The position numbers and the translations under genes are program-made. Below are positions 1 to 64,000 of a stretch of DNA of 64,000 nt, one piece after another (positions within the stretch are counted from its first letter, which is position 1; every line of letters starts with the position of its first letter). This DNA comes from Pilibacter termitis (lineage in GTDB: Bacteria > Bacillota > Bacilli > Lactobacillales > Streptococcaceae): the NCBI RefSeq assembly GCF_900167335.1, contig NZ_FUXI01000005.1, positions 1 to 64,000 of the forward strand, given 5' to 3'. The notes beneath the pieces are model-generated. The model had not been told where the DNA came from and did not search any database. It saw only the letters and a list, made by a program, of their open reading frames with translations.

Positions 1-62
1 GTTTCCAGCAAGTAAATGCTGTGGTTCACTGTTGCAGACTTCAAAACGCACCATTACGCTTT
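1..62 (-). repeat. Palindromic repeat family A, partial copy cut by the window edge
   Basis: This is the right half of a family A element: half of the inner hairpin (TTTCCAG), the middle-arm sequence TGCTG, the outer arm TTGCAGACTTCA, the GCACCAT outer clamp and the CGCTTTT terminus. It is almost identical to the right half of the copy at 58341-58460. It lies about 50 bases past the pyrD stop and has the usual orientation relative to that gene. Confidence 0.85.
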
Positions 63-109
63 TATTTTTTCTTTCATACAAATTCATTGATTATTCTTCT
101 ATCTTCATT

Positions 110-1842
<1,733 letters not shown>

Positions 1843-1860
1843 AGCTACTCCTCTCATTAT

Positions 1861-1938
1861 TTAAGGGTACCTCTAAAAACTCACGCTTACCCAAAATTGC
1901 TAATTTGGCTTAAACGGAGTTTTTAAAGGTACCCTTAA
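1861..1938. repeat. Inverted-repeat family B, complete 78-bp copy between pyr attenuator and pyrK
   Basis: The ends are near-perfect inverted repeats: GGGTACCTCTAAAAACTC on the left and the matching GAGTTTTTAAAGGTACCC on the right, bounded by TTAA on both sides. The interior (ACCCAAAATTGCTAATTTGGC) is itself partly palindromic. Similar units occur at 20113-20185, 38621-38688, 41434-41507, 42464-42802 (interrupted) and 57773-57825. It has no coding capacity and looks like a miniature inverted-repeat element. Here it sits in the transcribed leader of pyrK. Confidence 0.8.
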
Positions 1939-1941
1939 CAA

Positions 1942-2042
1942 AAAAACTCCTGACTACCAGAGCCAGAAGTGAATGTCTACATCAAGATAACACCATAAAC
2001 ATGATGCTCACTCCTTCTTAGCCTCTCTGGACTATTCTTAAA
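1942..2042 (-). promoter_or_regulatory. PyrR-binding transcription attenuator of pyrK-pyrD
   Basis: Read on the minus strand, 2011-2036 gives AGTCCAGAGAGGCT followed by AAGAAGGAG, the characteristic PyrR-binding anti-antiterminator loop of Gram-positive pyr operons. It is followed at 1941-1970 by a terminator hairpin (ACTTCTGGCT pairing with GTCAGGAGT) and a T run. In known systems PyrR with UMP or UTP stabilises the binding hairpin and permits termination when pyrimidines are plentiful. The position upstream of pyrK fits that function exactly. Confidence 0.88.
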
Positions 2043-2076
2043 GGAAAAGGGAACCTCTAAATATTTTATTTTTTCT

Positions 2077-2105
2077 AGTATAACTTTTTTTTCGATTGGT
2101 TGCAA
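2077..2105 (-). promoter_or_regulatory. Promoter of the pyrK-pyrD transcript
   Basis: On the minus strand a TTGCAA -35 (2100-2105) and a TATACT -10 (2077-2082) are separated by 17 bases. The expected start lies just upstream of the PyrR attenuator. Between promoter and attenuator, near 2049-2060, is an isolated half-end of family B (GGGAACCTCTAAA). Confidence 0.75.
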
Positions 2106-2224
2106 TGATTTTTGTCTTAAAAATTTTTGATTTTCTTTCGTCTTAACTTCTCAATGAAAATAGCATCTCAAGATTTTCTACATTGCTACCTCTAAAAAAC
2201 AATCCTTCATAAATCCACCCTTAC

Positions 2225-2257
2225 AAAAAAAACTAGAGCAGTTGCCCTAGTTTTTTT
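2225..2257. terminator. Bidirectional intrinsic terminator
   Basis: The sequence AAAAAAACTAG, a short loop region and CTAGTTTTTTT form a hairpin with A and T runs on both sides. Read leftward it would end transcripts of the chitinase gene after they have crossed the four family A repeats at 2319-2806. Confidence 0.8.
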
Positions 2258-2318
2258 CTATAATATTTCAACTTACAACCACACTAGAGAAAGAGAAGTC
2301 TCCCCTTTTCTTTTCTTT

Positions 2319-2806
2319 GTCTAGCTGCGAGGGGCAGGAGGGTGGCAACTGTTCGCAACAGCACTGGAAACTGCGTTTCCAGCAAGTAAATGCTGTGGCT
2401 CACTGCGACAAACTCCTAATCGCCCCGCTCGCTTTTCTGTGTCTAGCTACGTGGGGCAGGAGTTCGGTCGCTGTTCGCAACAGCACTGGAAACTGCGTTT
2501 CCAGCAAGTAAATGCTGTGGCTCACTGCGACAAACTCCTAATCGCCCCGCTCGCTTTTCTGTGTCTAGCTACGTGGGGCAGGAGTTCGGTCGCTGTTCGC
2601 AACAGCACTGGAAACTGCGTTTCCAGTAAATAAATGCTGTGGCTCACTGCGACAAACTCCTAAACGCCCCTCTCTGCTTTTCTTTGTCTAGCTACGAGGG
2701 GCTGAAGTCTGGCAACTGCTCACAATGTCGCTAGAAACTTACGTTTCTAGTAAATGAACGACAGTGTTCGCTGTTGCAGACTTCAAAACGCCCCTCTTCG
2801 CTTTTG
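2319..2806 (-). repeat. Tandem array of four family A palindromic repeats
   Basis: The copies are at 2319-2438, 2441-2560, 2563-2683 and 2686-2806, a period of about 122 bp. Copies 2 and 3 are almost identical. Each runs, on the + strand, from GTCTAGCTACG to CGCTTTTCT. Inner hairpins are CTGGAAAC/GTTTCCAG in copies 1-3 and CTAGAAAC/GTTTCTAG in copy 4. Middle arms are CAGCA/TGCTG and, in copy 4, TGTCG/CGACA. Copy 1 has a left outer arm of one class (GGCAACTG) and a right arm of another (TGCGACAAACTCC), so it looks recombinant. The array begins 9 bases after the chitinase stop codon. Confidence 0.92.
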
Positions 2807-2814
2807 TGTCAAAA

Positions 2815-5800
2815 TTATTTTTTAGCCCAAACTGATGTTTTTCCTGGTTCGTCACCTTTTGTCCACCATTGTGCTTCGTATTTTTGTCCTTTGAAGGTTA
2901 CAGTGTCGCCTTTGACATAGATTTTTTCTGCTAACCATTCATTGTCTTGTTCTTTAACGGCTAATTCCCATGGACCTGTTCCGTAATCGTTTGGTTCATC
3001 ACCTTGAGTCCACCATTTTGCAACATATTCTTTTCCTTTATACGTTACTTTGTCGCCAGTTTGGTACACTTTGCTTGCACTCCACTCGTTATCTGTTGGA
3101 GCTGGTTTTTCTGGTGTTACTGGTGATGTTGGTAGTGGCATTGGAGGCACTACTGGTAATATTGGGTTTGGTAATTCTGGTGTTACAGGGATTGTTGGCC
3201 ATGTAATCGGAGGAACTCCCGGTAATGTTGGTTGTTCTTTCTCTTTCACCGTTACCACACGTTTTGCTGTTGTCGTGTTGTTTCCACTATCTGTTACAGA
3301 GTAAGTCAATTCATATTTTCCAGCTTTTGTTGTGTCAACTGTACCTGTCACTTTGATTTTCGCTGTCAAATCGCCGTCTTCTTTATCGCTTGCTGTAATT
3401 CCTGCAAGAGCGTTAAATTTGTCGCCAACTGTAATTGTTGCGTCCATTACACCTGAGAGAATTGGTTTTGTATCTACTACTACGCTACCACTTCCACCTT
3501 GACCATAGTCAATCAAATCTTTGTAACGATTCACAAATTCCCAGTTGTAGTTTTTTCCATTTGCGTCACATCCTGCATCCCAGTTAACAGACCAAGTCAT
3601 CAAACCTTTGATTTGGTGGTTGTCTTTTGTCAAACGAGCCATTGCGTTTTTCACGTCTTTTGCTTCTTTAACATAACCACTTCCTGCAGCATCTGGATTT
3701 GACGGCAAACCAATAACCAATTTATCGGCAGGAATTTGCACATATCCAGCAAAACCGTCTGTTCCGTTAATCAATGCTGAACTTAATGCGTACAAGAAAT
3801 CAGCTTTTTTCGCATCGTTGTTTTGTGCCAACCATACACCATTTTCTCCAGATACACCGTCGCCACCTTGGTTGTAGTATTGTGGGTTAATCCAATCGTA
3901 ATAACCTTCTAATCCTTTAATGTATTTCGCATACGAACCATTTGCTTTCAAGTATGGAAATTCAGGTGCCATTGTAATCAAGAAGTTTTTCCCTTCTCTA
4001 GCGTAATGGTCTTTTACTTCTCTCAATACTTCCGGAAGAACTGTTTGGTTTTCCGCTGCTGTAATTGCTGATTGTTCCAAGTCAATATCCAATCCGTCAA
4101 ATCCGTATTTGTCCACTTGGTTGATGATTTCTTTAACAAATGCAGCTTTATCACTTTGGCGAAGTTCAATATGAGCGTCCGCACCACCTAAAGCAAGCAA
4201 TACTGAAGTTCCTTTGGCATTCAATTCGCCAACTTCTTTACGAAACTCTTCATCTGTTTTGTTGTACGGCTTGAATGTTGGAATGTGTGAGTTGCCTGAT
4301 GCTTTCATGAATGAAACATCTACGACATTGTAGTTTTCATCAATTTCATCTAAATCAAGTGCAACTGCTGTACCACGTTGGTAGCCGTCATTTTTAGACG
4401 CCCAGTTATGCCAGTAACCAACCATTACTTGTTTACTTGGGTTCACCATTTCATCTGCAGCATCCCCTGTTGAAACGACTTTTTCTTTTACTGTAATCAC
4501 ACGTTTGGCTGTTGTTGTGTTTTTCGCACTGTCTGTTACAGAGTATGTCAATTCATATTGACCTGATTTTGTTGTGTCAACTGTTCCTGTAACGCTGATT
4601 TTTGACGTAATATCGCCGTCTTCTTTATCTGTTGCTTTTACTCCTGACAAAGCGTTGAAGTTATCGCCAACAGTAATTGTTTTGTTGCTCATGCCTGTGA
4701 ATACTGGTTTTTCATTTGGTGCTACTACTTTTTCTTTTACTGTAATCACACGTTTGACTGTTGTTGTGTTGTTCGCACTGTCTGTTACAGAGTATGTCAA
4801 TTCATATTGACCTGATTTTGTTGTGTCAACTGTTCCTGTAACACTGATTTTTGAAGTAATATCGCCGTCTTCTTTATCTGTTGCTTTTACTCCTGACAAA
4901 GCATTGAAGTTATCGCCAACAGTAATTGTTTTGTTGCTCACGCCTGTGAATACTGGTTTTTCATTTGGTGCTACTACTTTTTCTTTTACTGTAATCACAC
5001 GTTTTACTGTTGTTGTGTTGTTTGCACTGTCTGTTACAGAGTATGTCAATTCATATTGACCTGATTTTGTTGTGTCAACTGTTCCTGTAACACTGATTTT
5101 TGACGTAATATCGCCGTCTTCTTTATCTGTTGCTTTTACTCCTGACAAAGCGTTGAAGTTGTCGCCAACAGTAATCGTTTCGTTTTGCACGCCAGAGAAT
5201 ACTGGAGCCGCATCAACCGTTGATTGACTTCCGTAAATCATTTGGCTACCTACTACAATTTTGTCATTATAGTATTGTACCAATTCAATCGATTCAATTT
5301 CGTTCAATTGAGCATCTTTGCCGTCTGCACGAGTAAGTTTGAATTGTTTTGTTTCTCCTTGTTTGATGTAACGTCCATCATATTGTGTAGAAAGGTCAAC
5401 AATTGTCTTGTCGCCATTTGTTGTAACAGTTCCAGCTTTGTAATCTCCCTTGTTCAAAGTAGAACCGTCTTTCATTTTAATAACAAAATGAGGTTTTTTC
5501 ACTGCACCAAAATAACGGTCAGCATATTTCAACGCATCACTTGATGAAGTTTCTGCTTGTTGGTTGTTCGTTACAGAAATTTGGAAACCTTTTTTACCAG
5601 AATCTGTTCCTGCAAGTTCCACTTTTGCTGAAACATTCAATTTCAATTCATAGTCTTCTTTTTGGCTTGGCAATGTGAAATTGTTTCCATATAAACCTTT
5701 TGCGATTGCATCTGTCAATTCACTACGCACACCGTCATTGTCTTCGTCGTTATCTTGAGAAGCCATCCAAGAAATCATTCCACCAAGACCATGAGCTTTT

Positions 5801-7095
5801 ACATAGTTTGCTTTTTCAGTAATCGAACGAACATTTTCAAATGTATAGAAATCCTTTGTGCTTTCTGAATACATATATGGAGCTTTCGCCACATCATCCC
5901 AGTATTCTTTCAAGTCAGGAATATTGCGTTTTAATAAGTCAAGGTTACGGAATGACCATACGCCACCTTTACGTCCACCGTCTCCAGCAGCTGCTGGTAC
6001 ATCATTTTCCGCACCACGTGAAGGGCTGTCATCACCATCTTTGTTTGTTGCACTTGCTTTTTGGAACAAACCAGGTTGACTTGGGTCGTTTCCTTTTTCT
6101 ACGCTATCCCAACCACGTGTATAGAATGCTGCACCGATAACCACTTTGTCCATTTGAACATTTTTGCTTTCCAAATATTTCACCATTGTATCTACTGAAT
6201 GGTCATTTTTCGCATTTGGATTTGCATAAAGTCCTGTATGGTGACCTGTATATTCGTCAAACGCACCTGTCAAGTCATAACTCATCACATTTCCGAAATC
6301 AATAATCTTGAACAAACGAGAAACATCAATTCCTTTATCCATCATGGCAACTGAACCCGGAAGTGCTGTTGACAATTCGTAAGTTTTGCCAATTTCTACC
6401 CCTTGTTTGTCTAAACCGTCACGCAATGCTTGCATTAATTTAATGTAGTTATCGTAATCTTCAGGCTTCGCATTTGGTGTTCCTTCGTCGTTTTTGTTGT
6501 CAACTAAATCACCTTGACGAACATTTGTTGGGTATTCCCAGTCAATATCAACGAAATCCATATCTGTCAATTTGATAAACTTCATGACATTTTTAACAAA
6601 GTTAGCACGTTTTGTAGGATTTGCAGATACTTCTGAGAAGTCTCCAGACTTACTCCAACCACCAAGTGAAACACCTAAACGCATATTTGGATGTTGTGAG
6701 CGAATTGCCGCCAACGCTGGAATACAACCTGCAAGTGGATCTTCCCACTGATTGCCACTTCCCACTGGATTATCAAATGCAGCTCCTGCATCTGTCAATT
6801 TCAATTCACCATTTGAGTCAAAATCTAAGAATGAGAAGTTTAAGTGTGTGTAATCTCCTGCTGGTAAATCTTTTGGATATTGATTTCCTTGTCCTCCCCA
6901 GACTGACCAATCTCCATAATACATTACGTTACGATAAGGTGCTTTTTGTTGTTGTTTTGCTTTTGTCTGAACAGGTGTATTTGCTACAACTGTTTCGTTT
7001 GCTGCCACTGTGATAAGTGGAGTAGATAATTGCAACATTGTAAGTGCAACAGTTGACGTTGCCATAACTTTATTAATAATTTTTGATGCTTTCAC
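2815..7095 (-). CDS. Secreted multidomain chitinase with two GH18 catalytic domains
   Basis: This 1426-residue protein starts with a Sec signal peptide (about residues 1-32). The first GH18 domain (about 52-490) has the DxxDxDxE motif FVDIDWEYP, with catalytic Glu at about 187. Then come a linker domain, three nearly identical 83-residue Ig-like DUF5011-type repeats (about 630-880), a second GH18 domain (about 882-1205) with DGLDIDLE (Glu about 1007), a fourth Ig-like repeat, a proline-rich linker, and two C-terminal chitin-binding modules of the CBM5/12 type (paired W-W motifs, KWWTQGDEP and QWWTKGDEP). It should hydrolyse chitin outside the cell. The start is GTG, preceded by AGAGG 8 bases upstream. 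No LPXTG anchor is present. It is divergent from the Mga-like regulator. Confidence 0.96.
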   Translation of the reverse strand: MKASKIINKVMATSTVALTMLQLSTPLITVAANETVVANTPVQTKAKQQQKAPYRNVMYYGDWSVWGGQGNQYPKDLPAGDYTHLNFSFLDFDSNGELKLTDAGAAFDNPVGSGNQWEDPLAGCIPALAAIRSQHPNMRLGVSLGGWSKSGDFSEVSANPTKRANFVKNVMKFIKLTDMDFVDIDWEYPTNVRQGDLVDNKNDEGTPNAKPEDYDNYIKLMQALRDGLDKQGVEIGKTYELSTALPGSVAMMDKGIDVSRLFKIIDFGNVMSYDLTGAFDEYTGHHTGLYANPNAKNDHSVDTMVKYLESKNVQMDKVVIGAAFYTRGWDSVEKGNDPSQPGLFQKASATNKDGDDSPSRGAENDVPAAAGDGGRKGGVWSFRNLDLLKRNIPDLKEYWDDVAKAPYMYSESTKDFYTFENVRSITEKANYVKAHGLGGMISWMASQDNDEDNDGVRSELTDAIAKGLYGNNFTLPSQKEDYELKLNVSAKVELAGTDSGKKGFQISVTNNQQAETSSSDALKYADRYFGAVKKPHFVIKMKDGSTLNKGDYKAGTVTTNGDKTIVDLSTQYDGRYIKQGETKQFKLTRADGKDAQLNEIESIELVQYYNDKIVVGSQMIYGSQSTVDAAPVFSGVQNETITVGDNFNALSGVKATDKEDGDITSKISVTGTVDTTKSGQYELTYSVTDSANNTTTVKRVITVKEKVVAPNEKPVFTGVSNKTITVGDNFNALSGVKATDKEDGDITSKISVTGTVDTTKSGQYELTYSVTDSANNTTTVKRVITVKEKVVAPNEKPVFTGMSNKTITVGDNFNALSGVKATDKEDGDITSKISVTGTVDTTKSGQYELTYSVTDSAKNTTTAKRVITVKEKVVSTGDAADEMVNPSKQVMVGYWHNWASKNDGYQRGTAVALDLDEIDENYNVVDVSFMKASGNSHIPTFKPYNKTDEEFRKEVGELNAKGTSVLLALGGADAHIELRQSDKAAFVKEIINQVDKYGFDGLDIDLEQSAITAAENQTVLPEVLREVKDHYAREGKNFLITMAPEFPYLKANGSYAKYIKGLEGYYDWINPQYYNQGGDGVSGENGVWLAQNNDAKKADFLYALSSALINGTDGFAGYVQIPADKLVIGLPSNPDAAGSGYVKEAKDVKNAMARLTKDNHQIKGLMTWSVNWDAGCDANGKNYNWEFVNRYKDLIDYGQGGSGSVVVDTKPILSGVMDATITVGDKFNALAGITASDKEDGDLTAKIKVTGTVDTTKAGKYELTYSVTDSGNNTTTAKRVVTVKEKEQPTLPGVPPITWPTIPVTPELPNPILPVVPPMPLPTSPVTPEKPAPTDNEWSASKVYQTGDKVTYKGKEYVAKWWTQGDEPNDYGTGPWELAVKEQDNEWLAEKIYVKGDTVTFKGQKYEAQWWTKGDEPGKTSVWAKK

Positions 7096-7397
7096 AATTG
7101 ATACCTCTTTTTATTCTAAATTAATATTCTCGGAACAGAACGATGAGCTCTTGTCGTTCTGCTTGAGTATAATATAAATCATTTTTTTACCGAAGAAAAC
7201 ATTTATACTACCTATTTTACAAAAACGAGAATGAAATAATGAAATTTAGTTTTTGGAAATTATTTTCTATTTTACGGAATTATGTATAATTTTTTCAAAC
7301 CTTTGAGCATATTGTATGACTTTTTTCTTCTATGGCTTTATTCTTAATGTAGAAGTTTATTAATAATGCTAGATTAATTTTAAAAGGGGTTAGGATT
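7096..7397. promoter_or_regulatory. Divergent control region between chitinase and Mga-like regulator
   Basis: This AT-rich 302-bp region holds a leftward -10-like TATATTATACT at about 7165-7175. Just downstream of it is a perfect 8-bp inverted repeat, CAGAACGA (7136-7143) and TCGTTCTG (7154-7161), around a 10-base spacer that contains GAGCTC. The dyad falls in the expected early transcribed region of the chitinase gene, so it could be an operator or an mRNA hairpin. I see no clear cre box here. Confidence 0.5.
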
Positions 7398-8840
7398 ATG
7401 AATATCAATTCTTTATTTTTTTCCGATAGCGAACTATTACTATTAGAAGTCTATATTGAACTTTCTAAATTGAAAACAAAACAGACCGTTTCTATCAAGG
7501 CACTTTCAGAGTCGCTTTTCCTCTCCTATGGTCAAGTTTCTCGCTATCTTGTGAAAATCCAACATCAACTAACGGAAATGGACGAATGGACGAAAGGATT
7601 TGTCATTAAAAATGGCTTGATTGAGTTTCTAAAAGATTTTCCAGAAGTCGATAGCTACCGCACGTTTTTCGCACAAAAAACAATTCCTTTCCAAGTATTG
7701 CTCGCACTCCTAAATGAAGAATATGCAACCGTTGAGGAATTTTTGGACGCTCAAGGGATTTCTAAAACAACTTTGCACAACAAAACAAAAAACCTCAATG
7801 CGTTTGCAAAATTTCATGGGGTGACAATTTCCTACACTCCTTTTCAAATCAATGGAAAAGAATTTGCCGTTCGGACGTTTTTCTTCGACTTGCTCTGGCT
7901 TATTTGCAATGGAAAGGACATTTTCACAAAAGACGAAAAAATTCTCTCTAACGCTTATGAAACTTGTGCGTTAAAGGAAAATTATATTTTTAATACTCAG
8001 TGCAATTACTGGCTTAGAATTATCGAAAAACGTGTGTTACACGGTCATGAATACACGCCTCCTGAAAATTTGGAGCATTTGCTTACTTACTATTCTGATA
8101 TTCATTTGATTGAAAGCAGAAAAGTTTTCACCGAAGAACAGTTGAAACGTGAAACACTCTTTTTAAAAGTGTACGCACTCATTCAGTCAATACGCTTGAA
8201 ACGTTATGTGATCAATGATAATTTCTTCCAATATTTAAACCTTGAAGAAAGTCATGTGATTCATAAAACAGCTACACTTTTGAATAAAATTTTAATCAAA
8301 GAAAGAATTTTGACAAAAGATATGGACCAAACGAGAGTGAACAATCTTATTTTGTATATCGCACTTGTGCAGTACATCACGTCCTCACCTTTTCCGTCAA
8401 ACTCGCTTTTCTATAAGGAAGATAATGCTGAATTTAAGGAACTTCAAAAGAAAATTACGCAGGCTTTGACTCCTTATAAAATGCATTTAAAAGATTATTT
8501 GAATGACTTATCATTGCCGTTTTTAAGTCGTATGTTGACAAGAATGATTGTCAATTCACCAAAACAATATGTACAAAAAAAGGTAAGAATCGCTCTTTCC
8601 ATTGAGCCAAACAACCCGAATATCCGAAACATCATCTCGACACTTGTCAAGTATCCAAATATCGAAATCGATTGGTTCAATCCTGAGAAAGATTATGATT
8701 ACGTCATTCACACATTGGGAAACTTTTCCGAAGAATTTCCTGAACTCGACTCATTTTATTGGCAATTTCACTATGAAAAGGAAGAATTGCAACTTTTGGA
8801 ACAGATTATTATCCAGCTTTTAAATCCGAGTAGCAGGTAG
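7398..8840 (+). CDS. Mga/AtxA-like transcriptional regulator
   Basis: This 480-residue cytoplasmic protein has the layout of Mga-family virulence-type activators. An N-terminal HTH (about 8-60, including SIKALSESLFLSYGQVSRYLVKI) is followed by a second Mga-type HTH (about 90-140, VEEFLDAQGISKTTLHNKTKNLNAF). A long helical central region could carry PRD-like segments, and the C-terminal part (about 400-478) resembles the EIIB-like end of such proteins. AAAAGGGG lies upstream of the ATG. It is transcribed away from the chitinase gene, so control of chitinase is a reasonable inference but unproven. Confidence 0.75.
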   Translation: MNINSLFFSDSELLLLEVYIELSKLKTKQTVSIKALSESLFLSYGQVSRYLVKIQHQLTEMDEWTKGFVIKNGLIEFLKDFPEVDSYRTFFAQKTIPFQVLLALLNEEYATVEEFLDAQGISKTTLHNKTKNLNAFAKFHGVTISYTPFQINGKEFAVRTFFFDLLWLICNGKDIFTKDEKILSNAYETCALKENYIFNTQCNYWLRIIEKRVLHGHEYTPPENLEHLLTYYSDIHLIESRKVFTEEQLKRETLFLKVYALIQSIRLKRYVINDNFFQYLNLEESHVIHKTATLLNKILIKERILTKDMDQTRVNNLILYIALVQYITSSPFPSNSLFYKEDNAEFKELQKKITQALTPYKMHLKDYLNDLSLPFLSRMLTRMIVNSPKQYVQKKVRIALSIEPNNPNIRNIISTLVKYPNIEIDWFNPEKDYDYVIHTLGNFSEEFPELDSFYWQFHYEKEELQLLEQIIIQLLNPSSR

Positions 8841-8867
8841 GGGGAAACAAAATCTGCTGAATACTAA

Positions 8868-8905
8868 AAAACCGAGAAATTCATTGTGTGAATGGATTTC
8901 TCGGT
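8868..8905. terminator. Shared terminator between convergent genes
   Basis: AACCGAGAAAT and ATTTCTCGGTT form a long stem between the end of the Mga-like gene and the end of pduT, which converge here. A-rich and T-rich flanks are modest, but the stem is strong. Confidence 0.7.
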
Positions 8906-8911
8906 TATTGA

Positions 8912-9466
8912 CTAATAAACCAAACTCTCAAAAACCTCCTTACGAGGATTGGAAATGACCACTTTATTAATAAGCAATGCCACATCTTTCGTTGAATGGA
9001 CTCCTGCTTCGATTGCGGTATTGCAGGCTTCTGTGTCTCCTGTTACTACAACATAGGATTTTCCAGCAATTCCCGTGGCTAAACGTAGAGCGACAATTGA
9101 CACGTTCGCAGATTTCACTGCTACATCTGCTGCAAGAATCGAACCTGAACAAGAATAATATTCCATTACCCCTACCGCATTCACGCTCTCAGGAATATCT
9201 GTTCGATTGATTCCTTTGATTACTTCTTCTGAAATGCGAGGAATGACGAGATTGCCAACGATGTGCGATTCTCCAATTTCTACACCATATTGGATAGAGC
9301 GTTCAACAGAGGAAGTGTCGCCAGCAACAAGAATATAATACTTCCCCGGGCAACTTGCTTTCGCATAAATAAGCTCAATCTCTGCAATTTTCAACATCTG
9401 ATCCACTGTTTCAATTCCTTTTGATATGCTATTTAATTCTAAAAAACCTAATGTATCAATCTTCAT
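8912..9466 (-). CDS. pduT: Tandem-BMC-domain shell protein, PduT-like
   Basis: This 184-residue protein has two bacterial microcompartment (BMC) domains (about 4-85 and 97-180), the second starting at AVGVMEYYSCSGSILAADVAVKSA. PduT forms pseudohexameric trimers that carry a [4Fe-4S] cluster at the central pore. The pore cysteine is present as Cys39 in KASCPGK. In known Pdu compartments PduT partners PduS to move electrons across the shell. Here it overlaps pduS by 4 bases, so the two are coupled, but no other shell or core enzyme gene lies nearby. Confidence 0.9.
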   Translation of the reverse strand: MKIDTLGFLELNSISKGIETVDQMLKIAEIELIYAKASCPGKYYILVAGDTSSVERSIQYGVEIGESHIVGNLVIPRISEEVIKGINRTDIPESVNAVGVMEYYSCSGSILAADVAVKSANVSIVALRLATGIAGKSYVVVTGDTEACNTAIEAGVHSTKDVALLINKVVISNPRKEVFESLVY

Positions 9467-10821
9467 TTCTCTGTCCTCTTAATGTGAATTTCATTATTTG
9501 TTACATTCATCACTTTTCCAGAAATACTCGCGTGTATATTTGCTCCTAAAGAATTTTCTGGGATACTTGCAATTAAATCTCCCACATGAACGAAATCCCC
9601 TATTTTCACAATAGGAACGGACGGGGCACCGATGTGCATTTTTAGCGGAATGAATACTTCATTGACTTCGATGTGTTTCATCTGTTTTAGCGAGATATTT
9701 TCGTATTTTTTTAATCCCATTTTTATTAAAATATTTTTTGGATTGATTTGTCGATACTCTCGCATTGGGTGAGGGGCAAAACATTTTTTCTCTGTTTGAT
9801 AACGCACACCATTTTTTCCTAAAACAGATTTGACAAATTTGTTCACTTGACGAGGAGAAAGCCCCATTGGACAAGCGATCACTTCACAAATGCCACACTC
9901 ACTACAAATTTTCGCACCTTTTAAAATCTCATTTTCTTCGATTTCATAAGATTTTGCTGCACCTCCAAAATATCGCATGACTTTGTGTGGAAATACTTCA
10001 TGCCCTAAATTTTGTCGTGGGCATAATTCCGTACAAAGCGAGCATTGTATGCAGGCAGAGCTAGCTTCCAAGAAAATTTGGTCAAGTGTTTGATGTTTCA
10101 GCTTGCTCAAATATCCTTCATCTTCTTTCAAAATAATACCTGAACTTGTCTTAGTGACAACTTTTTGGCTCAATTCTTTATCCGTAAATAGTTTGCCCAT
10201 CATAGGGCCTCCGTCAATAAATAAAAAATTCTCTAAGTCGCTTCCTCCTGCAACTTCTAGTAATTTTTCAAATGGCGTACCGATTGGGGTTTCTACTAAT
10301 GTCGGTTGATTAACCGCCCCTGTAATCGTGAGTTGTTTCGTAATGACAGGTTGATTTTCAAAAACAGCACGGTAAATATTTAACATAGTCGTTACATTTG
10401 AAACAATACACCCAACGGACAACGGAATTGCTGCTGGGGGAACAATGCGACCTGTCACTTCATACACCATAAGCTGTTCATCGCCAGCTGGATAATAATT
10501 ATCCATTAGTTTCAACGTAACGTCCGCCTGAAGTTCTTTTATTGCCAAATTTAAAGATTCAATTTCTTGGGTATAATAACGTTTGGTAGCAATGACAGCA
10601 TATTTTGCTTTCGTGTGTTCTTTCATCGTTAAAATCGCTTTCACTATTTCTATTGCGTGATTACGCATAACATAATGATCTGTTTTTAACAATGGTTCAC
10701 ATTCCGCCGCATTGATAATCAAATATTCCACCGTAGCGTTCAATTTTTCATGCGTTGGAAATCCTGCTCCACCTGCTCCAACTACCCCTGCATTTTTAAT
10801 ACTTTCTATTATAGATGACAT
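9463..10821 (-). CDS. pduS: PduS/RnfC-like flavo-iron-sulfur oxidoreductase
   Basis: This 452-residue protein has an RnfC-type N-terminal half with a glycine-rich nucleotide/FMN loop (GVVGAGGAGFPTHEK at about residue 12) and a SLBB-type middle. Next come two ferredoxin cysteine sets, CIQCSLCTELCP (about 254-265) and CSECGICEVIACP (about 304-316), then a C-terminal biotinyl-like hammerhead region. PduS reduces cobalamin or passes electrons through PduT in propanediol-utilising compartments. It heads a two-gene operon with pduT. Without diol dehydratase or cobalamin genes in the window, its electron acceptor here is unknown. Confidence 0.88.
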   Translation of the reverse strand: MSSIIESIKNAGVVGAGGAGFPTHEKLNATVEYLIINAAECEPLLKTDHYVMRNHAIEIVKAILTMKEHTKAKYAVIATKRYYTQEIESLNLAIKELQADVTLKLMDNYYPAGDEQLMVYEVTGRIVPPAAIPLSVGCIVSNVTTMLNIYRAVFENQPVITKQLTITGAVNQPTLVETPIGTPFEKLLEVAGGSDLENFLFIDGGPMMGKLFTDKELSQKVVTKTSSGIILKEDEGYLSKLKHQTLDQIFLEASSACIQCSLCTELCPRQNLGHEVFPHKVMRYFGGAAKSYEIEENEILKGAKICSECGICEVIACPMGLSPRQVNKFVKSVLGKNGVRYQTEKKCFAPHPMREYRQINPKNILIKMGLKKYENISLKQMKHIEVNEVFIPLKMHIGAPSVPIVKIGDFVHVGDLIASIPENSLGANIHASISGKVMNVTNNEIHIKRTEK

Positions 10822-10878
10822 TTTTTACCACCCACTTTTTTATAATCTAATATTTTTCAACCAACTGATACCGCTATC

Positions 10879-10907
10879 ATTATACTACACTGATTTTTAT
10901 ATGGCAA
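10879..10907 (-). promoter_or_regulatory. Promoter of pduS-pduT
   Basis: On the minus strand a TTGCCA -35 (10902-10907) and a consensus TATAAT -10 (10879-10884) are 17 bases apart, about 55 bases upstream of the pduS ATG. Confidence 0.75.
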
Positions 10908-10929
10908 TGCTGTTTTCTGTAAGTTAAGG

Positions 10930-12456
10930 TTAGGTATCATTTATCGTCACAGTATAAACTGTATTAGACAACAAATACCCTGTCGGTGCTTTCGTCTCTA
11001 TAACATAGTACGTTTTGCCATACTCTAAAGTCGCTGTTGTATAACCACTCATGCCACTCGCATCCGTAGTTACTGTATCTACATTATTACCCCCGCGTCC
11101 TACTGCATCTGCGTTGCTTGTATAGACTTTGTACTCCGCTCCTGCAAAACTATAATTACTGTTATAGTGATTGCCTCCGTTTTCTGTTGAGCGTTTTTGT
11201 ACTCGGAGTTTGCCTTCTTTTAAGACTCGGAGGTTGAACCCACGCATAACAGGGTCAATTAATCCCGCTGAAAGCATATTTTGTTTGTTAGGGTCTGAAT
11301 ATAAGAATGGTGTACATCTCAAGCCACCTTTTCTTTCAAACGTAATCGTTCCATCTAAACTATTTGAAGTAGGTGTAAATGTAATACTCTTTCCGTCTGT
11401 ACTAATAGAGTAATTCACATTCGCTCCGTTGGTTTTAACTGCGTAATTTCTCAAGTCTACACCATTTGTTACATTATAAGTAATTGATTTACCTACTGCT
11501 ACACTTTGAGCTACAGCAGGGTCTTTATCAAATATTGGTAATAGTCCCCACGCATCAATATATTTCTTATAGTCTGCCATGTAGTCTTTTAACTTCTGGG
11601 TATCAATTCCTGCCATCTGACCGTTCCCTTGGATAACTCGGTCTACATTATAAACCCCTAAGTAATCCCAGATAACATAGTTAGCCACAAACTGTGGTGT
11701 GAAATCTAAATTCGTATGTGTTTCTAACCACCAGTCGTTGAATAATGCTGATGCCCACAGTACTTTCATATTCCCACGTATCGCACTTCTAACTGTTTGC
11801 TCGTCCGCTGTCACTGTCGTCCATTTGTCTCCAGTATAAATTGGCACAGTGGGTTGGATACAAAATCCATATATCCAATTTGAACCTGACGGTGTACCTG
11901 GTCCACTGTAACTTTGGTCTCGTATCATGATAGGTGCATTCGTTTCGTATATCCAATTTGACCCACTTACGGGTACTGAACTCCACCCAAATGTTTCCAT
12001 ACTGTCGCTCATCATTAGCCACACTTCATCCGAAGATGTACCTAAACGTAACCTTGGGTTTACGACCATTTTTGGATAATACTGTCCGTCTTGTCCTTTG
12101 ACATACTCAAATTTTGGAGGTTTATAACCTTTCTCAAAATATTCCCCTGGGGTCACACTTGGTGCTTGACTTGGCGGGGAGTTGTTCTTATCCTGTTCCA
12201 ATTCCGCTAAACTTGGATACTTCGCCTCCTGTATTGGCTCTTCTTGCTTTGTATCCTCTTGTACTGTTTTCTGCGGTTCTTCCTGTTCTTGCTTCTCTTT
12301 TACCTCTGAATTTTCCTCAAGTGGTGTGGTAGTGGTAACTTCCACATCACTTGAGACTTCTGGTACCTGTGCTAAAACAGATAAATTACCAGTCTGCCCA
12401 AAGAGGATAATCACTAGCATGAACAATGAACGCAATTTCCTATTGAAGTTTTTCAT
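10930..12456 (-). CDS. Secreted thioester-domain (TED) adhesin, lacking a wall anchor
   Basis: This is about 508 residues from the ATG at 12456 (MKNFNRKL), which has AAAGGAAG 9 bases upstream. A signal peptide (to about LSVLAQ) is followed by an E/K/Q-rich stretch and a thioester-type domain with the cysteine motif YGFCIQP and the later segment FVANYVIWDYLG. A SpaA/CnaB-like fold (about 420-508, ending in the ETKAPTGY motif) completes it. Such domains bind host or surface nucleophiles covalently. The position where related proteins have the thioester Gln (four residues before the Trp) reads Asn here, so thioester formation is doubtful. The protein stops just after the CnaB domain with no LPXTG, so it may be truncated or released. 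Confidence 0.72.
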   Translation of the reverse strand: MKNFNRKLRSLFMLVIILFGQTGNLSVLAQVPEVSSDVEVTTTTPLEENSEVKEKQEQEEPQKTVQEDTKQEEPIQEAKYPSLAELEQDKNNSPPSQAPSVTPGEYFEKGYKPPKFEYVKGQDGQYYPKMVVNPRLRLGTSSDEVWLMMSDSMETFGWSSVPVSGSNWIYETNAPIMIRDQSYSGPGTPSGSNWIYGFCIQPTVPIYTGDKWTTVTADEQTVRSAIRGNMKVLWASALFNDWWLETHTNLDFTPQFVANYVIWDYLGVYNVDRVIQGNGQMAGIDTQKLKDYMADYKKYIDAWGLLPIFDKDPAVAQSVAVGKSITYNVTNGVDLRNYAVKTNGANVNYSISTDGKSITFTPTSNSLDGTITFERKGGLRCTPFLYSDPNKQNMLSAGLIDPVMRGFNLRVLKEGKLRVQKRSTENGGNHYNSNYSFAGAEYKVYTSNADAVGRGGNNVDTVTTDASGMSGYTTATLEYGKTYYVIETKAPTGYLLSNTVYTVTINDT

Positions 12457-12548
12457 GAATGAATTTCTTCCTTTCACTTATATATTTTGACTTTTATATT
12501 ATCAGTCTCATATAATATAGCGCGTTCATTTGGAAGTGTTGTAAATTC

Positions 12549-12595
12549 AAAAAAAGTAGAGATATATGGATTAGATTCCTTCTCTACTTTTATTT
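12549..12595 (-). terminator. Terminator downstream of the coiled-coil gene
   Basis: AAAAGTAGAGA and TCTCTACTTTT form a stem followed on the minus strand by a T run, placed after the stop at 12620 and before the adhesin gene. Confidence 0.75.
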
Positions 12596-12619
12596 GAAAA
12601 TATTTAAATTAAGTTGGTA

Positions 12620-13615
12620 TTAGATACTTACAACTCGATAACCACCATTTCCACCCATAGCAGCTATAGCAGCTTTTCCAGCGTTCTCTGCCGCTTCCCT
12701 AGTATCGAATACACCTTTGAATGTTTCTACGTCATTACTATCTGTTATATATAGGTAATGCTTCACTTGGTTCGCTGGCGGTGCTGGCTGACTTGGTGGG
12801 GGAGTTGGTTGACTCGGTGCTGGCGTACTTGGAGTGCTTGGAGTACTTGCCGTACTTCCTCCTCCACTGCTTGCTGTACTACCTCCGCCTGTGTTGGTTG
12901 TCCCTCCTCCACTACTATTACTACTTGGATAGGTCGGTTGGACGTATGTGCCACTTCCACTGTCATATACTGGTTGACCACTACTGTTCGCTTCCGCCAA
13001 CGCATCCTCGCTGTTCGTTGCTACCTTTACTCCCTCTGACTCTGCTTTCTTCTTCTCCTCTGCCTTCCGTTTTTCTTCCGCTTCTTTATCTTTTTTATCC
13101 AACTCTGCCTTTATTGGATTGAGCTTGCCCTCTAGCTCTTTTTTTACATCTGTATTTTTTATCTTGCCTACTAACTCTAAAGCCTTTTTGTTTTTATCTC
13201 GGCTTCCTTTGTCTTTTTCGCTTTCGGTGGTTGCTTTCCTTGCGTTTTCTATATCAGTAAATTGCCCACGTGCCTGAATGAGCACATCACGCACTTTTGC
13301 TTTAAACGCCGTATCTTTTTCTTTCGTTACAAGCTGTTTCTCCAATGAAACAATTGACTCGTTTTTCACATCTTTTTTCAAAATGATTTCTTTTCCGACT
13401 TCGCTACCGTTCAGCACTTTCACCGTGAACAAATCATTCACTTCCGTTTGTGTTTGGAACATTTTCTCTACTTTTTCGACAAAAGTTGACACTTCTTTGT
13501 CCGTAGACGAAAACTCACTAAACAACTCTTTATATTTTTGATCGTCAAAGGCTTTTACTTCCTTTTCATTTGTTTTCAATTCCTCTTTGACCTTGTCAAT
13601 TTCCTCTTTTTTCAA
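12620..13615 (-). CDS. C-terminal part of a coiled-coil surface protein (downstream of an in-frame TAG)
   Basis: These 331 residues begin with long charged, K/E-rich helices (about 1-195, coiled coil). A Ser/Gly/Thr/Pro-rich spacer (about 205-285) follows, then a compact C-terminal domain (about 286-331, KHYLYITDSNDVETFKGVF onward) that resembles small peptidoglycan-associated folds but that I cannot assign. The only available start is TTG with no ribosome site. The frame is continuous with the 73-residue ORF upstream, separated by one TAG codon and five sense codons. It is therefore best read as the second part of a 410-residue, one-TM, outward-facing protein, either broken or made by readthrough. 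Confidence 0.6.
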   Translation of the reverse strand: MKKEEIDKVKEELKTNEKEVKAFDDQKYKELFSEFSSTDKEVSTFVEKVEKMFQTQTEVNDLFTVKVLNGSEVGKEIILKKDVKNESIVSLEKQLVTKEKDTAFKAKVRDVLIQARGQFTDIENARKATTESEKDKGSRDKNKKALELVGKIKNTDVKKELEGKLNPIKAELDKKDKEAEEKRKAEEKKKAESEGVKVATNSEDALAEANSSGQPVYDSGSGTYVQPTYPSSNSSGGGTTNTGGGSTASSGGGSTASTPSTPSTPAPSQPTPPPSQPAPPANQVKHYLYITDSNDVETFKGVFDTREAAENAGKAAIAAMGGNGGYRVVSI

Positions 13616-13630
13616 GTCTTTCTTTAAAAA

Positions 13631-13633
13631 CTA
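13631..13633 (-). other. In-frame amber codon splitting a 411-codon gene
   Basis: On the minus strand the codons read GAG AAA CAG TAG TTT TTA AAG AAA GAC TTG AAA with no frame change. Both sides have the same K/E-rich helical composition, so the TAG most simply interrupts one original gene. A sequencing error, a nonsense mutation or suppression could each explain it. Confidence 0.7.
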
Positions 13634-13852
13634 CTGTTTCTCGTCAAGCAATGCTCTCGCTTTGCTCAAAAGAGTTTTTGTTTCTTTGATTTCTTGTTTT
13701 AAAGTTGTCTTTGCTTTTTCTGTCTGTGCATAATCCGTTTGAGCTTTCATTGCGATTGCTCCGCCAACTAACGCAACAGCCACACACCCTACCACGATTT
13801 TTCCTTTTTTTGTTTTGAGAAATGTTTTTTTATCTTTTAAATCTTTATTCAT
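13631..13852 (-). CDS. N-terminal part of a membrane-anchored coiled-coil protein (ends at in-frame TAG)
   Basis: These 73 residues have a basic N-terminus, one transmembrane segment (about 19-36, KIVVGCVAVALVGGAIAM) and the start of a charged helix that continues in frame after the TAG. GGAG lies 8 bases before the ATG, so this is the true start of the gene. As it stands, translation would give a short membrane peptide. No family was recognised. Confidence 0.65.
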   Translation of the reverse strand: MNKDLKDKKTFLKTKKGKIVVGCVAVALVGGAIAMKAQTDYAQTEKAKTTLKQEIKETKTLLSKARALLDEKQ

Positions 13853-13967
13853 TTTTCTGTCTCCAATTTTTTTACTTTTTTACAACTATATACTTGTATT
13901 TTATCGTACAGTTGGAAAAATGTCAGCAAAAAAAAGAGAGGTTGGGTGTTTTCTATTAAAAAAATAA

Positions 13968-14003
13968 AAAAAGATACCCTATCAAAAATGGATACCTTTT
14001 TTT
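13968..14003 (-). terminator. Terminator after the metal-efflux ATPase gene
   Basis: On the minus strand AAAGGTATCC and GGGTATCTTT pair (with G-U pairs) and are followed by T-rich sequence, a few bases past the stop at 14009. Confidence 0.6.
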
Positions 14004-14008
14004 ACTTG

Positions 14009-16291
14009 CTATTTTCTACCCCTCACCAATCTCAAAGCATTCAAAGTTACCACTATTGACATACCTGTATCACTCATTACCGCAAGCCACATTGGGAGCA
14101 TTCCAGTGAAAATGAATGCTAGTACGACGAGTTTAATACTTAATGAGAAAAAGATATTTTGCTTGATAATTCGTACCATGCGTTTGCTTAGCGTAAAAAT
14201 AAAAGGGAGTTTTTCAATATTATCACTCATTAGCACAATATCTGCGACATCCATGGCAACATCTGTTCCGACTCCACCCATTGCAATACCGACATCTGCA
14301 AGAGCTAATGCTGGAGCATCGTTGATCCCGTCACCAACCATTGCCACCGTCTTTCCAGCACGATCCAATTCCTCAATGACCTCTGCTTTATTTTCTGGCA
14401 ACATATTGGCAACAACATTGGGAATTTGAGCTTGTTCACCTAAAATTTTCGCCACATTTTCATTGTCACCTGTCAACAAATACAAATCCTTAATTTCTTG
14501 ATTTTTCAATGCTTGAATCGTTGCAACGCTAGAAGAACGAATCGTGTCTTTTATTTCAAAAAAGCCTAAAATAGTAGACGTGTCACCTATGATAACAACT
14601 GTACTTCCTCTATTTTCCCTTTCGACAATCTCGGGTGGCACTTTGATTCCTTTTTCAACAAAAAGTTGATGATTGCCAATAAAATATTCTTCACCTTCTA
14701 TTTTTCCAAGAAGTCCACGACCTACAAGAGCTTTTTGCTCAGCAACGAAAAGTTCTTTCGCCTCTTTTTCCTTGGCGTAACGCACGATACTTTGAGCAAT
14801 TGGGTGAGTAGAAAGTGCCTCAATAGAAAGAGCAATGCTCAAAATTTCTTGCACGTCTGCTCCACTTACCACAGAAAATTGGTGAACGCTCGGTTTTCCA
14901 TGCGTAATCGTGCCTGTTTTGTCAAAAGCCACAGTATTTACCTTGCTTGCTTTTTCTAAAAAACTTCCTCCTTTGACCAAAACACCATTTTTTGCCGCAT
15001 TTCCAAGAGCTGCCACGACAGAAACGGGTGTAGAAATCACCAAAGCACAAGGGCAAGCAACGATTAAAAGCTCCAAGCCTTTAAATACCCACTCATGCCA
15101 CGAAGCATTGAGCAACAGTGGCGGAGTCACAATCGTCAAAATCGCCAAAACAAAGACGACAGGAGTATAAATGCTTGCAAACTTTTCAATAAATGTTTCG
15201 CTCGGAGCCTTGCGTTCTTCTGCCTCCTCGACCATTTGGATAATTTTTGCAATTGTGCTTTCACTTTGCGTTTTTTCGACAATCATTTCAATCGGTGCCG
15301 ACTCATTGAGAGAACCGGCGAATACTTTGTCGCCCGCATTTTTGACAATCGGTACAGATTCCCCTGTTATCGCTGCTTGATTAATACTGGAACTTCCGAG
15401 AACGATTTTCCCGTCTAGTGAAATTCTATCTCCTACTCGCACGAGCAAGCGACTATTGATTGGAATTTCATCTAGTGGCATCTCTTGCCACGCACCATTT
15501 TTTTGCACAAGTGCGGTATCTGGCGACAAATTCATCAGTTGTTGAATTGTATTTCTCGTACGGTGAATTGCTTTTCCTTGTAAAAATGTCCCGATATAAA
15601 ACAAGTACAAAATCGTCGCACCCTCGCTCCATTCGTTTAACAAAATCGCACCGATACAAGCAGTTGACATTAAAACATTCATATCAAGTGAAAAAGTTTT
15701 GAGCGAATAAAAGGCACTTTTCAGCGTTTTCCAGCCACTTATGAGCATTACTATTACAAATAACGCATTGGTTAGCAAATGAACATCTGTTGTCAATCGC
15801 AAACCGTGTGCAAGGAGGAAAAATACAGTAGAAATCAACGTAATTTGCCACTCTTTTCCTGAGCTTTCTACTTTTTCATTTTCCAAAACTGCTGAATATC
15901 CGAGTTGTTTGACTTTTTTGGGAATTTCTTGTTTGAGTGCGTTAAGATTTTCTGCATAGACCACTAATTTACCTGTTGAAAAGTTCACATTTACTTGTTT
16001 CACTTCTGGCAAACTCGCGACTCCTTTTTGAATGGTCATGGCACAACTTCCGCAATCCATACCACTTACATTGTAGACGATTTTTTTTCCACTCGAGGCA
16101 GGCTCATCGTCCGAATTCCCCCCTTCCTCCGAAGAAGATTTTTCGCCACAACAGCAGTCGTCTTTGCAAGTAGCTTGTTGCTCTACTTTTTTACAAGTAT
16201 CACAATGACATTTTCCTTCATTGTGATTGTGAGTGTCTGCACCACAGTGGTCTTGACACTCCGCAGTTGATGAATGAAGATTTTTGAACAT
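14009..16291 (-). CDS. cadA: Heavy-metal (Cd/Zn/Pb) exporting P1B-type ATPase
   Basis: This 760-residue protein exports divalent soft metals across the membrane using ATP. It has a Cys/His-rich N-terminus (residues about 12-50, with HNHNEGKCHCDTC and CCCGE), then an HMA domain with GMDCGSC (Cys80, Cys83). The metal-site CPC motif (ACPCALVISTP) is near 411, the phosphorylation motif DKTGT near 458, and GDGINDAP near the C-terminus. CPC plus the extra His/Cys tail fits the CadA/ZntA group rather than copper ATPases. AGGAGGAG precedes the ATG. It follows its ArsR-family repressor gene at 16383-16712. Confidence 0.93.
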   Translation of the reverse strand: MFKNLHSSTAECQDHCGADTHNHNEGKCHCDTCKKVEQQATCKDDCCCGEKSSSEEGGNSDDEPASSGKKIVYNVSGMDCGSCAMTIQKGVASLPEVKQVNVNFSTGKLVVYAENLNALKQEIPKKVKQLGYSAVLENEKVESSGKEWQITLISTVFFLLAHGLRLTTDVHLLTNALFVIVMLISGWKTLKSAFYSLKTFSLDMNVLMSTACIGAILLNEWSEGATILYLFYIGTFLQGKAIHRTRNTIQQLMNLSPDTALVQKNGAWQEMPLDEIPINSRLLVRVGDRISLDGKIVLGSSSINQAAITGESVPIVKNAGDKVFAGSLNESAPIEMIVEKTQSESTIAKIIQMVEEAEERKAPSETFIEKFASIYTPVVFVLAILTIVTPPLLLNASWHEWVFKGLELLIVACPCALVISTPVSVVAALGNAAKNGVLVKGGSFLEKASKVNTVAFDKTGTITHGKPSVHQFSVVSGADVQEILSIALSIEALSTHPIAQSIVRYAKEKEAKELFVAEQKALVGRGLLGKIEGEEYFIGNHQLFVEKGIKVPPEIVERENRGSTVVIIGDTSTILGFFEIKDTIRSSSVATIQALKNQEIKDLYLLTGDNENVAKILGEQAQIPNVVANMLPENKAEVIEELDRAGKTVAMVGDGINDAPALALADVGIAMGGVGTDVAMDVADIVLMSDNIEKLPFIFTLSKRMVRIIKQNIFFSLSIKLVVLAFIFTGMLPMWLAVMSDTGMSIVVTLNALRLVRGRK

Positions 16292-16382
16292 GATGTCTCC
16301 TCCTAAATCTAGCGATTGTAAGGAATTTTTATGTCCTTACAATTGCATTTATATTTTGTTACTTTTTTACCTTAAAAAATTA

Positions 16383-16712
16383 TTAATCTACATTTTTCAC
16401 ACAAGCAACTTGTTCATCATCTTGCCAGTGCATTTCTAACACCGTTTTATCTAGCACATTTAACAAATGCACCAACTCGTGATTGCTCAAAGAATAGTAA
16501 GCATATTTCCCGTCCTGTCTACTTTTGATAATGCCACATTCCTTTAAACAAGCGAGATGTTGCGACAAATTCGACTGCGTTCCACCGACAATACCCAAAA
16601 TATCCGATACATTTTTCTCCTCCTCTTTTAACGCTTCAAGGATGGAAAGTCTTGTTTGATTGGATAATCCATGAATTAATTTCAACCGCTTTTTATCTGT
16701 TAAGACGTTCAT
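16383..16712 (-). CDS. ArsR-family metal-sensing repressor, CmtR-like
   Basis: This 109-residue winged-helix repressor has a DNA-recognition helix around TQSNLSQHLACLKECGI. Cysteines at 55 and 59 in that helix and a third at 104 near the C-terminus match the three-Cys Cd/Pb site described for CmtR (Cys57, Cys61, Cys102), not the CadC layout. It is the first gene of a two-gene operon with the efflux ATPase and should release DNA when Cd(II) or Pb(II) binds. Its probable operator overlaps its own -35. Confidence 0.85.
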   Translation of the reverse strand: MNVLTDKKRLKLIHGLSNQTRLSILEALKEEEKNVSDILGIVGGTQSNLSQHLACLKECGIIKSRQDGKYAYYSLSNHELVHLLNVLDKTVLEMHWQDDEQVACVKNVD

Positions 16713-16747
16713 TTTGCTACCTTCTTATCATATTAGTTTACGCTTAT

Positions 16748-16785
16748 ATGATACTGCTGGTTTTTATATTAGTCAAGACTAATAT
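16748..16785 (-). promoter_or_regulatory. Promoter and operator of the cmtR-like/cadA operon
   Basis: ATATTAGTCAAGACTAATAT (16766-16785) is a 9-2-9 perfect dyad. It contains the -35 TTGACT (16771-16776, minus strand), which is spaced 17 bases from a TATCAT -10 (16748-16753). A repressor on the dyad would block the promoter. A related half (ACTAATATGATA) lies at about 16728-16739. Confidence 0.75.
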
Positions 16786-16819
16786 GTTAATTTTTTTGCT
16801 CTGTTTTATACAAAAAATA

Positions 16820-16930
16820 CGAGGTTGCTGAAAAATTCGTTTTTAGAGAAAATCAAATGCACAAATCGCTCAACCATGCGGTTTTCAATCTGTACTTTTC
16901 TAAAAACACGTAATTTTTCAGCAGCCTCGA
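16820..16930. repeat. Inverted-repeat element C downstream of ribF
   Basis: CGAGGTTGCTGAAAAATT at the left end and AATTTTTCAGCAGCCTCG at the right end are inverted copies with one mismatch. Inside them a second pair (TTTTTAGA and TCTAAAAA) continues the stem. It begins only 6 bases past the ribF stop. I saw one copy in this window. It may be a miniature element or an elaborate 3' hairpin. Confidence 0.65.
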
Positions 16931-16936
16931 AAATAC

Positions 16937-17890
16937 TCAGCCTAATTTTTCGTCCTTCATATCAAACTCTAAAGTAAAACGTTTGTCACTTTCTAGTTGG
17001 GCAATTAATTCTTCAATGCCGTTAAATTTCACCATGTCACGAATATAGTGAATCCATTCAACAGTTATTTCTTCGCCGTAAATGTCCTCGTCAAAATCTA
17101 AAATATACACTTCAAGAGTGAGGGAAAGGTTGTCGCCAAATGTATCGTTATAGCCGATAGATGCCATGCCACGATACCATTTCCCATTAACTTTCACTCG
17201 ATTAACATACACCCCAACTCTTGGCAGGCGAACGTCACGTGAAATGTCGATGTTTGCCGTTGGAAATCCAAGCGTGCGACCTCGTGCCTCGCCATGCACA
17301 ACGATACCAGTCGTTTCATACGTTCGCCCAAGCAGATGATTGGCTTGCTCAATTTCTCCTTTGTCCAACAAAGAACGAATGAGAGTCGAACTGACCTTTT
17401 CACCGTCCTCGACATATTCCGCTACCACTGTCACGTTAAAGCGATTTTTTGCGTATTTCGGAAAATGTTCCACGCTTGCTACATCTGCTTTTCCAAAAGT
17501 ATAGTCAAATCCTGTGACCACTTCCACTGCATGAAGTCCGACAATATATTGGTCAACAAATTCCTGTGGCGAAAGACGAGCAAACTGGCTTGTGAAATCA
17601 ACAACATAGTAGATTTCAACACCCAGTTCTTTCATAATTTCTCCCTTTTTCACAGGAGTTGCAAGTGGCTTCATTGTTTCAAAACTCAATTTGTTAAAAA
17701 CAATCGAAGGATGATGATTAAATGTCATAAGAGCAAGTTTCAACCCTTTTTCCTCTGCGATTGCTCTTGCCTTTTCAATCACCGCCCTGTGTCCAATATG
17801 CACTCCGTCAAAGTATCCTAGCACCAGCACCACTTCTTCTGCTGGAATTTGGCTTTGACTGTATGGATGATGAATAAAAATTTCTTTCAT
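16937..17890 (-). CDS. ribF: Bifunctional riboflavin kinase/FAD synthetase
   Basis: RibF makes FMN and then FAD from riboflavin. The N-terminal FAD-synthetase nucleotidyltransferase domain shows GYFDGVHIGHRAVI. The C-terminal riboflavin-kinase domain shows GEARGRTLGFPTANI and DFDEDIYGEEI. About 317 residues is normal length. I chose the ATG at 17890 because AGGAGG lies 10 bases upstream. The gene begins 2 bases after the truB stop, so the pair is an operon, a common arrangement in Firmicutes. Confidence 0.96.
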   Translation of the reverse strand: MKEIFIHHPYSQSQIPAEEVVLVLGYFDGVHIGHRAVIEKARAIAEEKGLKLALMTFNHHPSIVFNKLSFETMKPLATPVKKGEIMKELGVEIYYVVDFTSQFARLSPQEFVDQYIVGLHAVEVVTGFDYTFGKADVASVEHFPKYAKNRFNVTVVAEYVEDGEKVSSTLIRSLLDKGEIEQANHLLGRTYETTGIVVHGEARGRTLGFPTANIDISRDVRLPRVGVYVNRVKVNGKWYRGMASIGYNDTFGDNLSLTLEVYILDFDEDIYGEEITVEWIHYIRDMVKFNGIEELIAQLESDKRFTLEFDMKDEKLG

Positions 17891-17892
17891 AA

Positions 17893-18819
17893 TCAATCGT
17901 CCTCCTGATTTCTTAGCACTTTACTTGGTTTATAGATACCTTCTTTACTCGGATGTGGCTGATAAAGACTGACCACTTTTTCTCGGTAAAATAAGGCAAC
18001 TAAATCGGCAGTTTCTATGATATTGAGTGTTTCTTTTGATAAGGGCATTCCGTTTTTCACTTTGCTGTATAATTCTTCCGTCAAATCAATGCGTGGAAAT
18101 TCTTTGATTGCTACTTCAATTGGTTGTAAAAATTCAGCTATTGTGTTATTGTTCATTTTTTCCTCAACTTCACTAAGACTCAGAGCGTCCGTTTGCCTCA
18201 AACCTGCAGCTTGTATTCTTGTTAAATCGCTCATGTGTGCAGAAAATCCCAATTTTTCGCCTAAATCAACAGCTAAAGTTCGTACATACGTGCCTTTACC
18301 ACAATGAACACGGAATTTCCATGCAAGTGTTTGATTTTCATTGTTCAAAACAGGCTCATTTAAGCGTTCAAACGAGTAGATTTCCGCCTTTCTTATAGGG
18401 CGATCTACTTCCATTCCTGCACGTGCGTATTCGTACAAACGCTTGCCATTTACTTTTACAGCAGAATACATCGGAGGAATTTGCGTAATCGTTCCGACAA
18501 ATTTTTGCATCTCTGTATCAATTTTTTCCGTTGCAATCATTTGTGAAACAGGTGTTTTATTGACCACTTCGCCACTTTTATCTTCCGTTGTCGTCGAAAA
18601 ACCTAGGGTAATTTCACCCTCATATACTTTTCCACTATCTACCATATATTCAATTACTTTTGTTCCTTTGCCAATGCAAATCGGCAAAATTCCGTCAACA
18701 TCTGGGTCAAGTGTCCCACCATGCCCAATTTTTTTCGTTTTCAAAATCTTTCTTAGTTTAAACACACAATCATGACTGGTCACCCCTCGTGGTTTCCACA
18801 ATGCTAAAATGCCGTCCAT
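17893..18819 (-). CDS. truB: tRNA pseudouridine(55) synthase
   Basis: TruB modifies U55 in the T-loop of tRNAs. The sequence has the family N-terminus (GILALWKPRGVTSHDCV), the catalytic Asp segment GHGGTLDPDVDGILPI and the YEGEITLGFSTTTEDKSGE stretch. About 308 residues fit the family. The ATG at 18819 has AGAGG 9 bases upstream; a start three codons earlier abuts that site and is less likely. A TATAAT-like -10 for this operon lies at 18860-18865 on the minus strand. Confidence 0.95.
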   Translation of the reverse strand: MDGILALWKPRGVTSHDCVFKLRKILKTKKIGHGGTLDPDVDGILPICIGKGTKVIEYMVDSGKVYEGEITLGFSTTTEDKSGEVVNKTPVSQMIATEKIDTEMQKFVGTITQIPPMYSAVKVNGKRLYEYARAGMEVDRPIRKAEIYSFERLNEPVLNNENQTLAWKFRVHCGKGTYVRTLAVDLGEKLGFSAHMSDLTRIQAAGLRQTDALSLSEVEEKMNNNTIAEFLQPIEVAIKEFPRIDLTEELYSKVKNGMPLSKETLNIIETADLVALFYREKVVSLYQPHPSKEGIYKPSKVLRNQEDD

Positions 18820-19038
18820 ATATTCCATCCTCTTAATAAATTTTCGCTATGCACTTTTTATTATAACAAAAAACAAGTGAAAATTTCATTTGTTCTTTGG
18901 TATGACTTTTTAATCAAAAAAATATGAGGAAAAAATCATTTGTATAGAAATTTCCCTCTGAAAACCATCGCACAGTTAGCTTATCTGAAACTTAAAAGGT
19001 TAATTTTTTTGAAATTCTTCATAATCACTGGCATATGC

Positions 19039-19067
19039 TTAGCTTTTTTTTATTTTTGTGGTATGAT
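19039..19067 (+). promoter_or_regulatory. Promoter of prsA
   Basis: TTAGCT (19039-19044) and TATGAT (19062-19067) are 17 bases apart, followed by AAAGGAAG (19101-19108) and the prsA ATG at 19119. The rest of the 18820-19118 gap is AT-rich and shows no further gene. Confidence 0.55.
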
Positions 19068-19118
19068 AGAATATGTAAAATTTTTTGATTAGGATTACTG
19101 AAAGGAAGACGTATTTTC

Positions 19119-20036
19119 ATGAAGAAAAAATTAGCACTTAGTGCGGTAACACTTTTAACTTTGACAACCCTAGCAGCTTGTGGTGGTTCAAAAAACATCG
19201 CAACAATGAAAGGTAGCAGCATTACCGTGGAGGATTTCTACGATAAAGCAAAAACAAATTCAACCAACCAAGAACTTGTGCGTAGCATGATTATCTATGA
19301 TGTGTTTACAAACAAATATGGTAAAGATGTTAAACAGTCTGAAATTGACAAGAAGTTTGATGAAACGAAAAAGCAATATGGAGACAGTTTTAAAACAACA
19401 CTTCAACAAAATGGTCTTACAGAAGCAAGCTATAAAGAAAGAATTAAGAGCGACCTTGCATTAAATGCTGGATTGAAAGCTCATATCAAACTTTCAAAAG
19501 ATGATTTGAAAAAAGCGTGGGAAGCATTCCACCCTGAAGTTCAAGCATCTATCATTGTACTTGCAAGCGAAGATGAAGCAAAAACTGTTGGTGAAGAAGC
19601 GAAAAAAGCTGGTGCTGACTTTGCAAAACTTGCAAAAGAAAAATCTTCTGATGAAACAACTAAAGCAGACGGTGGAAAAATCAAATTCGATTCTTCTTCT
19701 ACAACTGTTCCAGACGAAGTAAAAACAGCAGCTTTCAAACTGAAAGACGGTCAAGTATCTGATGTTATCAATGTCACAAATCCATCTACTTACCAAACAC
19801 AATACTACATTGTGAAAATGGAGAAAAACGTTGACAAAGGCAATGATATGACGAAATACGAAAAAGAAGTGAAGAAAATTGCCGAAGATACTAAACTTGC
19901 TGACCAAACATTCACGACAAAAGTTATCGGTGATGAATTAAAAGCAGCAAACGTAAAAATCGAAGACGACGCATTCAAGACAGTCTTAGACCAATTTACT
20001 GGCACAAGCTCTTCTAGCTCGTCTACTAAGAAATAA
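19119..20036 (+). CDS. prsA: PrsA-like foldase lipoprotein (parvulin-type PPIase)
   Basis: This 305-residue extracytoplasmic lipoprotein helps secreted proteins fold after Sec export. It has a signal peptide ending in the lipobox LAAC (Cys21), a helical SurA-like N-domain (about 30-135), a parvulin/PPIC domain (about 137-235, including KEKSSDETTKADGGKIKF and QTQYYIVKM) and a C-terminal helical tail ending in a serine run. Good ribosome site. It is monocistronic with a strong terminator. It may be needed for the large secreted proteins in this window. Confidence 0.95.
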   Translation: MKKKLALSAVTLLTLTTLAACGGSKNIATMKGSSITVEDFYDKAKTNSTNQELVRSMIIYDVFTNKYGKDVKQSEIDKKFDETKKQYGDSFKTTLQQNGLTEASYKERIKSDLALNAGLKAHIKLSKDDLKKAWEAFHPEVQASIIVLASEDEAKTVGEEAKKAGADFAKLAKEKSSDETTKADGGKIKFDSSSTTVPDEVKTAAFKLKDGQVSDVINVTNPSTYQTQYYIVKMEKNVDKGNDMTKYEKEVKKIAEDTKLADQTFTTKVIGDELKAANVKIEDDAFKTVLDQFTGTSSSSSSTKK

Positions 20037-20045
20037 TTTGATGAT

Positions 20046-20078
20046 GAAAAACAGCACTTTTTGGGTGCTGTTTTTTTG
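20046..20078 (+). terminator. Terminator of prsA
   Basis: AAAACAGCAC and GTGCTGTTTTTTT form a clear stem-loop with a T run 10 bases after the prsA stop. Confidence 0.9.
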
Positions 20079-20112
20079 GGTTTATTCACGGTTTTCTTCC
20101 CTAATTCTATCT

Positions 20113-20185
20113 GGGCACCTCTAAAAACTCATACTTACCCAAAATTGCTAGTTTTGACTCAAACGGAGTTTTTAGAGGTACCCTT
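20113..20185. repeat. Inverted-repeat family B copy
   Basis: GGGCACCTCTAAAAACTC on the left and GAGTTTTTAGAGGTACCC on the right flank a core (ACCCAAAATTGCTAGTTTTG) very close to the copy at 1861-1938. It lies between the prsA terminator and the convergent end of the metallopeptidase gene. Confidence 0.8.
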
Positions 20186-20250
20186 CTTTGTAAATTCATA
20201 AATTGATTTTTTCGAGTTTTTCTTTAAATAATGGTAGAATAGCTATTTTT

Positions 20251-22482
20251 TTATTCTTTAATTTGCCATACTTCAGTCACGATTTCATCATCTGCAGGAT
20301 TTTCTTCTCTTTCCAAGTTGTTTGAACGAGAAATTTCTGTCATGTAAGCTGTCAGCAGGCGCTTAAATTCTTTTGACCAAACTCTTGGATTATTTTGAGT
20401 AAAACTCTCCGCAAATAATTCTGCAAAAGGTTCTGTTGGGTATGCCTCTTTGATTGATCCATTAGAGTCCGTACCATAACTAAGGTTAGCTCCATATGGA
20501 GTAATATTTTGAGCAATCAAATTGATGTTTTTACTCCACCAATCAACCATACTTTTTGCATCTGTAATTTTAGCATTTGCTTTATTATTTAAAACCTGTT
20601 TCAACATTCTAAAGTCGACTCCACCTTGACGAATTTTGTCTTCCATTAGACGTTGATTTACATGACCATATTCGTGAACGAACACATGATTGATACCAAA
20701 TTCCCATTCATCTCCCTCATTACCAACCGCAGTATTGTAGTAATCAGAACTCAATTCCATTTTCATTGAAACAATTTTATGATTACTAACATAATATTGT
20801 GTAGTAACTTGTCCAGCTACACCATAAGGAAGTTTCGTTACTCTTACCTCATCCAATTTCGTAACATCTAATTTTTTAAATTGTGGATTTTCACTATAAA
20901 ATTTATTCACTGCATCTACATTATTACTTAAAAGATTTGGATTCACTTTCGAAGCATCGTCAGCCTTAAAAATAATCTTGTGCTTATTATACAATTCACT
21001 AACAGATTCATTGTACGTACGATACGCTGCAACAGTCAATTTCACAACTGCAGTTTTTCCTCCATCTGCCGTTTTCACAGTCAAATTAACTTCTCCTGCA
21101 GATTTTGGCGTTACTTTTCCTTTGCTATCAACTACGGCAACATTTGTATTACTAGACGAATAGGTTACAGCTTTATTTGTTGCATTGTTTGGGAGTACCG
21201 TTGGAGTTAATTGAGCTACTTCTCCTACTCTTATTCTGGACTTGTCTATTTTTACTGTAACTCCAGTTACAGAAACAGGTTTCACTGTAACTCTTAGACT
21301 TGCTGTTTTCCCGCCATCGACTGTTTTCACAGTTATAATAGCATCTCCAACACCTTTTGCAGTTACTTTTCCATTTCCATCAATTATCGCTACTTTTGTG
21401 TTATCAGATGAGTAAGTGACCGCTTTATTCGTTGCTTCAAGCGGTATCACTTTTGTTGTTACTTGAGCAACTTCTCCAGTGTGTAGAATTGATTTATCAA
21501 TGGTAGCAATCACGCCTGTCACAGCGATTCTTTTTACTAGCTTAATTTGAATCGCCTCTAGTCGTTTTCCTTGCCCTGTCGTTCCACTTAACGCATCATT
21601 TTTCACCCAATTTTGCCAACCAATACCTTCGATATGTGTACTATAAACAATATCATAATCTTTTGCAGCAGGTGCTCCTTTTTTCCAACGAATCTTAATT
21701 CCTTCAAGACGTAAACCTTTCCCTTGCGTTCCAGATACTTGCCCGTTGGTTACATAATTTTGCCATCCAATATTTTGCACATGCGTAGTATATTCGACTT
21801 GGCTTTTCAAAGAATCTGCAACATTGATTTTGATTCCTTCAAGGCGTAAAGATTTCCCCCACGAACCACTTACTTCTCCTTCACCAGCCGTTTGTTGCCA
21901 TCCATAATTTTGAATATGAGTAGAATAGGTAATGAGATCAGCCGAGGAGGATGCTGGTTTAGGTTCTAATTTTATTTGAATCGCTTCTAAACGCAAACTA
22001 CGCCCGCTCGTTCCACTCATTCCGCCATTAACCTTCCAATCTTGCCAGCCAATGCTTTGAACGTGTGTACGATAATAGACATCATAGTATTTTGCAATTT
22101 CTCCAGTTAAGCGAATTTTTATCCCCTCTAAACGAAGTGATTTTCCGCTTGTTCCACTCATTTGACCGTTTTTCTTCCAATCTTGCCACCCTACATTTTG
22201 TACGTGTGTTTGATATTCAATTCCTCCACTCCTGCCATTCACACGAATGTCAATTCCCTCAAGACGTAAGCTACGACCACTTGTCCCACTCGTCTCCCCG
22301 TTCTTCCTATAACTCTGCCACCCTACATTTTGAACATGTGTTCTATACTGTACATCTGGTGTAGAAATTGCTGGCATAGTTGTCGCTTGTACGTTTAAAG
22401 TTCCCAGTCCTGACAGCAATGCAGTTAGAGCAATAAAAATCGCTAACATTTTTGCAATCTGTTTTTTGATTGTTTTCTTCAT
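20251..22482 (-). CDS. Secreted ChW-repeat, Big_2 and HEYGH metallopeptidase
   Basis: This 743-residue protein has a signal peptide (about 1-33) and six ChW (clostridial hydrophobic W) repeats (about 46-310), each with a THVQNVGWQ-type core and a SLRLEGI end. Two Big_2 Ig-like domains (about 316-485) follow. The C-terminal domain (about 495-743) carries a zincin motif, HEYGH (His603-His607), with a candidate third ligand in EPFAELFAESF about 85 residues later. ChW repeats are associated with cell-surface attachment and polymer or host binding. The combination predicts a secreted zinc protease held at a surface. The substrate is unknown. Confidence 0.85.
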   Translation of the reverse strand: MKKTIKKQIAKMLAIFIALTALLSGLGTLNVQATTMPAISTPDVQYRTHVQNVGWQSYRKNGETSGTSGRSLRLEGIDIRVNGRSGGIEYQTHVQNVGWQDWKKNGQMSGTSGKSLRLEGIKIRLTGEIAKYYDVYYRTHVQSIGWQDWKVNGGMSGTSGRSLRLEAIQIKLEPKPASSSADLITYSTHIQNYGWQQTAGEGEVSGSWGKSLRLEGIKINVADSLKSQVEYTTHVQNIGWQNYVTNGQVSGTQGKGLRLEGIKIRWKKGAPAAKDYDIVYSTHIEGIGWQNWVKNDALSGTTGQGKRLEAIQIKLVKRIAVTGVIATIDKSILHTGEVAQVTTKVIPLEATNKAVTYSSDNTKVAIIDGNGKVTAKGVGDAIITVKTVDGGKTASLRVTVKPVSVTGVTVKIDKSRIRVGEVAQLTPTVLPNNATNKAVTYSSSNTNVAVVDSKGKVTPKSAGEVNLTVKTADGGKTAVVKLTVAAYRTYNESVSELYNKHKIIFKADDASKVNPNLLSNNVDAVNKFYSENPQFKKLDVTKLDEVRVTKLPYGVAGQVTTQYYVSNHKIVSMKMELSSDYYNTAVGNEGDEWEFGINHVFVHEYGHVNQRLMEDKIRQGGVDFRMLKQVLNNKANAKITDAKSMVDWWSKNINLIAQNITPYGANLSYGTDSNGSIKEAYPTEPFAELFAESFTQNNPRVWSKEFKRLLTAYMTEISRSNNLEREENPADDEIVTEVWQIKE

Positions 22483-22949
22483 TTTTTCGCCTCCGATTGA
22501 TTTTTTTGCTATTCTCCCATTATTTTGTAACTAAAATTTGAAAGAGCCAATTTAACACTCACCCTACGATACAACAACGTTTTACAAAGGAAAAACAAAT
22601 TTTTTGTTAACGTTATCAGTAACCGTTTATCAAAATAAACTTATCAACAAATATCCATTAACAGTCTAAACGTTTTATTTAAGGACAGCCTTAAAAATAT
22701 TACGATTTTCATTTCCTTATAAGTAAAGTTGCTACAGGGGTTTGGTTATTTTGGTTGTTTCATTTACCATTTTATAGTAACACTAAATAAAATTCAAGTT
22801 TTCATTAGATTTAATTGTTTTTTGACTTTATTATATGTATCGTGATTTTTTTATTACTTTTATGATTTTAAATTTCAAAATCATCATTTTTGAGAAAATA
22901 TATTACGTTATATAGAATTTTTATATCTACCAAATAAAATTACACCTAA
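22483..22949. promoter_or_regulatory. AT-rich upstream region with a cre-like box
   Basis: No gene is seen in this strongly AT-rich gap. TTGTTAACGTTATCAG at 22604-22619 matches the CcpA cre consensus with one core mismatch, about 120 bases upstream of the metallopeptidase start, so carbon catabolite control is possible. No convincing -35/-10 pair could be chosen among many AT-rich candidates. Confidence 0.35.
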
Positions 22950-22986
22950 AAAAAAACGCTTGATTTCAATAATCCTGCGTTTTTCT
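22950..22986 (-). terminator. Terminator of the GntR-family gene
   Basis: On the minus strand AAAAACGC and GCGTTTTT form a stem followed by T residues, just past the stop at 22996. Confidence 0.8.
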
Positions 22987-22995
22987 GTTATCCCC

Positions 22996-23700
22996 CTACT
23001 TCTCCAAAAAAAACTCAAACCGATTGCCAACATACTGTGAACGCACGTATTCAAAAGGTTGTTTGTTTTCTAAAAAAGTTAATTGGCGAAGTTTTAGGAT
23101 TGCTTGACCGCGTTTCATGGAAAGATATTCGCTTACTCGCTCTGTTGCGAGGCTGGCAGAGATTGTTTGTTCGGAATTTCCAATAACGTAGCCATTTTTT
23201 TCGAGCGTGTGGTAGAAATGTTGAGTCACTTCATTTTTAGAAAAATTTTCTACCAAATTTGCAGGAATAGTTGCTACTTCATAGCAAATTGGGATATTGT
23301 CTGCATAACGAATCCGCTCCATTCGCAATACTTTGTCATCCTCACTTAGTTGCAATTTTTCACGCTCACTAATGGAAGGAGCGACGAAAAAATAGGTTAA
23401 CGTCTTGCTTGACGGTACTTTTCCTTGCCCTTCGATGATTTCAGTAAAAGAAGTTGTTCCGCTCATTTTTTCACGTACTTTCTGACTCGAAACATACGTG
23501 CCACTTCCTAGTCTTCTGTCTAAAATTCCTTCATCAGCTAACGTTTGAATCGCTTGTCTAAGCGTCATGCGACTTACGCCAAATTCTACGGAAAGTTCTC
23601 GCTCGCTTGGCAACTTGTCGCCTACTTTTAATTCCCCTGTTTCAATTTTTTTCTTGATTTCATCATGTATCCGAATATATACGGGTTGTGCTTTGCTCAT
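22996..23700 (-). CDS. GntR-family regulator, HutC/UTRA type
   Basis: About 234 residues from the ATG at 23700 (MSKAQPVY), which has GAGGAG upstream. The N-terminal winged HTH (about 5-72, with GDKLPSERELSVEFGVSRMTLRQAIQ and the RLGSGTYV wing) and the C-terminal UTRA effector domain (about 92-232) define the HutC subfamily, whose ligands are usually sugar phosphates or amino-acid-like metabolites. No sugar or amino-sugar operon is adjacent, so the target is unknown. Control of amino-sugar genes linked to chitin use would be a guess. Confidence 0.88.
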   Translation of the reverse strand: MSKAQPVYIRIHDEIKKKIETGELKVGDKLPSERELSVEFGVSRMTLRQAIQTLADEGILDRRLGSGTYVSSQKVREKMSGTTSFTEIIEGQGKVPSSKTLTYFFVAPSISEREKLQLSEDDKVLRMERIRYADNIPICYEVATIPANLVENFSKNEVTQHFYHTLEKNGYVIGNSEQTISASLATERVSEYLSMKRGQAILKLRQLTFLENKQPFEYVRSQYVGNRFEFFLEK

Positions 23701-23785
23701 TTCTTCTCTCCTCAAATTTTTTCAGACAAATTGGTCTAGTTCAATTTTACCAGATGAAAGCGATTTGACAAGTGAAAATTTTTCC

Positions 23786-24382
23786 TCATCTTTCCACTTC
23801 AATGCCCAACACCGTCAAATGACCGTTACCAATGAGTTTGACTACAAGTTGTGCCATTTGTTGCGGGGTCATTTCACTATCTGTTTTCATCCACCAGTGC
23901 AAAGTAGAAATGAAAATTCCCGTCATGTATTCAATAATAAAATCAACTGGTACTTCGATTTTATTTTCTGTAATTCTAAGCACTTTGAAAATTGTTTCAT
24001 ACTTTTTCTGCAACACCGCTGCAAATTTCTGTCGTAAAATTTCTTGGCTACTTCCCTCAAATAAAGCATAGGCGGAAGAAAGTGTACTTCGCACTTCTTT
24101 GTAGAAAATAGACAAAATTAACTCTATTTTTTTCACCTGCAAACGATTTTTAACAATCACTTTTTCTTCATCAATCACCGAAGTAAACGAGGTCACCAGA
24201 CTGTCTAAAATCTGATTGTATAAGTCTTCCTTGTCCTTGTAATGTGCGTAAAAAGTCGCCCTATTAATCATTGCTTCTTTAGAAATATCTTGCACTGTTA
24301 CAGATTCTACCCCTTTTTCACCACTTAATTTAATAAATGCCTCAAAAATTGCCTTTTGTGTTTTTTTCACTCTTAAATCCAC
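23786..24382 (-). CDS. TetR-family transcriptional regulator
   Basis: This 198-residue protein has the TetR N-terminal HTH (about 8-55, with VTVQDISKEAMINRATFYAHYKDKEDLY) and a helical C-terminal ligand domain. The start is GTG with AGGAGG upstream. It is transcribed divergently from the large activase-like gene and probably controls it or itself. The ligand is not predictable. Confidence 0.88.
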   Translation of the reverse strand: MDLRVKKTQKAIFEAFIKLSGEKGVESVTVQDISKEAMINRATFYAHYKDKEDLYNQILDSLVTSFTSVIDEEKVIVKNRLQVKKIELILSIFYKEVRSTLSSAYALFEGSSQEILRQKFAAVLQKKYETIFKVLRITENKIEVPVDFIIEYMTGIFISTLHWWMKTDSEMTPQQMAQLVVKLIGNGHLTVLGIEVER

Positions 24383-24420
24383 GTTTTGCTCCCTCCTTAA
24401 AAATACTTCTATTATTATAC

Positions 24421-24501
24421 AACAATTCTTAGTTTTTTGTCGGTTATCAGACAGTTTTTCTTTTTTTGCTTATTGTCAAGATAGAAAAATAGGTCTAAAC
24501 T
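24421..24501 (+). promoter_or_regulatory. Divergent promoter region of tetR and the activase-like gene
   Basis: For the rightward gene, TTGTCA (24473-24478) and TAAACT (24496-24501) are 17 bases apart. For the tetR-like gene, a TATAAT lies on the minus strand near 24416-24421. Between them, TGTC and GACA (24438-24453) form a short dyad that could bind the TetR protein; the arms are only 4 bp, so this is weak. Confidence 0.5.
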
Positions 24502-24561
24502 AACACTATGGATTATATTAAACACTTTGTTGGTTTTTCAACAAAAGATAAGGGGTAGAAT

Positions 24562-27500
24562 ATGAAACGAGCAGGAATTGATGTAGGCTCTACCACCGTA
24601 AAATTAGTCGTTCTAAACAATGAAAATCACTCCATTTTTTCAAGATATGAGCGACATTTTTCCGATGTAAAAAAAGCAACAATGAAAGTTTTAAAAGAGG
24701 CAAGTGATTTTCTTGGCAATAAAGTGCCTATTAGCATGACCATTACTGGAAGTGGTGGCATGGGGCTTGCCGAAGTGCTAGATATTCCGTTTGTTCAAGA
24801 AGTAATTGCTTGTACGAAAACGGTTGAAGAAATCATTCCAGAAACAGATGTCGCTATTGAACTTGGTGGCGAAGATGCGAAGATTACCTTTTTTGACGGT
24901 GCGTTAGAGCAACGCATGAATGGTAGTTGTGCAGGCGGAACTGGGGCTTTTATTGACCAAATGGCTGTACTTTTAAAAACAGATGCCAACGGAGTCAATG
25001 AATTAGCCAAAAGTTATCAAACAATTTATCCTATTGCCTCACGCTGTGGGGTATTTGCCAAAACAGACGTTCAGCCTTTGATTAATGAAGGGGCGGCACG
25101 TGAGGATATTGCGGCAAGTATTTTCCAAGCAGTTGTCAACCAAACAATTGCAGGACTTGCCAGCGGTCGAAAAATCAAAGGAAATATCGCTTTTTTAGGT
25201 GGCCCCTTGTTTTTCATGAGCGAGCTGAGAAAGAGATTTATCGAAACACTTGATATTCAAGATGAAAATGTGATTTTTCCAGAAAACCCACAATTATTTG
25301 TAGCAACTGGGGCGGCACTTTTTTCTGAGGAGGAAAACAGTGCAACTTTAGACGAGTTACTTCTTCGCTTAGAAGAAAATGCAAAGGATACGTTAATTCC
25401 AACAGATACACTTCCACCACTTTTTTCAAGCGAGGAAGAATATCACGAATTTGCTAAACGTCATAAAAAAGCAGACGTGTTGCGTGCAGAGCTAGAAACG
25501 CACAAAGGTGCGAGCTTTTTAGGAATTGATGCAGGTTCTACTACTACAAAAGTTACACTTATCAACGAAAATGGCGAGCTACTGTTTGAATACTACGGAA
25601 ACAATAACGGGCAACCACTTGAAAATGTAATTGACGTTTTGAAAAATTTGTATGCAAAACTTCCAGAAAATGCCTATATTGCAAATGCTTGCGTGACAGG
25701 TTACGGAGAGCATTTGATTCAAAATGCTCTCAAGGTAGATTTGGGCGAAGTGGAAACAATGGCTCATTACAAAGCGGCAAACTTTTTCCGTGAAGGTGTG
25801 GATTTTATCCTTGATATTGGCGGACAAGATATGAAAGCTATGACAATCAAAAACGGGGCATTATCAAGTATTCAGCTAAATGAGGCTTGTTCTTCTGGCT
25901 GTGGTTCATTTATTGAGGCATTTGCAAAATCTCTTCACTTTGGTGTGGAAAATTTTGCAAAAGAGGCTCTTTCTTCACGCAATCCAGTGGACTTAGGTTC
26001 ACGTTGTACAGTATTTATGAACTCAAAAGTGAAACAAGTGCAAAAAGAGGGAGCAAGCGTTGGAGACATTTCAGCGGGTCTTTCTTATTCTGTTATCAAA
26101 AATGCGATTTACAAAGTAATCAAAATCAGAAAACCTGAAGATTTGGGTGAAAAAATCGTAGTGCAAGGCGGAACTTTTTACAATGAGGCTGTTTTGCGTG
26201 CGTTTGAGACGATTACAGGCAGAGAAGTGGTTCGTCCGTCTATTGCAGGGCTTATGGGAGCTTTTGGTGCGGCACTTATCGCTCTTGAAAATACGGAAAT
26301 TGGACAAAATTCAACCATTCTTTCGGCTGAAGAACTTGATGAGTTTACGAGTGAAAAAGAATTTATGCACTGTGGGCTTTGTGAAAATAATTGTATGCTT
26401 ACAATGACAGTGTTCTCTGACGGCAGACGATTTGTGACAGGGAATAGATGTGAACGTGGTGCTGAAAAAGCAATGAAGTTAAAAATTGATACGGCAGAGA
26501 AAAAAGTAAATCTCGTTGATTATAAATACAAACGTCTCTTCCAATATCGCCCGCTCAACAAACGAAAAGCTACACGTGGTGTGATTGGGATTCCTCGTGT
26601 GCTGAATATGTATGAAAATTATCCTCTTTGGTACACATTTTTCACCGAACTTGGATTTCGTGTGCAACTTTCGCCGAGAAGTAATAAAGAGCTTTATGAA
26701 ATCGGAATTGACACAATCCCAAGTGATACAGCGTGTTATCCTGCGAAAATCGCTCATGGTCATGTGCAGTCTTTAATCAATGACGGAGTGGAGAGAATTT
26801 TCTATCCCGGTGTTATTTTTGAGCGTGAAGAAAGCAAAAATGCGGACAATCATTACAATTGCCCGATTGTGCAAAGTTACCCTGAAGTTTTGCGAAACAA
26901 TATGGATGACATTCGTCAAGGAAAAGTGGACTATCATTGTCCGTTTTTAAACCTTGCCAATGAGCAATCCGTGGCAAATGCTTTAGCTAAGGAATTTCAA
27001 GCATTAGAGATTTCGGCAGAAGAAATTTCCCTTGCCTTGAGAAAAGGGTATCAAGAGCTTGAAAATTTCAAGCAGGATATTCGTAATCAAGGGGAAGATT
27101 TGCTTTTGCGATTGAATCTTCGTGGGGAAAAAGCGGTGGTGCTTTCTGGTCGCCCTTATCATCTTGACCCTGAGATTAACCACGGAATTGCAGATGTAAT
27201 TACACAAGAAGGTTTCCATGTTTTGACGGAAGATGCTGTGGCTCATCTTGCTGAAGTCGATAATTTGCGTGTAGTGAATCAATGGGTGTATCACTCAAGG
27301 CTTTATGCTGCTGCTCGTGTGGTGGCAAAATCACGGAATTTAGAACTCGTGCAACTAAACTCCTTTGGTTGCGGGCTTGATGCGGTAACCACTGACCAAG
27401 TCGAAGAAATCATGGGGCAATACGGCAAACTTTACACCGTTTTGAAAATTGACGAAGGAAGTAACCTCGGTGCTATTCGTATTCGCTTGCGTAGCTTGAA

Positions 27501-28809
27501 AGCGGCGGTAGGTGAACGTGCAAAACTGAATTTTACACCTTTCAAACAATTTGACACACCAGAGCAAGTGATTTTCACAAAAGAAATGAGAAAAAATCAC
27601 ACTTTGCTTATGCCAATGCTTTCCCCTATTCACCAAGAAGGTTTGCTGGACGAGGCATTTCATGCAAGTGGCTATGATGTGGTCGTTTTACCCTCCGAGG
27701 ACAAAGAGGCGGTCAATGTCGGGTTGAAATATGTCAATAATGACGCTTGCTATCCAGCAATTATCTCCATCGGGCAATTAATCGAGGCACTTGAGAGCGG
27801 AAAATATGATTTGAATAACGTATCGGTCATGATGACACAAACTGGTGGTGGGTGTCGAGCGACTAATTATATTCCACTTCTTCGCAAAGCTCTATCAGAC
27901 GCTGGTTTTGCTCATGTTCCTGTCGTTTCGCTTTCACTAGGAAATAAAGGGACAGAAGAAACTCCCGGATTTAAATGGACACTTCCGCTACTCAAAAGAA
28001 TCGTTGTCTCCTTCCTTTATGGCGATTTATTTGAGCGAGTAGTATATCGCACACGTCCTTATGAAGTAAAAACAGGTTCGGTTGACGCATTGCACCAAGA
28101 ATGGCTGAAAAAAGTACAACGCAATGTTCGCAATGGCTCGTTTACACAATTCAATCGCAATATGAAGAAGATCATCAAAGATTTTGATACCATTCCTTTG
28201 ACTGATGAGAAAAAAGCAAGAGTAGGTGTCGTTGGTGAAATCCTTGTAAAATATTCACCAACTGCCAATAATGACATTGTCAGACTTCTTGAATCTGAGG
28301 GTGCTGAAGTGGTCGTGCCTGATATTATTGGATTTTTAAATTACTCGTTCTACAATCAAATTTGGCGGTACAAAGAGCTTGGCATGAGCAAACGTGCCAA
28401 ACAATTTGGAGAAATTGCGATTAAGTTAATTGAAGTCATTGAAAAACCAATGCACAAGGCTCTTGTGAAAAGTGAGCGTTTTGAGGGGATTAAGTCAATT
28501 TATGAAATTGCTGAGGGGGCAGAGCAAATTCTCTCAATTGGCAATCATACAGGCGAGGGCTGGTTCTTGACGGGCGAGATGATTGAATTGCTCAAGGAAG
28601 ACGTCAACAATATCGTTTGTATGCAGCCTTTTGGTTGCCTACCAAACCATGTCGTTGGAAAAGGTGTGGTAAAAGAACTACGACATCAATATCCAAAAGC
28701 AAATATCGCAGCGATTGACTATGACCCCGGCGTTTCCCTTGTCAATCAGCTAAATCGTATTCGTTTGATGATGGCAACAGCGAAAAAAGAATTAGAGAGT
28801 GTGCAATAA
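24562..28809 (+). CDS. Large acyl-CoA dehydratase activase-like protein (two ASKHA domains)
   Basis: This 1415-residue protein contains two BadF/HgdC-type ATPase domains. The first (about 3-260) has DVGSTTVK and probable [4Fe-4S] ligands Cys123 (GSCAGGTGAF) and Cys162 (SRCGVFAKT). The second (about 320-580) has DAGSTTTK, EACSSGCGSF and SRCTVFMNS. Downstream is a Cys-containing segment (HCGLCENNC, about 610) and a DUF2229/HgdB-like part (about 660-1400). Small relatives inject electrons into 2-hydroxyacyl-CoA dehydratases using ATP. This long fused form occurs in many anaerobic Firmicutes and its substrate is not established. No dehydratase subunits are adjacent. Confidence 0.85.
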   Translation: MKRAGIDVGSTTVKLVVLNNENHSIFSRYERHFSDVKKATMKVLKEASDFLGNKVPISMTITGSGGMGLAEVLDIPFVQEVIACTKTVEEIIPETDVAIELGGEDAKITFFDGALEQRMNGSCAGGTGAFIDQMAVLLKTDANGVNELAKSYQTIYPIASRCGVFAKTDVQPLINEGAAREDIAASIFQAVVNQTIAGLASGRKIKGNIAFLGGPLFFMSELRKRFIETLDIQDENVIFPENPQLFVATGAALFSEEENSATLDELLLRLEENAKDTLIPTDTLPPLFSSEEEYHEFAKRHKKADVLRAELETHKGASFLGIDAGSTTTKVTLINENGELLFEYYGNNNGQPLENVIDVLKNLYAKLPENAYIANACVTGYGEHLIQNALKVDLGEVETMAHYKAANFFREGVDFILDIGGQDMKAMTIKNGALSSIQLNEACSSGCGSFIEAFAKSLHFGVENFAKEALSSRNPVDLGSRCTVFMNSKVKQVQKEGASVGDISAGLSYSVIKNAIYKVIKIRKPEDLGEKIVVQGGTFYNEAVLRAFETITGREVVRPSIAGLMGAFGAALIALENTEIGQNSTILSAEELDEFTSEKEFMHCGLCENNCMLTMTVFSDGRRFVTGNRCERGAEKAMKLKIDTAEKKVNLVDYKYKRLFQYRPLNKRKATRGVIGIPRVLNMYENYPLWYTFFTELGFRVQLSPRSNKELYEIGIDTIPSDTACYPAKIAHGHVQSLINDGVERIFYPGVIFEREESKNADNHYNCPIVQSYPEVLRNNMDDIRQGKVDYHCPFLNLANEQSVANALAKEFQALEISAEEISLALRKGYQELENFKQDIRNQGEDLLLRLNLRGEKAVVLSGRPYHLDPEINHGIADVITQEGFHVLTEDAVAHLAEVDNLRVVNQWVYHSRLYAAARVVAKSRNLELVQLNSFGCGLDAVTTDQVEEIMGQYGKLYTVLKIDEGSNLGAIRIRLRSLKAAVGERAKLNFTPFKQFDTPEQVIFTKEMRKNHTLLMPMLSPIHQEGLLDEAFHASGYDVVVLPSEDKEAVNVGLKYVNNDACYPAIISIGQLIEALESGKYDLNNVSVMMTQTGGGCRATNYIPLLRKALSDAGFAHVPVVSLSLGNKGTEETPGFKWTLPLLKRIVVSFLYGDLFERVVYRTRPYEVKTGSVDALHQEWLKKVQRNVRNGSFTQFNRNMKKIIKDFDTIPLTDEKKARVGVVGEILVKYSPTANNDIVRLLESEGAEVVVPDIIGFLNYSFYNQIWRYKELGMSKRAKQFGEIAIKLIEVIEKPMHKALVKSERFEGIKSIYEIAEGAEQILSIGNHTGEGWFLTGEMIELLKEDVNNIVCMQPFGCLPNHVVGKGVVKELRHQYPKANIAAIDYDPGVSLVNQLNRIRLMMATAKKELESVQ

Positions 28810-28812
28810 AAA

Positions 28813-28851
28813 TCCCCCTAGCGTTGTGGAATGCTAGGGGGTGTTTCTTTT
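28813..28851. terminator. Terminator between the activase-like gene and rarA
   Basis: CCCCCTAGC (28814-28822) and GCTAGGGGG (28833-28841) form a strong stem followed by TGTTTCTTTT. It lies between convergent genes. Confidence 0.85.
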
Positions 28852-28861
28852 CAAAAAAGCA

Positions 28862-30145
28862 CTATTCTCTTGCTCCTTCTTTCCAATGTTTTATTTGCTC
28901 ATCTCTTTGTTTCAAAGCTGTTTCATATTTCCCGCTTGTTTTTGGTTCGTAGTAGATACGAGTTTTTAGTTTGTCTGGCAAATATTGCTGGTTGACCCAT
29001 TCATTTGGGAAATCGTGTGGATATTGGTAATTGATGCCTCGCCCAAGACTTTTCGCTCCTTTGTAGTGAGCGTCTCGCAAATGGTCTGGCACTTCTCCTG
29101 CATTTCCACGGCGAATATCTGAAAGAGCAGCATCTATTGCTGTATAGGCTGAGTTTGATTTTGGCGATAAAGCTAAGTTGACAATCGCATTGGCAAGTGG
29201 AATCCTCGCCTCTGGAAATCCTAGTTTTTCAGCTGCTTGAATGGCAGCAACAGTATGCTGAGCAGCACTTGGATTGGCTAAACCTATATCTTCAAACGCA
29301 ATCACGAGCAATCTTCGTGAAAGAATTGGCAAATCCCCCGCCTCGATTAAGCGAGCGGCATAGTGGAGTGCCGCATTGACATCACTTCCACGAATCGATT
29401 TTTGAAGGGCTGAAATCACATCATAATGTGCATCACCATCTTTGTCATGCGTGAGAGCTTTTCTCTGTACACTTTCTTCGACTACTTCTAGTGTCAAAGA
29501 AATCACACCTTTCTCGTTTTCACAGGTGGATTTTACTGCAAGCTCCAAACCATTTAAGGCAGCACGTAAATCGCCATTTGTCGCACGTGATAAATGCAAA
29601 AGAGCATTTTCTTCAATTTCCACTTTATACTCACCAAGTCCACGCTCAGTATCTTTCAAAGCTAAAAGTAAGGAGTGCGTAATTTCTTCTTCGCTCAACG
29701 GTTTTACTTCAAATATTTGCGTTCGACTGCGTATTGCGGGGTTGATCGTGATATAAGGGTTTTCCGTTGTCGCCCCAATCATCACAATTCGCCCACTTTC
29801 TAAATGCGGAAGAAGAAAATCTTGTTTTGTTTTGTCAAGTCGATGAATTTCATCAAGGAGCAAAATCACCGTACCGCTCATGCGTGCCTCCTCAGCTACA
29901 ATTTGCAAATCTTTTTTGGAGTCAACAGCAGCGTTTAACATACGAAACGCATACTTCGTACTTCCTGCAATCGCTGAGGCAATCGAAGTTTTCCCCGTTC
30001 CCGGTGGGCCATATAAAATCATGCTGGAGAGCATTTTTGCCTGCACCATACGGCGAATAATCTTCCCTTCCCCCACAAGATGAGCTTGTCCAATGACTTC
30101 GTCAATCGTGCGTGGTCGCATACGATATGCCAAGGGCTGTGTCAT
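28862..30145 (-). CDS. rarA: Replication-associated recombination AAA+ ATPase RarA
   Basis: This 427-residue clamp-loader-like ATPase acts at stalled replication forks. Walker A GPPGTGKTS (about 45-53), Walker B LLLDEIHR, sensor GATTENPY and the RarA-specific C-terminal tetramerisation domain (from about 240, including KSIRGSDVNAALHYAARLI) are all present. Length is typical of MgsA/RarA. Confidence 0.96.
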   Translation of the reverse strand: MTQPLAYRMRPRTIDEVIGQAHLVGEGKIIRRMVQAKMLSSMILYGPPGTGKTSIASAIAGSTKYAFRMLNAAVDSKKDLQIVAEEARMSGTVILLLDEIHRLDKTKQDFLLPHLESGRIVMIGATTENPYITINPAIRSRTQIFEVKPLSEEEITHSLLLALKDTERGLGEYKVEIEENALLHLSRATNGDLRAALNGLELAVKSTCENEKGVISLTLEVVEESVQRKALTHDKDGDAHYDVISALQKSIRGSDVNAALHYAARLIEAGDLPILSRRLLVIAFEDIGLANPSAAQHTVAAIQAAEKLGFPEARIPLANAIVNLALSPKSNSAYTAIDAALSDIRRGNAGEVPDHLRDAHYKGAKSLGRGINYQYPHDFPNEWVNQQYLPDKLKTRIYYEPKTSGKYETALKQRDEQIKHWKEGARE

Positions 30146-30191
30146 ATCATTTCCCCCAATCTTACGGAAAAAGGTCAGGCAACACTCTAGT

Positions 30192-30214
30192 CACTCCTCT
30201 CTATTGAGAGAGTG
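30192..30214. other. Hairpin in the leader of rarA
   Basis: CACTCCTCTC and GAGAGAGTG pair around a TATT loop with one bulged base, between the ylbF-like stop and the rarA start. There is no T run, so it is not a clear terminator. Function unknown. Confidence 0.4.
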
Positions 30215-30255
30215 GCAAGTATTATCCCAACCTATACTGTCATTTAAGGCTAACT

Positions 30256-30591
30256 CTAAAATACTTCGTTTAAATTTCCAAAGACAATGCGTTGAATTTC
30301 ATCTGCTAACATACCAAGAGCTTGTTGTGCTTTTAATAGCTCAACAACTGATTCGTTTGCATCAATTTTCTCGCTAAACTCTTGCATTTTCTTTTGGTCA
30401 TCTTCTGTTGGCATCTCACCCGACATCATTTTTGCGTGCATTTCTTGTTGAATTGTTTTGTATTCTTCATACAACGCTTTTGCTGTTGAGTCATTCTCTA
30501 CTTTTCCTTTTGCCTCAAGCACTGCTTTGTATTGTTCCGTTTCACGAAGTTCACGCTCCATTTGGTTGGCTGTGTCGTAAATGTTAATCAT
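30256..30591 (-). CDS. YlbF/YmcA-family protein (DUF964)
   Basis: This 111-residue, almost fully helical cytoplasmic protein has the family features MNIYDTANQMERELRET-type N-terminus and the central ALYEEYKTIQQEMHAKMMSGEMPT. In Bacillus subtilis YlbF and YmcA work with YaaT as an RNase Y specificity factor. That function here is inferred from family. It has its own promoter. Confidence 0.88.
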   Translation of the reverse strand: MINIYDTANQMERELRETEQYKAVLEAKGKVENDSTAKALYEEYKTIQQEMHAKMMSGEMPTEDDQKKMQEFSEKIDANESVVELLKAQQALGMLADEIQRIVFGNLNEVF

Positions 30592-30647
30592 TTGTTGTTC
30601 TCCTATTCATTATTTATGGGGTACCTATAATTTTTATTCCTTTTCCC

Positions 30648-30676
30648 ATTATACCGAAAAATGCTATTTAAACCAA
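30648..30676 (-). promoter_or_regulatory. Promoter of the ylbF-like gene
   Basis: A TTGGTT -35 (30671-30676) and a TATAAT -10 (30648-30653) on the minus strand are 17 bases apart. The -35 overlaps the last codons of the penicillin-binding protein gene. Confidence 0.7.
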
Positions 30677-32799
30677 TCGGTTATGCTTTTCCAGATGTCT
30701 TTTGCTTTATCAACGGCATCATCAAGTGCATCTTCTGCTTTTTTGCGTAAATCATCTGCCTCTGGAGTGAAACTTCCTGTTTCTTCGTTGTCTCCTGTAT
30801 CTCGTCCTGCCATTGCGTAAGCATTTTCGATATTAGGATAGAGATCGCTAAATTTTTTCCCAGAAACTAATGGCATGATTTGGCTTGCCTCGTTTTGAAA
30901 AATCACACTCGCTTGCTCGGTACTGCTACCGTCCAAATAATGCCCTTTTTCCTGTGACGGATTATCAAACCCTAACCATGTAGTAATCACCACGTCTGGC
31001 GTATAACCAATCACCCACTGGTCATTCGTTTTACTTGCATCAAAACTTGTTTCGGTCGTTCCTGTCTTTCCAGCCATAATATAACCTGCTGGATTGGCAT
31101 TGACCCCTGTTCCATTAGAAAATGTGCCTAGCATCATGCTCGTCATTCGACTAGCCACGCCAGAACTTGTGATTTGTTTTCTTTCAGGTTCCACGTCAAC
31201 AATTACTTTTCCTGAAGAATCTAGCACTTTGCGAACAAGATGTGTTTCAATTTGTGTGCCTGCATTCCCAAAAACAGAGTAGGCTTGCGTCATTTGCATA
31301 GGGGTAACACCTTTTCGTAAACCACCTAGTGCAAGTCCCCAATATTTGTCTTTTTGCTCAAGTGGCAAACCAAACTTTATGCCCTCTTCATAGCCTCTAT
31401 CTATTCCAATTTTATGGAGAAGATAAACTGCTGGCAAATTGAGCGAATCCGCTAAAGCCTCATACATTGGCACTTCACCAGAGTATTCACGTGAATAATT
31501 TTGTGCGACTTTGTAATAATCTTGCGGCTTATCCTCAAGCATGGAATCAAATTTCCAGCCGTCCTCTAAAGCAGGTGTGTAGACAACAATTGGCTTAATC
31601 GTTGATGCTGGACTTCGCTTCATTTGCGTTGCACGGTTAAACCCTCTAAAGACGTGTTCTTCTACTTTTCCACGCTGACCGACAAGAGCTTGCACTCCGC
31701 CTGTTGCAGGGTCTATGGCAATGCTCGCCCCTTGAGCGTACTCTCCGTCTATTTCAGATTGCGGGAAAAACGAATCCTCTGCAAACGTACTTTGCATCGC
31801 CCCTTGATAATCTTGATTTAATGTAGTATAAATTTCATACCCGTTATTCAAAATATCCTTTTCTTTCAAGCCATACTTATTTTCTAATTCTTCGATTACT
31901 GCATCATAAAAAGAAGGGTATTTATAACTTTCCTTTTTCAAATGATAACCGTCATGTACTTCTGTGGCAATATCAATACTTGCCGCTTTGTCTGCCTCTG
32001 CTTGTGAAAGATCGCCCACATCTACCATATTTTGTAAAACGGTGTTTTTTCGATTGTTAGCATATTCGTTTGAATTTAGCGGATTATAAATTTCTGGACC
32101 TTTTAACATTCCGACAAGCGTTGCCGCCTGCTCCAATGTCAAATTTTTCGCCTCTACACCAAAATATTTCAAACTCGCATCTTGTATCCCCCAAACACCA
32201 TTTCCAAAATAGGACTGATTGAGATACATGGTTAAAATTTCTTTTTTAGAATATTGCTTGTTAATCTCAAGAGCAAGGAAAAATTCACGTGCTTTTCGGT
32301 TCATCGTTTGTTCAACGGAGAGATAAGCGTTTTTCGCAAGCTGTTGGGTAATCGTTGAGCCACCGCCACCTGCATTACTCCCAAAACTCGTAATCTTTCT
32401 AAAAACCGCTCGCCCCATTCCTTTCGGATCAATCCCGTGATTCGTCCAAAACGAACGATCTTCTGTGGCAATCAAAGCTTTTTGCACGAGTGGACTTATC
32501 TCACTCAATTCAACATACGTCCCTTTTTGACCATATAATGCTCCTGCTGCCTCATTTTTTTCATCAAAAATTGTCGTAGTCGTTTTCAACGAACTTTCCA
32601 AAACTTTGATATTGGTCGTTTTCGCAAGATAAAACAAATAACTTGTAAAGACAAGCAACGTTGTTAAAATCGTTAAAATAATCAATTTGGTCACTTGATA
32701 TTTTTTCCAATAGGCTTTTTGCCACGTGCGAAATTGTCGCCATTTTCGTTTAAAAGGACTTTGCCTTATACTCTCCTCTTGTTTCGCCTTTTTCTCCAT
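30664..32799 (-). CDS. Class A penicillin-binding protein (transglycosylase/transpeptidase)
   Basis: This 711-residue protein builds peptidoglycan glycan strands and cross-links them. A cytoplasmic basic tail and one TM helix (about 38-62) are followed by a GT51 domain (about 75-265, with EDRSFWTNHGID and GGSTITQQLAKN). The transpeptidase domain (about 350-640) has active-site SxxK in SPASTIKP, SxN in ADSLNLPA and KTGT. A charged C-terminal tail lacks PASTA repeats. It resembles enterococcal and streptococcal PBP2a/PbpF-type enzymes. GAGGG precedes the ATG. Confidence 0.93.
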   Translation of the reverse strand: MEKKAKQEESIRQSPFKRKWRQFRTWQKAYWKKYQVTKLIILTILTTLLVFTSYLFYLAKTTNIKVLESSLKTTTTIFDEKNEAAGALYGQKGTYVELSEISPLVQKALIATEDRSFWTNHGIDPKGMGRAVFRKITSFGSNAGGGGSTITQQLAKNAYLSVEQTMNRKAREFFLALEINKQYSKKEILTMYLNQSYFGNGVWGIQDASLKYFGVEAKNLTLEQAATLVGMLKGPEIYNPLNSNEYANNRKNTVLQNMVDVGDLSQAEADKAASIDIATEVHDGYHLKKESYKYPSFYDAVIEELENKYGLKEKDILNNGYEIYTTLNQDYQGAMQSTFAEDSFFPQSEIDGEYAQGASIAIDPATGGVQALVGQRGKVEEHVFRGFNRATQMKRSPASTIKPIVVYTPALEDGWKFDSMLEDKPQDYYKVAQNYSREYSGEVPMYEALADSLNLPAVYLLHKIGIDRGYEEGIKFGLPLEQKDKYWGLALGGLRKGVTPMQMTQAYSVFGNAGTQIETHLVRKVLDSSGKVIVDVEPERKQITSSGVASRMTSMMLGTFSNGTGVNANPAGYIMAGKTGTTETSFDASKTNDQWVIGYTPDVVITTWLGFDNPSQEKGHYLDGSSTEQASVIFQNEASQIMPLVSGKKFSDLYPNIENAYAMAGRDTGDNEETGSFTPEADDLRKKAEDALDDAVDKAKDIWKSITDWFK

Positions 32800-32901
32800 A
32801 ATTCCCTCACATTCCTCTTTTATAAAAGCTAATGGTTACTGCTCCATTATACCAAATCGCCCAAAATCAACGAGGTGTTGAGTGGAGAATTTCAAACAAT
32901 C

Positions 32902-33768
32902 TTAAAAAAGTGTATCGTTTGTTTGAATAATCAATTGTTCTTTCGTAAATGGATGAATGAACGACAATTCTCTTGCGTGCAACATGAGGCGACGACTTGT
33001 AAATTTTTCAGCATAAAGTGGGTCGCCAATAATCGCATGGTGAATACTCTGTAAATGCACACGAATTTGGTGTGTCCGACCTGTATCTAAAATTAACTCT
33101 AGTTTGCTTGTGTTCGTTTGTTTATCGACTTCTACCAGTCGAACGTGCGTAATTGCACGTTTTCCACCACGTTCATCAATCACTCGTTTTCGCCTATCAT
33201 GCCTATCTCGCCCGATTTTTTTGTCAATGGTAAATTCATTTTTGTGAATAATTCCGCTTGCTATCGCTTGATAAACACGGTGAAGTTCCTTTTTCTCCAA
33301 CATTCTGCTGAGTATGGGGAGGATAAATGGATTTTTCGCAAAAAGAATCGCACCACTTGTTTCTTTATCCAAACGATGTACCACATAAGGCACTTGATTG
33401 TCTTTGGCAAGATAATCTGCCACATGATTGAGTAATGTATTGGTTTCATTCGGTTGATTGGGGTGAGTTTTCATGCCAAAAGGTTTATTTACAACCAAAA
33501 TATGCTCATCTTCATACAATACTTCAACAAATCGTTGATTTCCGCAAAGCACACTTACCTTAGGATAATCGCTCTTTTCTAGTTTTAGCGTAACAATATC
33601 GGCTGATTTCACTTCTTCATGAAACATTTTTACGTCACCATTTACCAAAACACCTTTGCGAATACGCAGAAAATGACGTGTTTTGCGTGGCACTAACCAC
33701 TCACGCTCAAGCAGAGTACGAATATCCATTGTTTGAAACGTATCGGGCAGTTGAATTTGAAATTCCAT
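32902..33768 (-). CDS. RluA-family rRNA/tRNA pseudouridine synthase
   Basis: This 288-residue protein has an S4-like N-terminal part (about 12-70, LLEREWLVPRKTRHFLRIRKG) and the RluA catalytic core with HRLDKETSGAILFAKN (catalytic Asp) and TGRTHQIRVHLQ. The target nucleotide cannot be fixed from sequence. AGGAGG precedes the ATG. Confidence 0.93.
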   Translation of the reverse strand: MEFQIQLPDTFQTMDIRTLLEREWLVPRKTRHFLRIRKGVLVNGDVKMFHEEVKSADIVTLKLEKSDYPKVSVLCGNQRFVEVLYEDEHILVVNKPFGMKTHPNQPNETNTLLNHVADYLAKDNQVPYVVHRLDKETSGAILFAKNPFILPILSRMLEKKELHRVYQAIASGIIHKNEFTIDKKIGRDRHDRRKRVIDERGGKRAITHVRLVEVDKQTNTSKLELILDTGRTHQIRVHLQSIHHAIIGDPLYAEKFTSRRLMLHARELSFIHPFTKEQLIIQTNDTLF

Positions 33769-33809
33769 TATTTCCTCCTGTTTAGAGATAGCTTATGGGT
33801 ACCCATAAG

Positions 33810-33835
33810 AAAAAGGAGGATAACCCCCTTTTTTT
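33810..33835 (-). terminator. Terminator after the argS 3' repeat array
   Basis: AAGGAGG, an ATAA loop and CCCCCTT with A and T flanks form a bidirectional hairpin. Read leftward it follows argS and six family A repeats, the same order (gene, repeats, terminator) as at the chitinase gene. Confidence 0.7.
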
Positions 33836-34575
33836 GTTCTAGCTACGAGGAGCTGAAGTCTGGCAACTGTTCACAATGTCGCTCGCAACTAACGTTGCGA
33901 GTAAATAAACGACATGGTTCACTGTTGCAGACTTCAAATCGCCCCTCTTCGCTTTTCTGTGTCTAGCTACGAGGAGCTGAAACTTGGTCGCTGTTCACAA
34001 CAGCACTGGAAACTGAAGTTTCCAGCAAGTAAATGCTGTGGCTCACTGCGACAAGTTTCAGACCGCTCCTCTCCGCTTTTCTGTGTCTAGCTGCGAGGGG
34101 CTGAAGTCTGGCAACTGTTCACAATGTCGCTCGCAACTAACGTTGCGAGTAAATAAACGACAGTGTTCACTGTTGCAGACTTCAAATCGCCCCTCTTCGC
34201 TTTTCTGTGTCTAGCTACGAGGGGCAGGAGGTTGGTCGCTGTTCACAACGTCGCTCGCAACTTGGGTTGCGAGTAAATAAACGACGTGGCTCACTGCGAC
34301 AACCTCCTTAACGCCCCTCTCGCTTTTCTTGGTCTAGCTACGAGGGGCTGAAGTCTGGCAACTGTTCGCAATGTCGCTCGCAACTAGCGTTGCGAGTAAA
34401 TAAACGACAGTGTTCACTGTTGCAGACTTCAAATCGCCCCTCTTTGCTTTTCTTGGTCTAGCTACGAGGGGCTGAAGTCTGGCAACTGCTCACAATGTCG
34501 CTTGAAACTTCGTTTCAAGTAAATAAACGACAGTGTTCGCTGTTGCAGACTTCAAAACGCCCCTCTTTGCTTTTC
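33836..34575 (-). repeat. Tandem array of six family A palindromic repeats
   Basis: Copies are at 33836-33956, 33961-34082, 34085-34206, 34209-34329, 34332-34453 and 34456-34575. Four outer-arm types alternate: TGAAGTCTGGCAAC/GTTGCAGACTTCA (copies 1, 3, 5, 6), TGAAACTTGGTCGC/GCGACAAGTTTCA (copy 2) and GGAGGTTGGTCGC/GCGACAACCTCC (copy 4). Inner hairpins are CTCGCAAC/GTTGCGAG in most copies, CTGGAAAC/GTTTCCAG in copy 2 and CTTGAAAC/GTTTCAAG in copy 6. Copy 4 also has a compensated middle arm, ACGTCG/CGACGT. The array starts 5 bases after the argS stop. Confidence 0.93.
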
Positions 34576-34579
34576 TTTT

Positions 34580-36271
34580 TTACATTTCGTCTGGTGCTTC
34601 TACGCCTAGAAGTCTGAGACTTTCTTTTAACACGACTGCTACTGAGTGAACGAGTGCTAGGCGGTTTGGAAGTTCTTCGTTTTCGTCTAAAATACGCACT
34701 TGTGCATAGTATTTGTTGAATGCTTGAGCGATTTGAATCGAATGTTTCGCAATAACAGAAGGCTCGTATTTCTCCGCTGCACGCACCACGATTTCTGGGA
34801 ATTGTTTCAATAATTTCACAACCTCCCAAGAATCTTTATCATTCAAAGAATATTGCACATTCACGTCTAGCGTAAAGTTGGCTTTTCTCAAAATGCTCAT
34901 ACTTCTTGCACGTGTGTATTGCACGTAAGGTCCTGTTTCTCCTTCAAAACGCACGACTTCATCAAGGTCAAAGTCAAAGCTATTCAAGCGGTCATTTTTC
35001 AAATCATGGAAAATAACTGCTCCTGTTCCCACTTGATGTGCGATTTTCTCTTTATTGGCAAGCTCTGGATTTTTCGCCTCAATTTGACTTAATGCAAGAG
35101 CATCTGCCTCATCAAGCACTTCCTCAAGAAGAACGACTTTCCCTTCACGTGTAGAAAGTTTTTTTCCTCCAAGTGTAATCAACCCAAATGGCACGTGAAT
35201 AATATCTTTTGCCCAATCAAAGTCCATTTCCGCAAGAACGGCTTTTAATTGCTTGAAGTGATTGCTTTGCTCATTTCCTACTGCGTACAATACTTTGTAA
35301 AAATCATACGTGCGTTTACGGTAAAGAGCAGCTGCCAAATCTCTCGTAATATAAAGCGTTGCACCGTCTGTTTTCTTAATCAATGCAGGCGGTAAATCAT
35401 ATTTTTCTAAATCAACAAGCAATGCACCTTTTGATTCTTTGAGCAGATTTTTCTCCTCTAAAATCTCAACGATTTCGTCCATTTTATCATTGTAAAATGC
35501 TTCACCATTTAGCGAGTCAAATTCTACACCTAATTTATTGTAAATACGGTTAAACTCTACCAAACTTTCTTCTCTAAACCAGCTCCAAAGTTCTTGAGCC
35601 TCAGGGTCTCCGTCCTCTAATCTCTTAAACCATGCACGACCTTGTGCGTCAATTTCTTCATCTTGTTTAGCTTCAGCATTGACACGCACATACAATTTCA
35701 AAAGTTCTTGGATAGGATTTTTTTCGACTGTTTCTTTATCCCCCCATTTTTTATATGCCGTCATCAACATACCAAACTGTTTTCCCCAGTCACCAAGGTG
35801 ATTGATTTTCACTGGAACAAAACCAATTTTTTCGTAAATTTTCGCTAAAGAATTTCCAATCATCGTTGAACGCAAATGCCCCATGCTGAATGGTTTGGCA
35901 ATATTTGGGCTAGATAAATCAATCGGCACTTTGCGATTTTGCCCAATTTCATGCTGACCATATTTTTCGCCAAGCGTGATAATTTCTGAAAGTGTCGCAC
36001 TGCTTACTTTTTGCTTGTCTAAGAAGAAATTAAGGTAAGCTCCTGCAACTTCTACATTTTCAAAAGCGTCCTTTTCCAATTTTTCTTCTAGTTCTGCTGC
36101 AATCATTTGTGGTGCTTTACGGAATTTTTTCGCAAGCGAGAACGTCGGAAACGCTACATCTCCATGCTCTTTTGATTTTGGATTTTCTAGCAAATTCAAA
36201 ATCTCCTCAGCACTTAATTCACCGTCAAGTGCTTTTGCTATTGCTTGTGCAACAAGTTGTTTTTCACTCAT
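34580..36271 (-). CDS. argS: Arginyl-tRNA synthetase
   Basis: This 563-residue class Ia synthetase charges tRNA-Arg. It has an N-terminal additional domain (to about 110), the HIGH-type signature as [16 protein letters not shown] (about 120-135), a KMSKS-equivalent region at [12 protein letters not shown], and the DALR anticodon-binding domain at the end ([10 protein letters not shown] terminus typical). It is divergent from argR, a frequent arrangement in Lactobacillales. I see no T-box (no AGGGTGG motif) upstream. Confidence 0.97.
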
Positions 36272-36598
36272 CGTTCTACTCCTTTATTTCATTTTTTCTC
36301 TGATATAAGTGAGAGTTTCCCCTTCACACATCTCTTTTTGTTTTCTTGTTTTAAGTGCACCTAAATAGTCTAAAACATCTCCAACAAAAAACAAGATTTT
36401 TCTCTCCTCCTATCATACCAAAAAATAGAAGAAATTGCCCATTTTTATTGAAATTTTTAGTATAATATTTTTATCAGCTCATCTATTTTCATTTCTCTTT
36501 TGGAAAATGCTAGGTTTAATAGAAAACCCTTACAGATTTGAGTTGATAAAAAATATGGGAAATTTAAGAGAAAATGTTCTATACTATAAGGAGAAGAT
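36272..36598. promoter_or_regulatory. Intergenic region between divergent argS and argR
   Basis: This AT-rich 327-bp gap contains a rightward TATAAT at 36461-36466, with the overlapping leftward TATACT at 36459-36464, and a TATACT at 36580-36585 just before the argR ribosome site. CTTGTTTT (from about 36341) and AAAAACAAG (to about 36392) could pair in the argS leader. No clear ARG box was found and no gene is visible. Confidence 0.35.
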
Positions 36599-37042
36599 AT
36601 GAAAAGAAAACAAGAACGGCAGGAAAAAATTCTTTCGTTAATTCAAGAGATGACGATTTCCACCCAAGAAGAATTATTGAAACAGCTAAGCAAAAATAAC
36701 TTTCAAACAACGCAAGCAACACTTTCTCGAGATATTCAAGAGTTAAATTTAAACAAAATTCGCACGTCACCTGGCAAATTTGCCTATGTGCCACCACGTG
36801 ATACGCATGAAATCTTAGCCGAAGAAGAAATCAGACGCAGTGCGAGTAAAATTGACCGTGTGGATTTTTTGTTGGTTATCCACACGACACTTGGAAAAGC
36901 GGATATTCTTGCCAATATTTTTGACGAGGCAAAAAACGAGGAAATTGTTGGCACAATTGCAGGTGCAGATACATTATTCATCGCCTTCCGTGACAAACAA
37001 ATTGCCAAAAAGTATGAGGAAAAATTTAAAGGGTATCTCTAG
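36599..37042 (+). CDS. argR: ArgR-family arginine repressor/activator
   Basis: This 147-residue protein has the ArgR N-terminal winged HTH (about 1-70, with TISTQEELLKQL and TTQATLSRDIQELNLNKIR) and the C-terminal hexamerisation/arginine-binding domain (about 80-147). In that domain the GTIAGADTLFIAFRD segment carries the arginine-contacting GxDxxxI-type motif. AGGAG precedes the ATG. It likely responds to arginine and controls arginine metabolism genes elsewhere. Confidence 0.94.
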   Translation: MKRKQERQEKILSLIQEMTISTQEELLKQLSKNNFQTTQATLSRDIQELNLNKIRTSPGKFAYVPPRDTHEILAEEEIRRSASKIDRVDFLLVIHTTLGKADILANIFDEAKNEEIVGTIAGADTLFIAFRDKQIAKKYEEKFKGYL

Positions 37043-37047
37043 TAAAA

Positions 37048-37169
37048 AGAAAAGCGGAGAGGGGCGGTTTGAAGTCTGCAACAGTGAACACTGTCGTTTA
37101 TTTACTCGCAACGTCAGTTGCGAGCGACATTGTGAACAGTTGCCAGACTTCAGCCCCTCGTAGCTAGAC
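37048..37169 (+). repeat. Single family A palindromic repeat after argR
   Basis: It runs from AGAAAAGCGG to GCTAGAC on the + strand, the orientation that matches the rightward argR gene, and begins 5 bases after the argR stop. Outer arms are GTTTGAAGTCTGCAAC/GTTGCCAGACTTC, middle arms TGTCG/CGACA and inner hairpin CTCGCAAC/GTTGCGAG. Because the strand is flipped with the gene, it supports the rule that orientation follows the upstream gene. Confidence 0.93.
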
Positions 37170-37195
37170 AAAAAAATAAGCAAGGAGCCAAACAA

Positions 37196-38068
37196 ATGAT
37201 TAAACTTATAGCAAGCGATATGGACGGGACTCTTGTGACGGGACATATTGATATTTCAGATTTTACTGCCAAGGCGATTAAAAAAGCTCAAGAAAGTGGC
37301 ATTACCTTTGTCGTAGCGACAGGAAGAAATTACCAAGAGGCAGAAATTCCGCTAAAAAATGCGGGCATTGAATGTTCTGTTATCGGAGTGAATGGTGCGG
37401 CAATTTTTGACAAAGACGGCAACAGTATTCGCACGGTTGCACTTGACAAAGAGATTGTCTTACAATTAATAGACTTACTTGAAGAATTTGGGCTGTATGC
37501 CGAACTTGGTACAAATAAAGGGATTTTTTCGGAAAATCATGCACAGCGGATTGAGTTTTTCGCACAAAATATTGCTGAGAGCTTGCCACATTTGACATTT
37601 AAGCAAGCAGTGGCAATGTCTAGCACGGCAATGCAGTTTTTCCATATTCAATATGTAAAAAATCTGCGTGAAATTGTTCTACAAAAAGACATTGAGGTGC
37701 TAAAATTTTTCGTTATGTCGCATGACGGAAATGTCTCTTTTGCTCCGTTTCGCAAAAAAGTGGCGGAAGAAAATCTCGAAGTGATTATCACGTCAAGTGG
37801 TGAATACAACATCGAAATCAACCACATCAATGCACAAAAAGGACTAGCGGTCAAAGCTCTCGCTGATAAGTTAGGCATTGAGGCGAGTGAAGTAATGACA
37901 ATTGGCGACAGTTTCAATGATGTTTCTATGCTTGAGTATGCAGGTGTGAGTTTTGCAATGGGCAATGCTCATGATGAGGTGAAAAAACACGCAAAATATA
38001 TTACAGGAACAAACGAAGAAAATGGTGTAGGAACAGCAATTTTACGAGCGATAGAAGAAAATCTTTAG
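37196..38068 (+). CDS. Cof-type HAD-IIB family phosphatase
   Basis: This 290-residue cytoplasmic hydrolase has HAD motif I DMDGTLV (Asp8, Asp10), motif II around VVATGRN, and motifs III and IV at GLAVKALADKLGI and MTIGDSFNDVSML. The C2B cap between about 85 and 195 marks the Cof/YidA type, which dephosphorylates sugar phosphates, FMN or PLP. The exact substrate is unknown. AAGGAG lies upstream, and the next gene follows after 20 bases. Confidence 0.92.
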   Translation: MIKLIASDMDGTLVTGHIDISDFTAKAIKKAQESGITFVVATGRNYQEAEIPLKNAGIECSVIGVNGAAIFDKDGNSIRTVALDKEIVLQLIDLLEEFGLYAELGTNKGIFSENHAQRIEFFAQNIAESLPHLTFKQAVAMSSTAMQFFHIQYVKNLREIVLQKDIEVLKFFVMSHDGNVSFAPFRKKVAEENLEVIITSSGEYNIEINHINAQKGLAVKALADKLGIEASEVMTIGDSFNDVSMLEYAGVSFAMGNAHDEVKKHAKYITGTNEENGVGTAILRAIEENL

Positions 38069-38088
38069 CAAGAGGAGGTGAACAGGTA

Positions 38089-38607
38089 ATGTGTGAATTT
38101 TATATCCAACAACGTACGCTTTCTGACGGCAAACGCTCCATTGTTTTGGACGAAAATGCACGTCCTGTTTATTTCTTAACAGGCTCTATGCTCTCAAATG
38201 GAGATACGCTTTCTCTCTACGATATGAGCGGTCGCAAACTTGTCGAAATCAAACAAGTTGGGCAACTGCTCGGTCGTCACTACGATATTTTTGTCAACAA
38301 TGAAAAAATCGCAACACTAAAGAAAAAATGGACGTTTACTTTTCAAGATATTTATTTTGTCGAACAACTCAACTGGACAATCCAAGGAAACCTTCATGCT
38401 CATCATTATCAAATCATGAAAGGTATTTTCCAAGTTTTGAAAATGTATCCTGCAAGCACAAGCGTAGGCGATGTCTATTGCTTAGAAATCTCCGAGAAAG
38501 AAAACGCACCTGTGGCGATTGTTCTTGCGTTTGTTCTCGATTATTGGGTGTTTTCTGGAAAACGGCTGGAGATGAAAAGTTTTTCTGGCGAGGTAAAATT
38601 GGTGTGA
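38089..38607 (+). CDS. LURP-one-related/YxjI-like protein
   Basis: This 172-residue, beta-rich protein resembles the tubby-like LURP-one/YxjI family, with MxEFYIQQ-type start, ENARPVYFLTGS, LYDMSGRKLVEIKQ and the closing LAFVLDYW. Function is not established; membrane-lipid binding has been suggested for the fold. AGAGGAGG precedes the ATG, and it probably shares a transcript with the HAD phosphatase. Confidence 0.78.
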   Translation: MCEFYIQQRTLSDGKRSIVLDENARPVYFLTGSMLSNGDTLSLYDMSGRKLVEIKQVGQLLGRHYDIFVNNEKIATLKKKWTFTFQDIYFVEQLNWTIQGNLHAHHYQIMKGIFQVLKMYPASTSVGDVYCLEISEKENAPVAIVLAFVLDYWVFSGKRLEMKSFSGEVKLV

Positions 38608-38620
38608 CGAATAATGCATA

Positions 38621-38688
38621 GTATCTCTAAAAACTCTGCTTAAAACTAGCTAATTTAGTCTTAAGCGGAGCTTTTAGAGGTACCCTTA
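38621..38688. repeat. Inverted-repeat family B copy
   Basis: GTATCTCTAAAAACTC on the left and GAGCTTTTAGAGGTACCC on the right flank a shortened core (TAAAACTAGCTAATTTAGTC). It ends immediately before the stop codon of the ABC ATPase gene and separates convergent genes. Confidence 0.75.
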
Positions 38689-38689
38689 A

Positions 38690-39340
38690 CTATCTATTAT
38701 TTAACTTATCCATAGAAAATGAAAGTTCAGCTTGTTCGATAACATAAGGGTCATGGCTTACAACGACAACTGTTTTCCCTTTCTCGACTTCCTTTTTTAG
38801 TAGTTGAATGATTTCATCTCTATTTTTCTCATCTAAAGAGCCAGTAGGCTCATCTGCTAAAATGAGTCTGCTAGGTTTTAAAATCACACGGGCAAGTGCC
38901 ACACGTTGCTTTTCCCCGCCAGACAAATGGTAAATCTTTGTTTTCAAAGAGTGTTTAAGGTTTACTTCACTTAATGCATTGTTTTGTTTTTCCCTTTTTT
39001 CTTTTTTACTTAGCTTTTCATAGCACAAGGCAATATCCAAATTTTCCTGAATCGTTTCATCTTCTATCAGAGCATAATTTTGAAACATATACGACATGAA
39101 ATTTCGCCTTAATAATAATGCCTCTGTTGCATACCTTGGGGGTGCTTTTCTGTTGAATAGTGTTAATTCTCCGCTATCAAAAGAATCAATCAATCCAATC
39201 ATATTCAATAAAGTGGATTTCCCACTTCCGCTCTCGCCATAAATCACGACAAATTTTTTCTCTGGAATGTGCAAAGTGATGTTTTTTAATACTTCTTTTC
39301 CTTTGAATGACTTATTTAATTTAGAAATTTTTACCACCAT
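38690..39340 (-). CDS. ABC transporter ATP-binding protein of the bacteriocin locus
   Basis: This 216-residue ATPase has Walker A YGESGSGKST, signature LSGGEKQR and Walker B LILADEPTGSLDEKN, typical of the MacB/LolD/FtsE class. It is 4 bases downstream of the DUF1430-type membrane protein gene, with which it should form an exporter or immunity complex for the lactococcin-972-like peptide. Confidence 0.92.
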   Translation of the reverse strand: MVVKISKLNKSFKGKEVLKNITLHIPEKKFVVIYGESGSGKSTLLNMIGLIDSFDSGELTLFNRKAPPRYATEALLLRRNFMSYMFQNYALIEDETIQENLDIALCYEKLSKKEKREKQNNALSEVNLKHSLKTKIYHLSGGEKQRVALARVILKPSRLILADEPTGSLDEKNRDEIIQLLKKEVEKGKTVVVVSHDPYVIEQAELSFSMDKLNNR

Positions 39341-39344
39341 ATTT

Positions 39345-41408
39345 TTATTTTCCTTTCAACGTTTCATCCATACTCCGTTTTTCCATGCACATCAAAGTAA
39401 GCAACACCACGAGTATCTCTATCACAAAAAACACGGAAACCGCAATCATTGCATTCACTTTTTCTTTGTAGTACAAAACGGATAAAAAGAGCAAACAGTA
39501 TTCACTAAGTGTCAACAGGAATAATGTTTGATAGGTTTTGTATAAAGAAATCCCATGTATTCGTTTGATAACGAATTTTTTCTTCTTTTGCTGAAAATAA
39601 AACATTGTGCTACTAATAATCAAACTCAGAATCAAATAAACAGCTAATGCTTTTTCTTGAACATATTCTCGTATATTTCCAATTGTCTCTTTTAACAAAA
39701 AATCATCCAATTTATTTAAAGGAACAAGTGAAGTGTATGTATCCTCACGCTCGATTTCTTTCAAAATAGGCAAATATTCTTGATATGTTTTCTCTACACT
39801 TCCATTTAATTTGATTTTCATAGAAGTTTCAAAAGAATTCCCGCTTAAAAAATTCGGCAAGAGAAACTGCTTATTTTTTTCCGTTTGTACTAAAATAAGA
39901 TTTGGGTGGGTAATCAAAGGTTTCTTATCAAATCCACTCAATCGTTGTTCGTTTTTGATAAGATAAATCTCTAATTTAGGTTCTTCATTGCCAAATTCTG
40001 TATTGCTATAAAGCGAACGAATTTCTTTTAGAGATTCTGAATTGTAATACTGCTTAATCTCTTCTAACTTAGAAGAAAATTTTTCAGGGACGAGCAAAAC
40101 AACAGAGGTTTCATCATCTGAAATATTCACTTTCTTGCCTGTTACCGTTTCAATCGGAAATTTTTTCAAATAATTTGGATTAACTACGAGGGTTTTGGAT
40201 AGTTCATCATTTTGATTATAATAATCATGAGAGAAAAAATATAGCCCTCCATTTTGATTCATTTTATCGTAAATTTTAAATGCCAAACTTTCATAGAAAA
40301 AATTTTCCTCTGGTTTTTGGAGCAACATCGTCTCTTTTCCAATGGAAATAGGATAAAAAACTGCGTATTCCTCGTTCTTATTTGATAGTTCTATACTATT
40401 TTTCACTTTTCTTGCATTATCTATTAAAGGAAACAATGTTGGTATCAAAGTAAAGAGGATCACAAATTTCACCCCATGCTCTAAGAATGCCAGTTTTTTA
40501 TCATAAGATTTATGGTTGAGTTGATTAACCGTTGACAAATGGAACAAGATAAGTAAGGCGACATACAATATCCCTAAATAACCTAGAATAAAAACGATTA
40601 GGTAAATAAAATAGTTTAGAGCATACATTTGTAAAATACCAACTTCTAACATAACAGCCAGTAAATACAAAACACTCATTCCTTTTGTGAAAACAATCTT
40701 TGAAAATTGTTGTCCTACACTCAATCCATGTAAAGTGTAAAGACCTACTTTTTTACTTTCACAATAAAGCCATGCAATAGAGAATACGCTTAGGAAGAAA
40801 ATGGATAAAGTAAGTGACTGAGAAAAAGATGAATTAGCCTCTAAATTTACTTCTTCCTTTTCTATTGTTTGAAATGAATTGATTGGATACGTCTCTCCTG
40901 TGACTTGTTCATAATCTATTTTCAATTTCTCTAAAAATTTATTGAACTCTACTTTTTCCTTTGTTAAAACAAAAAAAGTTGCAACATCTAAAGAGTTTGC
41001 CTGTTGAAAATCCTCAAGAATAAAATTGACTGTTCCATGTTTTCCAAATATTTTTTTAGAGCTATTTTTAAATCTTTTCTCCAAAATAGAATGTTTTTTA
41101 TCCGTGGTGAAAAAATATAAATTTGAACTCTCTTCATTTTTTCTCGGTTCAATAGTATAGGAGGTCGACCGTGCAATGAGTTCTACTTCAAATTCTTTTG
41201 CTAATGCACTTAGTTTTTCGATTAGTTTTTGTCTATTTTGAAAAGTTCCTTTTCTACTAGGTAAAACAAAGGAAGGATATTGCTTTTCAATGTGGAATTG
41301 AGCTTTGATCTCTTTTATTTCTTCCTTCTGTCTGAAATGAACAGAACTTAATCCAACAATTAATAAGAAAAAAAACATCAATGCTGATTTGTGTAATTTT
41401 GTATTCAT
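39345..41408 (-). CDS. Bacteriocin-associated integral membrane protein (DUF1430-type)
   Basis: This 687-residue protein has an N-terminal TM (about 8-25) and a block of TM helices (about 200-325). A large extracytoplasmic domain (about 345-570) and three C-terminal TM helices complete a MacB-like permease layout. Proteins of this type stand beside lactococcin 972 genes and are annotated as transport/immunity partners. The order here, precursor then membrane protein then ATPase, is the same. Confidence 0.8.
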   Translation of the reverse strand: MNTKLHKSALMFFFLLIVGLSSVHFRQKEEIKEIKAQFHIEKQYPSFVLPSRKGTFQNRQKLIEKLSALAKEFEVELIARSTSYTIEPRKNEESSNLYFFTTDKKHSILEKRFKNSSKKIFGKHGTVNFILEDFQQANSLDVATFFVLTKEKVEFNKFLEKLKIDYEQVTGETYPINSFQTIEKEEVNLEANSSFSQSLTLSIFFLSVFSIAWLYCESKKVGLYTLHGLSVGQQFSKIVFTKGMSVLYLLAVMLEVGILQMYALNYFIYLIVFILGYLGILYVALLILFHLSTVNQLNHKSYDKKLAFLEHGVKFVILFTLIPTLFPLIDNARKVKNSIELSNKNEEYAVFYPISIGKETMLLQKPEENFFYESLAFKIYDKMNQNGGLYFFSHDYYNQNDELSKTLVVNPNYLKKFPIETVTGKKVNISDDETSVVLLVPEKFSSKLEEIKQYYNSESLKEIRSLYSNTEFGNEEPKLEIYLIKNEQRLSGFDKKPLITHPNLILVQTEKNKQFLLPNFLSGNSFETSMKIKLNGSVEKTYQEYLPILKEIEREDTYTSLVPLNKLDDFLLKETIGNIREYVQEKALAVYLILSLIISSTMFYFQQKKKKFVIKRIHGISLYKTYQTLFLLTLSEYCLLFLSVLYYKEKVNAMIAVSVFFVIEILVVLLTLMCMEKRSMDETLKGK

Positions 41409-41433
41409 TGTATTCTCGATTCTGTTTTATTTG

Positions 41434-41507
41434 AAGGGTACCTCTAAAAACTCCGGTTAAGCCAAAACTAGCAATTTTGGATAAGCGTGAGTTTTTAGAG
41501 GTGTCCT
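41434..41507. repeat. Inverted-repeat family B copy in the bacteriocin operon
   Basis: GGGTACCTCTAAAAACTC on the left and GAGTTTTTAGAGGTGTCC on the right flank AAAACTAGCAATTTTGG. It lies between the bacteriocin precursor gene and its membrane-protein partner, 26 bases upstream of the latter's ATG. A further half-end (TTTTTAGAGATACCC) is at 41557-41571. Confidence 0.78.
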
Positions 41508-41518
41508 GAAAATAAGCA

Positions 41519-41558
41519 GAAGATTTCATTGTTTTTTACTAACGAAATCTTCTGTTTT
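41519..41558 (-). terminator. Hairpin after the bacteriocin precursor gene
   Basis: AGAAGATTTC (41521-41530) and GAAATCTTCT (41547-41556) pair perfectly. On the minus strand it follows the precursor stop, and the trailing T run is weak. It may attenuate transcription so that precursor mRNA exceeds that of the transporter. Confidence 0.5.
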
Positions 41559-41569
41559 TAGAGATACCC

Positions 41570-42088
41570 TTAATAGATATTGTAGAAAGCTTGAGCTTGT
41601 CCCTCACCTGAGTTAGCAACAACTTTTGCACAAGCCCATTTACCAGCTTCGGCATATACACGACCACTGGATTTGCTGCCTACTTTTGCCGTAGCAGAAT
41701 GAAGACGTTTCTTATGAAGAAAATTAGAGAATGACCCTTTTTTCCCCCATGCTACTTGTGGATAGCCGAGAGAGCCATAAACCCATTGTCCATCTTCTAC
41801 CCATGTAATTCCATATGACTGAATAGATTTGTTTTTTGATATGAAACTTGTGTCATTCGCACTAATTACTTTTCCATTATCATCTAATACAACCGCACCA
41901 GACATTGGACTACTTTTATTAATGCTCACTTCCCCAGCAAAAGCACTAATAGAAGTGAAAGCAAGTGTAGCAATAAAAAGCGTTGCAGTTGCTGTCACTG
42001 TAATCTTTTTCATCTGTTTCCACTTTGTTTCTTCTTTCTCAAACAAAGTTTCTTTATTGGATTCATAATGTTTTAACTCTTTTACCAT
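41570..42088 (-). CDS. Lactococcin 972-family bacteriocin precursor
   Basis: This 172-residue secreted protein has a signal peptide whose hydrophobic core is about residues 29-48, with probable cleavage after AFAG. The mature part has the family pattern: GITWVEDGQWVYG, aromatic/Gly segments, a KKRLHSATAKVG stretch, GKWACAKV and the end AFYNIY. Lactococcin 972 blocks septum formation by binding lipid II. AGGAGG lies 5 bases before the ATG at 42088, giving 25 unusual hydrophilic residues ahead of the signal core. An internal ATG at 42013 (MKKITVTA) would give a normal signal peptide but has a weak ribosome site. Confidence 0.85.
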   Translation of the reverse strand: MVKELKHYESNKETLFEKEETKWKQMKKITVTATATLFIATLAFTSISAFAGEVSINKSSPMSGAVVLDDNGKVISANDTSFISKNKSIQSYGITWVEDGQWVYGSLGYPQVAWGKKGSFSNFLHKKRLHSATAKVGSKSSGRVYAEAGKWACAKVVANSGEGQAQAFYNIY

Positions 42089-42414
42089 AGTATCCTCCTA
42101 CTTTTTGGCTTTTTCCATTTCAATACCAAAAGCCTGCTCTAAAAAACAATTTCCACACAACGAGCAGAATTACGCAAAAATTGATTTTTAACTTTTGGTT
42201 TGCCCTAACATTTGTCAAGACACACTGAGTATAACACATTTTTTCGAATAAAGAACAAAATCAAGTCACGAAAACTAAATATACGAAAATTCGTCATTTA
42301 TTTTAAAAAAAACACTTAATTCAGATTTTATCAAACTTCCCCTCATGCTAAAATTATCAAAAGTGAAAGAAATAATGGAAAAATCTCAAACAAAAAATCA
42401 GAATACCTCAAAAA

Positions 42415-42466
42415 AATCGGCTTAATCCAAAACAAGCAATTTCGGTAAGCGTGAATTTTTAAAGGG
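42415..42466. repeat. Truncated family B remnant adjoining the next copy
   Basis: The stretch GGCTTAATCCAAAACAAGC followed by GTGAATTTTTAAAGGGCACC reads like the right half of a family B element. It shares its GGGCACC end with the next copy, which starts at 42464. The rest of 42089-42414 is AT-rich with no gene seen. Confidence 0.55.
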
Positions 42467-42802
42467 CACCTCTAAAAACTCCGTTTAATCCAAAATTAGC
42501 TAGTTTTTCTTGTTTTCGAGGAAATCGACGAAAGCTATGTGGTTCATAGAAAAGCGAAGAAGTGCGTTAAGGAGTTTGCAACAGTGAGCCGTGTCGTTTA
42601 TTTACCGCTACACTTCGTTTCGCATACAGTCTTTCTAAGAATCAAAGATTCTTGAAAGACTAGCATCGAAACTTTAGTTTCGAGCGACACTACGAACAGT
42701 TGCCAAACTCCTGCACTTCGGAGCTAGACAAGGTTGAGGAGACTGACGAAGAAAATCGGGAAACTAGCAATTTTGGATAAGCGTGAGTTTTTAGAGGTGC
42801 CC
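42464..42802. repeat. Family B inverted repeat interrupted by a family A element
   Basis: The left part (GGGCACCTCTAAAAACTC with core up to AAATTAGCTAG) and the right part (AACTAGCAATTTTGG with GAGTTTTTAGAGGTGCCC) together would make one ordinary family B unit. About 260 bp including a complete family A copy is inserted between them. This dates the family A insertion after the family B insertion at this site. Confidence 0.75.
42548..42729 (+). repeat. Enlarged family A repeat nested in family B
   Basis: It runs from AGAAAAGCG to GCTAGAC. Outer arms AAGGAGTTTGCAAC/GTTGCCAAACTCCT and middle arms GTGTCG/CGACAC are complementary. The inner part is longer than usual: TCGAAAC/GTTTCGA plus an extra hairpin, AGTCTTTC through GAAAGACT, containing AAGAATC/GATTCTT. 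It is the only copy that does not directly follow a stop codon. Confidence 0.85.
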
Positions 42803-42813
42803 TAAAGATACTC

Positions 42814-43479
42814 TTATTTCTCATTTTCTTTCATCAAGTGTTCTATATAGTTTTCTAATTCTTCATTCGAGTGAAATTCATTTTTAAAAGGATAGATTTT
42901 CTTCCTTGTCAAATACAAAATTTCATCACTCATTTGAAACGCCAAGTTGGACGTGTGGGTGGAAAAAATAATCAAGACTTCATTTTTTATTTTTTGAAAT
43001 TCTTTATTGATTTTCTTTACCGTTAAAATATCTAATTCAGCAAAGGGTTCATCTAGTAACAAAACTTTCGGCTTAATTAAGAAAATTAATATCATCATTA
43101 ATTTATACTTCATTCCTGCCGAATATTCTGCTATATACATATCTTTTGAGTCCAACATCTCAAATTTCTCCAGCCATTCATTGATCACTTCTACTTCTAT
43201 CTTTTTCTTCTTATGCTCTAATGTTAAAGTGAGAAATTCTAGTCCTGTAATATATTCAAAGATTATCATATGCTCTGTTATAAGCATTACATCATCATTA
43301 TCAAAAACTCGACCTTCATCAATACTCAAGTGTCCACTTATAATATTTAATAATGTGGTTTTACCTATCCCGTTTTTCCCAAATATGCTATAAACTTTAT
43401 TTTTTTCAAACTCAAAAGATAAGTTATCTATTACTTTTCTACTACCGTCATAGGTTTTTACAATTTTTTCAATCTTCAT
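42814..43479 (-). CDS. ABC transporter ATP-binding protein
   Basis: This 221-residue ATPase has Walker A GKNGIGKTT, Walker B KVLLLDEPFAELD and a degenerate signature, YSAGMKYK. It is grouped with three membrane-protein genes immediately upstream (43537-45820). Small ATPases with YSxGM signatures are common in bacteriocin/antibiotic self-protection exporters, but the substrate here is unknown. Strongly AT-rich codon use. Confidence 0.88.
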   Translation of the reverse strand: MKIEKIVKTYDGSRKVIDNLSFEFEKNKVYSIFGKNGIGKTTLLNIISGHLSIDEGRVFDNDDVMLITEHMIIFEYITGLEFLTLTLEHKKKKIEVEVINEWLEKFEMLDSKDMYIAEYSAGMKYKLMMILIFLIKPKVLLLDEPFAELDILTVKKINKEFQKIKNEVLIIFSTHTSNLAFQMSDEILYLTRKKIYPFKNEFHSNEELENYIEHLMKENEK

Positions 43480-43536
43480 ATTCTCTCCTTAAACAAATAA
43501 ATTTTCAATGATAGCTATGTCCCTACTCCTCGTTTG

Positions 43537-44823
43537 TTATTTTCCTCTCCATACCAAGAAAAGTGTCATTAAAACAATTGGGATAAAGAATGTAATTTCC
43601 AATAATTTTAACTTCATTCTATCGGTATGTTTGCTAGAAAGAACTACTCCATATAAAACAAATAACAGGAACATTGCAATCAAAAATAATAGTGTGTTTA
43701 CAAAAAAATAACACAACGCAGATTCTAAATTTTCATTTAGTAAAAGCGTAAGGGTCATTACGATTGTAATTTGTAGCCAAAAAGTCCGTTTAAAAATGAG
43801 CCATAAACTTCTATATGTTTTTTGTGTAATTTTTAAATAACTAAGATACTTTTCATTGACTAAATATTTTGAGTTGAAAGGACTTATGAAAAACACGAGA
43901 ACCAAAGTTAATATACCGTTTTTTGTCTGAGTGGTCATCGGAAGTAAAAACGAGAGTATAATCATACCCGATATAAAACCTATTGTCGCTTGTACTTCTT
44001 GAAAAAATAAATCTCTATTCAACGATTTCAAATGTTTTAGAAAGAAATTCACATGATTCAACCGCTTATCTTTTTGCTTTATTTGTACCATTTTTATCCC
44101 CAGTTGTACCCATGCAAAGCTAATAATCATTAAGAGAGAAATCGTTCTATTACTCAAAAGTTCTATAATTTTGCTAATCGTGAAATGTTCAAAAGATACA
44201 TTCACTCCCAGTAATAAAAATAATTTGACTAGTATTAATAGCGAAAAAAACAATAAGTAAACTGTCGGTTTCTTTTCCTTCTTGGAATACTCTTCTAATT
44301 CTAAGTGATAAATACAGACTTTCCATACAGAAAACAAAAAGGAAACTACCACCGCTGGAAACAACACATAATCTACTACTGCAACACTATCTGTTACTTG
44401 TAAGAACACAAAATAAAATACAAACGGAATAAAAACAAACAACTCTTCTTTCATATAATAAAAGGATAAATTAGAAATAAGTTGCCGTTGTTCTTCTTTT
44501 GTGAATAAAGTAGAACGATAATAATCCAAATGACGAACTTTGAATATCTCATTATCACGAAGAATGGCAGCTTCAGTAAACACTAGTTTCGAGAAGAAAA
44601 ATAGCAAACTTGTTAACAGTAAACCGTTTACTGAAACTAAATGATTGTATTGAATAAAAAATAAAATCACGCTTATAATCGTTATCAAAAAATATTCTCT
44701 TCTACGAAAAAAGAAAAAGATAATTTTCCAAAGTATTTCTGGTAAACGAGGAAGATAAAGACTATACTGTTCTTTAAATTTCTCATACCTCAGAAAAGTA
44801 ATAAAACGGTTTATTTTACTCAT
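43537..44823 (-). CDS. Polytopic membrane protein, probable ABC permease
   Basis: About 428 residues from the ATG at 44823 (MSKINRF), with GGAG upstream. About ten hydrophobic segments with short charged loops suggest an ABC-2-like or EcsB-like permease. It is followed closely by the ATPase gene, and the upstream gene's stop is 2 bases before its start. No specific family was recognised. Confidence 0.7.
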   Translation of the reverse strand: MSKINRFITFLRYEKFKEQYSLYLPRLPEILWKIIFFFFRRREYFLITIISVILFFIQYNHLVSVNGLLLTSLLFFFSKLVFTEAAILRDNEIFKVRHLDYYRSTLFTKEEQRQLISNLSFYYMKEELFVFIPFVFYFVFLQVTDSVAVVDYVLFPAVVVSFLFSVWKVCIYHLELEEYSKKEKKPTVYLLFFSLLILVKLFLLLGVNVSFEHFTISKIIELLSNRTISLLMIISFAWVQLGIKMVQIKQKDKRLNHVNFFLKHLKSLNRDLFFQEVQATIGFISGMIILSFLLPMTTQTKNGILTLVLVFFISPFNSKYLVNEKYLSYLKITQKTYRSLWLIFKRTFWLQITIVMTLTLLLNENLESALCYFFVNTLLFLIAMFLLFVLYGVVLSSKHTDRMKLKLLEITFFIPIVLMTLFLVWRGK

Positions 44824-44825
44824 AT

Positions 44826-45317
44826 TCACGCTCCTAACATGATCAAAAAAGTACCTAACGAATTATACAGTAACAACAAAAACATATACACACTTACTTG
44901 TTTGATTGACCATTTTTCTATCTTCAACAAAATATAAGCAATTAGTCCAAACATGATGAAAAAGAAAGGACTAAAGCCAATGTTATTGAAAAATTTTATC
45001 CAATCTTCTTCTCGAAGAAAGAAACTAATGATCATGTTTATTGATGAACTTATCCATATTGTATTCCAAATTAAATATTTATATTTTAACCCATATATTA
45101 AAACAATTTTCATAAAAAATGAATAACATAGATAGGTAACTAACATCATTACACCAGCCGAAAGAGCAAATAAAATCATCAAAAAATAATTGCTCGATAG
45201 ACCATTCTCTTCAAGAGTACTCATAGAAATTGATATATAAGAAACCATAAATACCGTGATTACTGTTTGATTCACTCTTTTAGAGTTCAGTATGTTCAAT
45301 CTGCCACCTGCTTTCAA
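44826..45317 (-). CDS. Small membrane protein of the ABC cluster
   Basis: This protein is up to 163 residues with about five TM helices. Start choice is uncertain: the listed start is TTG, and another TTG six codons later has AGGTGG upstream. It is tightly linked to the permease gene after it. Function unknown. Confidence 0.6.
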   Translation of the reverse strand: MKAGGRLNILNSKRVNQTVITVFMVSYISISMSTLEENGLSSNYFLMILFALSAGVMMLVTYLCYSFFMKIVLIYGLKYKYLIWNTIWISSSINMIISFFLREEDWIKFFNNIGFSPFFFIMFGLIAYILLKIEKWSIKQVSVYMFLLLLYNSLGTFLIMLGA

Positions 45318-45322
45318 AAACT

Positions 45323-45820
45323 TTATAGCTGAAGAATGTTAATTATATGAATTGAAAAACAAACGCATATACTCAACGATACAGCTAATACCTTATTTTT
45401 AGAAAAATGGTATAACAACACTCCAAATATAAGTGTTCCTAGCACACTTATTGGATTTAAAAAGGAAAGTGAAAATAAACTCCAGTTTCTAAATATAGGT
45501 TGTATAGCTGTCACAATCATAAAGATTGCATAGGCAATAAATATCTTCTCAAATTGAATTTCTATTTGCAAAATTTCTTTTGAAATAAAAAGTAAAAGTT
45601 CTGAAAAAAGATAAACAATCCCTATGCTGACAATTGAAATAACAATTACAATTATAGCCAATATCAACTTTGCTACGAAATCAGATTTTACAAGTTCTAC
45701 GGAGTGAAAAAATTCCCCTTTTGCTCCTGTATAATAACTACATAAAAATGCTATGATTCTAGCAATAACAACAACCAATAATAGCGGATACATCTTTTTG
45801 ATTTTTAATTTTCCTATCAT
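45323..45820 (-). CDS. Membrane protein of the ABC cluster
   Basis: About 165 residues from the ATG at 45820 (MIGKLKIKK), which has AAAGGAAGG upstream. It has five hydrophobic segments in a Yip1-like spacing; that family link is tentative. It is the first gene of the group ending with the ATPase at 42814. The 217-bp gap upstream holds a terminator for the preceding gene and AT-rich promoter-like sequence. Confidence 0.62.
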   Translation of the reverse strand: MIGKLKIKKMYPLLLVVVIARIIAFLCSYYTGAKGEFFHSVELVKSDFVAKLILAIIVIVISIVSIGIVYLFSELLLFISKEILQIEIQFEKIFIAYAIFMIVTAIQPIFRNWSLFSLSFLNPISVLGTLIFGVLLYHFSKNKVLAVSLSICVCFSIHIINILQL

Positions 45821-46009
45821 TATAATCCTTCCTTTCACTTCGCACGAACATTTTTCTCTATATGTTGATTATAACACAATGTTTAGAGAAAAAGAATAAA
45901 ATTTGTAAAATCTGTCAATTTCACTAAAAGAAGGTATTGCTTGAAGTCTTTTCTTTTACAAAGTTATAGACTACGATTATTTCCATTTTCCTAGGAAAAG
46001 AAATTCTTC

Positions 46010-46046
46010 AAAAAAGGAGAAACATTAAAGTTCATTTCTCCTTTTT
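46010..46046 (-). terminator. Terminator after the 70-residue membrane protein gene
   Basis: AAAAAGGAGAAA and TTTCTCCTTTTT form a near-perfect stem with a T run, 10 bases past the stop at 46056. Confidence 0.85.
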
Positions 46047-46055
46047 GCATTCGCT

Positions 46056-46268
46056 TTACTTATTTTGTTCTTTTTCTGCCTCTTTGCGAATTGATACTTC
46101 AAAAATTGTTGAAATAATTGTGCTTACAGCTAATAAAGCATAACCTAGAGTGTTTTCTTTCTCTGTTAGCAAAATAATGACTGAAAATACTACGATAATT
46201 ACTTGCATTGTTGCTAGTTCATAACGTAGTAGTTTGTGGGCTTGTCTGTTTTCTGGGATTTTTAGCAT
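46056..46268 (-). CDS. Small two-TM membrane protein
   Basis: This 70-residue protein has a basic N-terminus, TM helices at about 21-38 and 42-60, and a charged C-terminal tail. GAGG lies 7 bases before the ATG. It lies between the two ABC modules and ends at a strong terminator, so it is probably the last gene of the upstream module. It is small enough to be an immunity-type or accessory subunit, but that is inference. Confidence 0.65.
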   Translation of the reverse strand: MLKIPENRQAHKLLRYELATMQVIIVVFSVIILLTEKENTLGYALLAVSTIISTIFEVSIRKEAEKEQNK

Positions 46269-46336
46269 ATGCGTACCTCTGTTTTCTTATTTTATCTACC
46301 CATATATTACCATATATTTATAAAAAGCGACTCTTT

Positions 46337-46939
46337 TTATTCTACCAATTTTCCATTTTCTAAATAAACTCTTTTTGTATAAATACTTTCCAATAGTTCG
46401 CTCTCATGATTGATGATAAAAAATGTTCTTTTTTTGCTACTGCACCTAATGATTTCTGTTATTCTCTCTAATGAATTTTTATCTATTCCATTTGTTGCCT
46501 CATCCAATACAATGTATTTGGCTTTCGACATAAAAGCCACAATTAATGCTAATTTTTTCTTCATACCAAATGAATATGTTTTGATTCTATTGAAAAGATA
46601 TGGCTGTATGTCGATTGATTTACACATTGAAATTAACTCAGAGTCATCTTTAGAGAAACCTAACATCTTTGCCGAAAACTCCAAAAATTCTTCTCCTGTT
46701 AGTTCTTCATATAAAAATGGGCTGTCACCAAGATAGTACATTGTGTCCTCAGAATGTTCAAAAATAACTTCCCCACTATCAACTGGTACAATACCTGTTA
46801 CTACTTTAAATAACGTTGTTTTCCCAACTCCGTTTTTTCCAATAATTCCATAGATTTCATTATCATGAAATGTATAGTCTATTTTATCAAACAGAAGAAA
46901 ATCTCCGTATTTCTTTTCTAAATTTTTTAAGTATAACAT
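46337..46939 (-). CDS. ABC transporter ATP-binding protein
   Basis: This 200-residue ATPase has Walker A GKNGVGKTT, a degenerate signature YSFGMKKK and Walker B YIVLDEATNGID. It is about the minimum length for a single NBD. It pairs with the membrane protein at 47076-48101 and the tiny ORF between them. The signature resembles that of the ATPase at 42814, so the two modules may be related. Confidence 0.88.
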   Translation of the reverse strand: MLYLKNLEKKYGDFLLFDKIDYTFHDNEIYGIIGKNGVGKTTLFKVVTGIVPVDSGEVIFEHSEDTMYYLGDSPFLYEELTGEEFLEFSAKMLGFSKDDSELISMCKSIDIQPYLFNRIKTYSFGMKKKLALIVAFMSKAKYIVLDEATNGIDKNSLERITEIIRCSSKKRTFFIINHESELLESIYTKRVYLENGKLVE

Positions 46940-46941
46940 GC

Positions 46942-47079
46942 TTATCCTCCTAAAGTTTTCGAGACAAACGCTTCTACAAACGCACTAAAAACGACTAACG
47001 GCATAATAAAGCGTAAATAAAAACTACCATATTCTTTGAGTAATGTCATTTTTGTTTTTGAACATTCTCTTCTCCTCAT
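46942..47079 (-). CDS. Tiny coupled membrane peptide (45 residues)
   Basis: The ATG overlaps the upstream stop as ATGA, and the stop lies 2 bases before the ATPase start, a fully packed operon position. The peptide has a basic N-terminus and one C-terminal TM segment (about 22-40). No good ribosome site is present, so it would depend on coupling. Not recognised. Confidence 0.45.
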   Translation of the reverse strand: MRRRECSKTKMTLLKEYGSFYLRFIMPLVVFSAFVEAFVSKTLGG

Positions 47080-48101
47080 TCTTTCTTTGTAACAACCAAA
47101 ATATTTATTAATCCATAGAACCAAATAAATACATAACAAACATAAGAGATAAATTTTTCTCTAAATAAATAGATAACCAAAAACAACAATATAGAGAAAA
47201 TAAAAACTTCGTATCCATTCAAGTTCTTATATGAAAATGTTCTTGTTTCCTCAATAAATCTCTGCCAAGACAATGCTTTTTCTATTCTTCTATGGAGAAT
47301 AAAAAGAAATACATTTCCTAAAACTATCCAAATTATACAACTGATTAAAAATACCATTGAAGTCATTGATTGCAACCAAAGCATTGGAAGTGGTATAACG
47401 CTTAAAGATGAAACATAGTACAAATAACCATTCAATTTTTTTTGGTCATTATATTTTATATTATTCTCTTGCTTTGGCAAAAGATATAAGCTATAAGAAG
47501 ATAATTTATAATTGTTTAAAATAGTTATAGCTACAATCAATAGAAATGAACAACATTCTAATAACGTACGAAATGAAAATGCAATAAAAACAAGAAGATA
47601 GAACATCTTCACACTTGAAAAAAATAGAAATGCACGAGACTTTTCAGATAATACTTGTGTTACTTTTATATTTTGTGCTTGATAGAAAAAGAAATCTTCT
47701 CCCGTTTTCTTCTCAATACTCATAACTCCTCTTGCATTTTTCATGGAAACGAAACGTTGCCCTAAGATAGATAAAAGAGAAAGAATAATTAAATTCCTCA
47801 AATTTTCTCTTTCTACATATTCTAGTAATAAGTAAGATAGAAAAAGAAACATACCATAAGGAACTTGACAAATACTCCTCAAGATATTTACATTAGAATA
47901 AATCTCCCGTATCATCGTTATTTGCGTAATCATATGTTTCCCTTTAAAAATAGGAAATATTCTCTTTTTACAAAAATGATAAAAATACTCTTGAAAAAAA
48001 GTAGGCTTAACTATTTTTTCCAAAGTCTGCTTGCTTTCTATTGAAAGTAAGAAGTAAATAATTGAGAATAGAATCATAAAAAATACTAAAATAAAAAACA
48101 T
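47076..48101 (-). CDS. Polytopic membrane protein, probable ABC permease
   Basis: This 341-residue protein has about eight to ten hydrophobic helices and a short cytoplasmic loop with a Lys/Arg-rich stretch. It is the first gene of the module with the 45-residue ORF and the ATPase. Its start codon lies at the breakpoint of the MacB-type pseudogene on the opposite strand, and no clear promoter is visible within the remaining space. Family not recognised. Confidence 0.65.
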   Translation of the reverse strand: MFFILVFFMILFSIIYFLLSIESKQTLEKIVKPTFFQEYFYHFCKKRIFPIFKGKHMITQITMIREIYSNVNILRSICQVPYGMFLFLSYLLLEYVERENLRNLIILSLLSILGQRFVSMKNARGVMSIEKKTGEDFFFYQAQNIKVTQVLSEKSRAFLFFSSVKMFYLLVFIAFSFRTLLECCSFLLIVAITILNNYKLSSYSLYLLPKQENNIKYNDQKKLNGYLYYVSSLSVIPLPMLWLQSMTSMVFLISCIIWIVLGNVFLFILHRRIEKALSWQRFIEETRTFSYKNLNGYEVFIFSILLFLVIYLFREKFISYVCYVFIWFYGLINILVVTKKE

Positions 48102-48705
48102 ATCTTATAGCGTCATTTTTCCAAAAGGAGTCAAAGATTATTATTTTAAGCAAAATAATAATCAATCCTCGATTGAACTTGTGATTACTCAAGGATATAA
48201 AGCAACAGAAGTGACAAATCAAGCATTAAAACTTTTGAGGAATAAAGGGAACAATCGACTGAGTGGTACTTATGAAACATTTGATATGAGTGCTTTGACA
48301 GACGGAATTGGCAATGTGCTTTCAATGTTGACGTATTTCATTTCAGCGATTGCAGGAATTTCTCTTTTAATTGCTGGTGTCGGTGTGATGAATATGATGT
48401 ACATTTCTGTTGCAGAGCGAACAAAAGAAATCGGTATAAGGCGTGCTTTGGGTGCAAAACGGCGAGATATTCGTTTGCAGTTTTTGCTAGAAGGAGTTTT
48501 TCTTACCGTTATCGGTGGAATAATTGGCTATATTTTTGGTTTTCTGGTGGCTCTTACGATTTCTGTATTTCTTCCGTTTCAAGTAGCACCAGATTTCTTT
48601 ACTCTTTCCCTTGCTTTAGGTGTTTCTGGTTTCATTGGGATTTTGTTTAGTGTCATTCCAGCAAATAAAGCGGCAAATAAAGATTTGATTGAGATATTAA
48701 GATAG
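48100..48705 (+). pseudogene. 3' remnant of a MacB-type ABC permease gene
   Basis: The conserved reading continues upstream of the apparent GTG at 48181, through FPKGVKDYY and NNNQSSIEL codons, to about 48100, where it meets the start of the opposite-strand membrane gene. What remains is the end of the extracytoplasmic domain and a complete FtsX/MacB C-terminal permease domain (GVMNMMYISVAERTKEIGIRRALGAK is diagnostic). The N-terminal TM helix and most of the periplasmic-type domain are missing, with no ATPase partner beside it. It looks like a gene cut by arrival of the neighbouring ABC module. Confidence 0.8.
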
Positions 48706-48748
48706 AAAAGGACGCTCAAAACTCCCTTTAAGTTTTAAGCGTCCTTTT
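48706..48748. terminator. Terminator shared by the MacB remnant and allH
   Basis: AAAAGGACGCT and AGCGTCCTTTT form a strong stem. It overlaps the last codons of allH (stop at 48728) and would terminate transcription in both directions. Confidence 0.8.
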
Positions 48749-49543
48749 CATTCCCACAAAAATCCCAGCCATTGTATCTGCCCCAGACGTGCTACCACTT
48801 GCTAATAACGCTAAGAAACTGCTCTCGTGTGTTTGTGATAGAAAATCTATGATTAATGAGCTAAATTTCTTTTGTAGAGCAGCACGCAGATACATGGTTG
48901 AAACATCTGTTGTTCGCCTTTCGTGCAATAATTTTTCCAATATCGGATAAAATTGGCTGTCTAAAAGGTTGAAATGGCTATCGACAGACAGTAAACCTAC
49001 TAGAAAATCATCTCCCGAAGGAGTCAAACCGCACCCTCGACCTAAATAATACGTCAAACCTCTCTCTATCTTCTCTTCGTTTGTTGAAAACAGACAAGAG
49101 AGGGTTTCAGAATTTTCCTCAAGTTCTTCCGTAAAATCTAGTCCAGTCAAAAGTTTTATTCCTTGAATTTTCTTTGATTCAACAAACGGCTGGTGAATCG
49201 TAAGGTTTCCGTCATGTTCCTCTACTTCGTCAAAGTGAAAGGTTTCACCATTTGCAAGCAATGTCATGGTGTGAAATGTGGGCGGAAAAAATACAGAAAG
49301 TTTCTTTTCCATTTTCACCGCCTCTTTCAGTCGTAAAAATTCACTTGTTTCCATGTGAAGTCCAAACGGTGTAATGCCTTTTTCCAGATTGCCAATAAAA
49401 ATTAATTGGTTGTCTATTTGCATATTGAACCCACTTTGAAAAACGCTGTGAACTTTTAATTCTATCTCATTTTTCATTGAAGAATGAACTAGAGAAACGC
49501 TTAACATTTTCTTTACTAAACTGCCTATTTTGACTGATTTCAT
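48728..49543 (-). CDS. allH: Oxamate carbamoyltransferase subunit AllH (YlbF/DUF2877)
   Basis: This protein of about 271 residues belongs to the DUF2877 family. Diagnostic segments are GLTPSGDDFLVGLL (about 198-211) and the C-terminal GSTSGADTMAGIFVGM. In Escherichia coli AllF, AllG and AllH (formerly FdrA, YlbE, YlbF) together form oxamic transcarbamylase. The start is uncertain: the open frame extends into allG, but ATGs at 49543-49549 lie after the allG stop and have weak GGTG or AAAGG sites. It is the last gene of the cluster. Confidence 0.85.
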   Translation of the reverse strand: MKSVKIGSLVKKMLSVSLVHSSMKNEIELKVHSVFQSGFNMQIDNQLIFIGNLEKGITPFGLHMETSEFLRLKEAVKMEKKLSVFFPPTFHTMTLLANGETFHFDEVEEHDGNLTIHQPFVESKKIQGIKLLTGLDFTEELEENSETLSCLFSTNEEKIERGLTYYLGRGCGLTPSGDDFLVGLLSVDSHFNLLDSQFYPILEKLLHERRTTDVSTMYLRAALQKKFSSLIIDFLSQTHESSFLALLASGSTSGADTMAGIFVGMKRTLKT

Positions 49544-49568
49544 TTTCATCACCGTTTTTACTAACCTT

Positions 49569-50831
49569 TTATTTCTCCATTCCCAATTTTTCTGCGTAGG
49601 CACGGAGGGCTTTTTCAAAACAAGCAAGTGGCGGAGTAACCGTTCCTGCTCCGATTTGACCAATTCCTGCTTTTTTGTGAGCAATTCCTGTATTAATCAC
49701 AGGTAAAATGCCTGTTTCCACCACTTTTCTTGCATCAATGCCTAAGCAAATTCCCTTGAAATCCCACGTAGGAACTGGGAAATTCGGGTTGTGTGCAAGG
49801 CAAATTTCGGTCATATTGTCGCTAATTTCCAATGCCTCATAGAAGCCACCTGTTCCTACAAATCGTGTAACTGCTGGAGCAGCAATCATCGCCATTCCAC
49901 CTACTCCGAAAGTTTCCGTAATCGCACTGTCTCCAATATCTGTATTGGCATCTTCTGCTGAATATCCTGAGAAATACAGACCTTCTGGGGTATTTGCAGG
50001 TGCTGTAAACCAAGTATCGCCCATGCCACTAATGCGAATACCAAAATCTTTTCCATTTCGGCACATCGCAGTTACAACCGTTCCTTCTTGAATTTTCCTT
50101 GCTCCGTCCATCACTGCTTTTGAAGCTGCCATCATGATGTTGAGGAAAAATTGATCCGTATCCGCCAAAAATGTCAGCACTTCTTCTTTTTCCTTTTCAG
50201 AAATCACAAGTTTTGGAATAATCGGAGCAATTTCTTTTAAAAATGCTAGAGATGCGGCAATATTTCGCTGATGAAATTCGTCGCCCATCGCAATCGCTTT
50301 AGCAATCAAGACATTCAAATTCAAGCCATTTTCCAATGTTTTCAATGCTTTGCTCAATGTTGGTCCTAACACGTCACGCATCCAACTTAATCGCTTAATC
50401 ACCTCTGGAGAATACGCACCAAATCTAAGCACGGCACCAATTCCCTCGTTCATTGTGCAATACGCACGATTGTTGTCTGTTGCATTTTCCACTACAAATA
50501 CAGGCATATTTTGAGAGGTAATCCCTCCCATTGGTCCAACTGCTTGCACCTCGTGACAAGGGATAAAGGTAATTTTTCCATTTTCCAAAAGCTCCAGAGC
50601 CTCTTCTTCAGTAGTTGCCCAGCCCTCAAAAAGCGTTGCTCCGATACAAGAACCTTGCATTGGGTTTGTCATCTCATGAAATTGAATAGGCGGGCCTGCA
50701 TGAAGTAACACGTAATCCTTTAATTCTGCAATCACTTCTTTTGCTGGCACTACATCCAATAAGAATGGAGATGAGGCAATTATTTTGTCAATAACAGCTT
50801 GATTGGCTTGATCAATTGTTTGATAATTCAT
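49569..50831 (-). CDS. allG: Oxamate carbamoyltransferase subunit AllG (YlbE/DUF1116)
   Basis: This 420-residue DUF1116 protein has recognisable YlbE segments: HAGPPIQFHEMTNPMQGSC, FIPCHEVQAVGPMGGITS and VCRNGKDFGIRISGMG-type sequence. With AllF and AllH it transfers the carbamoyl group of oxalurate to phosphate, giving oxamate and carbamoyl phosphate, whose energy can be taken as ATP by carbamate kinase. GGAGG precedes the ATG. It is 24 bases from allF. Confidence 0.9.
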   Translation of the reverse strand: MNYQTIDQANQAVIDKIIASSPFLLDVVPAKEVIAELKDYVLLHAGPPIQFHEMTNPMQGSCIGATLFEGWATTEEEALELLENGKITFIPCHEVQAVGPMGGITSQNMPVFVVENATDNNRAYCTMNEGIGAVLRFGAYSPEVIKRLSWMRDVLGPTLSKALKTLENGLNLNVLIAKAIAMGDEFHQRNIAASLAFLKEIAPIIPKLVISEKEKEEVLTFLADTDQFFLNIMMAASKAVMDGARKIQEGTVVTAMCRNGKDFGIRISGMGDTWFTAPANTPEGLYFSGYSAEDANTDIGDSAITETFGVGGMAMIAAPAVTRFVGTGGFYEALEISDNMTEICLAHNPNFPVPTWDFKGICLGIDARKVVETGILPVINTGIAHKKAGIGQIGAGTVTPPLACFEKALRAYAEKLGMEK

Positions 50832-50854
50832 TTTCTCTACTTCCTCCGTTCATT

Positions 50855-52615
50855 TTATGATTTCTTAAATTGATAAGTATCTAAGAAATGTAAGATTTTT
50901 TGTAATTCGATATTTCCGCCTGCAACAGGTGCCCAATTGTATTGAACGACTTCCCCGTTGTTTTCAATGATAGACTCTGTAAAGCTCTTTAAACCTACGT
51001 TGATAACCGTTGGTTTTGTTGAAAGTAGTTCGCTCAATTCTTTTGAGGTTTTTGGTAACGGACTTTCGCATGAAATTTCTTTGCTTGCGTAGATTTCTTT
51101 TTCTACAAACTGAACTTCTTTGCCTAGTAATTTCAAAGCAGTTTGTACCGCTTGTGTATTATTTTCACAAACTGTCACACCAACTTCTTCTAAAATTTTC
51201 TTTTGCGTCTCCATTCCTTGAACGTCTAAATCTGTTCCGACAATTACCCCGATAAAAGCGACTTCTCTCTTTTGAAGAGCGAGTGTTTCTTGTACTTCCT
51301 TGATTACTTTTGCAAGACATTCTGCCATATTTTTATGTGCTCCGTAGCCAAGGACAATATCAAAGAGTACGGTTGCAACCGTTGAGTCGTTGACAATTTC
51401 TTTAATTTTTCCAATACGATTTTCTGGGTCAATCATCGGATGTGGTTTCCCATTCGTATAAATATCATCACCCAAATCAATGATACTATGCTCACTCGTC
51501 TGGAGCATGACTCCTTCTTTATGCTCCACTTCCTCAAGAACAAGAGCATCTTTCAAGAGCATTGACGCCTCATAAGCTAACGTGCCGCCTGCATAAAACC
51601 CACGAATACCGACTTGTTCGTTCGTCAATTTTACATTGAGTTTCTCTGGAGAACGTGGCGTGTATTGTACTGGCTCATGATTTTGGATTTTCGTTGCAAG
51701 TTGTGCAGTTTCTTCAAGCGTATAGGCTTGATAAATATTTTTTTCATGAAAACTTGGTTTTTCGCCAATAAAAATCGTTACCACAGGTTTAGAAATGGCA
51801 TGTAAAAGTTTCATCACTTTTTCCTTGATTTCTTTTGCAGGTGGCTTAGAAATCACGACAATTGTGTCAACATTCACATCTTCGTTCAATGCAACAATCG
51901 CATCAATCATGGAAATTGCCCCGACTTCTGATGACAAATCACGTCCACCTGTACCAATTGCATTGCTCACACCTTGACCATAACGGTGAATAAGTGTTGA
52001 AACTTCCTGTATGCCTGTGCCAGAGGCCCCCACAATCCCAATTTTTCCCGCACGAATGTTATTGGTGAATGCAAGTGGCAATGTGTGAAGAATCCCTGTC
52101 CCACAATCAGGTCCCATGACAAGCAAGCCTTTTTCATGTGCCAATTTTTTCAAACGAAGTTCTTCTTCTACTGGCACATTGTCGCTAAAAATAAATGCGT
52201 GCAACCCGTGATGAAGTGCTTTTTCCACTTCAAGTGGCACGTATGCTCCCGGAATTGAAAACAGAGCAACAGAGGCATTTTTCGCTTTTTTCAATGCTTT
52301 TTCCCACGAGTTCACATTTTCCTCTCGCACACCTTCTCCGTCCTGTTGTTTTAATAAATATTCATCTACTTTTTCCAGAACTTCTTTTTCATTGCCACCA
52401 TTTTCTAGCTCTAGCATGATGACCATGTCATTTGCTGATGCCTCTTTCATCTCTGGTGTATCAAATCCTGCGGCGATAAAAATATCTTTATTTGCAGGTG
52501 TTCCCATCATAATCGAAACACGTTTTACCGCATCAAGTTCATTGATTTTATTCGTTAAAAGCATTAAAACAACAGAGTCTTGATAACTATTTTTCTTAAT
52601 TATTGTTTGTAACAT
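50855..52615 (-). CDS. allF: Oxamate carbamoyltransferase subunit AllF (FdrA)
   Basis: About 586 residues from the ATG at 52615 (MLQTIIKKNSYQDSV), with GGGAG upstream. It has a succinyl-CoA synthetase alpha-like fold, with a CoA-binding-like N-terminal domain including GPDCGTGIL and GIVGASGTGIQEV, and a ligase-type second half with GGTLAYEASMLL. This matches FdrA. It acts with AllG and AllH on oxalurate. The predicted in-frame upstream start is less likely than this one because relatives begin at this ATG. Confidence 0.9.
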   Translation of the reverse strand: MLQTIIKKNSYQDSVVLMLLTNKINELDAVKRVSIMMGTPANKDIFIAAGFDTPEMKEASANDMVIMLELENGGNEKEVLEKVDEYLLKQQDGEGVREENVNSWEKALKKAKNASVALFSIPGAYVPLEVEKALHHGLHAFIFSDNVPVEEELRLKKLAHEKGLLVMGPDCGTGILHTLPLAFTNNIRAGKIGIVGASGTGIQEVSTLIHRYGQGVSNAIGTGGRDLSSEVGAISMIDAIVALNEDVNVDTIVVISKPPAKEIKEKVMKLLHAISKPVVTIFIGEKPSFHEKNIYQAYTLEETAQLATKIQNHEPVQYTPRSPEKLNVKLTNEQVGIRGFYAGGTLAYEASMLLKDALVLEEVEHKEGVMLQTSEHSIIDLGDDIYTNGKPHPMIDPENRIGKIKEIVNDSTVATVLFDIVLGYGAHKNMAECLAKVIKEVQETLALQKREVAFIGVIVGTDLDVQGMETQKKILEEVGVTVCENNTQAVQTALKLLGKEVQFVEKEIYASKEISCESPLPKTSKELSELLSTKPTVINVGLKSFTESIIENNGEVVQYNWAPVAGGNIELQKILHFLDTYQFKKS

Positions 52616-52669
52616 TCTTGAACATTCTCCCTTCTTCACCCTCAAATTGAGGATACTCCTTTAAACACT

Positions 52670-53746
52670 TCATTTTTTTGACCCTGCTGCAAATGCAGTG
52701 GAGTGGTCGTATTGGTTGCGGTGAATGATGTCGCTTTCTAGGTATTCATAGACTGATTTTGCAATCGGAATACCTTTTTCTTGGTTTTCTTCAGCGATTT
52801 TTTCCGACAGCTCGCCCGGATATAATACTTCGCTAAAGCCATTTCCTGCTGGAATACTATGAAGTTCATCAATCATTTGGCTTAGACGTGCCTTGAATGT
52901 CTCAAGGTCGGTAAAATAGGTTGGATTTATCACAATGTGTAATTGACCAAGATTCCTTTTTTCCGTCATGTCGTTATACATACTCGTCACGTGTTTTCCA
53001 AAAGGAAGTCCTAGCAAACTGCCAGAGAGAATATCCACCATCATCATCAAACCATACCCTTTTGCACCTGCAATCGGCAATAAGCCTTGCACTTCATAAG
53101 GGTCTGTTGTCGCATTTCCCTCTTTGTCGACTGCCCAAGTGTCTGGAATAGAATGATTTTTACTTCTCGCATCCAAAATTTTCCCCCAAGCCTGTACTGT
53201 CGTTGCCATATCAAAAACAATCGGACGTTTTTTATTTGTCGGTGCAGCAAATGCAATTGGGTTCGTGCCAAAATAATTTTCTCGCCCACCGAACGGGACG
53301 ACCATTGGATCTGATTGACAAACGGAAATAGCGACTAAGTCTTCTCTTGCTGCCATATCTACATAATAAGAAAGTGTGCCACTATGCCCCATTTCTCTTA
53401 CACCTACTACTCCAATTCCACTTTCCTTGGCAAGTTTGATTGCCTCCTCCATTCCTTTTTTCGCCACCATATGACCTGCTCCATTATCTCCATGAAAAAT
53501 TCCAGTGCTTGCTCCTGTTTTTTCAAAGCGAAGTTTTGGCTCTAATGTCGTGCCTCCTTTTGAAATACGCTCAGCATAATATTCTACACGAACTGCTCCA
53601 TGTGAATGAATGCCTCGAATATCTGCAAACACTAGATTATCCGCAATATCTCCTGCATATTCCTCGGATAAACCAGCTTTTGATAATTTTTTTACAATTT
53701 TTTCTTTTAATTCAAAAGCTCCTAGTCTAATCACTTCATTTTCCAT
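52670..53746 (-). CDS. allD: Ureidoglycolate dehydrogenase (NAD+)
   Basis: This 358-residue member of the malate/L-lactate dehydrogenase (Ldh_2) family oxidises ureidoglycolate to oxalurate. Visible features are the conserved RGIHSHG (about 43-49), the catalytic GHSGTLSYYVDMA region, FGTNPIAFAAPT and GAKGYGLMMMVDILSG. Its place between allE and allF supports AllD rather than another Ldh_2 enzyme. GGAGAG precedes the ATG. Confidence 0.93.
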   Translation of the reverse strand: MENEVIRLGAFELKEKIVKKLSKAGLSEEYAGDIADNLVFADIRGIHSHGAVRVEYYAERISKGGTTLEPKLRFEKTGASTGIFHGDNGAGHMVAKKGMEEAIKLAKESGIGVVGVREMGHSGTLSYYVDMAAREDLVAISVCQSDPMVVPFGGRENYFGTNPIAFAAPTNKKRPIVFDMATTVQAWGKILDARSKNHSIPDTWAVDKEGNATTDPYEVQGLLPIAGAKGYGLMMMVDILSGSLLGLPFGKHVTSMYNDMTEKRNLGQLHIVINPTYFTDLETFKARLSQMIDELHSIPAGNGFSEVLYPGELSEKIAEENQEKGIPIAKSVYEYLESDIIHRNQYDHSTAFAAGSKK

Positions 53747-53823
53747 TTTGCTCTCTCCATTCCAAGATTTTCTACTGATTTATATTCCCTTTTAGATAAG
53801 GGCATCTCTAAAAATCAGTAAAT

Positions 53824-54612
53824 TTATATTTCTGCATCTCGGTGACAATCTTTTGAGTAGAGATAACTTAATGGTTCATCACGTCCTGTTGCGTAGCAGG
53901 CTTGCAAGCTATATGCTCCCATGAAAATGTAATCTCCTTTTTGTACTGGCACCCAATCGTTGTCTAGGTTATACATTCCTTGCCCAGAAAGTAACAATGC
54001 TCCATGCTCTTGAACGTGTGTTTCAATATACCCATGGCTTGCCCCCGGAGCGAAACTTAAAATGTGGAAGTTCATATCAAAATCAATTTCTGCTGGCAAT
54101 AAATCAACTAATTGCACATCTTCCATTCCTTCATAGGCTTGAGATTTCAACTCATTGACATTTCCAATAACCGTGTAAGGTTTTGCTCCTTCAAGTTCTT
54201 GGTATCTTTTTTTGTAAAGGAATAATTCTGTCGCTTCTTCGCTTGTATTTTCAAAATAAATTTTCACACCTGCTGGAGCGTAGACATATCCTCCTGTGCT
54301 AAGCTCTTTCGTTTCTGTATCATCCGTTTTAACAGAAAGTTTTCCTTTGACAACGTATAAAAAGACTTCAATCCCTTCATCGCCAAAACCTTTGACATTT
54401 TTTCCATTTGGCAAGACTTTACAAATATAATCTACAAAGCTCGCACCTAGTTTTTTCGTGCTTAAAATTGTCATTTCGCAATTCTCGAAATTCGGCACAA
54501 CGTTTTTCACCAATCCGTCTGGGGGAATGAGGGCATAATTGCCACGTTTCATAATCGCACGTGATGATAATAATTCCTTTGTATAACCAATTTGGTTTGT
54601 TTTGTATCCCAT
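53824..54612 (-). CDS. allE: (S)-Ureidoglycine aminohydrolase
   Basis: This 262-residue bicupin hydrolyses ureidoglycine to ureidoglycolate and ammonia and usually binds Mn. It matches E. coli YlbA/AllE along its length, with [55 protein letters not shown] and the C-terminal YIYSKDCxRDxEI-type ending. HVQEHG gives metal-ligand histidines in the second cupin. CGGAG precedes the ATG. Confidence 0.95.
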
Positions 54613-54696
54613 AATAATTCTCCGTTTCTTTTTTACTACTGCCTAACCCTTTTTCTTTTTTCCACGAAACTCTGTCTCTCTCCTAAATTTCCGCAT

Positions 54697-55914
54697 TTAT
54701 CGTTTTTTATTGACGATGAGGAAGAAAATCGCTGTGACAACTAAAATGGCAGCTGCTATATAAAATCCCATAATTTTAGAACCTGTGCTGTCGGAAATCA
54801 TTCCTGTAATGGCTGGTGCCAAAACGGAAGAACTCATACCGAAAAAGTTGAATATTCCAAAAGTTGTTCCATAATTCTCTTTGGAGGCACTGTCACCAAT
54901 GAACGAAATGATAATCGGCTCTACTGCTAATTTTCCTAACAAACCGTATAAAATCAATCCGATTAATAACAACGTAGCATTTGGTGATTTTACCACGAGA
55001 AAAAGCATACCCGCTGCTGCAAGCTCTAAAAAGAGTATAAAACTGATTTTCTTTTCCTTAAATTTGTCAGACAATCGGCTGAAAAATAACGCTCCCGGAA
55101 TTGCCGCAAAAGCTACCAATGCCGAAGAAAAACCAATCGCAAGACCTTTAAAACCACGTTCTTCCTGTAAAAATGAAGGCAACCATGTCACAATCATGTA
55201 ATAACTATAACAAGTGCCAAAGTATAAAAGATAAGAGGCAATCATGTGAATATTGAACAAAGAACTGATTTTAATTTTTTCTTTTTTCTTCTCAACTGCT
55301 TGTTCTTCTACTTTTTCACTTTTTACGCTAGATTTTATGCCACGTGCAAATACTAGCACCATGACAAGAATCGTAATTGAACAGATATACATCATCATTT
55401 GCCAAGGCAAACCAACGCTTTTCACCAGCAAACTAGAGCCAATCAAGCCAATGCCCATACCAACGGCAGAACCGCTGTTGATAATCGCAGTGGAAAGTCC
55501 ACGTCTTTCGCTTGGAATACATTCACTTGACAGCGAATAGGCTGAACCATAATAAGACCCGCACCCTAAACCTGCAATAAAACTACCAATATAAATGGTC
55601 ATAAGCGTGCCAGATTTGGCAATCAAAAATGCTGCCGCTGCAAAAATAAGAAAGCCCGGAATTAACACAATTTTTCTACCTAGTTTGTCAACCAGTATCC
55701 CTGCTGGAATTTGCATTCCTGTATAACCAAAGAAATAACAGCTTGAAATCAATCCCATTTGAGCATTTGAATGAATCCCAATAGATTGCTGTATTTCTGG
55801 AAATAGCGGGGTAAGTGCTGAACGATAAATCCAAATGGCAATCCACCCCATACAGAGCATGACGATTACTTTTTGCCAATATGGAACGCCTGTTTTTGCT
55901 TCTGAAATTTCCAT
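54697..55914 (-). CDS. Major facilitator superfamily transporter
   Basis: About 405 residues from the ATG at 55914 (MEISEAKTG), with AGGAG 7 bases upstream. Twelve TM helices, the loop-2/3 motif GILVDKLGRKIV and FSRLSDKFKEKK at the mid loop fit MFS. The open frame upstream of this ATG is repeat sequence and is not coding. The cluster position suggests uptake of allantoate, another ureide or glyoxylate-related acid; the substrate is inference. The end of a family A repeat (GCTAGAC) directly abuts its ribosome site. Confidence 0.88.
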   Translation of the reverse strand: MEISEAKTGVPYWQKVIVMLCMGWIAIWIYRSALTPLFPEIQQSIGIHSNAQMGLISSCYFFGYTGMQIPAGILVDKLGRKIVLIPGFLIFAAAAFLIAKSGTLMTIYIGSFIAGLGCGSYYGSAYSLSSECIPSERRGLSTAIINSGSAVGMGIGLIGSSLLVKSVGLPWQMMMYICSITILVMVLVFARGIKSSVKSEKVEEQAVEKKKEKIKISSLFNIHMIASYLLYFGTCYSYYMIVTWLPSFLQEERGFKGLAIGFSSALVAFAAIPGALFFSRLSDKFKEKKISFILFLELAAAGMLFLVVKSPNATLLLIGLILYGLLGKLAVEPIIISFIGDSASKENYGTTFGIFNFFGMSSSVLAPAITGMISDSTGSKIMGFYIAAAILVVTAIFFLIVNKKR

Positions 55915-55926
55915 TTTAATTCTCCT

Positions 55927-56292
55927 GTCTAGCTGTGAGGGGCAGGAGGGTGTCGCTGTTCGCAATGCCACCTGAAGCTCTGCTTCAGGCAAGTAAATGG
56001 CATGGCTCTCTGCGACAAACTCCTGAACGCCCCTCGTAGCTTTTCGTTTTGTCTAGCTGTGAGGGACAGGAGGTGGGTCGCTGTTCGCAATGCCACCTGA
56101 AGCTCTGCTTCAGGCAAGTGAATGGCATGGCTCTCTGCGACAAACTCCTAAACGCCCCTCGTAGCTTTTCTTTGTCTAGCTACATGGTGCTGAAGTTTGG
56201 CAACTGTTCGCAACTGCACTGGAAACTTACGTTTCCAGCAAGTAAATGCTGTGGCTCACTGTTGCAAACTTCAAAACGCACCATTTCGCTTT
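55927..56292 (-). repeat. Tandem array of three family A palindromic repeats
   Basis: Copies are at 55927-56045, 56051-56170 and 56174-56292. The first two have inner hairpins CTGAAGC/GCTTCAG and middle arms TGCCA/TGGCA. The third has CTGGAAAC/GTTTCCAG, and its outer clamp ATGGTGC/GCACCAT replaces AGGGGC/GCCCCT on both sides. The array starts directly at the allC stop codon (TAA followed by AAAGCG) and ends at the MFS ribosome site. Confidence 0.92.
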
Positions 56293-57525
56293 TTATTCTT
56301 CGTAAGCCAGTTTGTAAAGTGAAGAAACTAACGCTTTTACACCTTCTACTAAATCTTTTGTTTCTGTCGCTTCTGCTGGATTGTGGCTAATGCCTGCAAT
56401 ACTTGGAACAAATAACATTGCCGTTGGTACAAATTGAGCAAAAATTTGAGAGTCATGTCCTGCACCACTGTGCATGAGTTGATAATCAAGTCCTTGTTCT
56501 TGACAAGAAGTTTCAAGCACTTTCACGATTTTTTCACACATTGGTACTGGTTTTTCGTCCATCCAACAATCAATGTCAATTGCCAATCCAAGTTCTTCTG
56601 CAATTTGTTTCATATCATTTTCAAGAATTTGTGTAAATTCATTGAGTTTTCCTTGGTCGGTATGACGGCAATCCATTGAGAAAACAACTTTTCCGGGAAC
56701 TACATTGACCGTATTTGGCATTACTTCCACATGACCAAACGTCAAAACAGTAGGATTTCCTTGAGCATTTGCTTTTTCAATGCTTTGGCTGACAATTTTG
56801 CTGTATCCGTAAATTGCATCTCTACGATATTCCATAGGAGTGGTTCCTGCATGGTTCGCCTCACCACTTAGAGTAATCGTATAACGTTTTTGACCAACAA
56901 TCGCATTGACCACACCAACGGATTTACCAATACGCTCCAAAACGTTTCCTTGTTCAATGTGAATTTCTACAAATGCCTTAATGTCATTACGGAATCGATT
57001 ATCCTCATCACGAAAATCAAATCCAGACTCTCGCATTGCCGTGACAAACGGCACTCCGTTTGCATCCGTTGCATTTTCAACATCACTTCGTTTAGCAAGT
57101 CCCCAAATATTTTTACTTCCCCAAAAAGCATATGGGAAACGACTTCCTTCTTCTTCTGCCATTGAAATGACTTCCAGACTTCTAAGCGGTTGACCGTACG
57201 TTTCTTTGAGGTATTTCACGGCAAGATACGCTGCGACAATCCCAAATTGACCGTCAAGACTTCCTCCGTTTACAACAGTATCTACGTGACTTCCTGACAT
57301 AATCGTTTCTTCTGGGTATTTACTTCCTGTCAAACGACCAAATAAATTCCCAACTTCGTCGAATGTTGTACTTAAACCAATTCCCTCGAATTTCTCTTTT
57401 AAACCATTTTGAGCAATTCGCCAATTTTCGTCGTACAACAAGCGACTAATCCCACCTGTTGGATCGCTACCAATCGCAGATAGCCAGCTAATGTTTTCTT
57501 CGACTTCTTGATAAAAGTTCTCCAT
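56293..57525 (-). CDS. allC: Allantoate amidohydrolase (M20 family)
   Basis: This 410-residue metal-dependent amidase converts allantoate to ureidoglycine, CO2 and ammonia. Metal ligands are visible as GSHVDTV, the GGSLDGQFG Asp, the EEGSRFP Glu and EIHIEQG His, with the closing HSGAGHDSQIF region. The AllC/ureidopropionase group differs little in sequence, but the neighbours point to AllC. GAGG precedes the ATG, and a cre-like box lies about 90 bases upstream. Confidence 0.93.
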   Translation of the reverse strand: MENFYQEVEENISWLSAIGSDPTGGISRLLYDENWRIAQNGLKEKFEGIGLSTTFDEVGNLFGRLTGSKYPEETIMSGSHVDTVVNGGSLDGQFGIVAAYLAVKYLKETYGQPLRSLEVISMAEEEGSRFPYAFWGSKNIWGLAKRSDVENATDANGVPFVTAMRESGFDFRDEDNRFRNDIKAFVEIHIEQGNVLERIGKSVGVVNAIVGQKRYTITLSGEANHAGTTPMEYRRDAIYGYSKIVSQSIEKANAQGNPTVLTFGHVEVMPNTVNVVPGKVVFSMDCRHTDQGKLNEFTQILENDMKQIAEELGLAIDIDCWMDEKPVPMCEKIVKVLETSCQEQGLDYQLMHSGAGHDSQIFAQFVPTAMLFVPSIAGISHNPAEATETKDLVEGVKALVSSLYKLAYEE

Positions 57526-57612
57526 TTCGTATTCCTCTTTTCTTTTTATTTTTTTGGAAAATCCTTGTGCTACACCTTTTTAGCCTTAGAAATTCCTTTA
57601 CCTTACACTTAT

Positions 57613-57628
57613 ATTGTAATCGTTTGCA
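57613..57628 (-). promoter_or_regulatory. Probable CcpA cre site upstream of allC
   Basis: On the minus strand TGCAAACGATTACAAT matches the cre consensus TGNAARCGNWWWCAW in full (only the optional W before it is G). A TATAAG -10-like box overlaps its downstream end, so CcpA binding would block the promoter. The rest of 57526-57720 is AT-rich without a gene. Confidence 0.65.
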
Positions 57629-57720
57629 CCTGGATTTCATTAGTTGGTTTAAACAAGAATAAAAACAATCTTTATCATTTTTATACAAAGACTTTTTTCT
57701 TAAAAACACCAGCTCCTCTA

Positions 57721-57763
57721 AAAAAAGAAACAATCACCTCACGCAAACAAAGCGATTGTTTCT
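57721..57763 (-). terminator. Terminator after the small cupin gene
   Basis: GAAACAATC and GATTGTTTC form a stem followed on the minus strand by seven T residues. It separates the cupin/glyoxylate genes from the allC group, giving allC its own transcription unit. Confidence 0.8.
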
Positions 57764-57772
57764 TATTGGCAC

Positions 57773-57825
57773 GGTTACCCAAATTATTGATTTTCGCTTA
57801 AACGGAATTTTTAAAGGTACCCTTA
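57773..57825. repeat. Partial inverted-repeat family B copy
   Basis: GGTTACCC at the left, a core similar to other copies (AAATTATTGATTTTCGC) and GGAATTTTTAAAGGTACCC at the right. The left terminal arm is missing. It ends just before the stop codon of the cupin gene. Confidence 0.65.
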
Positions 57826-57827
57826 TA

Positions 57828-58184
57828 TTATTCTGGTAAAATGAGATCCATTGGCTGTGGGCCTGCTACGCCTATTACCACAAAATCCTCATCACCTGTA
57901 TTCGTCATGCCATGCTGATCACCCGGATAAGAAATAATCATGTCCCCGCTTGTAATTTCTACTTCTTCGTTTGGACGTGGGTAAAATGTACCTGTTCCTC
58001 GCACAACAATCCACAAATCATCCGAAGTCGTATGCGAATGAGTAAAAATACTCTGCCCCGGTCTCAAGCACCATACTGCACCTGCAGTTTTTTCTGTTTC
58101 ATAAAAAATATTTTTCTTGCCTTCTTTTTCACAAAAACTCGTTACATCCGTCAACTTAAATAAACGTTCACTTATTGGATTCAT
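57828..58184 (-). CDS. Small cupin-domain protein
   Basis: 118 residues from the ATG at 58184 (MNPISERL), with AAGGAG upstream; earlier in-frame codons lie in repeat DNA. A single cupin barrel has metal-ligand candidates in THSHTTSDDLW and GDQHGMTN. It is not AllE (a bicupin), and no ureidoglycolate lyase signature is evident. It may be an enzyme or sensor for a small acid in the glyoxylate branch. Function unknown. Confidence 0.75.
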   Translation of the reverse strand: MNPISERLFKLTDVTSFCEKEGKKNIFYETEKTAGAVWCLRPGQSIFTHSHTTSDDLWIVVRGTGTFYPRPNEEVEITSGDMIISYPGDQHGMTNTGDEDFVVIGVAGPQPMDLILPE

Positions 58185-58216
58185 ATTGGTCTCCTTATTC
58201 CATTTTTTTCTTTTTT

Positions 58217-58460
58217 GTCTAGCTGTGAGGGGCAGGAGTTGGGCGACTGCTCGCAATGTCGCTTGAAGCTAACGCTTCAAGTGAATGAACGACATAGTTC
58301 GCTGTCGCAAACTCCTGAACGCCCCTCTACACTTTTCTTTGTCTAGCTACATGGTGCTGAAGTCTGGCAACTGTTCGCAACAGCACTGGAAACTACGTTT
58401 CCAGCAAGTAAATGCTGTGGCTCACTGTTGCAGACTTCAAAACGCACCATTACGCTTTTA
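58217..58460 (-). repeat. Tandem pair of family A palindromic repeats
   Basis: Copies are at 58217-58337 and 58341-58460. The first has outer arms CAGGAGTTGGGCGAC/GTCGCAAACTCCTG, middle arms TGTCG/CGACA and inner CTTGAAGC/GCTTCAAG. The second has the ATGGTGC/GCACCAT clamp, TGAAGTCTGGCAAC/GTTGCAGACTTCA arms and inner CTGGAAAC/GTTTCCAG. The pair begins a few bases after the glxK stop. Confidence 0.92.
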
Positions 58461-58466
58461 TTTTTT

Positions 58467-59624
58467 CTATTTATTCAAATTACCTTTAAACAATTGAGCA
58501 AATCGGAACAGTTGTTGGGTTGTTTTGCGAATTGCTTCTTTTGTTGATTGTGTTGATAGTATTTCTTGTTCGTTTGCGATACGTTGAATGGTGGGGAAAA
58601 AGGCAGAGATACCCATTTGATTGCATTTTTCTGCGTCTTTTGATACTCCTCCAGCAAGAGCAATGACTTTTTTTCCGTGTTTTTTCGCCATACTTGCCAC
58701 CGCAACGGGAACTTTTCCCATAAGTGATTGAGAATCAAGCATTCCCTCACCTGTTACCACTAAATCAGCTTGTTTGATTTTTTCCTCCAAGCCTGTCAAA
58801 CTCGCAATTTCTTCAAATCCTGACACGAGCCTTGAATCAAAATAGGAAAGAAAAGAAAAGGCAATTCCTCCTGCTGCTCCAGAACCCTCGTGTTCTCGGC
58901 ATTGTTTGTGGGTTACTTCTTCGGTTAGGCGACTAAAATTCAAAAGCAACTCATCTATTTCTTGCATTTCGTTTTCTTTGACACCTTTTTGTTTGCCAAA
59001 TACATAGGTTGCTCCGTTTTCACCGCATAAGACATTGCGAACATCACTTGCAAGTTTAAAGCGACATTCTTTCAATTCTGGTAGAAGTCCTTGACAGTCA
59101 ATTTTCGCTAGTTTTCGCATATCTTTGAGCAAATAACCTAGACTTTTTCCATTTTCATCTTGAAAATCAACGCCTAATGCACTCAACATTCCAATCCCTG
59201 CATCATTTGTCGCACTACCACCCAAACCAATCAGAAAATCTCTATATCCTTTTTTCACCAAGGAACGAATTTGCTCACCAAAGCCATAAGTGGTCGCCTC
59301 CCAAGGATTGAGAAGTTCTTTTTTCACAAGCGTAATGCCAGAAGTCTCGGCAATTTCTAAAATTGCGGTTTGATTTAAAATGCCGTATTTTGCAATAACC
59401 GATTTCTCAAACAACGGTCCTTGCACAAAACTGTAAGACGTAGGCTCTTGATTTTGATAAAAAATAGAATCTATCGTCCCCTCCCCACCGTCTGCTATTG
59501 GGGAAACAAAGACTTGCGGAACGTCATGTTCATACGCTTCTTCTATTCCTTTTTTCACTGCCTCTCCTGCTTCAATGGAGGTGACACTTCCCTTAAAGGA
59601 GTCCATTACAACCAATATTTTCAT
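58467..59624 (-). CDS. glxK: Glycerate kinase (GlxK/GarK type)
   Basis: This 385-residue kinase phosphorylates D-glycerate. Family features are the N-terminal MDSFKGSVTSIEAGEAVKKGI, PIADGGEGTIDS, GLGGSATNDAGIGML and the C-terminal VVTGEGMLDSQSLMGK. Enzymes of this class give 2- or 3-phosphoglycerate. It closes the glyoxylate branch (Gcl, Hyi, hydroxypyruvate reductase, kinase). AAGGAG precedes the ATG, 32 bases after the reductase gene. Confidence 0.95.
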   Translation of the reverse strand: MKILVVMDSFKGSVTSIEAGEAVKKGIEEAYEHDVPQVFVSPIADGGEGTIDSIFYQNQEPTSYSFVQGPLFEKSVIAKYGILNQTAILEIAETSGITLVKKELLNPWEATTYGFGEQIRSLVKKGYRDFLIGLGGSATNDAGIGMLSALGVDFQDENGKSLGYLLKDMRKLAKIDCQGLLPELKECRFKLASDVRNVLCGENGATYVFGKQKGVKENEMQEIDELLLNFSRLTEEVTHKQCREHEGSGAAGGIAFSFLSYFDSRLVSGFEEIASLTGLEEKIKQADLVVTGEGMLDSQSLMGKVPVAVASMAKKHGKKVIALAGGVSKDAEKCNQMGISAFFPTIQRIANEQEILSTQSTKEAIRKTTQQLFRFAQLFKGNLNK

Positions 59625-59656
59625 TTCTTCGTTCTCCTTGTGCTACTTCAAGTATT

Positions 59657-60616
59657 TTATTGATTTACCACATTTACAGGAGTTGACGCCAAGAATTTTG
59701 CTACATTTTCTACTGCAATATTCATCAATCGTTCTCTTGCCTCCTTGGTTGCCCAAGCAATATGTGGTGTGATAATAATATTTTTCGCTTTTAACAATGG
59801 ATTGTCGCTATTAATTGGCTCTGTTGAAACAACGTCAAGTGCTGCTCCTCTGATTTTTCCACTGTTCAATGCTTCTGCAACATCTGCCTCGTTGATAAGC
59901 GGACCACGTGAATTATTTATCAACATCACTCCGTCTTTCATTTTAGCAATGCTTTCTTTATTAATCATTCCCTCAGTTTCTGGGAATAGCGGGCAATGAA
60001 GTGAAATGACATCACTCTCACTCAACAATTCATCTAATTCAACAAATGTTGCTTGTGCGTTTGGCACATTTGCGTGTTTGTCGTAAGCAAGAATTTCCAT
60101 ACCGAGAGCTTGAGCAATTTCACCAACTTTTTGCCCAATACGACCAAAGCCAATAATCCCTAGTTTTTTGCCAGAAAGCTCCGTCAATGGATGTAGCCAG
60201 TAGCACCAATCTTGATTGTTCGTCCATTCTCCACGTTTTACACTATCCGAATGTTCTCCTATATGATGACACAATTCAAGCAAGAGAGCAATCGCATATT
60301 GAGCAACTGTATCTGTTCCGTAGGTTGGGATATTTGTCACAAGTATTCCTGCCTCTTTTGCTGCTTGTATATCTACCACATTATACCCTGTTGCCAATAC
60401 ACCAATATATTTCAAATTCGGTATAGCATCGAAAATTGTTTTCGTCAAAGGCGTTTTATTGGTCAACACAATTTCAGCCTCTCCAATACGTTCAACAATT
60501 TCCTTCTCTGACAATTTGCTACGATCATAAACCGTCAAATCTCCCAAATTGCCTAGTTTGTCCCATGATAAATCCCCCGGGTTTTCTGTATAACCGTCTA
60601 AAACAACAATTTTCAT
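59657..60616 (-). CDS. D-2-hydroxyacid dehydrogenase, probable hydroxypyruvate reductase
   Basis: This 319-residue protein has the NAD-binding GIIGFGRIGQKVGEIAQ (about 153-169), catalytic Arg in INNSRGPLIN, Glu in the STEPINSDNPL region and His in TPHIAWAT. The D37-type Asp after the first Rossmann strand (LAYDKH) favours NADH. Glycerate dehydrogenases have this layout. In context it should reduce hydroxypyruvate, made by Hyi, to D-glycerate. AAAGG precedes the ATG. Confidence 0.88.
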   Translation of the reverse strand: MKIVVLDGYTENPGDLSWDKLGNLGDLTVYDRSKLSEKEIVERIGEAEIVLTNKTPLTKTIFDAIPNLKYIGVLATGYNVVDIQAAKEAGILVTNIPTYGTDTVAQYAIALLLELCHHIGEHSDSVKRGEWTNNQDWCYWLHPLTELSGKKLGIIGFGRIGQKVGEIAQALGMEILAYDKHANVPNAQATFVELDELLSESDVISLHCPLFPETEGMINKESIAKMKDGVMLINNSRGPLINEADVAEALNSGKIRGAALDVVSTEPINSDNPLLKAKNIIITPHIAWATKEARERLMNIAVENVAKFLASTPVNVVNQ

Positions 60617-60678
60617 AATGAATTCCTTTCGTTTTCTTCATAAATGATCAAAACTTGAGTTTCGCCTGCTTTTCTTTG

Positions 60679-61166
60679 GATAGCTATGAGTGGCTGAAGT
60701 TTGGCAACTGCTCACAATGTCGCTCACAACTTTGTTGTGAGTAAATAAACGACAGTATTCGCTGTTGCAAACTTCAAACCGCCCCTCTTGCTTTTCTGTG
60801 TCTAGCTATGAGGGGCAGGGTTTTGGTCGTTGTTCGCTATGCCACTTGAAGCTTTGCTTCAAGCAAGTAAATGGCATGGCTCACTACGACAAAACCCTGA
60901 ACGCCCCTCTCCGCTTTTCTGTGTCTAGCTACGAGGGGCAGGAGTTTGGTCGCTGTTCGCAATACCACCTGAAGCCGTGCTTCAAGCAAGTAAATGGCAT
61001 GGCTCACTACGACAAAACCCTGAACGCCCCTCTCCGCTTTTCTGTGTCTAGCTACGAGGGGCAGGAGTTTGGTCGCTGTTCGCAATACCACCTGAAGCCG
61101 TGCTTCAGGCAAGTAAATGGCATGGCTCACTACGACAAACTCCAGAACGCCCCTCTCCGCTTTTCT
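60679..61166 (-). repeat. Tandem array of four family A palindromic repeats
   Basis: Copies are at 60679-60797, 60800-60920, 60923-61043 and 61046-61166. Copy 1 has inner CTCACAAC/GTTGTGAG. Copy 2 has outer CAGGGTTTTGGTCGT/ACGACAAAACCCTG and inner CTTGAAGC/GCTTCAAG. Copy 4 has outer CAGGAGTTTGGTCG/CGACAAACTCC and inner CTGAAGC/GCTTCAG. Copy 3 is a hybrid: left half like copy 4, right half like copy 2. The array starts directly at the hyi stop codon. Confidence 0.93.
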
Positions 61167-62069
61167 TTACTCCTCCAATAATGCCCATGCTCTGTTTATC
61201 ACACGTTTTGTTTGTGCGATTACTATATCGGCATCTTCGTATGCTCGTGGGGTTACTTCAAATGATAAAATCATTGGGTTGTGTTTGTCAAATAATCCCT
61301 CATTTTTGCAGACTTGGAAGAAATCTAGTAGTTCTTCTGTTCCATTTTCACTATTTGGGAAATCAAAACGTGGGTGCAAATCACCAAATGCCTCACAATC
61401 TTCCTTGATTACTGCATTCCCAATGTGCAAATGTGTAATGTATGGTCGAGTTGTTTGAATCACGAACTTGCTTGTTTCGTGCGTAATCGGGAAATGTGAC
61501 AAGTCAACAATCAATCCAAAATTATTGCACACATTGCGAACATCTCCTGCAAATTTTGCCGCAAGAGGTGCAGGACCTATCAAGGATTTTTTATCCACAT
61601 CAAAATCGAACACTTCTAGCTCAACGCTCATCTCTTTTTCAGCTGCATATTTACAGACATTGATCGTTGTTTTCAATAATTGAGCATATGCCACTTCTTT
61701 CGTTTCTTCCTCGTATTTTCCTGACAAAAAGGCAATTCCTTTTGCACCAAGATATTCCGCCTCGTCCACTGATTCCAAGAGAATTTTCTCTGCTTTTAAG
61801 CGTTCTGTTTCATCCAGTGCATTTGGGTTTAAACCGCCGCCCAATAAACGTGGTTGCACGCCATATGCCACACGCAAACCAGATTGTGCAATAAGTTCTT
61901 TGACTTCTTTGCGTTTTTCTTCGTCTGCAATATGTGTAATTTCTACTGCACGAAAATCTGCATCTTTTGCTACATTTTTCAACGTTTCTAGCACATCATA
62001 ACGTGCTTGTGGATAACTCATAAATTGAATTAAACCTAAATCAAAGTATTTTGCTAATGGTTCTTTCAT
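61167..62069 (-). CDS. Hydroxypyruvate isomerase-like TIM-barrel protein
   Basis: This 300-residue AP-endonuclease-2/xylose-isomerase-like barrel has metal-ligand candidates in VELEVFDFD, LIVDLSHFPIT, THLHIGN and the late LSFEVTPR. Hydroxypyruvate isomerase (Hyi) interconverts tartronate semialdehyde and hydroxypyruvate and usually follows gcl, as here (18 bases downstream). Sequence alone does not exclude another sugar-acid isomerase, but context supports the Hyi role. GGAAGG precedes the ATG. Confidence 0.75.
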   Translation of the reverse strand: MKEPLAKYFDLGLIQFMSYPQARYDVLETLKNVAKDADFRAVEITHIADEEKRKEVKELIAQSGLRVAYGVQPRLLGGGLNPNALDETERLKAEKILLESVDEAEYLGAKGIAFLSGKYEEETKEVAYAQLLKTTINVCKYAAEKEMSVELEVFDFDVDKKSLIGPAPLAAKFAGDVRNVCNNFGLIVDLSHFPITHETSKFVIQTTRPYITHLHIGNAVIKEDCEAFGDLHPRFDFPNSENGTEELLDFFQVCKNEGLFDKHNPMILSFEVTPRAYEDADIVIAQTKRVINRAWALLEE

Positions 62070-62087
62070 TTTTCGTTCCGTCCTTCC

Positions 62088-63761
62088 TTAATCTCCAAAA
62101 TTACGAATATTGTCAAGGGCTACACCCATGTCGCAAAGTTGTTCTGGTTCGCAAATGACATCAATTACTACACTTTTCTCTGATTTTTTCGCTTTCTCTA
62201 GTGCCAAACGTAACTCATCTGGAGTAAAGACACGTTCACCCACACAACCATAACCTTCTGCCACTTTTACATAATCAATCAATCCATTTTGATTGTATGG
62301 CATATCTACACCGTACTCAAAATCATAGGCAACCTTTTGATTTTGTCTGATTAATCCTAAATAGGCATTGTTGACAATTACGGTAATCATTGGTTTTTCA
62401 TACGCTGCGGAAACGGCGATTTCTTCTCCCATAAAGGTAAAACCGAAATCTCCAAGCACAGTAACAGAGGTAGCTGTTGGGTCTGCGACTTTTGCACCAA
62501 AGGCAGCAGGCACTTCAAATCCTAACGTTCCCGCACCTCCTGACGGTAAATAACGTCTTGGGCGATTAATCTCTTGCAATTGCCCACTCCAAATTTGCGT
62601 AATTCCGCACCCTGCTGTAAACATGGTATTTTCATCAAAGACTTCATTTAATTCCTTGAATACACGATGTGGTTTGATTGGCGTATCATCAAAATCCGTT
62701 TTACGTGCCAATTCTTTCCGCCACTCTGGCAGTTTCTCAATTTCTTTGCGACCAACTGCACCAAGATTGCGTTTTTCAGCCACTTCAAGCAACATTTCTA
62801 AAGCAATTTTCGCATCAGAAACAATCCCTAAATCTGGCTGGAATACTTTCCCGATCTGCGTTGGTTCAATGTCGATGTGAATAAATTTCCGTCCATGTCT
62901 ATATACTTCTAAATTCCCTGTATGACGGTCTGTAAAGCGATTACCAATTCCGATAATCAAATCAGATTCCAAGAAAATTTTGTTCCCGATTGGCTGACCT
63001 ACTTGAATCCCCGCATGACCTGCATTGAGCGGATGATTGATTGGAACTCCACCTTTTGCCATATACGTTTGGATAATCGGAATTTGAAGTTTTTCAGCAA
63101 ATTGAATAAGTTTTTCTTCTGATTTTGAAAGAATCACTCCACCTCCCATAATAATTGCAGGCATTTTTGCCTCCTCAATCATATCCAACACTTTTTCAAT
63201 TTCAGCGTAGCTCGCAGAAATTTTCTGGATTGCTTTTGGCTCGTATTGCTCAATGTCAAACTCAATTTCTTGTTGCTGAATATCAAGTGGTAAGTCAAGT
63301 AAAACAGGGCCGGGCTTGCCTGAACGCATGAGATAAAATGCTTCACGCATAATTTCAGGAATTTTTTCAGCCTCTAGCGGACAATATACTTTTTTACAAA
63401 CACTTGAGGCAATGCTTACCATATCAACACATTGGAACGCATCTTGTTTTAATTGCCAACTATTTGCCTGACCTGTAATTGCCAAAACTGGAATAGAGTC
63501 AATATTTGCCGTATAAAGTCCTGTCACAAAATTCGTTGCTCCGGGTCCTGACGTACAAATAGCCAACGCAATTTTATGTTTGGCACGATAATAACCGTCT
63601 GCCGCATGAACACAAGCCTCCTCATGACGCATACAATAATGCTCAATCGGAGCATTTTCCATGTATTTGTAGACTGGGTTTATCCCCGCCCCCGGTATTC
63701 CGAAAGCATCTTGAATACCTTCTTTTACCATAATTTGTACTATTGCTTCTGCAACCTTCAT
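62088..63761 (-). CDS. gcl: Glyoxylate carboligase (tartronate semialdehyde synthase)
   Basis: About 557 residues from the ATG at 63761 (MKVAEAIVQ), with GAGAGGAG upstream. This ThDP enzyme condenses two glyoxylates to tartronate semialdehyde plus CO2. It resembles E. coli Gcl in LMRSGKPGPVLLDLPLDIQ, RFTDRHTGNLEVY, HIDIEPTQIGKVFQPDLGIVSDAK and NNAYLGLIRQ. The ThDP motif is GDFGF with the downstream NN. At the position where E. coli Gcl has Val51 (RHVEGA), this protein has Glu47 (RHEEAC), the usual ThDP-activating Glu. It is the first gene of the cluster. Confidence 0.85.
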   Translation of the reverse strand: MKVAEAIVQIMVKEGIQDAFGIPGAGINPVYKYMENAPIEHYCMRHEEACVHAADGYYRAKHKIALAICTSGPGATNFVTGLYTANIDSIPVLAITGQANSWQLKQDAFQCVDMVSIASSVCKKVYCPLEAEKIPEIMREAFYLMRSGKPGPVLLDLPLDIQQQEIEFDIEQYEPKAIQKISASYAEIEKVLDMIEEAKMPAIIMGGGVILSKSEEKLIQFAEKLQIPIIQTYMAKGGVPINHPLNAGHAGIQVGQPIGNKIFLESDLIIGIGNRFTDRHTGNLEVYRHGRKFIHIDIEPTQIGKVFQPDLGIVSDAKIALEMLLEVAEKRNLGAVGRKEIEKLPEWRKELARKTDFDDTPIKPHRVFKELNEVFDENTMFTAGCGITQIWSGQLQEINRPRRYLPSGGAGTLGFEVPAAFGAKVADPTATSVTVLGDFGFTFMGEEIAVSAAYEKPMITVIVNNAYLGLIRQNQKVAYDFEYGVDMPYNQNGLIDYVKVAEGYGCVGERVFTPDELRLALEKAKKSEKSVVIDVICEPEQLCDMGVALDNIRNFGD

Positions 63762-63829
63762 TTGTATTCTCCTCTCGTGAGAGAATAAGAAAAATTTCAC
63801 TTATTCCTCTTTTTCTTCTTAGAAACTCA

Positions 63830-63886
63830 ACACCTTAAAACAAGTGAAGTACGCGGAAACAATATTTCTACTACATTTTAAGGTGT
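63830..63886 (-). promoter_or_regulatory. Leader hairpin upstream of gcl
   Basis: ACACCTTAAAA (63830-63840) and TTTTAAGGTGT (63876-63886) are perfect 11-bp inverted arms around a 35-base loop, about 70 bases before the gcl start. There is no T run, so it is more likely a regulatory or stabilising structure than a terminator. Confidence 0.5.
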
Positions 63887-63943
63887 CGCATTTTTCGTGT
63901 GGCTTATCCGCCTCACCTGTAAAAATAGTATCACGTTCCTTTT

Positions 63944-63959
63944 CGGATAACTTTATCCG
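63944..63959. promoter_or_regulatory. Candidate operator upstream of gcl
   Basis: CGGATAACTTTATCCG is a 7-2-7 dyad, and a further half-site TTATCCG occurs at 63904-63910, about 40 bases away. Paired sites like these around a promoter suggest a regulator of the cluster. No regulator gene for it is in the window. Confidence 0.45.
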
Positions 63960-64000
63960 CTTTCAACAAAGAAACTCTATTTTTTTATTTATCCTGCACA

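Follow-up and report, generated by a model that had tools for sequence, protein, structure and literature searches.

As a rule, the proteins PduS and PduT are assigned to a single named organelle. The PduS of Citrobacter carries out NADH-dependent reduction of cobalamin and binds PduT, and its [4Fe-4S] cluster motifs are found at C264-C274 and C309-C320 (PMC2982820). PduS is defined by a set of four domains, namely Complex1_51K, SLBB, a 4Fe-4S dicluster and an RnfC_N-type domain, and the PduS-PduT pair is already known from compartments other than those of pdu loci (PMC6325248). Satellite loci of bacterial microcompartments (BMCs) are likewise a recognised class, and some of them originated when a main locus split (PMC4207490, PMC8217296). 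The literature we searched, which had limited coverage, contained no description of a PduS-PduT satellite or of movement of the pair between pdu and eut loci.

The window, by which we mean the whole 64,000-nucleotide stretch of Pilibacter termitis DNA analysed here, belongs to a draft assembly (59 contigs, 98.7% complete) and contains an intact pduS-pduT pair (Table 1), whose position and two open reading frames are exactly those given in the earlier note. We consider it very probable that this pair is a BMC satellite locus, which has departed from a main microcompartment operon and now provides PduS and PduT in trans.

Table 1. The pduS-pduT unit, its predicted signals and its immediate neighbours, in window coordinates
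Feature	Position	Strand	Remarks
pduS-pduT unit	8912-10821	-	intact pair, 452 + 184 aa
pduS	9463-10821	-	452 aa; predicted NADH/FMN/2x[4Fe-4S] corrin reductase
pduT	8912-9466	-	184 aa; predicted tandem-BMC (BMC-T) shell protein, putative pore Cys39
Overlap of pduS stop and pduT start	9463-9466	-	ATGA, in the sequence
Sigma-70-type promoter	10879-10907	-	predicted; TTGCCA-17 nt-TATAAT, 11/12 consensus bases
Imperfect palindrome, possible operator	10866-10879		TGATAGCGGTATCA, abuts the -10 box; cre-like, 12/14 vs WGWAARCGYTWWMA
Intrinsic terminator past pduT	8864-8906	-	hairpin + T-run, stem 8870-8906; z -4.8; inverted repeat I1
Mga/EbpR/MafR-type regulator	7398-8840	+	convergent neighbour, outside the pduST unit
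SpaA-domain pilin-like ORF	10930-12477	-	upstream neighbour, outside the pduST unit

The identification of the genes as pduS and pduT, with Cys39 of PduT kept, agrees with both domain content and motifs. PduT contains two PF00936 domains (3e-40) and is thus of the tandem-BMC type; it aligns over its full length to the solved PduT-type BMC-T trimers 3nwg (6.6e-37), 3pac and 3n79, is 71% identical to the pdu-linked PduT of Listeria, and carries the pore cysteine motif C-P/S/A-G-K/R/S-Y/F as C39-PGK-Y. Its score against TIGR02526 (eut_PduT) is 129.7 bits, under the cut-off of 250.3, as are the scores of the pdu-linked Listeria PduT (139-142 bits) and of all other Lactobacillales and Bacillota PduT found. 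That cut-off is passed solely by an eut-linked paralogue of Listeria and in 0 of 398 genomes sampled across the phylum; TIGR02526 is therefore a narrow model, and the PduT of the window is of the pdu or general type and not a TIGR02526 equivalog. The paralogue in the Listeria eut loci (L165/L167/L169) is a second BMC-T protein, 28% identical, which has a CPGK pore motif and no adjoining PduS. Both this paralogue and a protein of genome G524 were rejected as PduT orthologues, being BMC-T proteins of 28-30% identity.

In PduS the domain set is complete (PF01512 or Complex1_51K, SLBB, Fer4_17 as the 4Fe-4S dicluster, and the RnfC_N-type domain) and both [4Fe-4S] motifs are kept, CxxCxxCxxxC at residues 257-267 and CxxCxxCxxxxC at 306-317, where Citrobacter PduS leads one to expect them. 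The protein is 63-66% identical to the PduS of Listeria and of the nearest relative, G011, and it narrowly exceeds the cut-off of the rnfC subfamily model (250.8 vs 245.95 bits), as is expected within the RnfC superfamily. The predicted folds of PduT and PduS are settled by homology to solved BMC-T and RnfC structures. When pduST is compared with G011 and Listeria, pN is 0.18-0.25 and pS is saturated at 0.73-0.79, and thus the pair is under purifying selection. A decaying remnant of a lost BMC operon might be suggested by the isolated site beside a pilin-like ORF that lacks a cell-wall anchor. However, this explanation is very improbable, given intact frames, the conservation of all metal-ligand cysteines, a strong predicted promoter and terminator, low non-synonymous against saturated synonymous divergence, and two client loci in the genome.

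The signals around the pair bear out the earlier description of a two-gene operon with its own promoter. The genes overlap, an AGAGGA ribosome-binding site precedes the start of pduT, and the predicted promoter is the joint best among 18 promoter-like sites in positions 8500-13000. Past pduT, none of 200 shuffles folds as well as the terminator stem, and this terminator may also serve the convergent gene. The flanking genes are unrelated, as had been noted. The upstream ORF, which lies 108 bp upstream of pduS, stops directly after its SpaA domain and lacks both an LPXTG motif and a membrane anchor; this and the EbpR/MafR-like regulator suggest that the pair lies in or beside a disrupted pilus region. 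No convincing terminal repeats indicating transposition of pduST were found.

Elsewhere in the window, positions 2815-7095 encode a secreted protein of 1426 aa that combines two chitinase-like catalytic regions with repeated domains. Positions 48728-63800 hold an apparent allantoin/ureide and glyoxylate degradation cluster, unusual in a lactic acid bacterium and judged by eye from the translations, with FdrA-like and AllC/AllD/AllE-like products, an MFS transporter, glyoxylate carboligase, hydroxypyruvate isomerase and glycerate kinase. Dispersed intergenic repeats, 70-93% alike, often tandem and partly about 120 bp apart, occur at 2310-2805, 33900-34578, 42545-42613, 55926-56293, 58280-58426 and 60740-61166, and also on contig C32 at 65.2-66.4 kb (within its pdu operon) and 77.5-78.1 kb; a second repeat type is found at 61.3 and 80.7 kb of C32 and at 128.9 kb of contig C20.

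As for control of the pair, the palindrome TGATAGCGGTATCA matches WGWAARCGYTWWMA, the lactococcal cre consensus, at 12 of 14 positions; matches of this quality number about 50 in 64 kb, so that the match is not significant alone and we do not regard TGATAGCGGTATCA as a cre site. Similar palindromes, GAYARYGRYRTC, precede pduS in five Vagococcus-family genomes, although the pattern was fitted to these very sequences and the likeness is a lead only. The 89-nt leader before pduS contains no EutV-type terminator element and folds like its shuffles (z -0.61), from which it follows that the pair is not under EutV antitermination control. The hairpin of TGATAGCGGTATCA does have an A1/G4 hexaloop, but it was rejected as a EutV element, since it straddles the predicted start site and no terminator comes after it. 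No cobalamin riboswitch was found near pduST at the gathering score (L013). Nor was any regulatory element found that pduST shares with the pdu operon or the eut operon, the palindrome being absent from L009-L012, and this weighs against the satellite reading.

A search of the whole assembly for BMC domains returned 14 matches above cut-off in three places, which rules out an orphan pair in a genome without any BMC. The description of the pair as an orphan without a microcompartment operon thus stands locally and fails genome-wide. On C32, positions 59401-77410 hold a complete pdu locus without pduS and pduT, in which PduA, B, C, D, E, G, H, K, J, L, an EutJ-like protein, M, N, O, P, Q, a glycerol-channel protein (F) and acetate kinase (W) are encoded on one strand, and PocR, PduU and PduV divergently; all pdu functions searched for besides S and T are present. 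On C20, positions 113571-129535 hold a complete eut locus, also without pduS and pduT, in the order eutP, a PduO-type adenosyltransferase, eutG, eutS, eutV, eutW, eutA, B, C, L, K, E, two eutM-type BMC-H genes, eutD, a 176-aa ORF, eutN, eutH and eutQ; the EutV encoded there has an ANTAR domain. Of the two uses proposed earlier for the pair, service to a microcompartment encoded elsewhere is the one supported by these two loci. No second PduS or RnfC was found in the genome, where the PduS of the window is the sole PF01512 and sole PduS match, which rules out redundancy of the pair through such a protein.

Much of the cobalamin pathway consists of the tetrapyrrole methylase family, of which the genome has a single gene, and so there is no cobalamin biosynthesis pathway. 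The cell therefore depends on imported corrinoid, followed by its reduction and adenosylation, and each BMC locus encodes a PduO-type adenosyltransferase.

The earlier note had held that a complete locus elsewhere, lacking exactly pduS and pduT, would make the pair a simple split operon. The C32 locus is of this kind and split operon is the right class; however, the split is less simple than expected, as the sister pair in G011 sits in a eut operon and there have been several moves of the pair among pdu loci, eut loci and unlinked sites. A true PduT was found in two of 295 same-family genomes, that of the window and G011; PduT-like matches in G091 and G295 proved to be two separate choline-locus BMC-H genes joined across stops. 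In G011, pduS lies at a contig end and pduT is split over that end and the end of another contig, and from a gap of about one codon we infer the join. The joined order would be pduS-pduT-eutP-(PduO)-eutG-eutS-eutV-eutW-eutA-B-C-L-K-E and onwards, which is the eut order of the window's genome with pduST in front, and G011 has no pdu shell genes. Double hairpins make up the leader of pduS in G011 and likewise that of eutP in the genome of the window; their hexaloops have A first and G at position 4, and a strong terminator follows in each leader, as in the EutV/ANTAR antitermination element (PMC3369931). The matching leaders place pduST exactly between leader and eutP in G011, and show it missing from that slot in the window's genome.

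Across the order, a PduT at E 1e-20 or better is present in 25 of 395 sampled genomes, in five genera, and we read the neighbourhoods of relatives by tblastn with the pdu and eut proteins of the window's genome. In Listeria pduS-T-U-V heads the pdu locus. In Enterococcus florum, Enterococcus sp. 669A and PF1-24 pduST is divergent from the pduUV of pdu, and in G442 it lies past the pdu end, with a separate eut locus that lacks ST. In Vagococcus fluvialis, V. allomyrinae, V. proximus, V. fessus and two more genomes of that family pduST is divergent from the eut operon, and in most Vagococcus eut is the neighbour of the pair, also in genomes that have pdu. In V. fluvialis and G436 the pdu locus, which is distant or on another contig, has no ST, and the single pair is next to eut. 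Neither genome yielded a second PduT, and their second PduS match is RnfC/PrdC-like, 38-40% identical over the N-terminal half only. Isolation of the pair, raised earlier as a point to examine in relatives, thus holds for the enterococcal genome G553 (4.6 Mb), where it is unlinked, and not for G011, Listeria, G442 or the other Enterococcus and Vagococcus genomes named above, where it adjoins pdu or eut.

A maximum-likelihood tree of concatenated PduS and PduT (39 rows, 637 columns) joins the pdu-linked, eut-linked and unlinked pairs of Lactobacillales and Listeria in one clade (100/100), within which the window pair is sister to that of G011 (100/98) and the two together are sister to Listeria (100/99). 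The 16 rows of this clade require the neighbourhood class to have changed five times or more, and we conclude that a single orthologous pair has been re-sited repeatedly among pdu, eut and unlinked positions, and not that a separate pair belongs to each BMC type. This re-siting is a step beyond the first reading of the locus.

These data bear on whether the pair serves one compartment only. That it simply left the pdu locus and serves the Pdu compartment alone would be consistent with a C32 locus that is otherwise complete, with the head position of S-T-U-V in the pdu locus of the next-nearest kin, Listeria, and with the enterococci of closest pdu genes (PduC 86-88%), which keep pduST beside pduUV. 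Nevertheless we judge this unlikely, because the sister pair belongs to a eut operon in a genome without pdu shell genes, and because V. fluvialis and G436 also have pdu loci without ST and a single pair beside eut. Another possibility is that the pair originally separated eutP from its EutV-dependent leader, was displaced in the lineage of the window and has the Eut compartment as its only client; for this the identical eut gene order in the two genomes, the dual-hairpin and terminator leader directly 5' of eutP in one and of pduS-pduT-eutP in the other, and the sister relationship of the pairs can be cited. This, too, is rather improbable, as the pdu locus would be left without a corrin reductase, and with one relative only, a move out in the window's genome or a move in in G011 would both fit.

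The second use proposed earlier, a stand-alone electron conduit, or else a corrin reductase independent of any microcompartment, finds some encouragement in the physical isolation of the pair with its own predicted promoter and terminator, and in G553, whose sole BMC locus is a CutC choline locus about 140 kb from the pair (on G553:C1 the loci lie at about 479-499 kb and 632-634 kb; L184, L185), so that the pair there has no B12-dependent BMC client. However, PduT belongs to the BMC-T shell proteins, CutC-type BMC loci are known to include PduS homologues (PMC6325248), and every pair-bearing Lactobacillales or Listeria genome examined also has a complete BMC locus, all of which leaves this reading unsupported and extremely improbable.

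We therefore return to the satellite locus, a helper unit of a known, detached type, which probably serves one of the organelles or both. PduT would join a shell built from genes elsewhere and place a [4Fe-4S] cluster in the trimer pore, where PduS would dock to it, take electrons from NADH via FMN and two clusters, and reduce cob(III/II)alamin, from which the PduO-type adenosyltransferases would rebuild adenosylcobalamin; PduS may also exchange electrons through the PduT pore. B12 reactivation and electron exchange for the C32 and/or C20 compartments is the most economical role. Both loci are adenosylcobalamin-dependent, each has its PduO and no pduST of its own, the cell makes no B12, and only one pair is present in those relatives that have both organelles; both organelles are thus the likeliest clients, with about an even chance, while pdu alone is doubtful and eut alone slightly more so. 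PduST may be dispensable for one of the two BMCs. We tentatively propose, at somewhat short of even chances, that one PduT trimer enters both Pdu and Eut shells and one PduS reactivates B12 in both, and that unlinking from PocR and EutVW enables the sharing. Shell proteins of the BMC-H kind have been reported to be cross-compatible between BMC types (PMC12058022); this lends plausibility to a shared tile and says nothing on PduT.

In view of its repeated re-siting, the pair behaves as a portable redox and B12-reactivation module, probably common to two organelles. One orthologous pair occurs next to propanediol loci, next to ethanolamine loci or apart from both, and where a genome has both organelles there is only one pair; should that pair serve both, operon content alone is insufficient for reading shell composition. 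A shared PduT would also be a natural redox-centre shell tile that fits more than one shell, useful for electron ports in synthetic compartments. Moreover, the pair makes it testable whether PduT serves B12 reactivation, given that both clients use B12, or general electron export.

In comparison with the PduS-PduT of pdu operons (Citrobacter/Salmonella; Listeria), the window pair is alike in domains, cluster motifs, gene order and tight coupling, with 63% (PduS) and 71% (PduT) identity to the Listeria pdu pair. It differs in being unlinked to BMC genes, in having its own predicted promoter and terminator, and in sharing its genome with a eut locus whose relatives make use of this pair. PduS falls in the same superfamily as the electron-transfer proteins RnfC and PrdC, although no Rnf complex partners lie near pduST and the domain order is that of PduS, with the RnfC_N-type domain C-terminal. 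The PduS-PduT of GRM and eut-type loci (Ferlez 2019; clostridial eut loci) likewise shows the pair serving non-pdu compartments, but is kept inside the main locus, whereas the window pair lies outside. In arrangement the pair resembles BMC satellite loci (Axen 2014; Sutter 2021), which are distal and contiguous, with PF00936-type shell gene(s) only and main loci elsewhere. In the window pduT is the only shell gene, with no PF03319-type product among the neighbours seen, and complete BMC loci lie on C32 and C20. Strictly, Axen allows no other BMC-related genes nearby and pduS is present beside pduT, so that the pair is satellite-like by Axen and a satellite by Sutter 2021. Its composition is a PduS and PduT redox module rather than extra shell tiles, and its genome offers two possible main loci, not one.

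Follow-up and report, generated by a model that had tools for sequence, protein, structure and literature searches.

A glutamate-bearing branch of glyoxylate carboligase-like ThDP enzymes, represented in an allantoin gene cluster of Pilibacter termitis

The window, i.e., the whole stretch of 64,000 nucleotides of Pilibacter termitis DNA that was analysed, encodes close to its end a ThDP enzyme which resembles glyoxylate carboligase (Gcl) of E. coli, yet carries a glutamate, Glu47, at the position of Val51 of that enzyme. This residue marks a Glu-type branch that is real and conserved, and that is most useful as a set of natural comparisons for a mechanistic question of long standing. We assign a probability of roughly 80% to the reading that the window protein is itself a glyoxylate carboligase (tartronate-semialdehyde synthase) which makes use of the canonical glutamate, its substrate being predicted from its relatives and its gene neighbourhood.

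Among ThDP enzymes, which as a rule depend on an activating glutamate, Gcl is the textbook exception. Introduction of this residue into E. coli Gcl (V51E; Kaplun, 2008) reportedly speeds the early steps and slows carboligation. Tartronate semialdehyde is also said to have been made by extracts of Streptococcus allantoicus (Valentine, Drucker and Wolfe, 1964), an allantoin-fermenting streptococcus with a glyoxylate fermentation. The role of the conserved glutamate in ThDP activation has been summarised (PMC13327070), and a survey from 2012 (PMC3534367) regards the valine as characteristic of the Gcl family as a whole. The kind of enzyme is known, and the Glu-type branch is a variant which the family description given in that survey excludes. 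No description of a Glu-type Gcl was found in the open-licence literature.

A Gcl-like protein with glutamate at the Val51 position

The gene and the codon in question are located as follows.

62088 to 63761, minus strand: Glu-type glyoxylate carboligase-like ThDP enzyme of 557 aa; three TPP-enzyme Pfam domains, best NCBIfam models those of Gcl (below cut-off), 46% identity to E. coli Gcl
63621 to 63623, minus strand: GAG codon of Glu47, the counterpart of Val51 in E. coli Gcl, in the motif MRHEEACVH; placed by pairwise and multiple alignments

The length of 557 aa is counted from the ATG at 63761, while the mechanical open reading frame reaches a GTG at 63800 (570 aa). A phmmer search against PDB returned Gcl as the top match (E. 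coli 8BEO, 512 bits), the best acetolactate synthase scoring 294.8 bits. The motif MRHEEACVH aligns with ARHVEGASH, and the query letters ‘rheea’ are paired with ‘RHVEG’ of E. coli Gcl (2PAN/8BEO), which places Glu47 on Val51; the motif is free of gaps, a single gap being present approximately ten columns upstream. Glu47 also falls in the E. coli V51 column of the multiple alignments. The earlier note had claimed precisely this equivalence, together with a likeness to Gcl in the remainder of the protein, and the observation is confirmed.

The AlphaFold2 model of the 557-residue protein (mean pLDDT 89.5) matches the structure of E. coli Gcl along 556 residues at 1.5-1.6 A with a Z score of about 51, a structural alignment that reports aligned ranges and not site coordinates, while comparison with acetohydroxyacid synthase gave Z scores of 45.5 or less. 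The nearest solved ThDP enzyme is thus Gcl by both fold and sequence. In the model a helix begins at residue 47.

The curated glyoxylate carboligase models TIGR01504 and NF008431 are the best models for this protein, although its scores of 578.4 of 711.2 bits and 675.8 of 791 bits lie below both cut-offs. Since the protein has Glu47 in place of the valine by which the family is defined, and also fails both NCBIfam cut-offs, it is filed here as a member of a Glu-type branch with a predicted Gcl-like function. Public records may well list individual Glu-type sequences as Gcl.

Glutamate and valine among relatives

The sequence set was assembled from one genome-contig scan, of which 80 of 106 loci were kept, and from two whole-genome searches at E <= 1e-130. 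One row (L034), truncated before the site, was dropped; L001 is the window itself, and L002 is of the acetolactate-synthase type. Among the 101 Gcl-like rows aligned, 59 (the window included) read Glu and 42 (E. coli included) read Val, a ratio which represents no census because the set was gathered by similarity to a Glu-type query. Clustering at 99% identity yields 51 Glu and 38 Val clusters; eight of the 59 Glu rows are near-identical repeats, and these were retained in the raw counts. A match was found in 12 of 395 genomes of the order sample and in 10 of 398 genomes of the phylum sample, in each case with the own genome included, and all of these matches read Glu.

The Glu rows derive from Bacillota, Spirochaetota, Chloroflexota, Nitrospirota and others, and the Val rows from proteobacteria, actinobacteria and one Desulfobulbaceae MAG. 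Glutamate is also present in all three acetolactate-synthase-type outgroups. The earlier note had treated Glu47 as a quirk of a single protein, a view that gives way to that of a residue marking a whole branch. Chance or a sequencing error at this codon was considered and rejected, as the glutamate stands in each of the 59 rows of this type that can be read there.

Two trees were computed from subsets of the 59 and 42 rows available, one from 41 Glu and 12 Val rows and the other from 26 Glu and 7 Val rows, besides trees with single outgroups. In all of them the Val rows group as a single clade, which corresponds to one Glu/Val change, and they lie on a long branch of 0.9 to 1.1 changes per column in the first two. 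They are placed among the Glu rows in both of these and in two of three single-outgroup trees, the rows nearest to them being those of Chloroflexota (L046), of the Bacillota side (G720/L102) and of Methylomirabilota. The tree of 26 Glu and 7 Val rows joins the 7 Val rows to 5 Glu rows in a group with a support of 100/100. With EcIlvI as the sole outgroup, the Val rows fall outside and the Glu rows form one clade (support 58), and the AU test rejects neither a single Glu clade (p 0.145) nor a clade of Val plus L102 (p 0.327). The rooting is therefore unstable, i.e., nested versus sister placement of the Val type shifts with the outgroup. By parsimony valine is the derived state, because the acetolactate-synthase-type outgroups read Glu, and we infer an ancestral Glu that was replaced by Val a single time, in the ancestry of the E. 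coli enzyme. On balance we lean towards a history in which glyoxylate carboligation arose with the canonical glutamate and persists in this form in many anaerobes, the loss of the glutamate being a later and single event on one long branch, alongside which other changes became fixed.

Pocket residues and the choice of donor

In 23 columns, one residue is present in at least 95% of the 101 Gcl-like rows and absent from all three acetolactate-synthase-type references; these columns include L413, I471, H280 and E48 (window numbering) and A28, E52, H285, L421, F451 and I479 (E. coli numbering). Q115 and R284 (E. coli numbering) are invariant in Glu and Val types. Conversely, 45 columns hold a residue that is fixed (at least 95%) in the Val type but hardly ever occurs in the Glu type; among them are V51 itself, D82, D113, N283, A399, L404, D448 and R484. 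The window protein keeps the pocket residues Q115, R284, L421, L476, L478 and I479 of E. coli Gcl (EC 4.1.1.47; PDB 2PAN, 8I01, 8BEO), with which it also shares the fold, but besides Val51 (Glu) it has replaced D113 by A, N283 by D, I393 by C, P420 by T, D448 by G and R484 by K, and is devoid of the C-terminal tail and of most of the insertion near 498-507.

The earlier note had further proposed that the enzyme could prefer pyruvate-type donors, in which case it would be acetolactate-synthase-like and Glu47 simply the usual family residue. With EcIlvI, EcIlvB and the AlsS-type L002, i.e., with acetolactate/acetohydroxyacid synthase, it does share the ThDP fold and the canonical glutamate, and at several of the 45 columns (N77, F276, D278 and Y479, window numbering) the Glu type has the acetolactate-synthase letter and differs from the Val type. 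A glutamate at this site is also the rule of the wider superfamily, occurring in 94% of sequences according to the survey (PMC3534367) as well as in the three references, a fact that speaks for a pyruvate donor. The acetolactate synthase model TIGR00118 gives 492.7 bits, which does not reach its cut-off of 538.35 and is exceeded by both Gcl models. Identity to the three synthases amounts to 31-33%, and the family-specific pocket residues differ. The acetolactate synthase pocket pattern, which we take to be Met/Val/(Trp) as seen against three references, is replaced in the window protein by Leu413, Ile471 and Asn474, though the Trp is absent from EcIlvB too. No ilvN/ilvH match was found near any Glu locus, a search that a distant or diverged copy could escape, and the own genome carries L002 as a separate acetolactate-synthase-type homologue. 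Together with the 23 Gcl-shared columns and an allantoin, glycolate and glycerate gene context that includes neighbours of the glycerate route (see below), these data speak against a preference for pyruvate, which we regard as very improbable.

It could also be envisaged that the glutamate is present yet catalytically idle, the pocket working as it does in E. coli Gcl. The residues L413, L470, I471, Q110 and R279 indeed match those of the E. coli pocket; on the other hand, further columns have changed together with the Glu site, and such idleness is made unlikely by the invariance of the glutamate in 59 of 59 readable rows, to the extent that we give this reading the least credence of all. Kinetics different from those of E. 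coli Gcl, as suggested in the earlier note, would be plausible.

The gene cluster of the window

Downstream of gcl and on the same strand, the genes are arranged in the following order.

61167 to 62069, minus strand: xylose-isomerase-like TIM barrel (PF01261), 300 aa; 26 of 59 Glu-type loci have a relative next to gcl
59657 to 60616, minus strand: D-2-hydroxyacid dehydrogenase, 319 aa; family from profile matches
58467 to 59624, minus strand: glycerate kinase, 385 aa (TIGR00045, 379.9 bits against a cut-off of 168.45)
57828 to 58184, minus strand: small cupin (PF07883), which travels with the module in Enterococcus-like loci
56293 to 57525, minus strand: allantoate amidohydrolase (AllC-like), 410 aa; Peptidase_M20, similarity to AllC relatives
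54697 to 55992, minus strand: major-facilitator transporter; mechanical open reading frame, start probably further in, family judged by eye, relatives near gcl in L003 and L004
53824 to 54612, minus strand: (S)-ureidoglycine aminohydrolase-like double cupin (AllE); domain match, pairs with AllE
52670 to 53746, minus strand: ureidoglycolate dehydrogenase-like protein (AllD, PF02615); domain match and relatives
50855 to 52645, minus strand: AllF/FdrA-like oxamate carbamoyltransferase subunit; domain match and relatives
49569 to 50831, minus strand: AllG (PF06545), oxamate carbamoyltransferase subunit; domain match
48728 to 49684, minus strand: AllH (PF11392), oxamate carbamoyltransferase subunit; domain match, mechanical open reading frame whose true start should lie further in, as it overlaps AllG

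A PucR-type regulator (purine catabolism family) is encoded divergently just beyond the end of the window. The allantoin/glycerate setting resembles that of E. coli Gcl, but the predicted reductase and isomerase belong to families different from those found there. The glycerate kinase and the adjacent TIM barrel and dehydrogenase would make up a gene set leading from glyoxylate to glycerate. For the TIM barrel, for which a sequence search of PDB gave nothing at E 0.001, we propose the role of a hydroxypyruvate isomerase non-orthologous to E. coli Hyi, and for the dehydrogenase that of a hydroxypyruvate reductase/glycerate dehydrogenase.

Under the favoured reading, Glu47 would hydrogen-bond N1' of the cofactor and favour the imino form that gives rise to the C2 ylide, as in nearly all ThDP enzymes. 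Glyoxylate would then add to ThDP and lose CO2, and the resulting hydroxymethyl-ThDP carbanion would attack a second glyoxylate to yield tartronate semialdehyde. This product would be isomerised to hydroxypyruvate by the TIM-barrel protein and reduced to D-glycerate by the D-2-hydroxyacid dehydrogenase, after which glycerate kinase would form 2-phosphoglycerate.

Although genes for the conversion of allantoate to oxamate are present, no ureidoglycolate lyase AllA was found in the own genome, and allantoinase is represented there by a sub-threshold match alone (235.8 of 357.85 bits; G000:C23:84188-85462).

The operon is interrupted in two places by arrays of a 123-125 bp tandem repeat, at 60780-61166 (3.2 copies), which lies between the genes of the TIM barrel and the dehydrogenase, and at 55926-56181 (2.1 copies), near the transporter; the repeat unit has 82 matches across the own genome. 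The region 44000-64000 contains no RNA family match at gathering score. The small cupin accompanies the gcl-TIM-dehydrogenase-kinase genes in L003, L115, L116 and L118, even where allantoin genes are absent from the DNA examined.

Gene neighbourhoods of the two types

Glu-type relatives adjoin genes for hydroxypyruvate isomerase, tartronate-semialdehyde reductase, glycerate kinase and glycolate oxidase. In the DNA examined, gcl is flanked by an isomerase-like and a reductase-like gene in 33 of 59 Glu-type loci (26 of 51 by hand count without the eight near-identical rows), and by relatives of Hyi and TSR in eight of 59 (seven of 51, counted likewise), compared to 40 of 41 Val-type loci for the latter pair. 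An IclR-type regulator is present in 42 of the 59. The gcl-TIM-dehydrogenase-all order is kept in Trichococcus and Bacillus loci, with a kinase relative of the MOFRL type. Hyi and TSR like those of E. coli occur in Moorella, in Nitrospiraceae, in the Chloroflexota locus L046 and in G720, the last two of which also possess glycolate oxidase genes, with the orders hyi-glxR-gcl(Glu)-glcDE in L046 and gcl(Glu)-hyi-glxR-glcE-glcD-glycerate kinase in G720 (L111).

The isomerase and reductase pair is absent from the DNA examined in 26 of 59 Glu-type loci, some of which lie on short contigs while others, from Spirochaetota and Methylomirabilota, have long flanks; the latter may have a different activity. 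A mixed carboligase acting on glyoxylate and another partner, or a Glu branch of several activities of which only part is Gcl, would account for such loci without pathway neighbours, as well as for seven loci (L005, L006, L012, L019, L020, L095 and L096) in which the neighbours of gcl go beyond the glycerate route and include an FAD oxidoreductase and, in many cases, ABC transporters of the sugar type. The window cluster, however, ends in glycerate kinase, and the gcl-TIM-dehydrogenase order is kept in close relatives, and we therefore consider a mixed activity rather unlikely. Counted against the Gcl reading, which we continue to prefer, are the sub-cut-off scores with both curated models, the 26 loci without the gene pair, the absence of AllA as a source of glyoxylate, and the single Glu clade that is obtained with EcIlvI alone and is not rejected by the AU test.

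The FAD oxidoreductase of the seven loci is of the PF12831 family, and several of these loci also carry, besides the transporters, an 850-aa protein without a Pfam match; they may point to another glyoxylate-yielding substrate. In the Spirochaetota loci L021, L022, L024 and L034, gcl is found near genes for a diguanylate cyclase, an IclR regulator and HcyBio (homocysteine biosynthesis), with a phosphofructokinase-like gene nearby in the first three, and glycerate-route neighbours are absent from all four.

Implications

‘Candidatus Dichloromethanomonas elyunquensis’ is a member of the Bacillota. In strain RM of this anaerobe, the annotated Gcl prokka_21461 rises strongly together with GlxR, Hyi and Gck on dichloroacetate (PMC8092247).

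Natural Glu/Val pairs allow a comparison that bears on why the glutamate was lost, as opposed to single mutants of one enzyme, and this comparison names the columns that changed alongside it. If glyoxylate carboligation did arise with the canonical glutamate and lose it in one later event, the reaction does not require the absence of the glutamate, and it is the accompanying changes that make a Glu-free pocket work. As curated Gcl models and Val-based motifs miss the branch, current annotation may understate the use of glyoxylate and allantoin by Gram-positives of the gut and by anaerobic ones.
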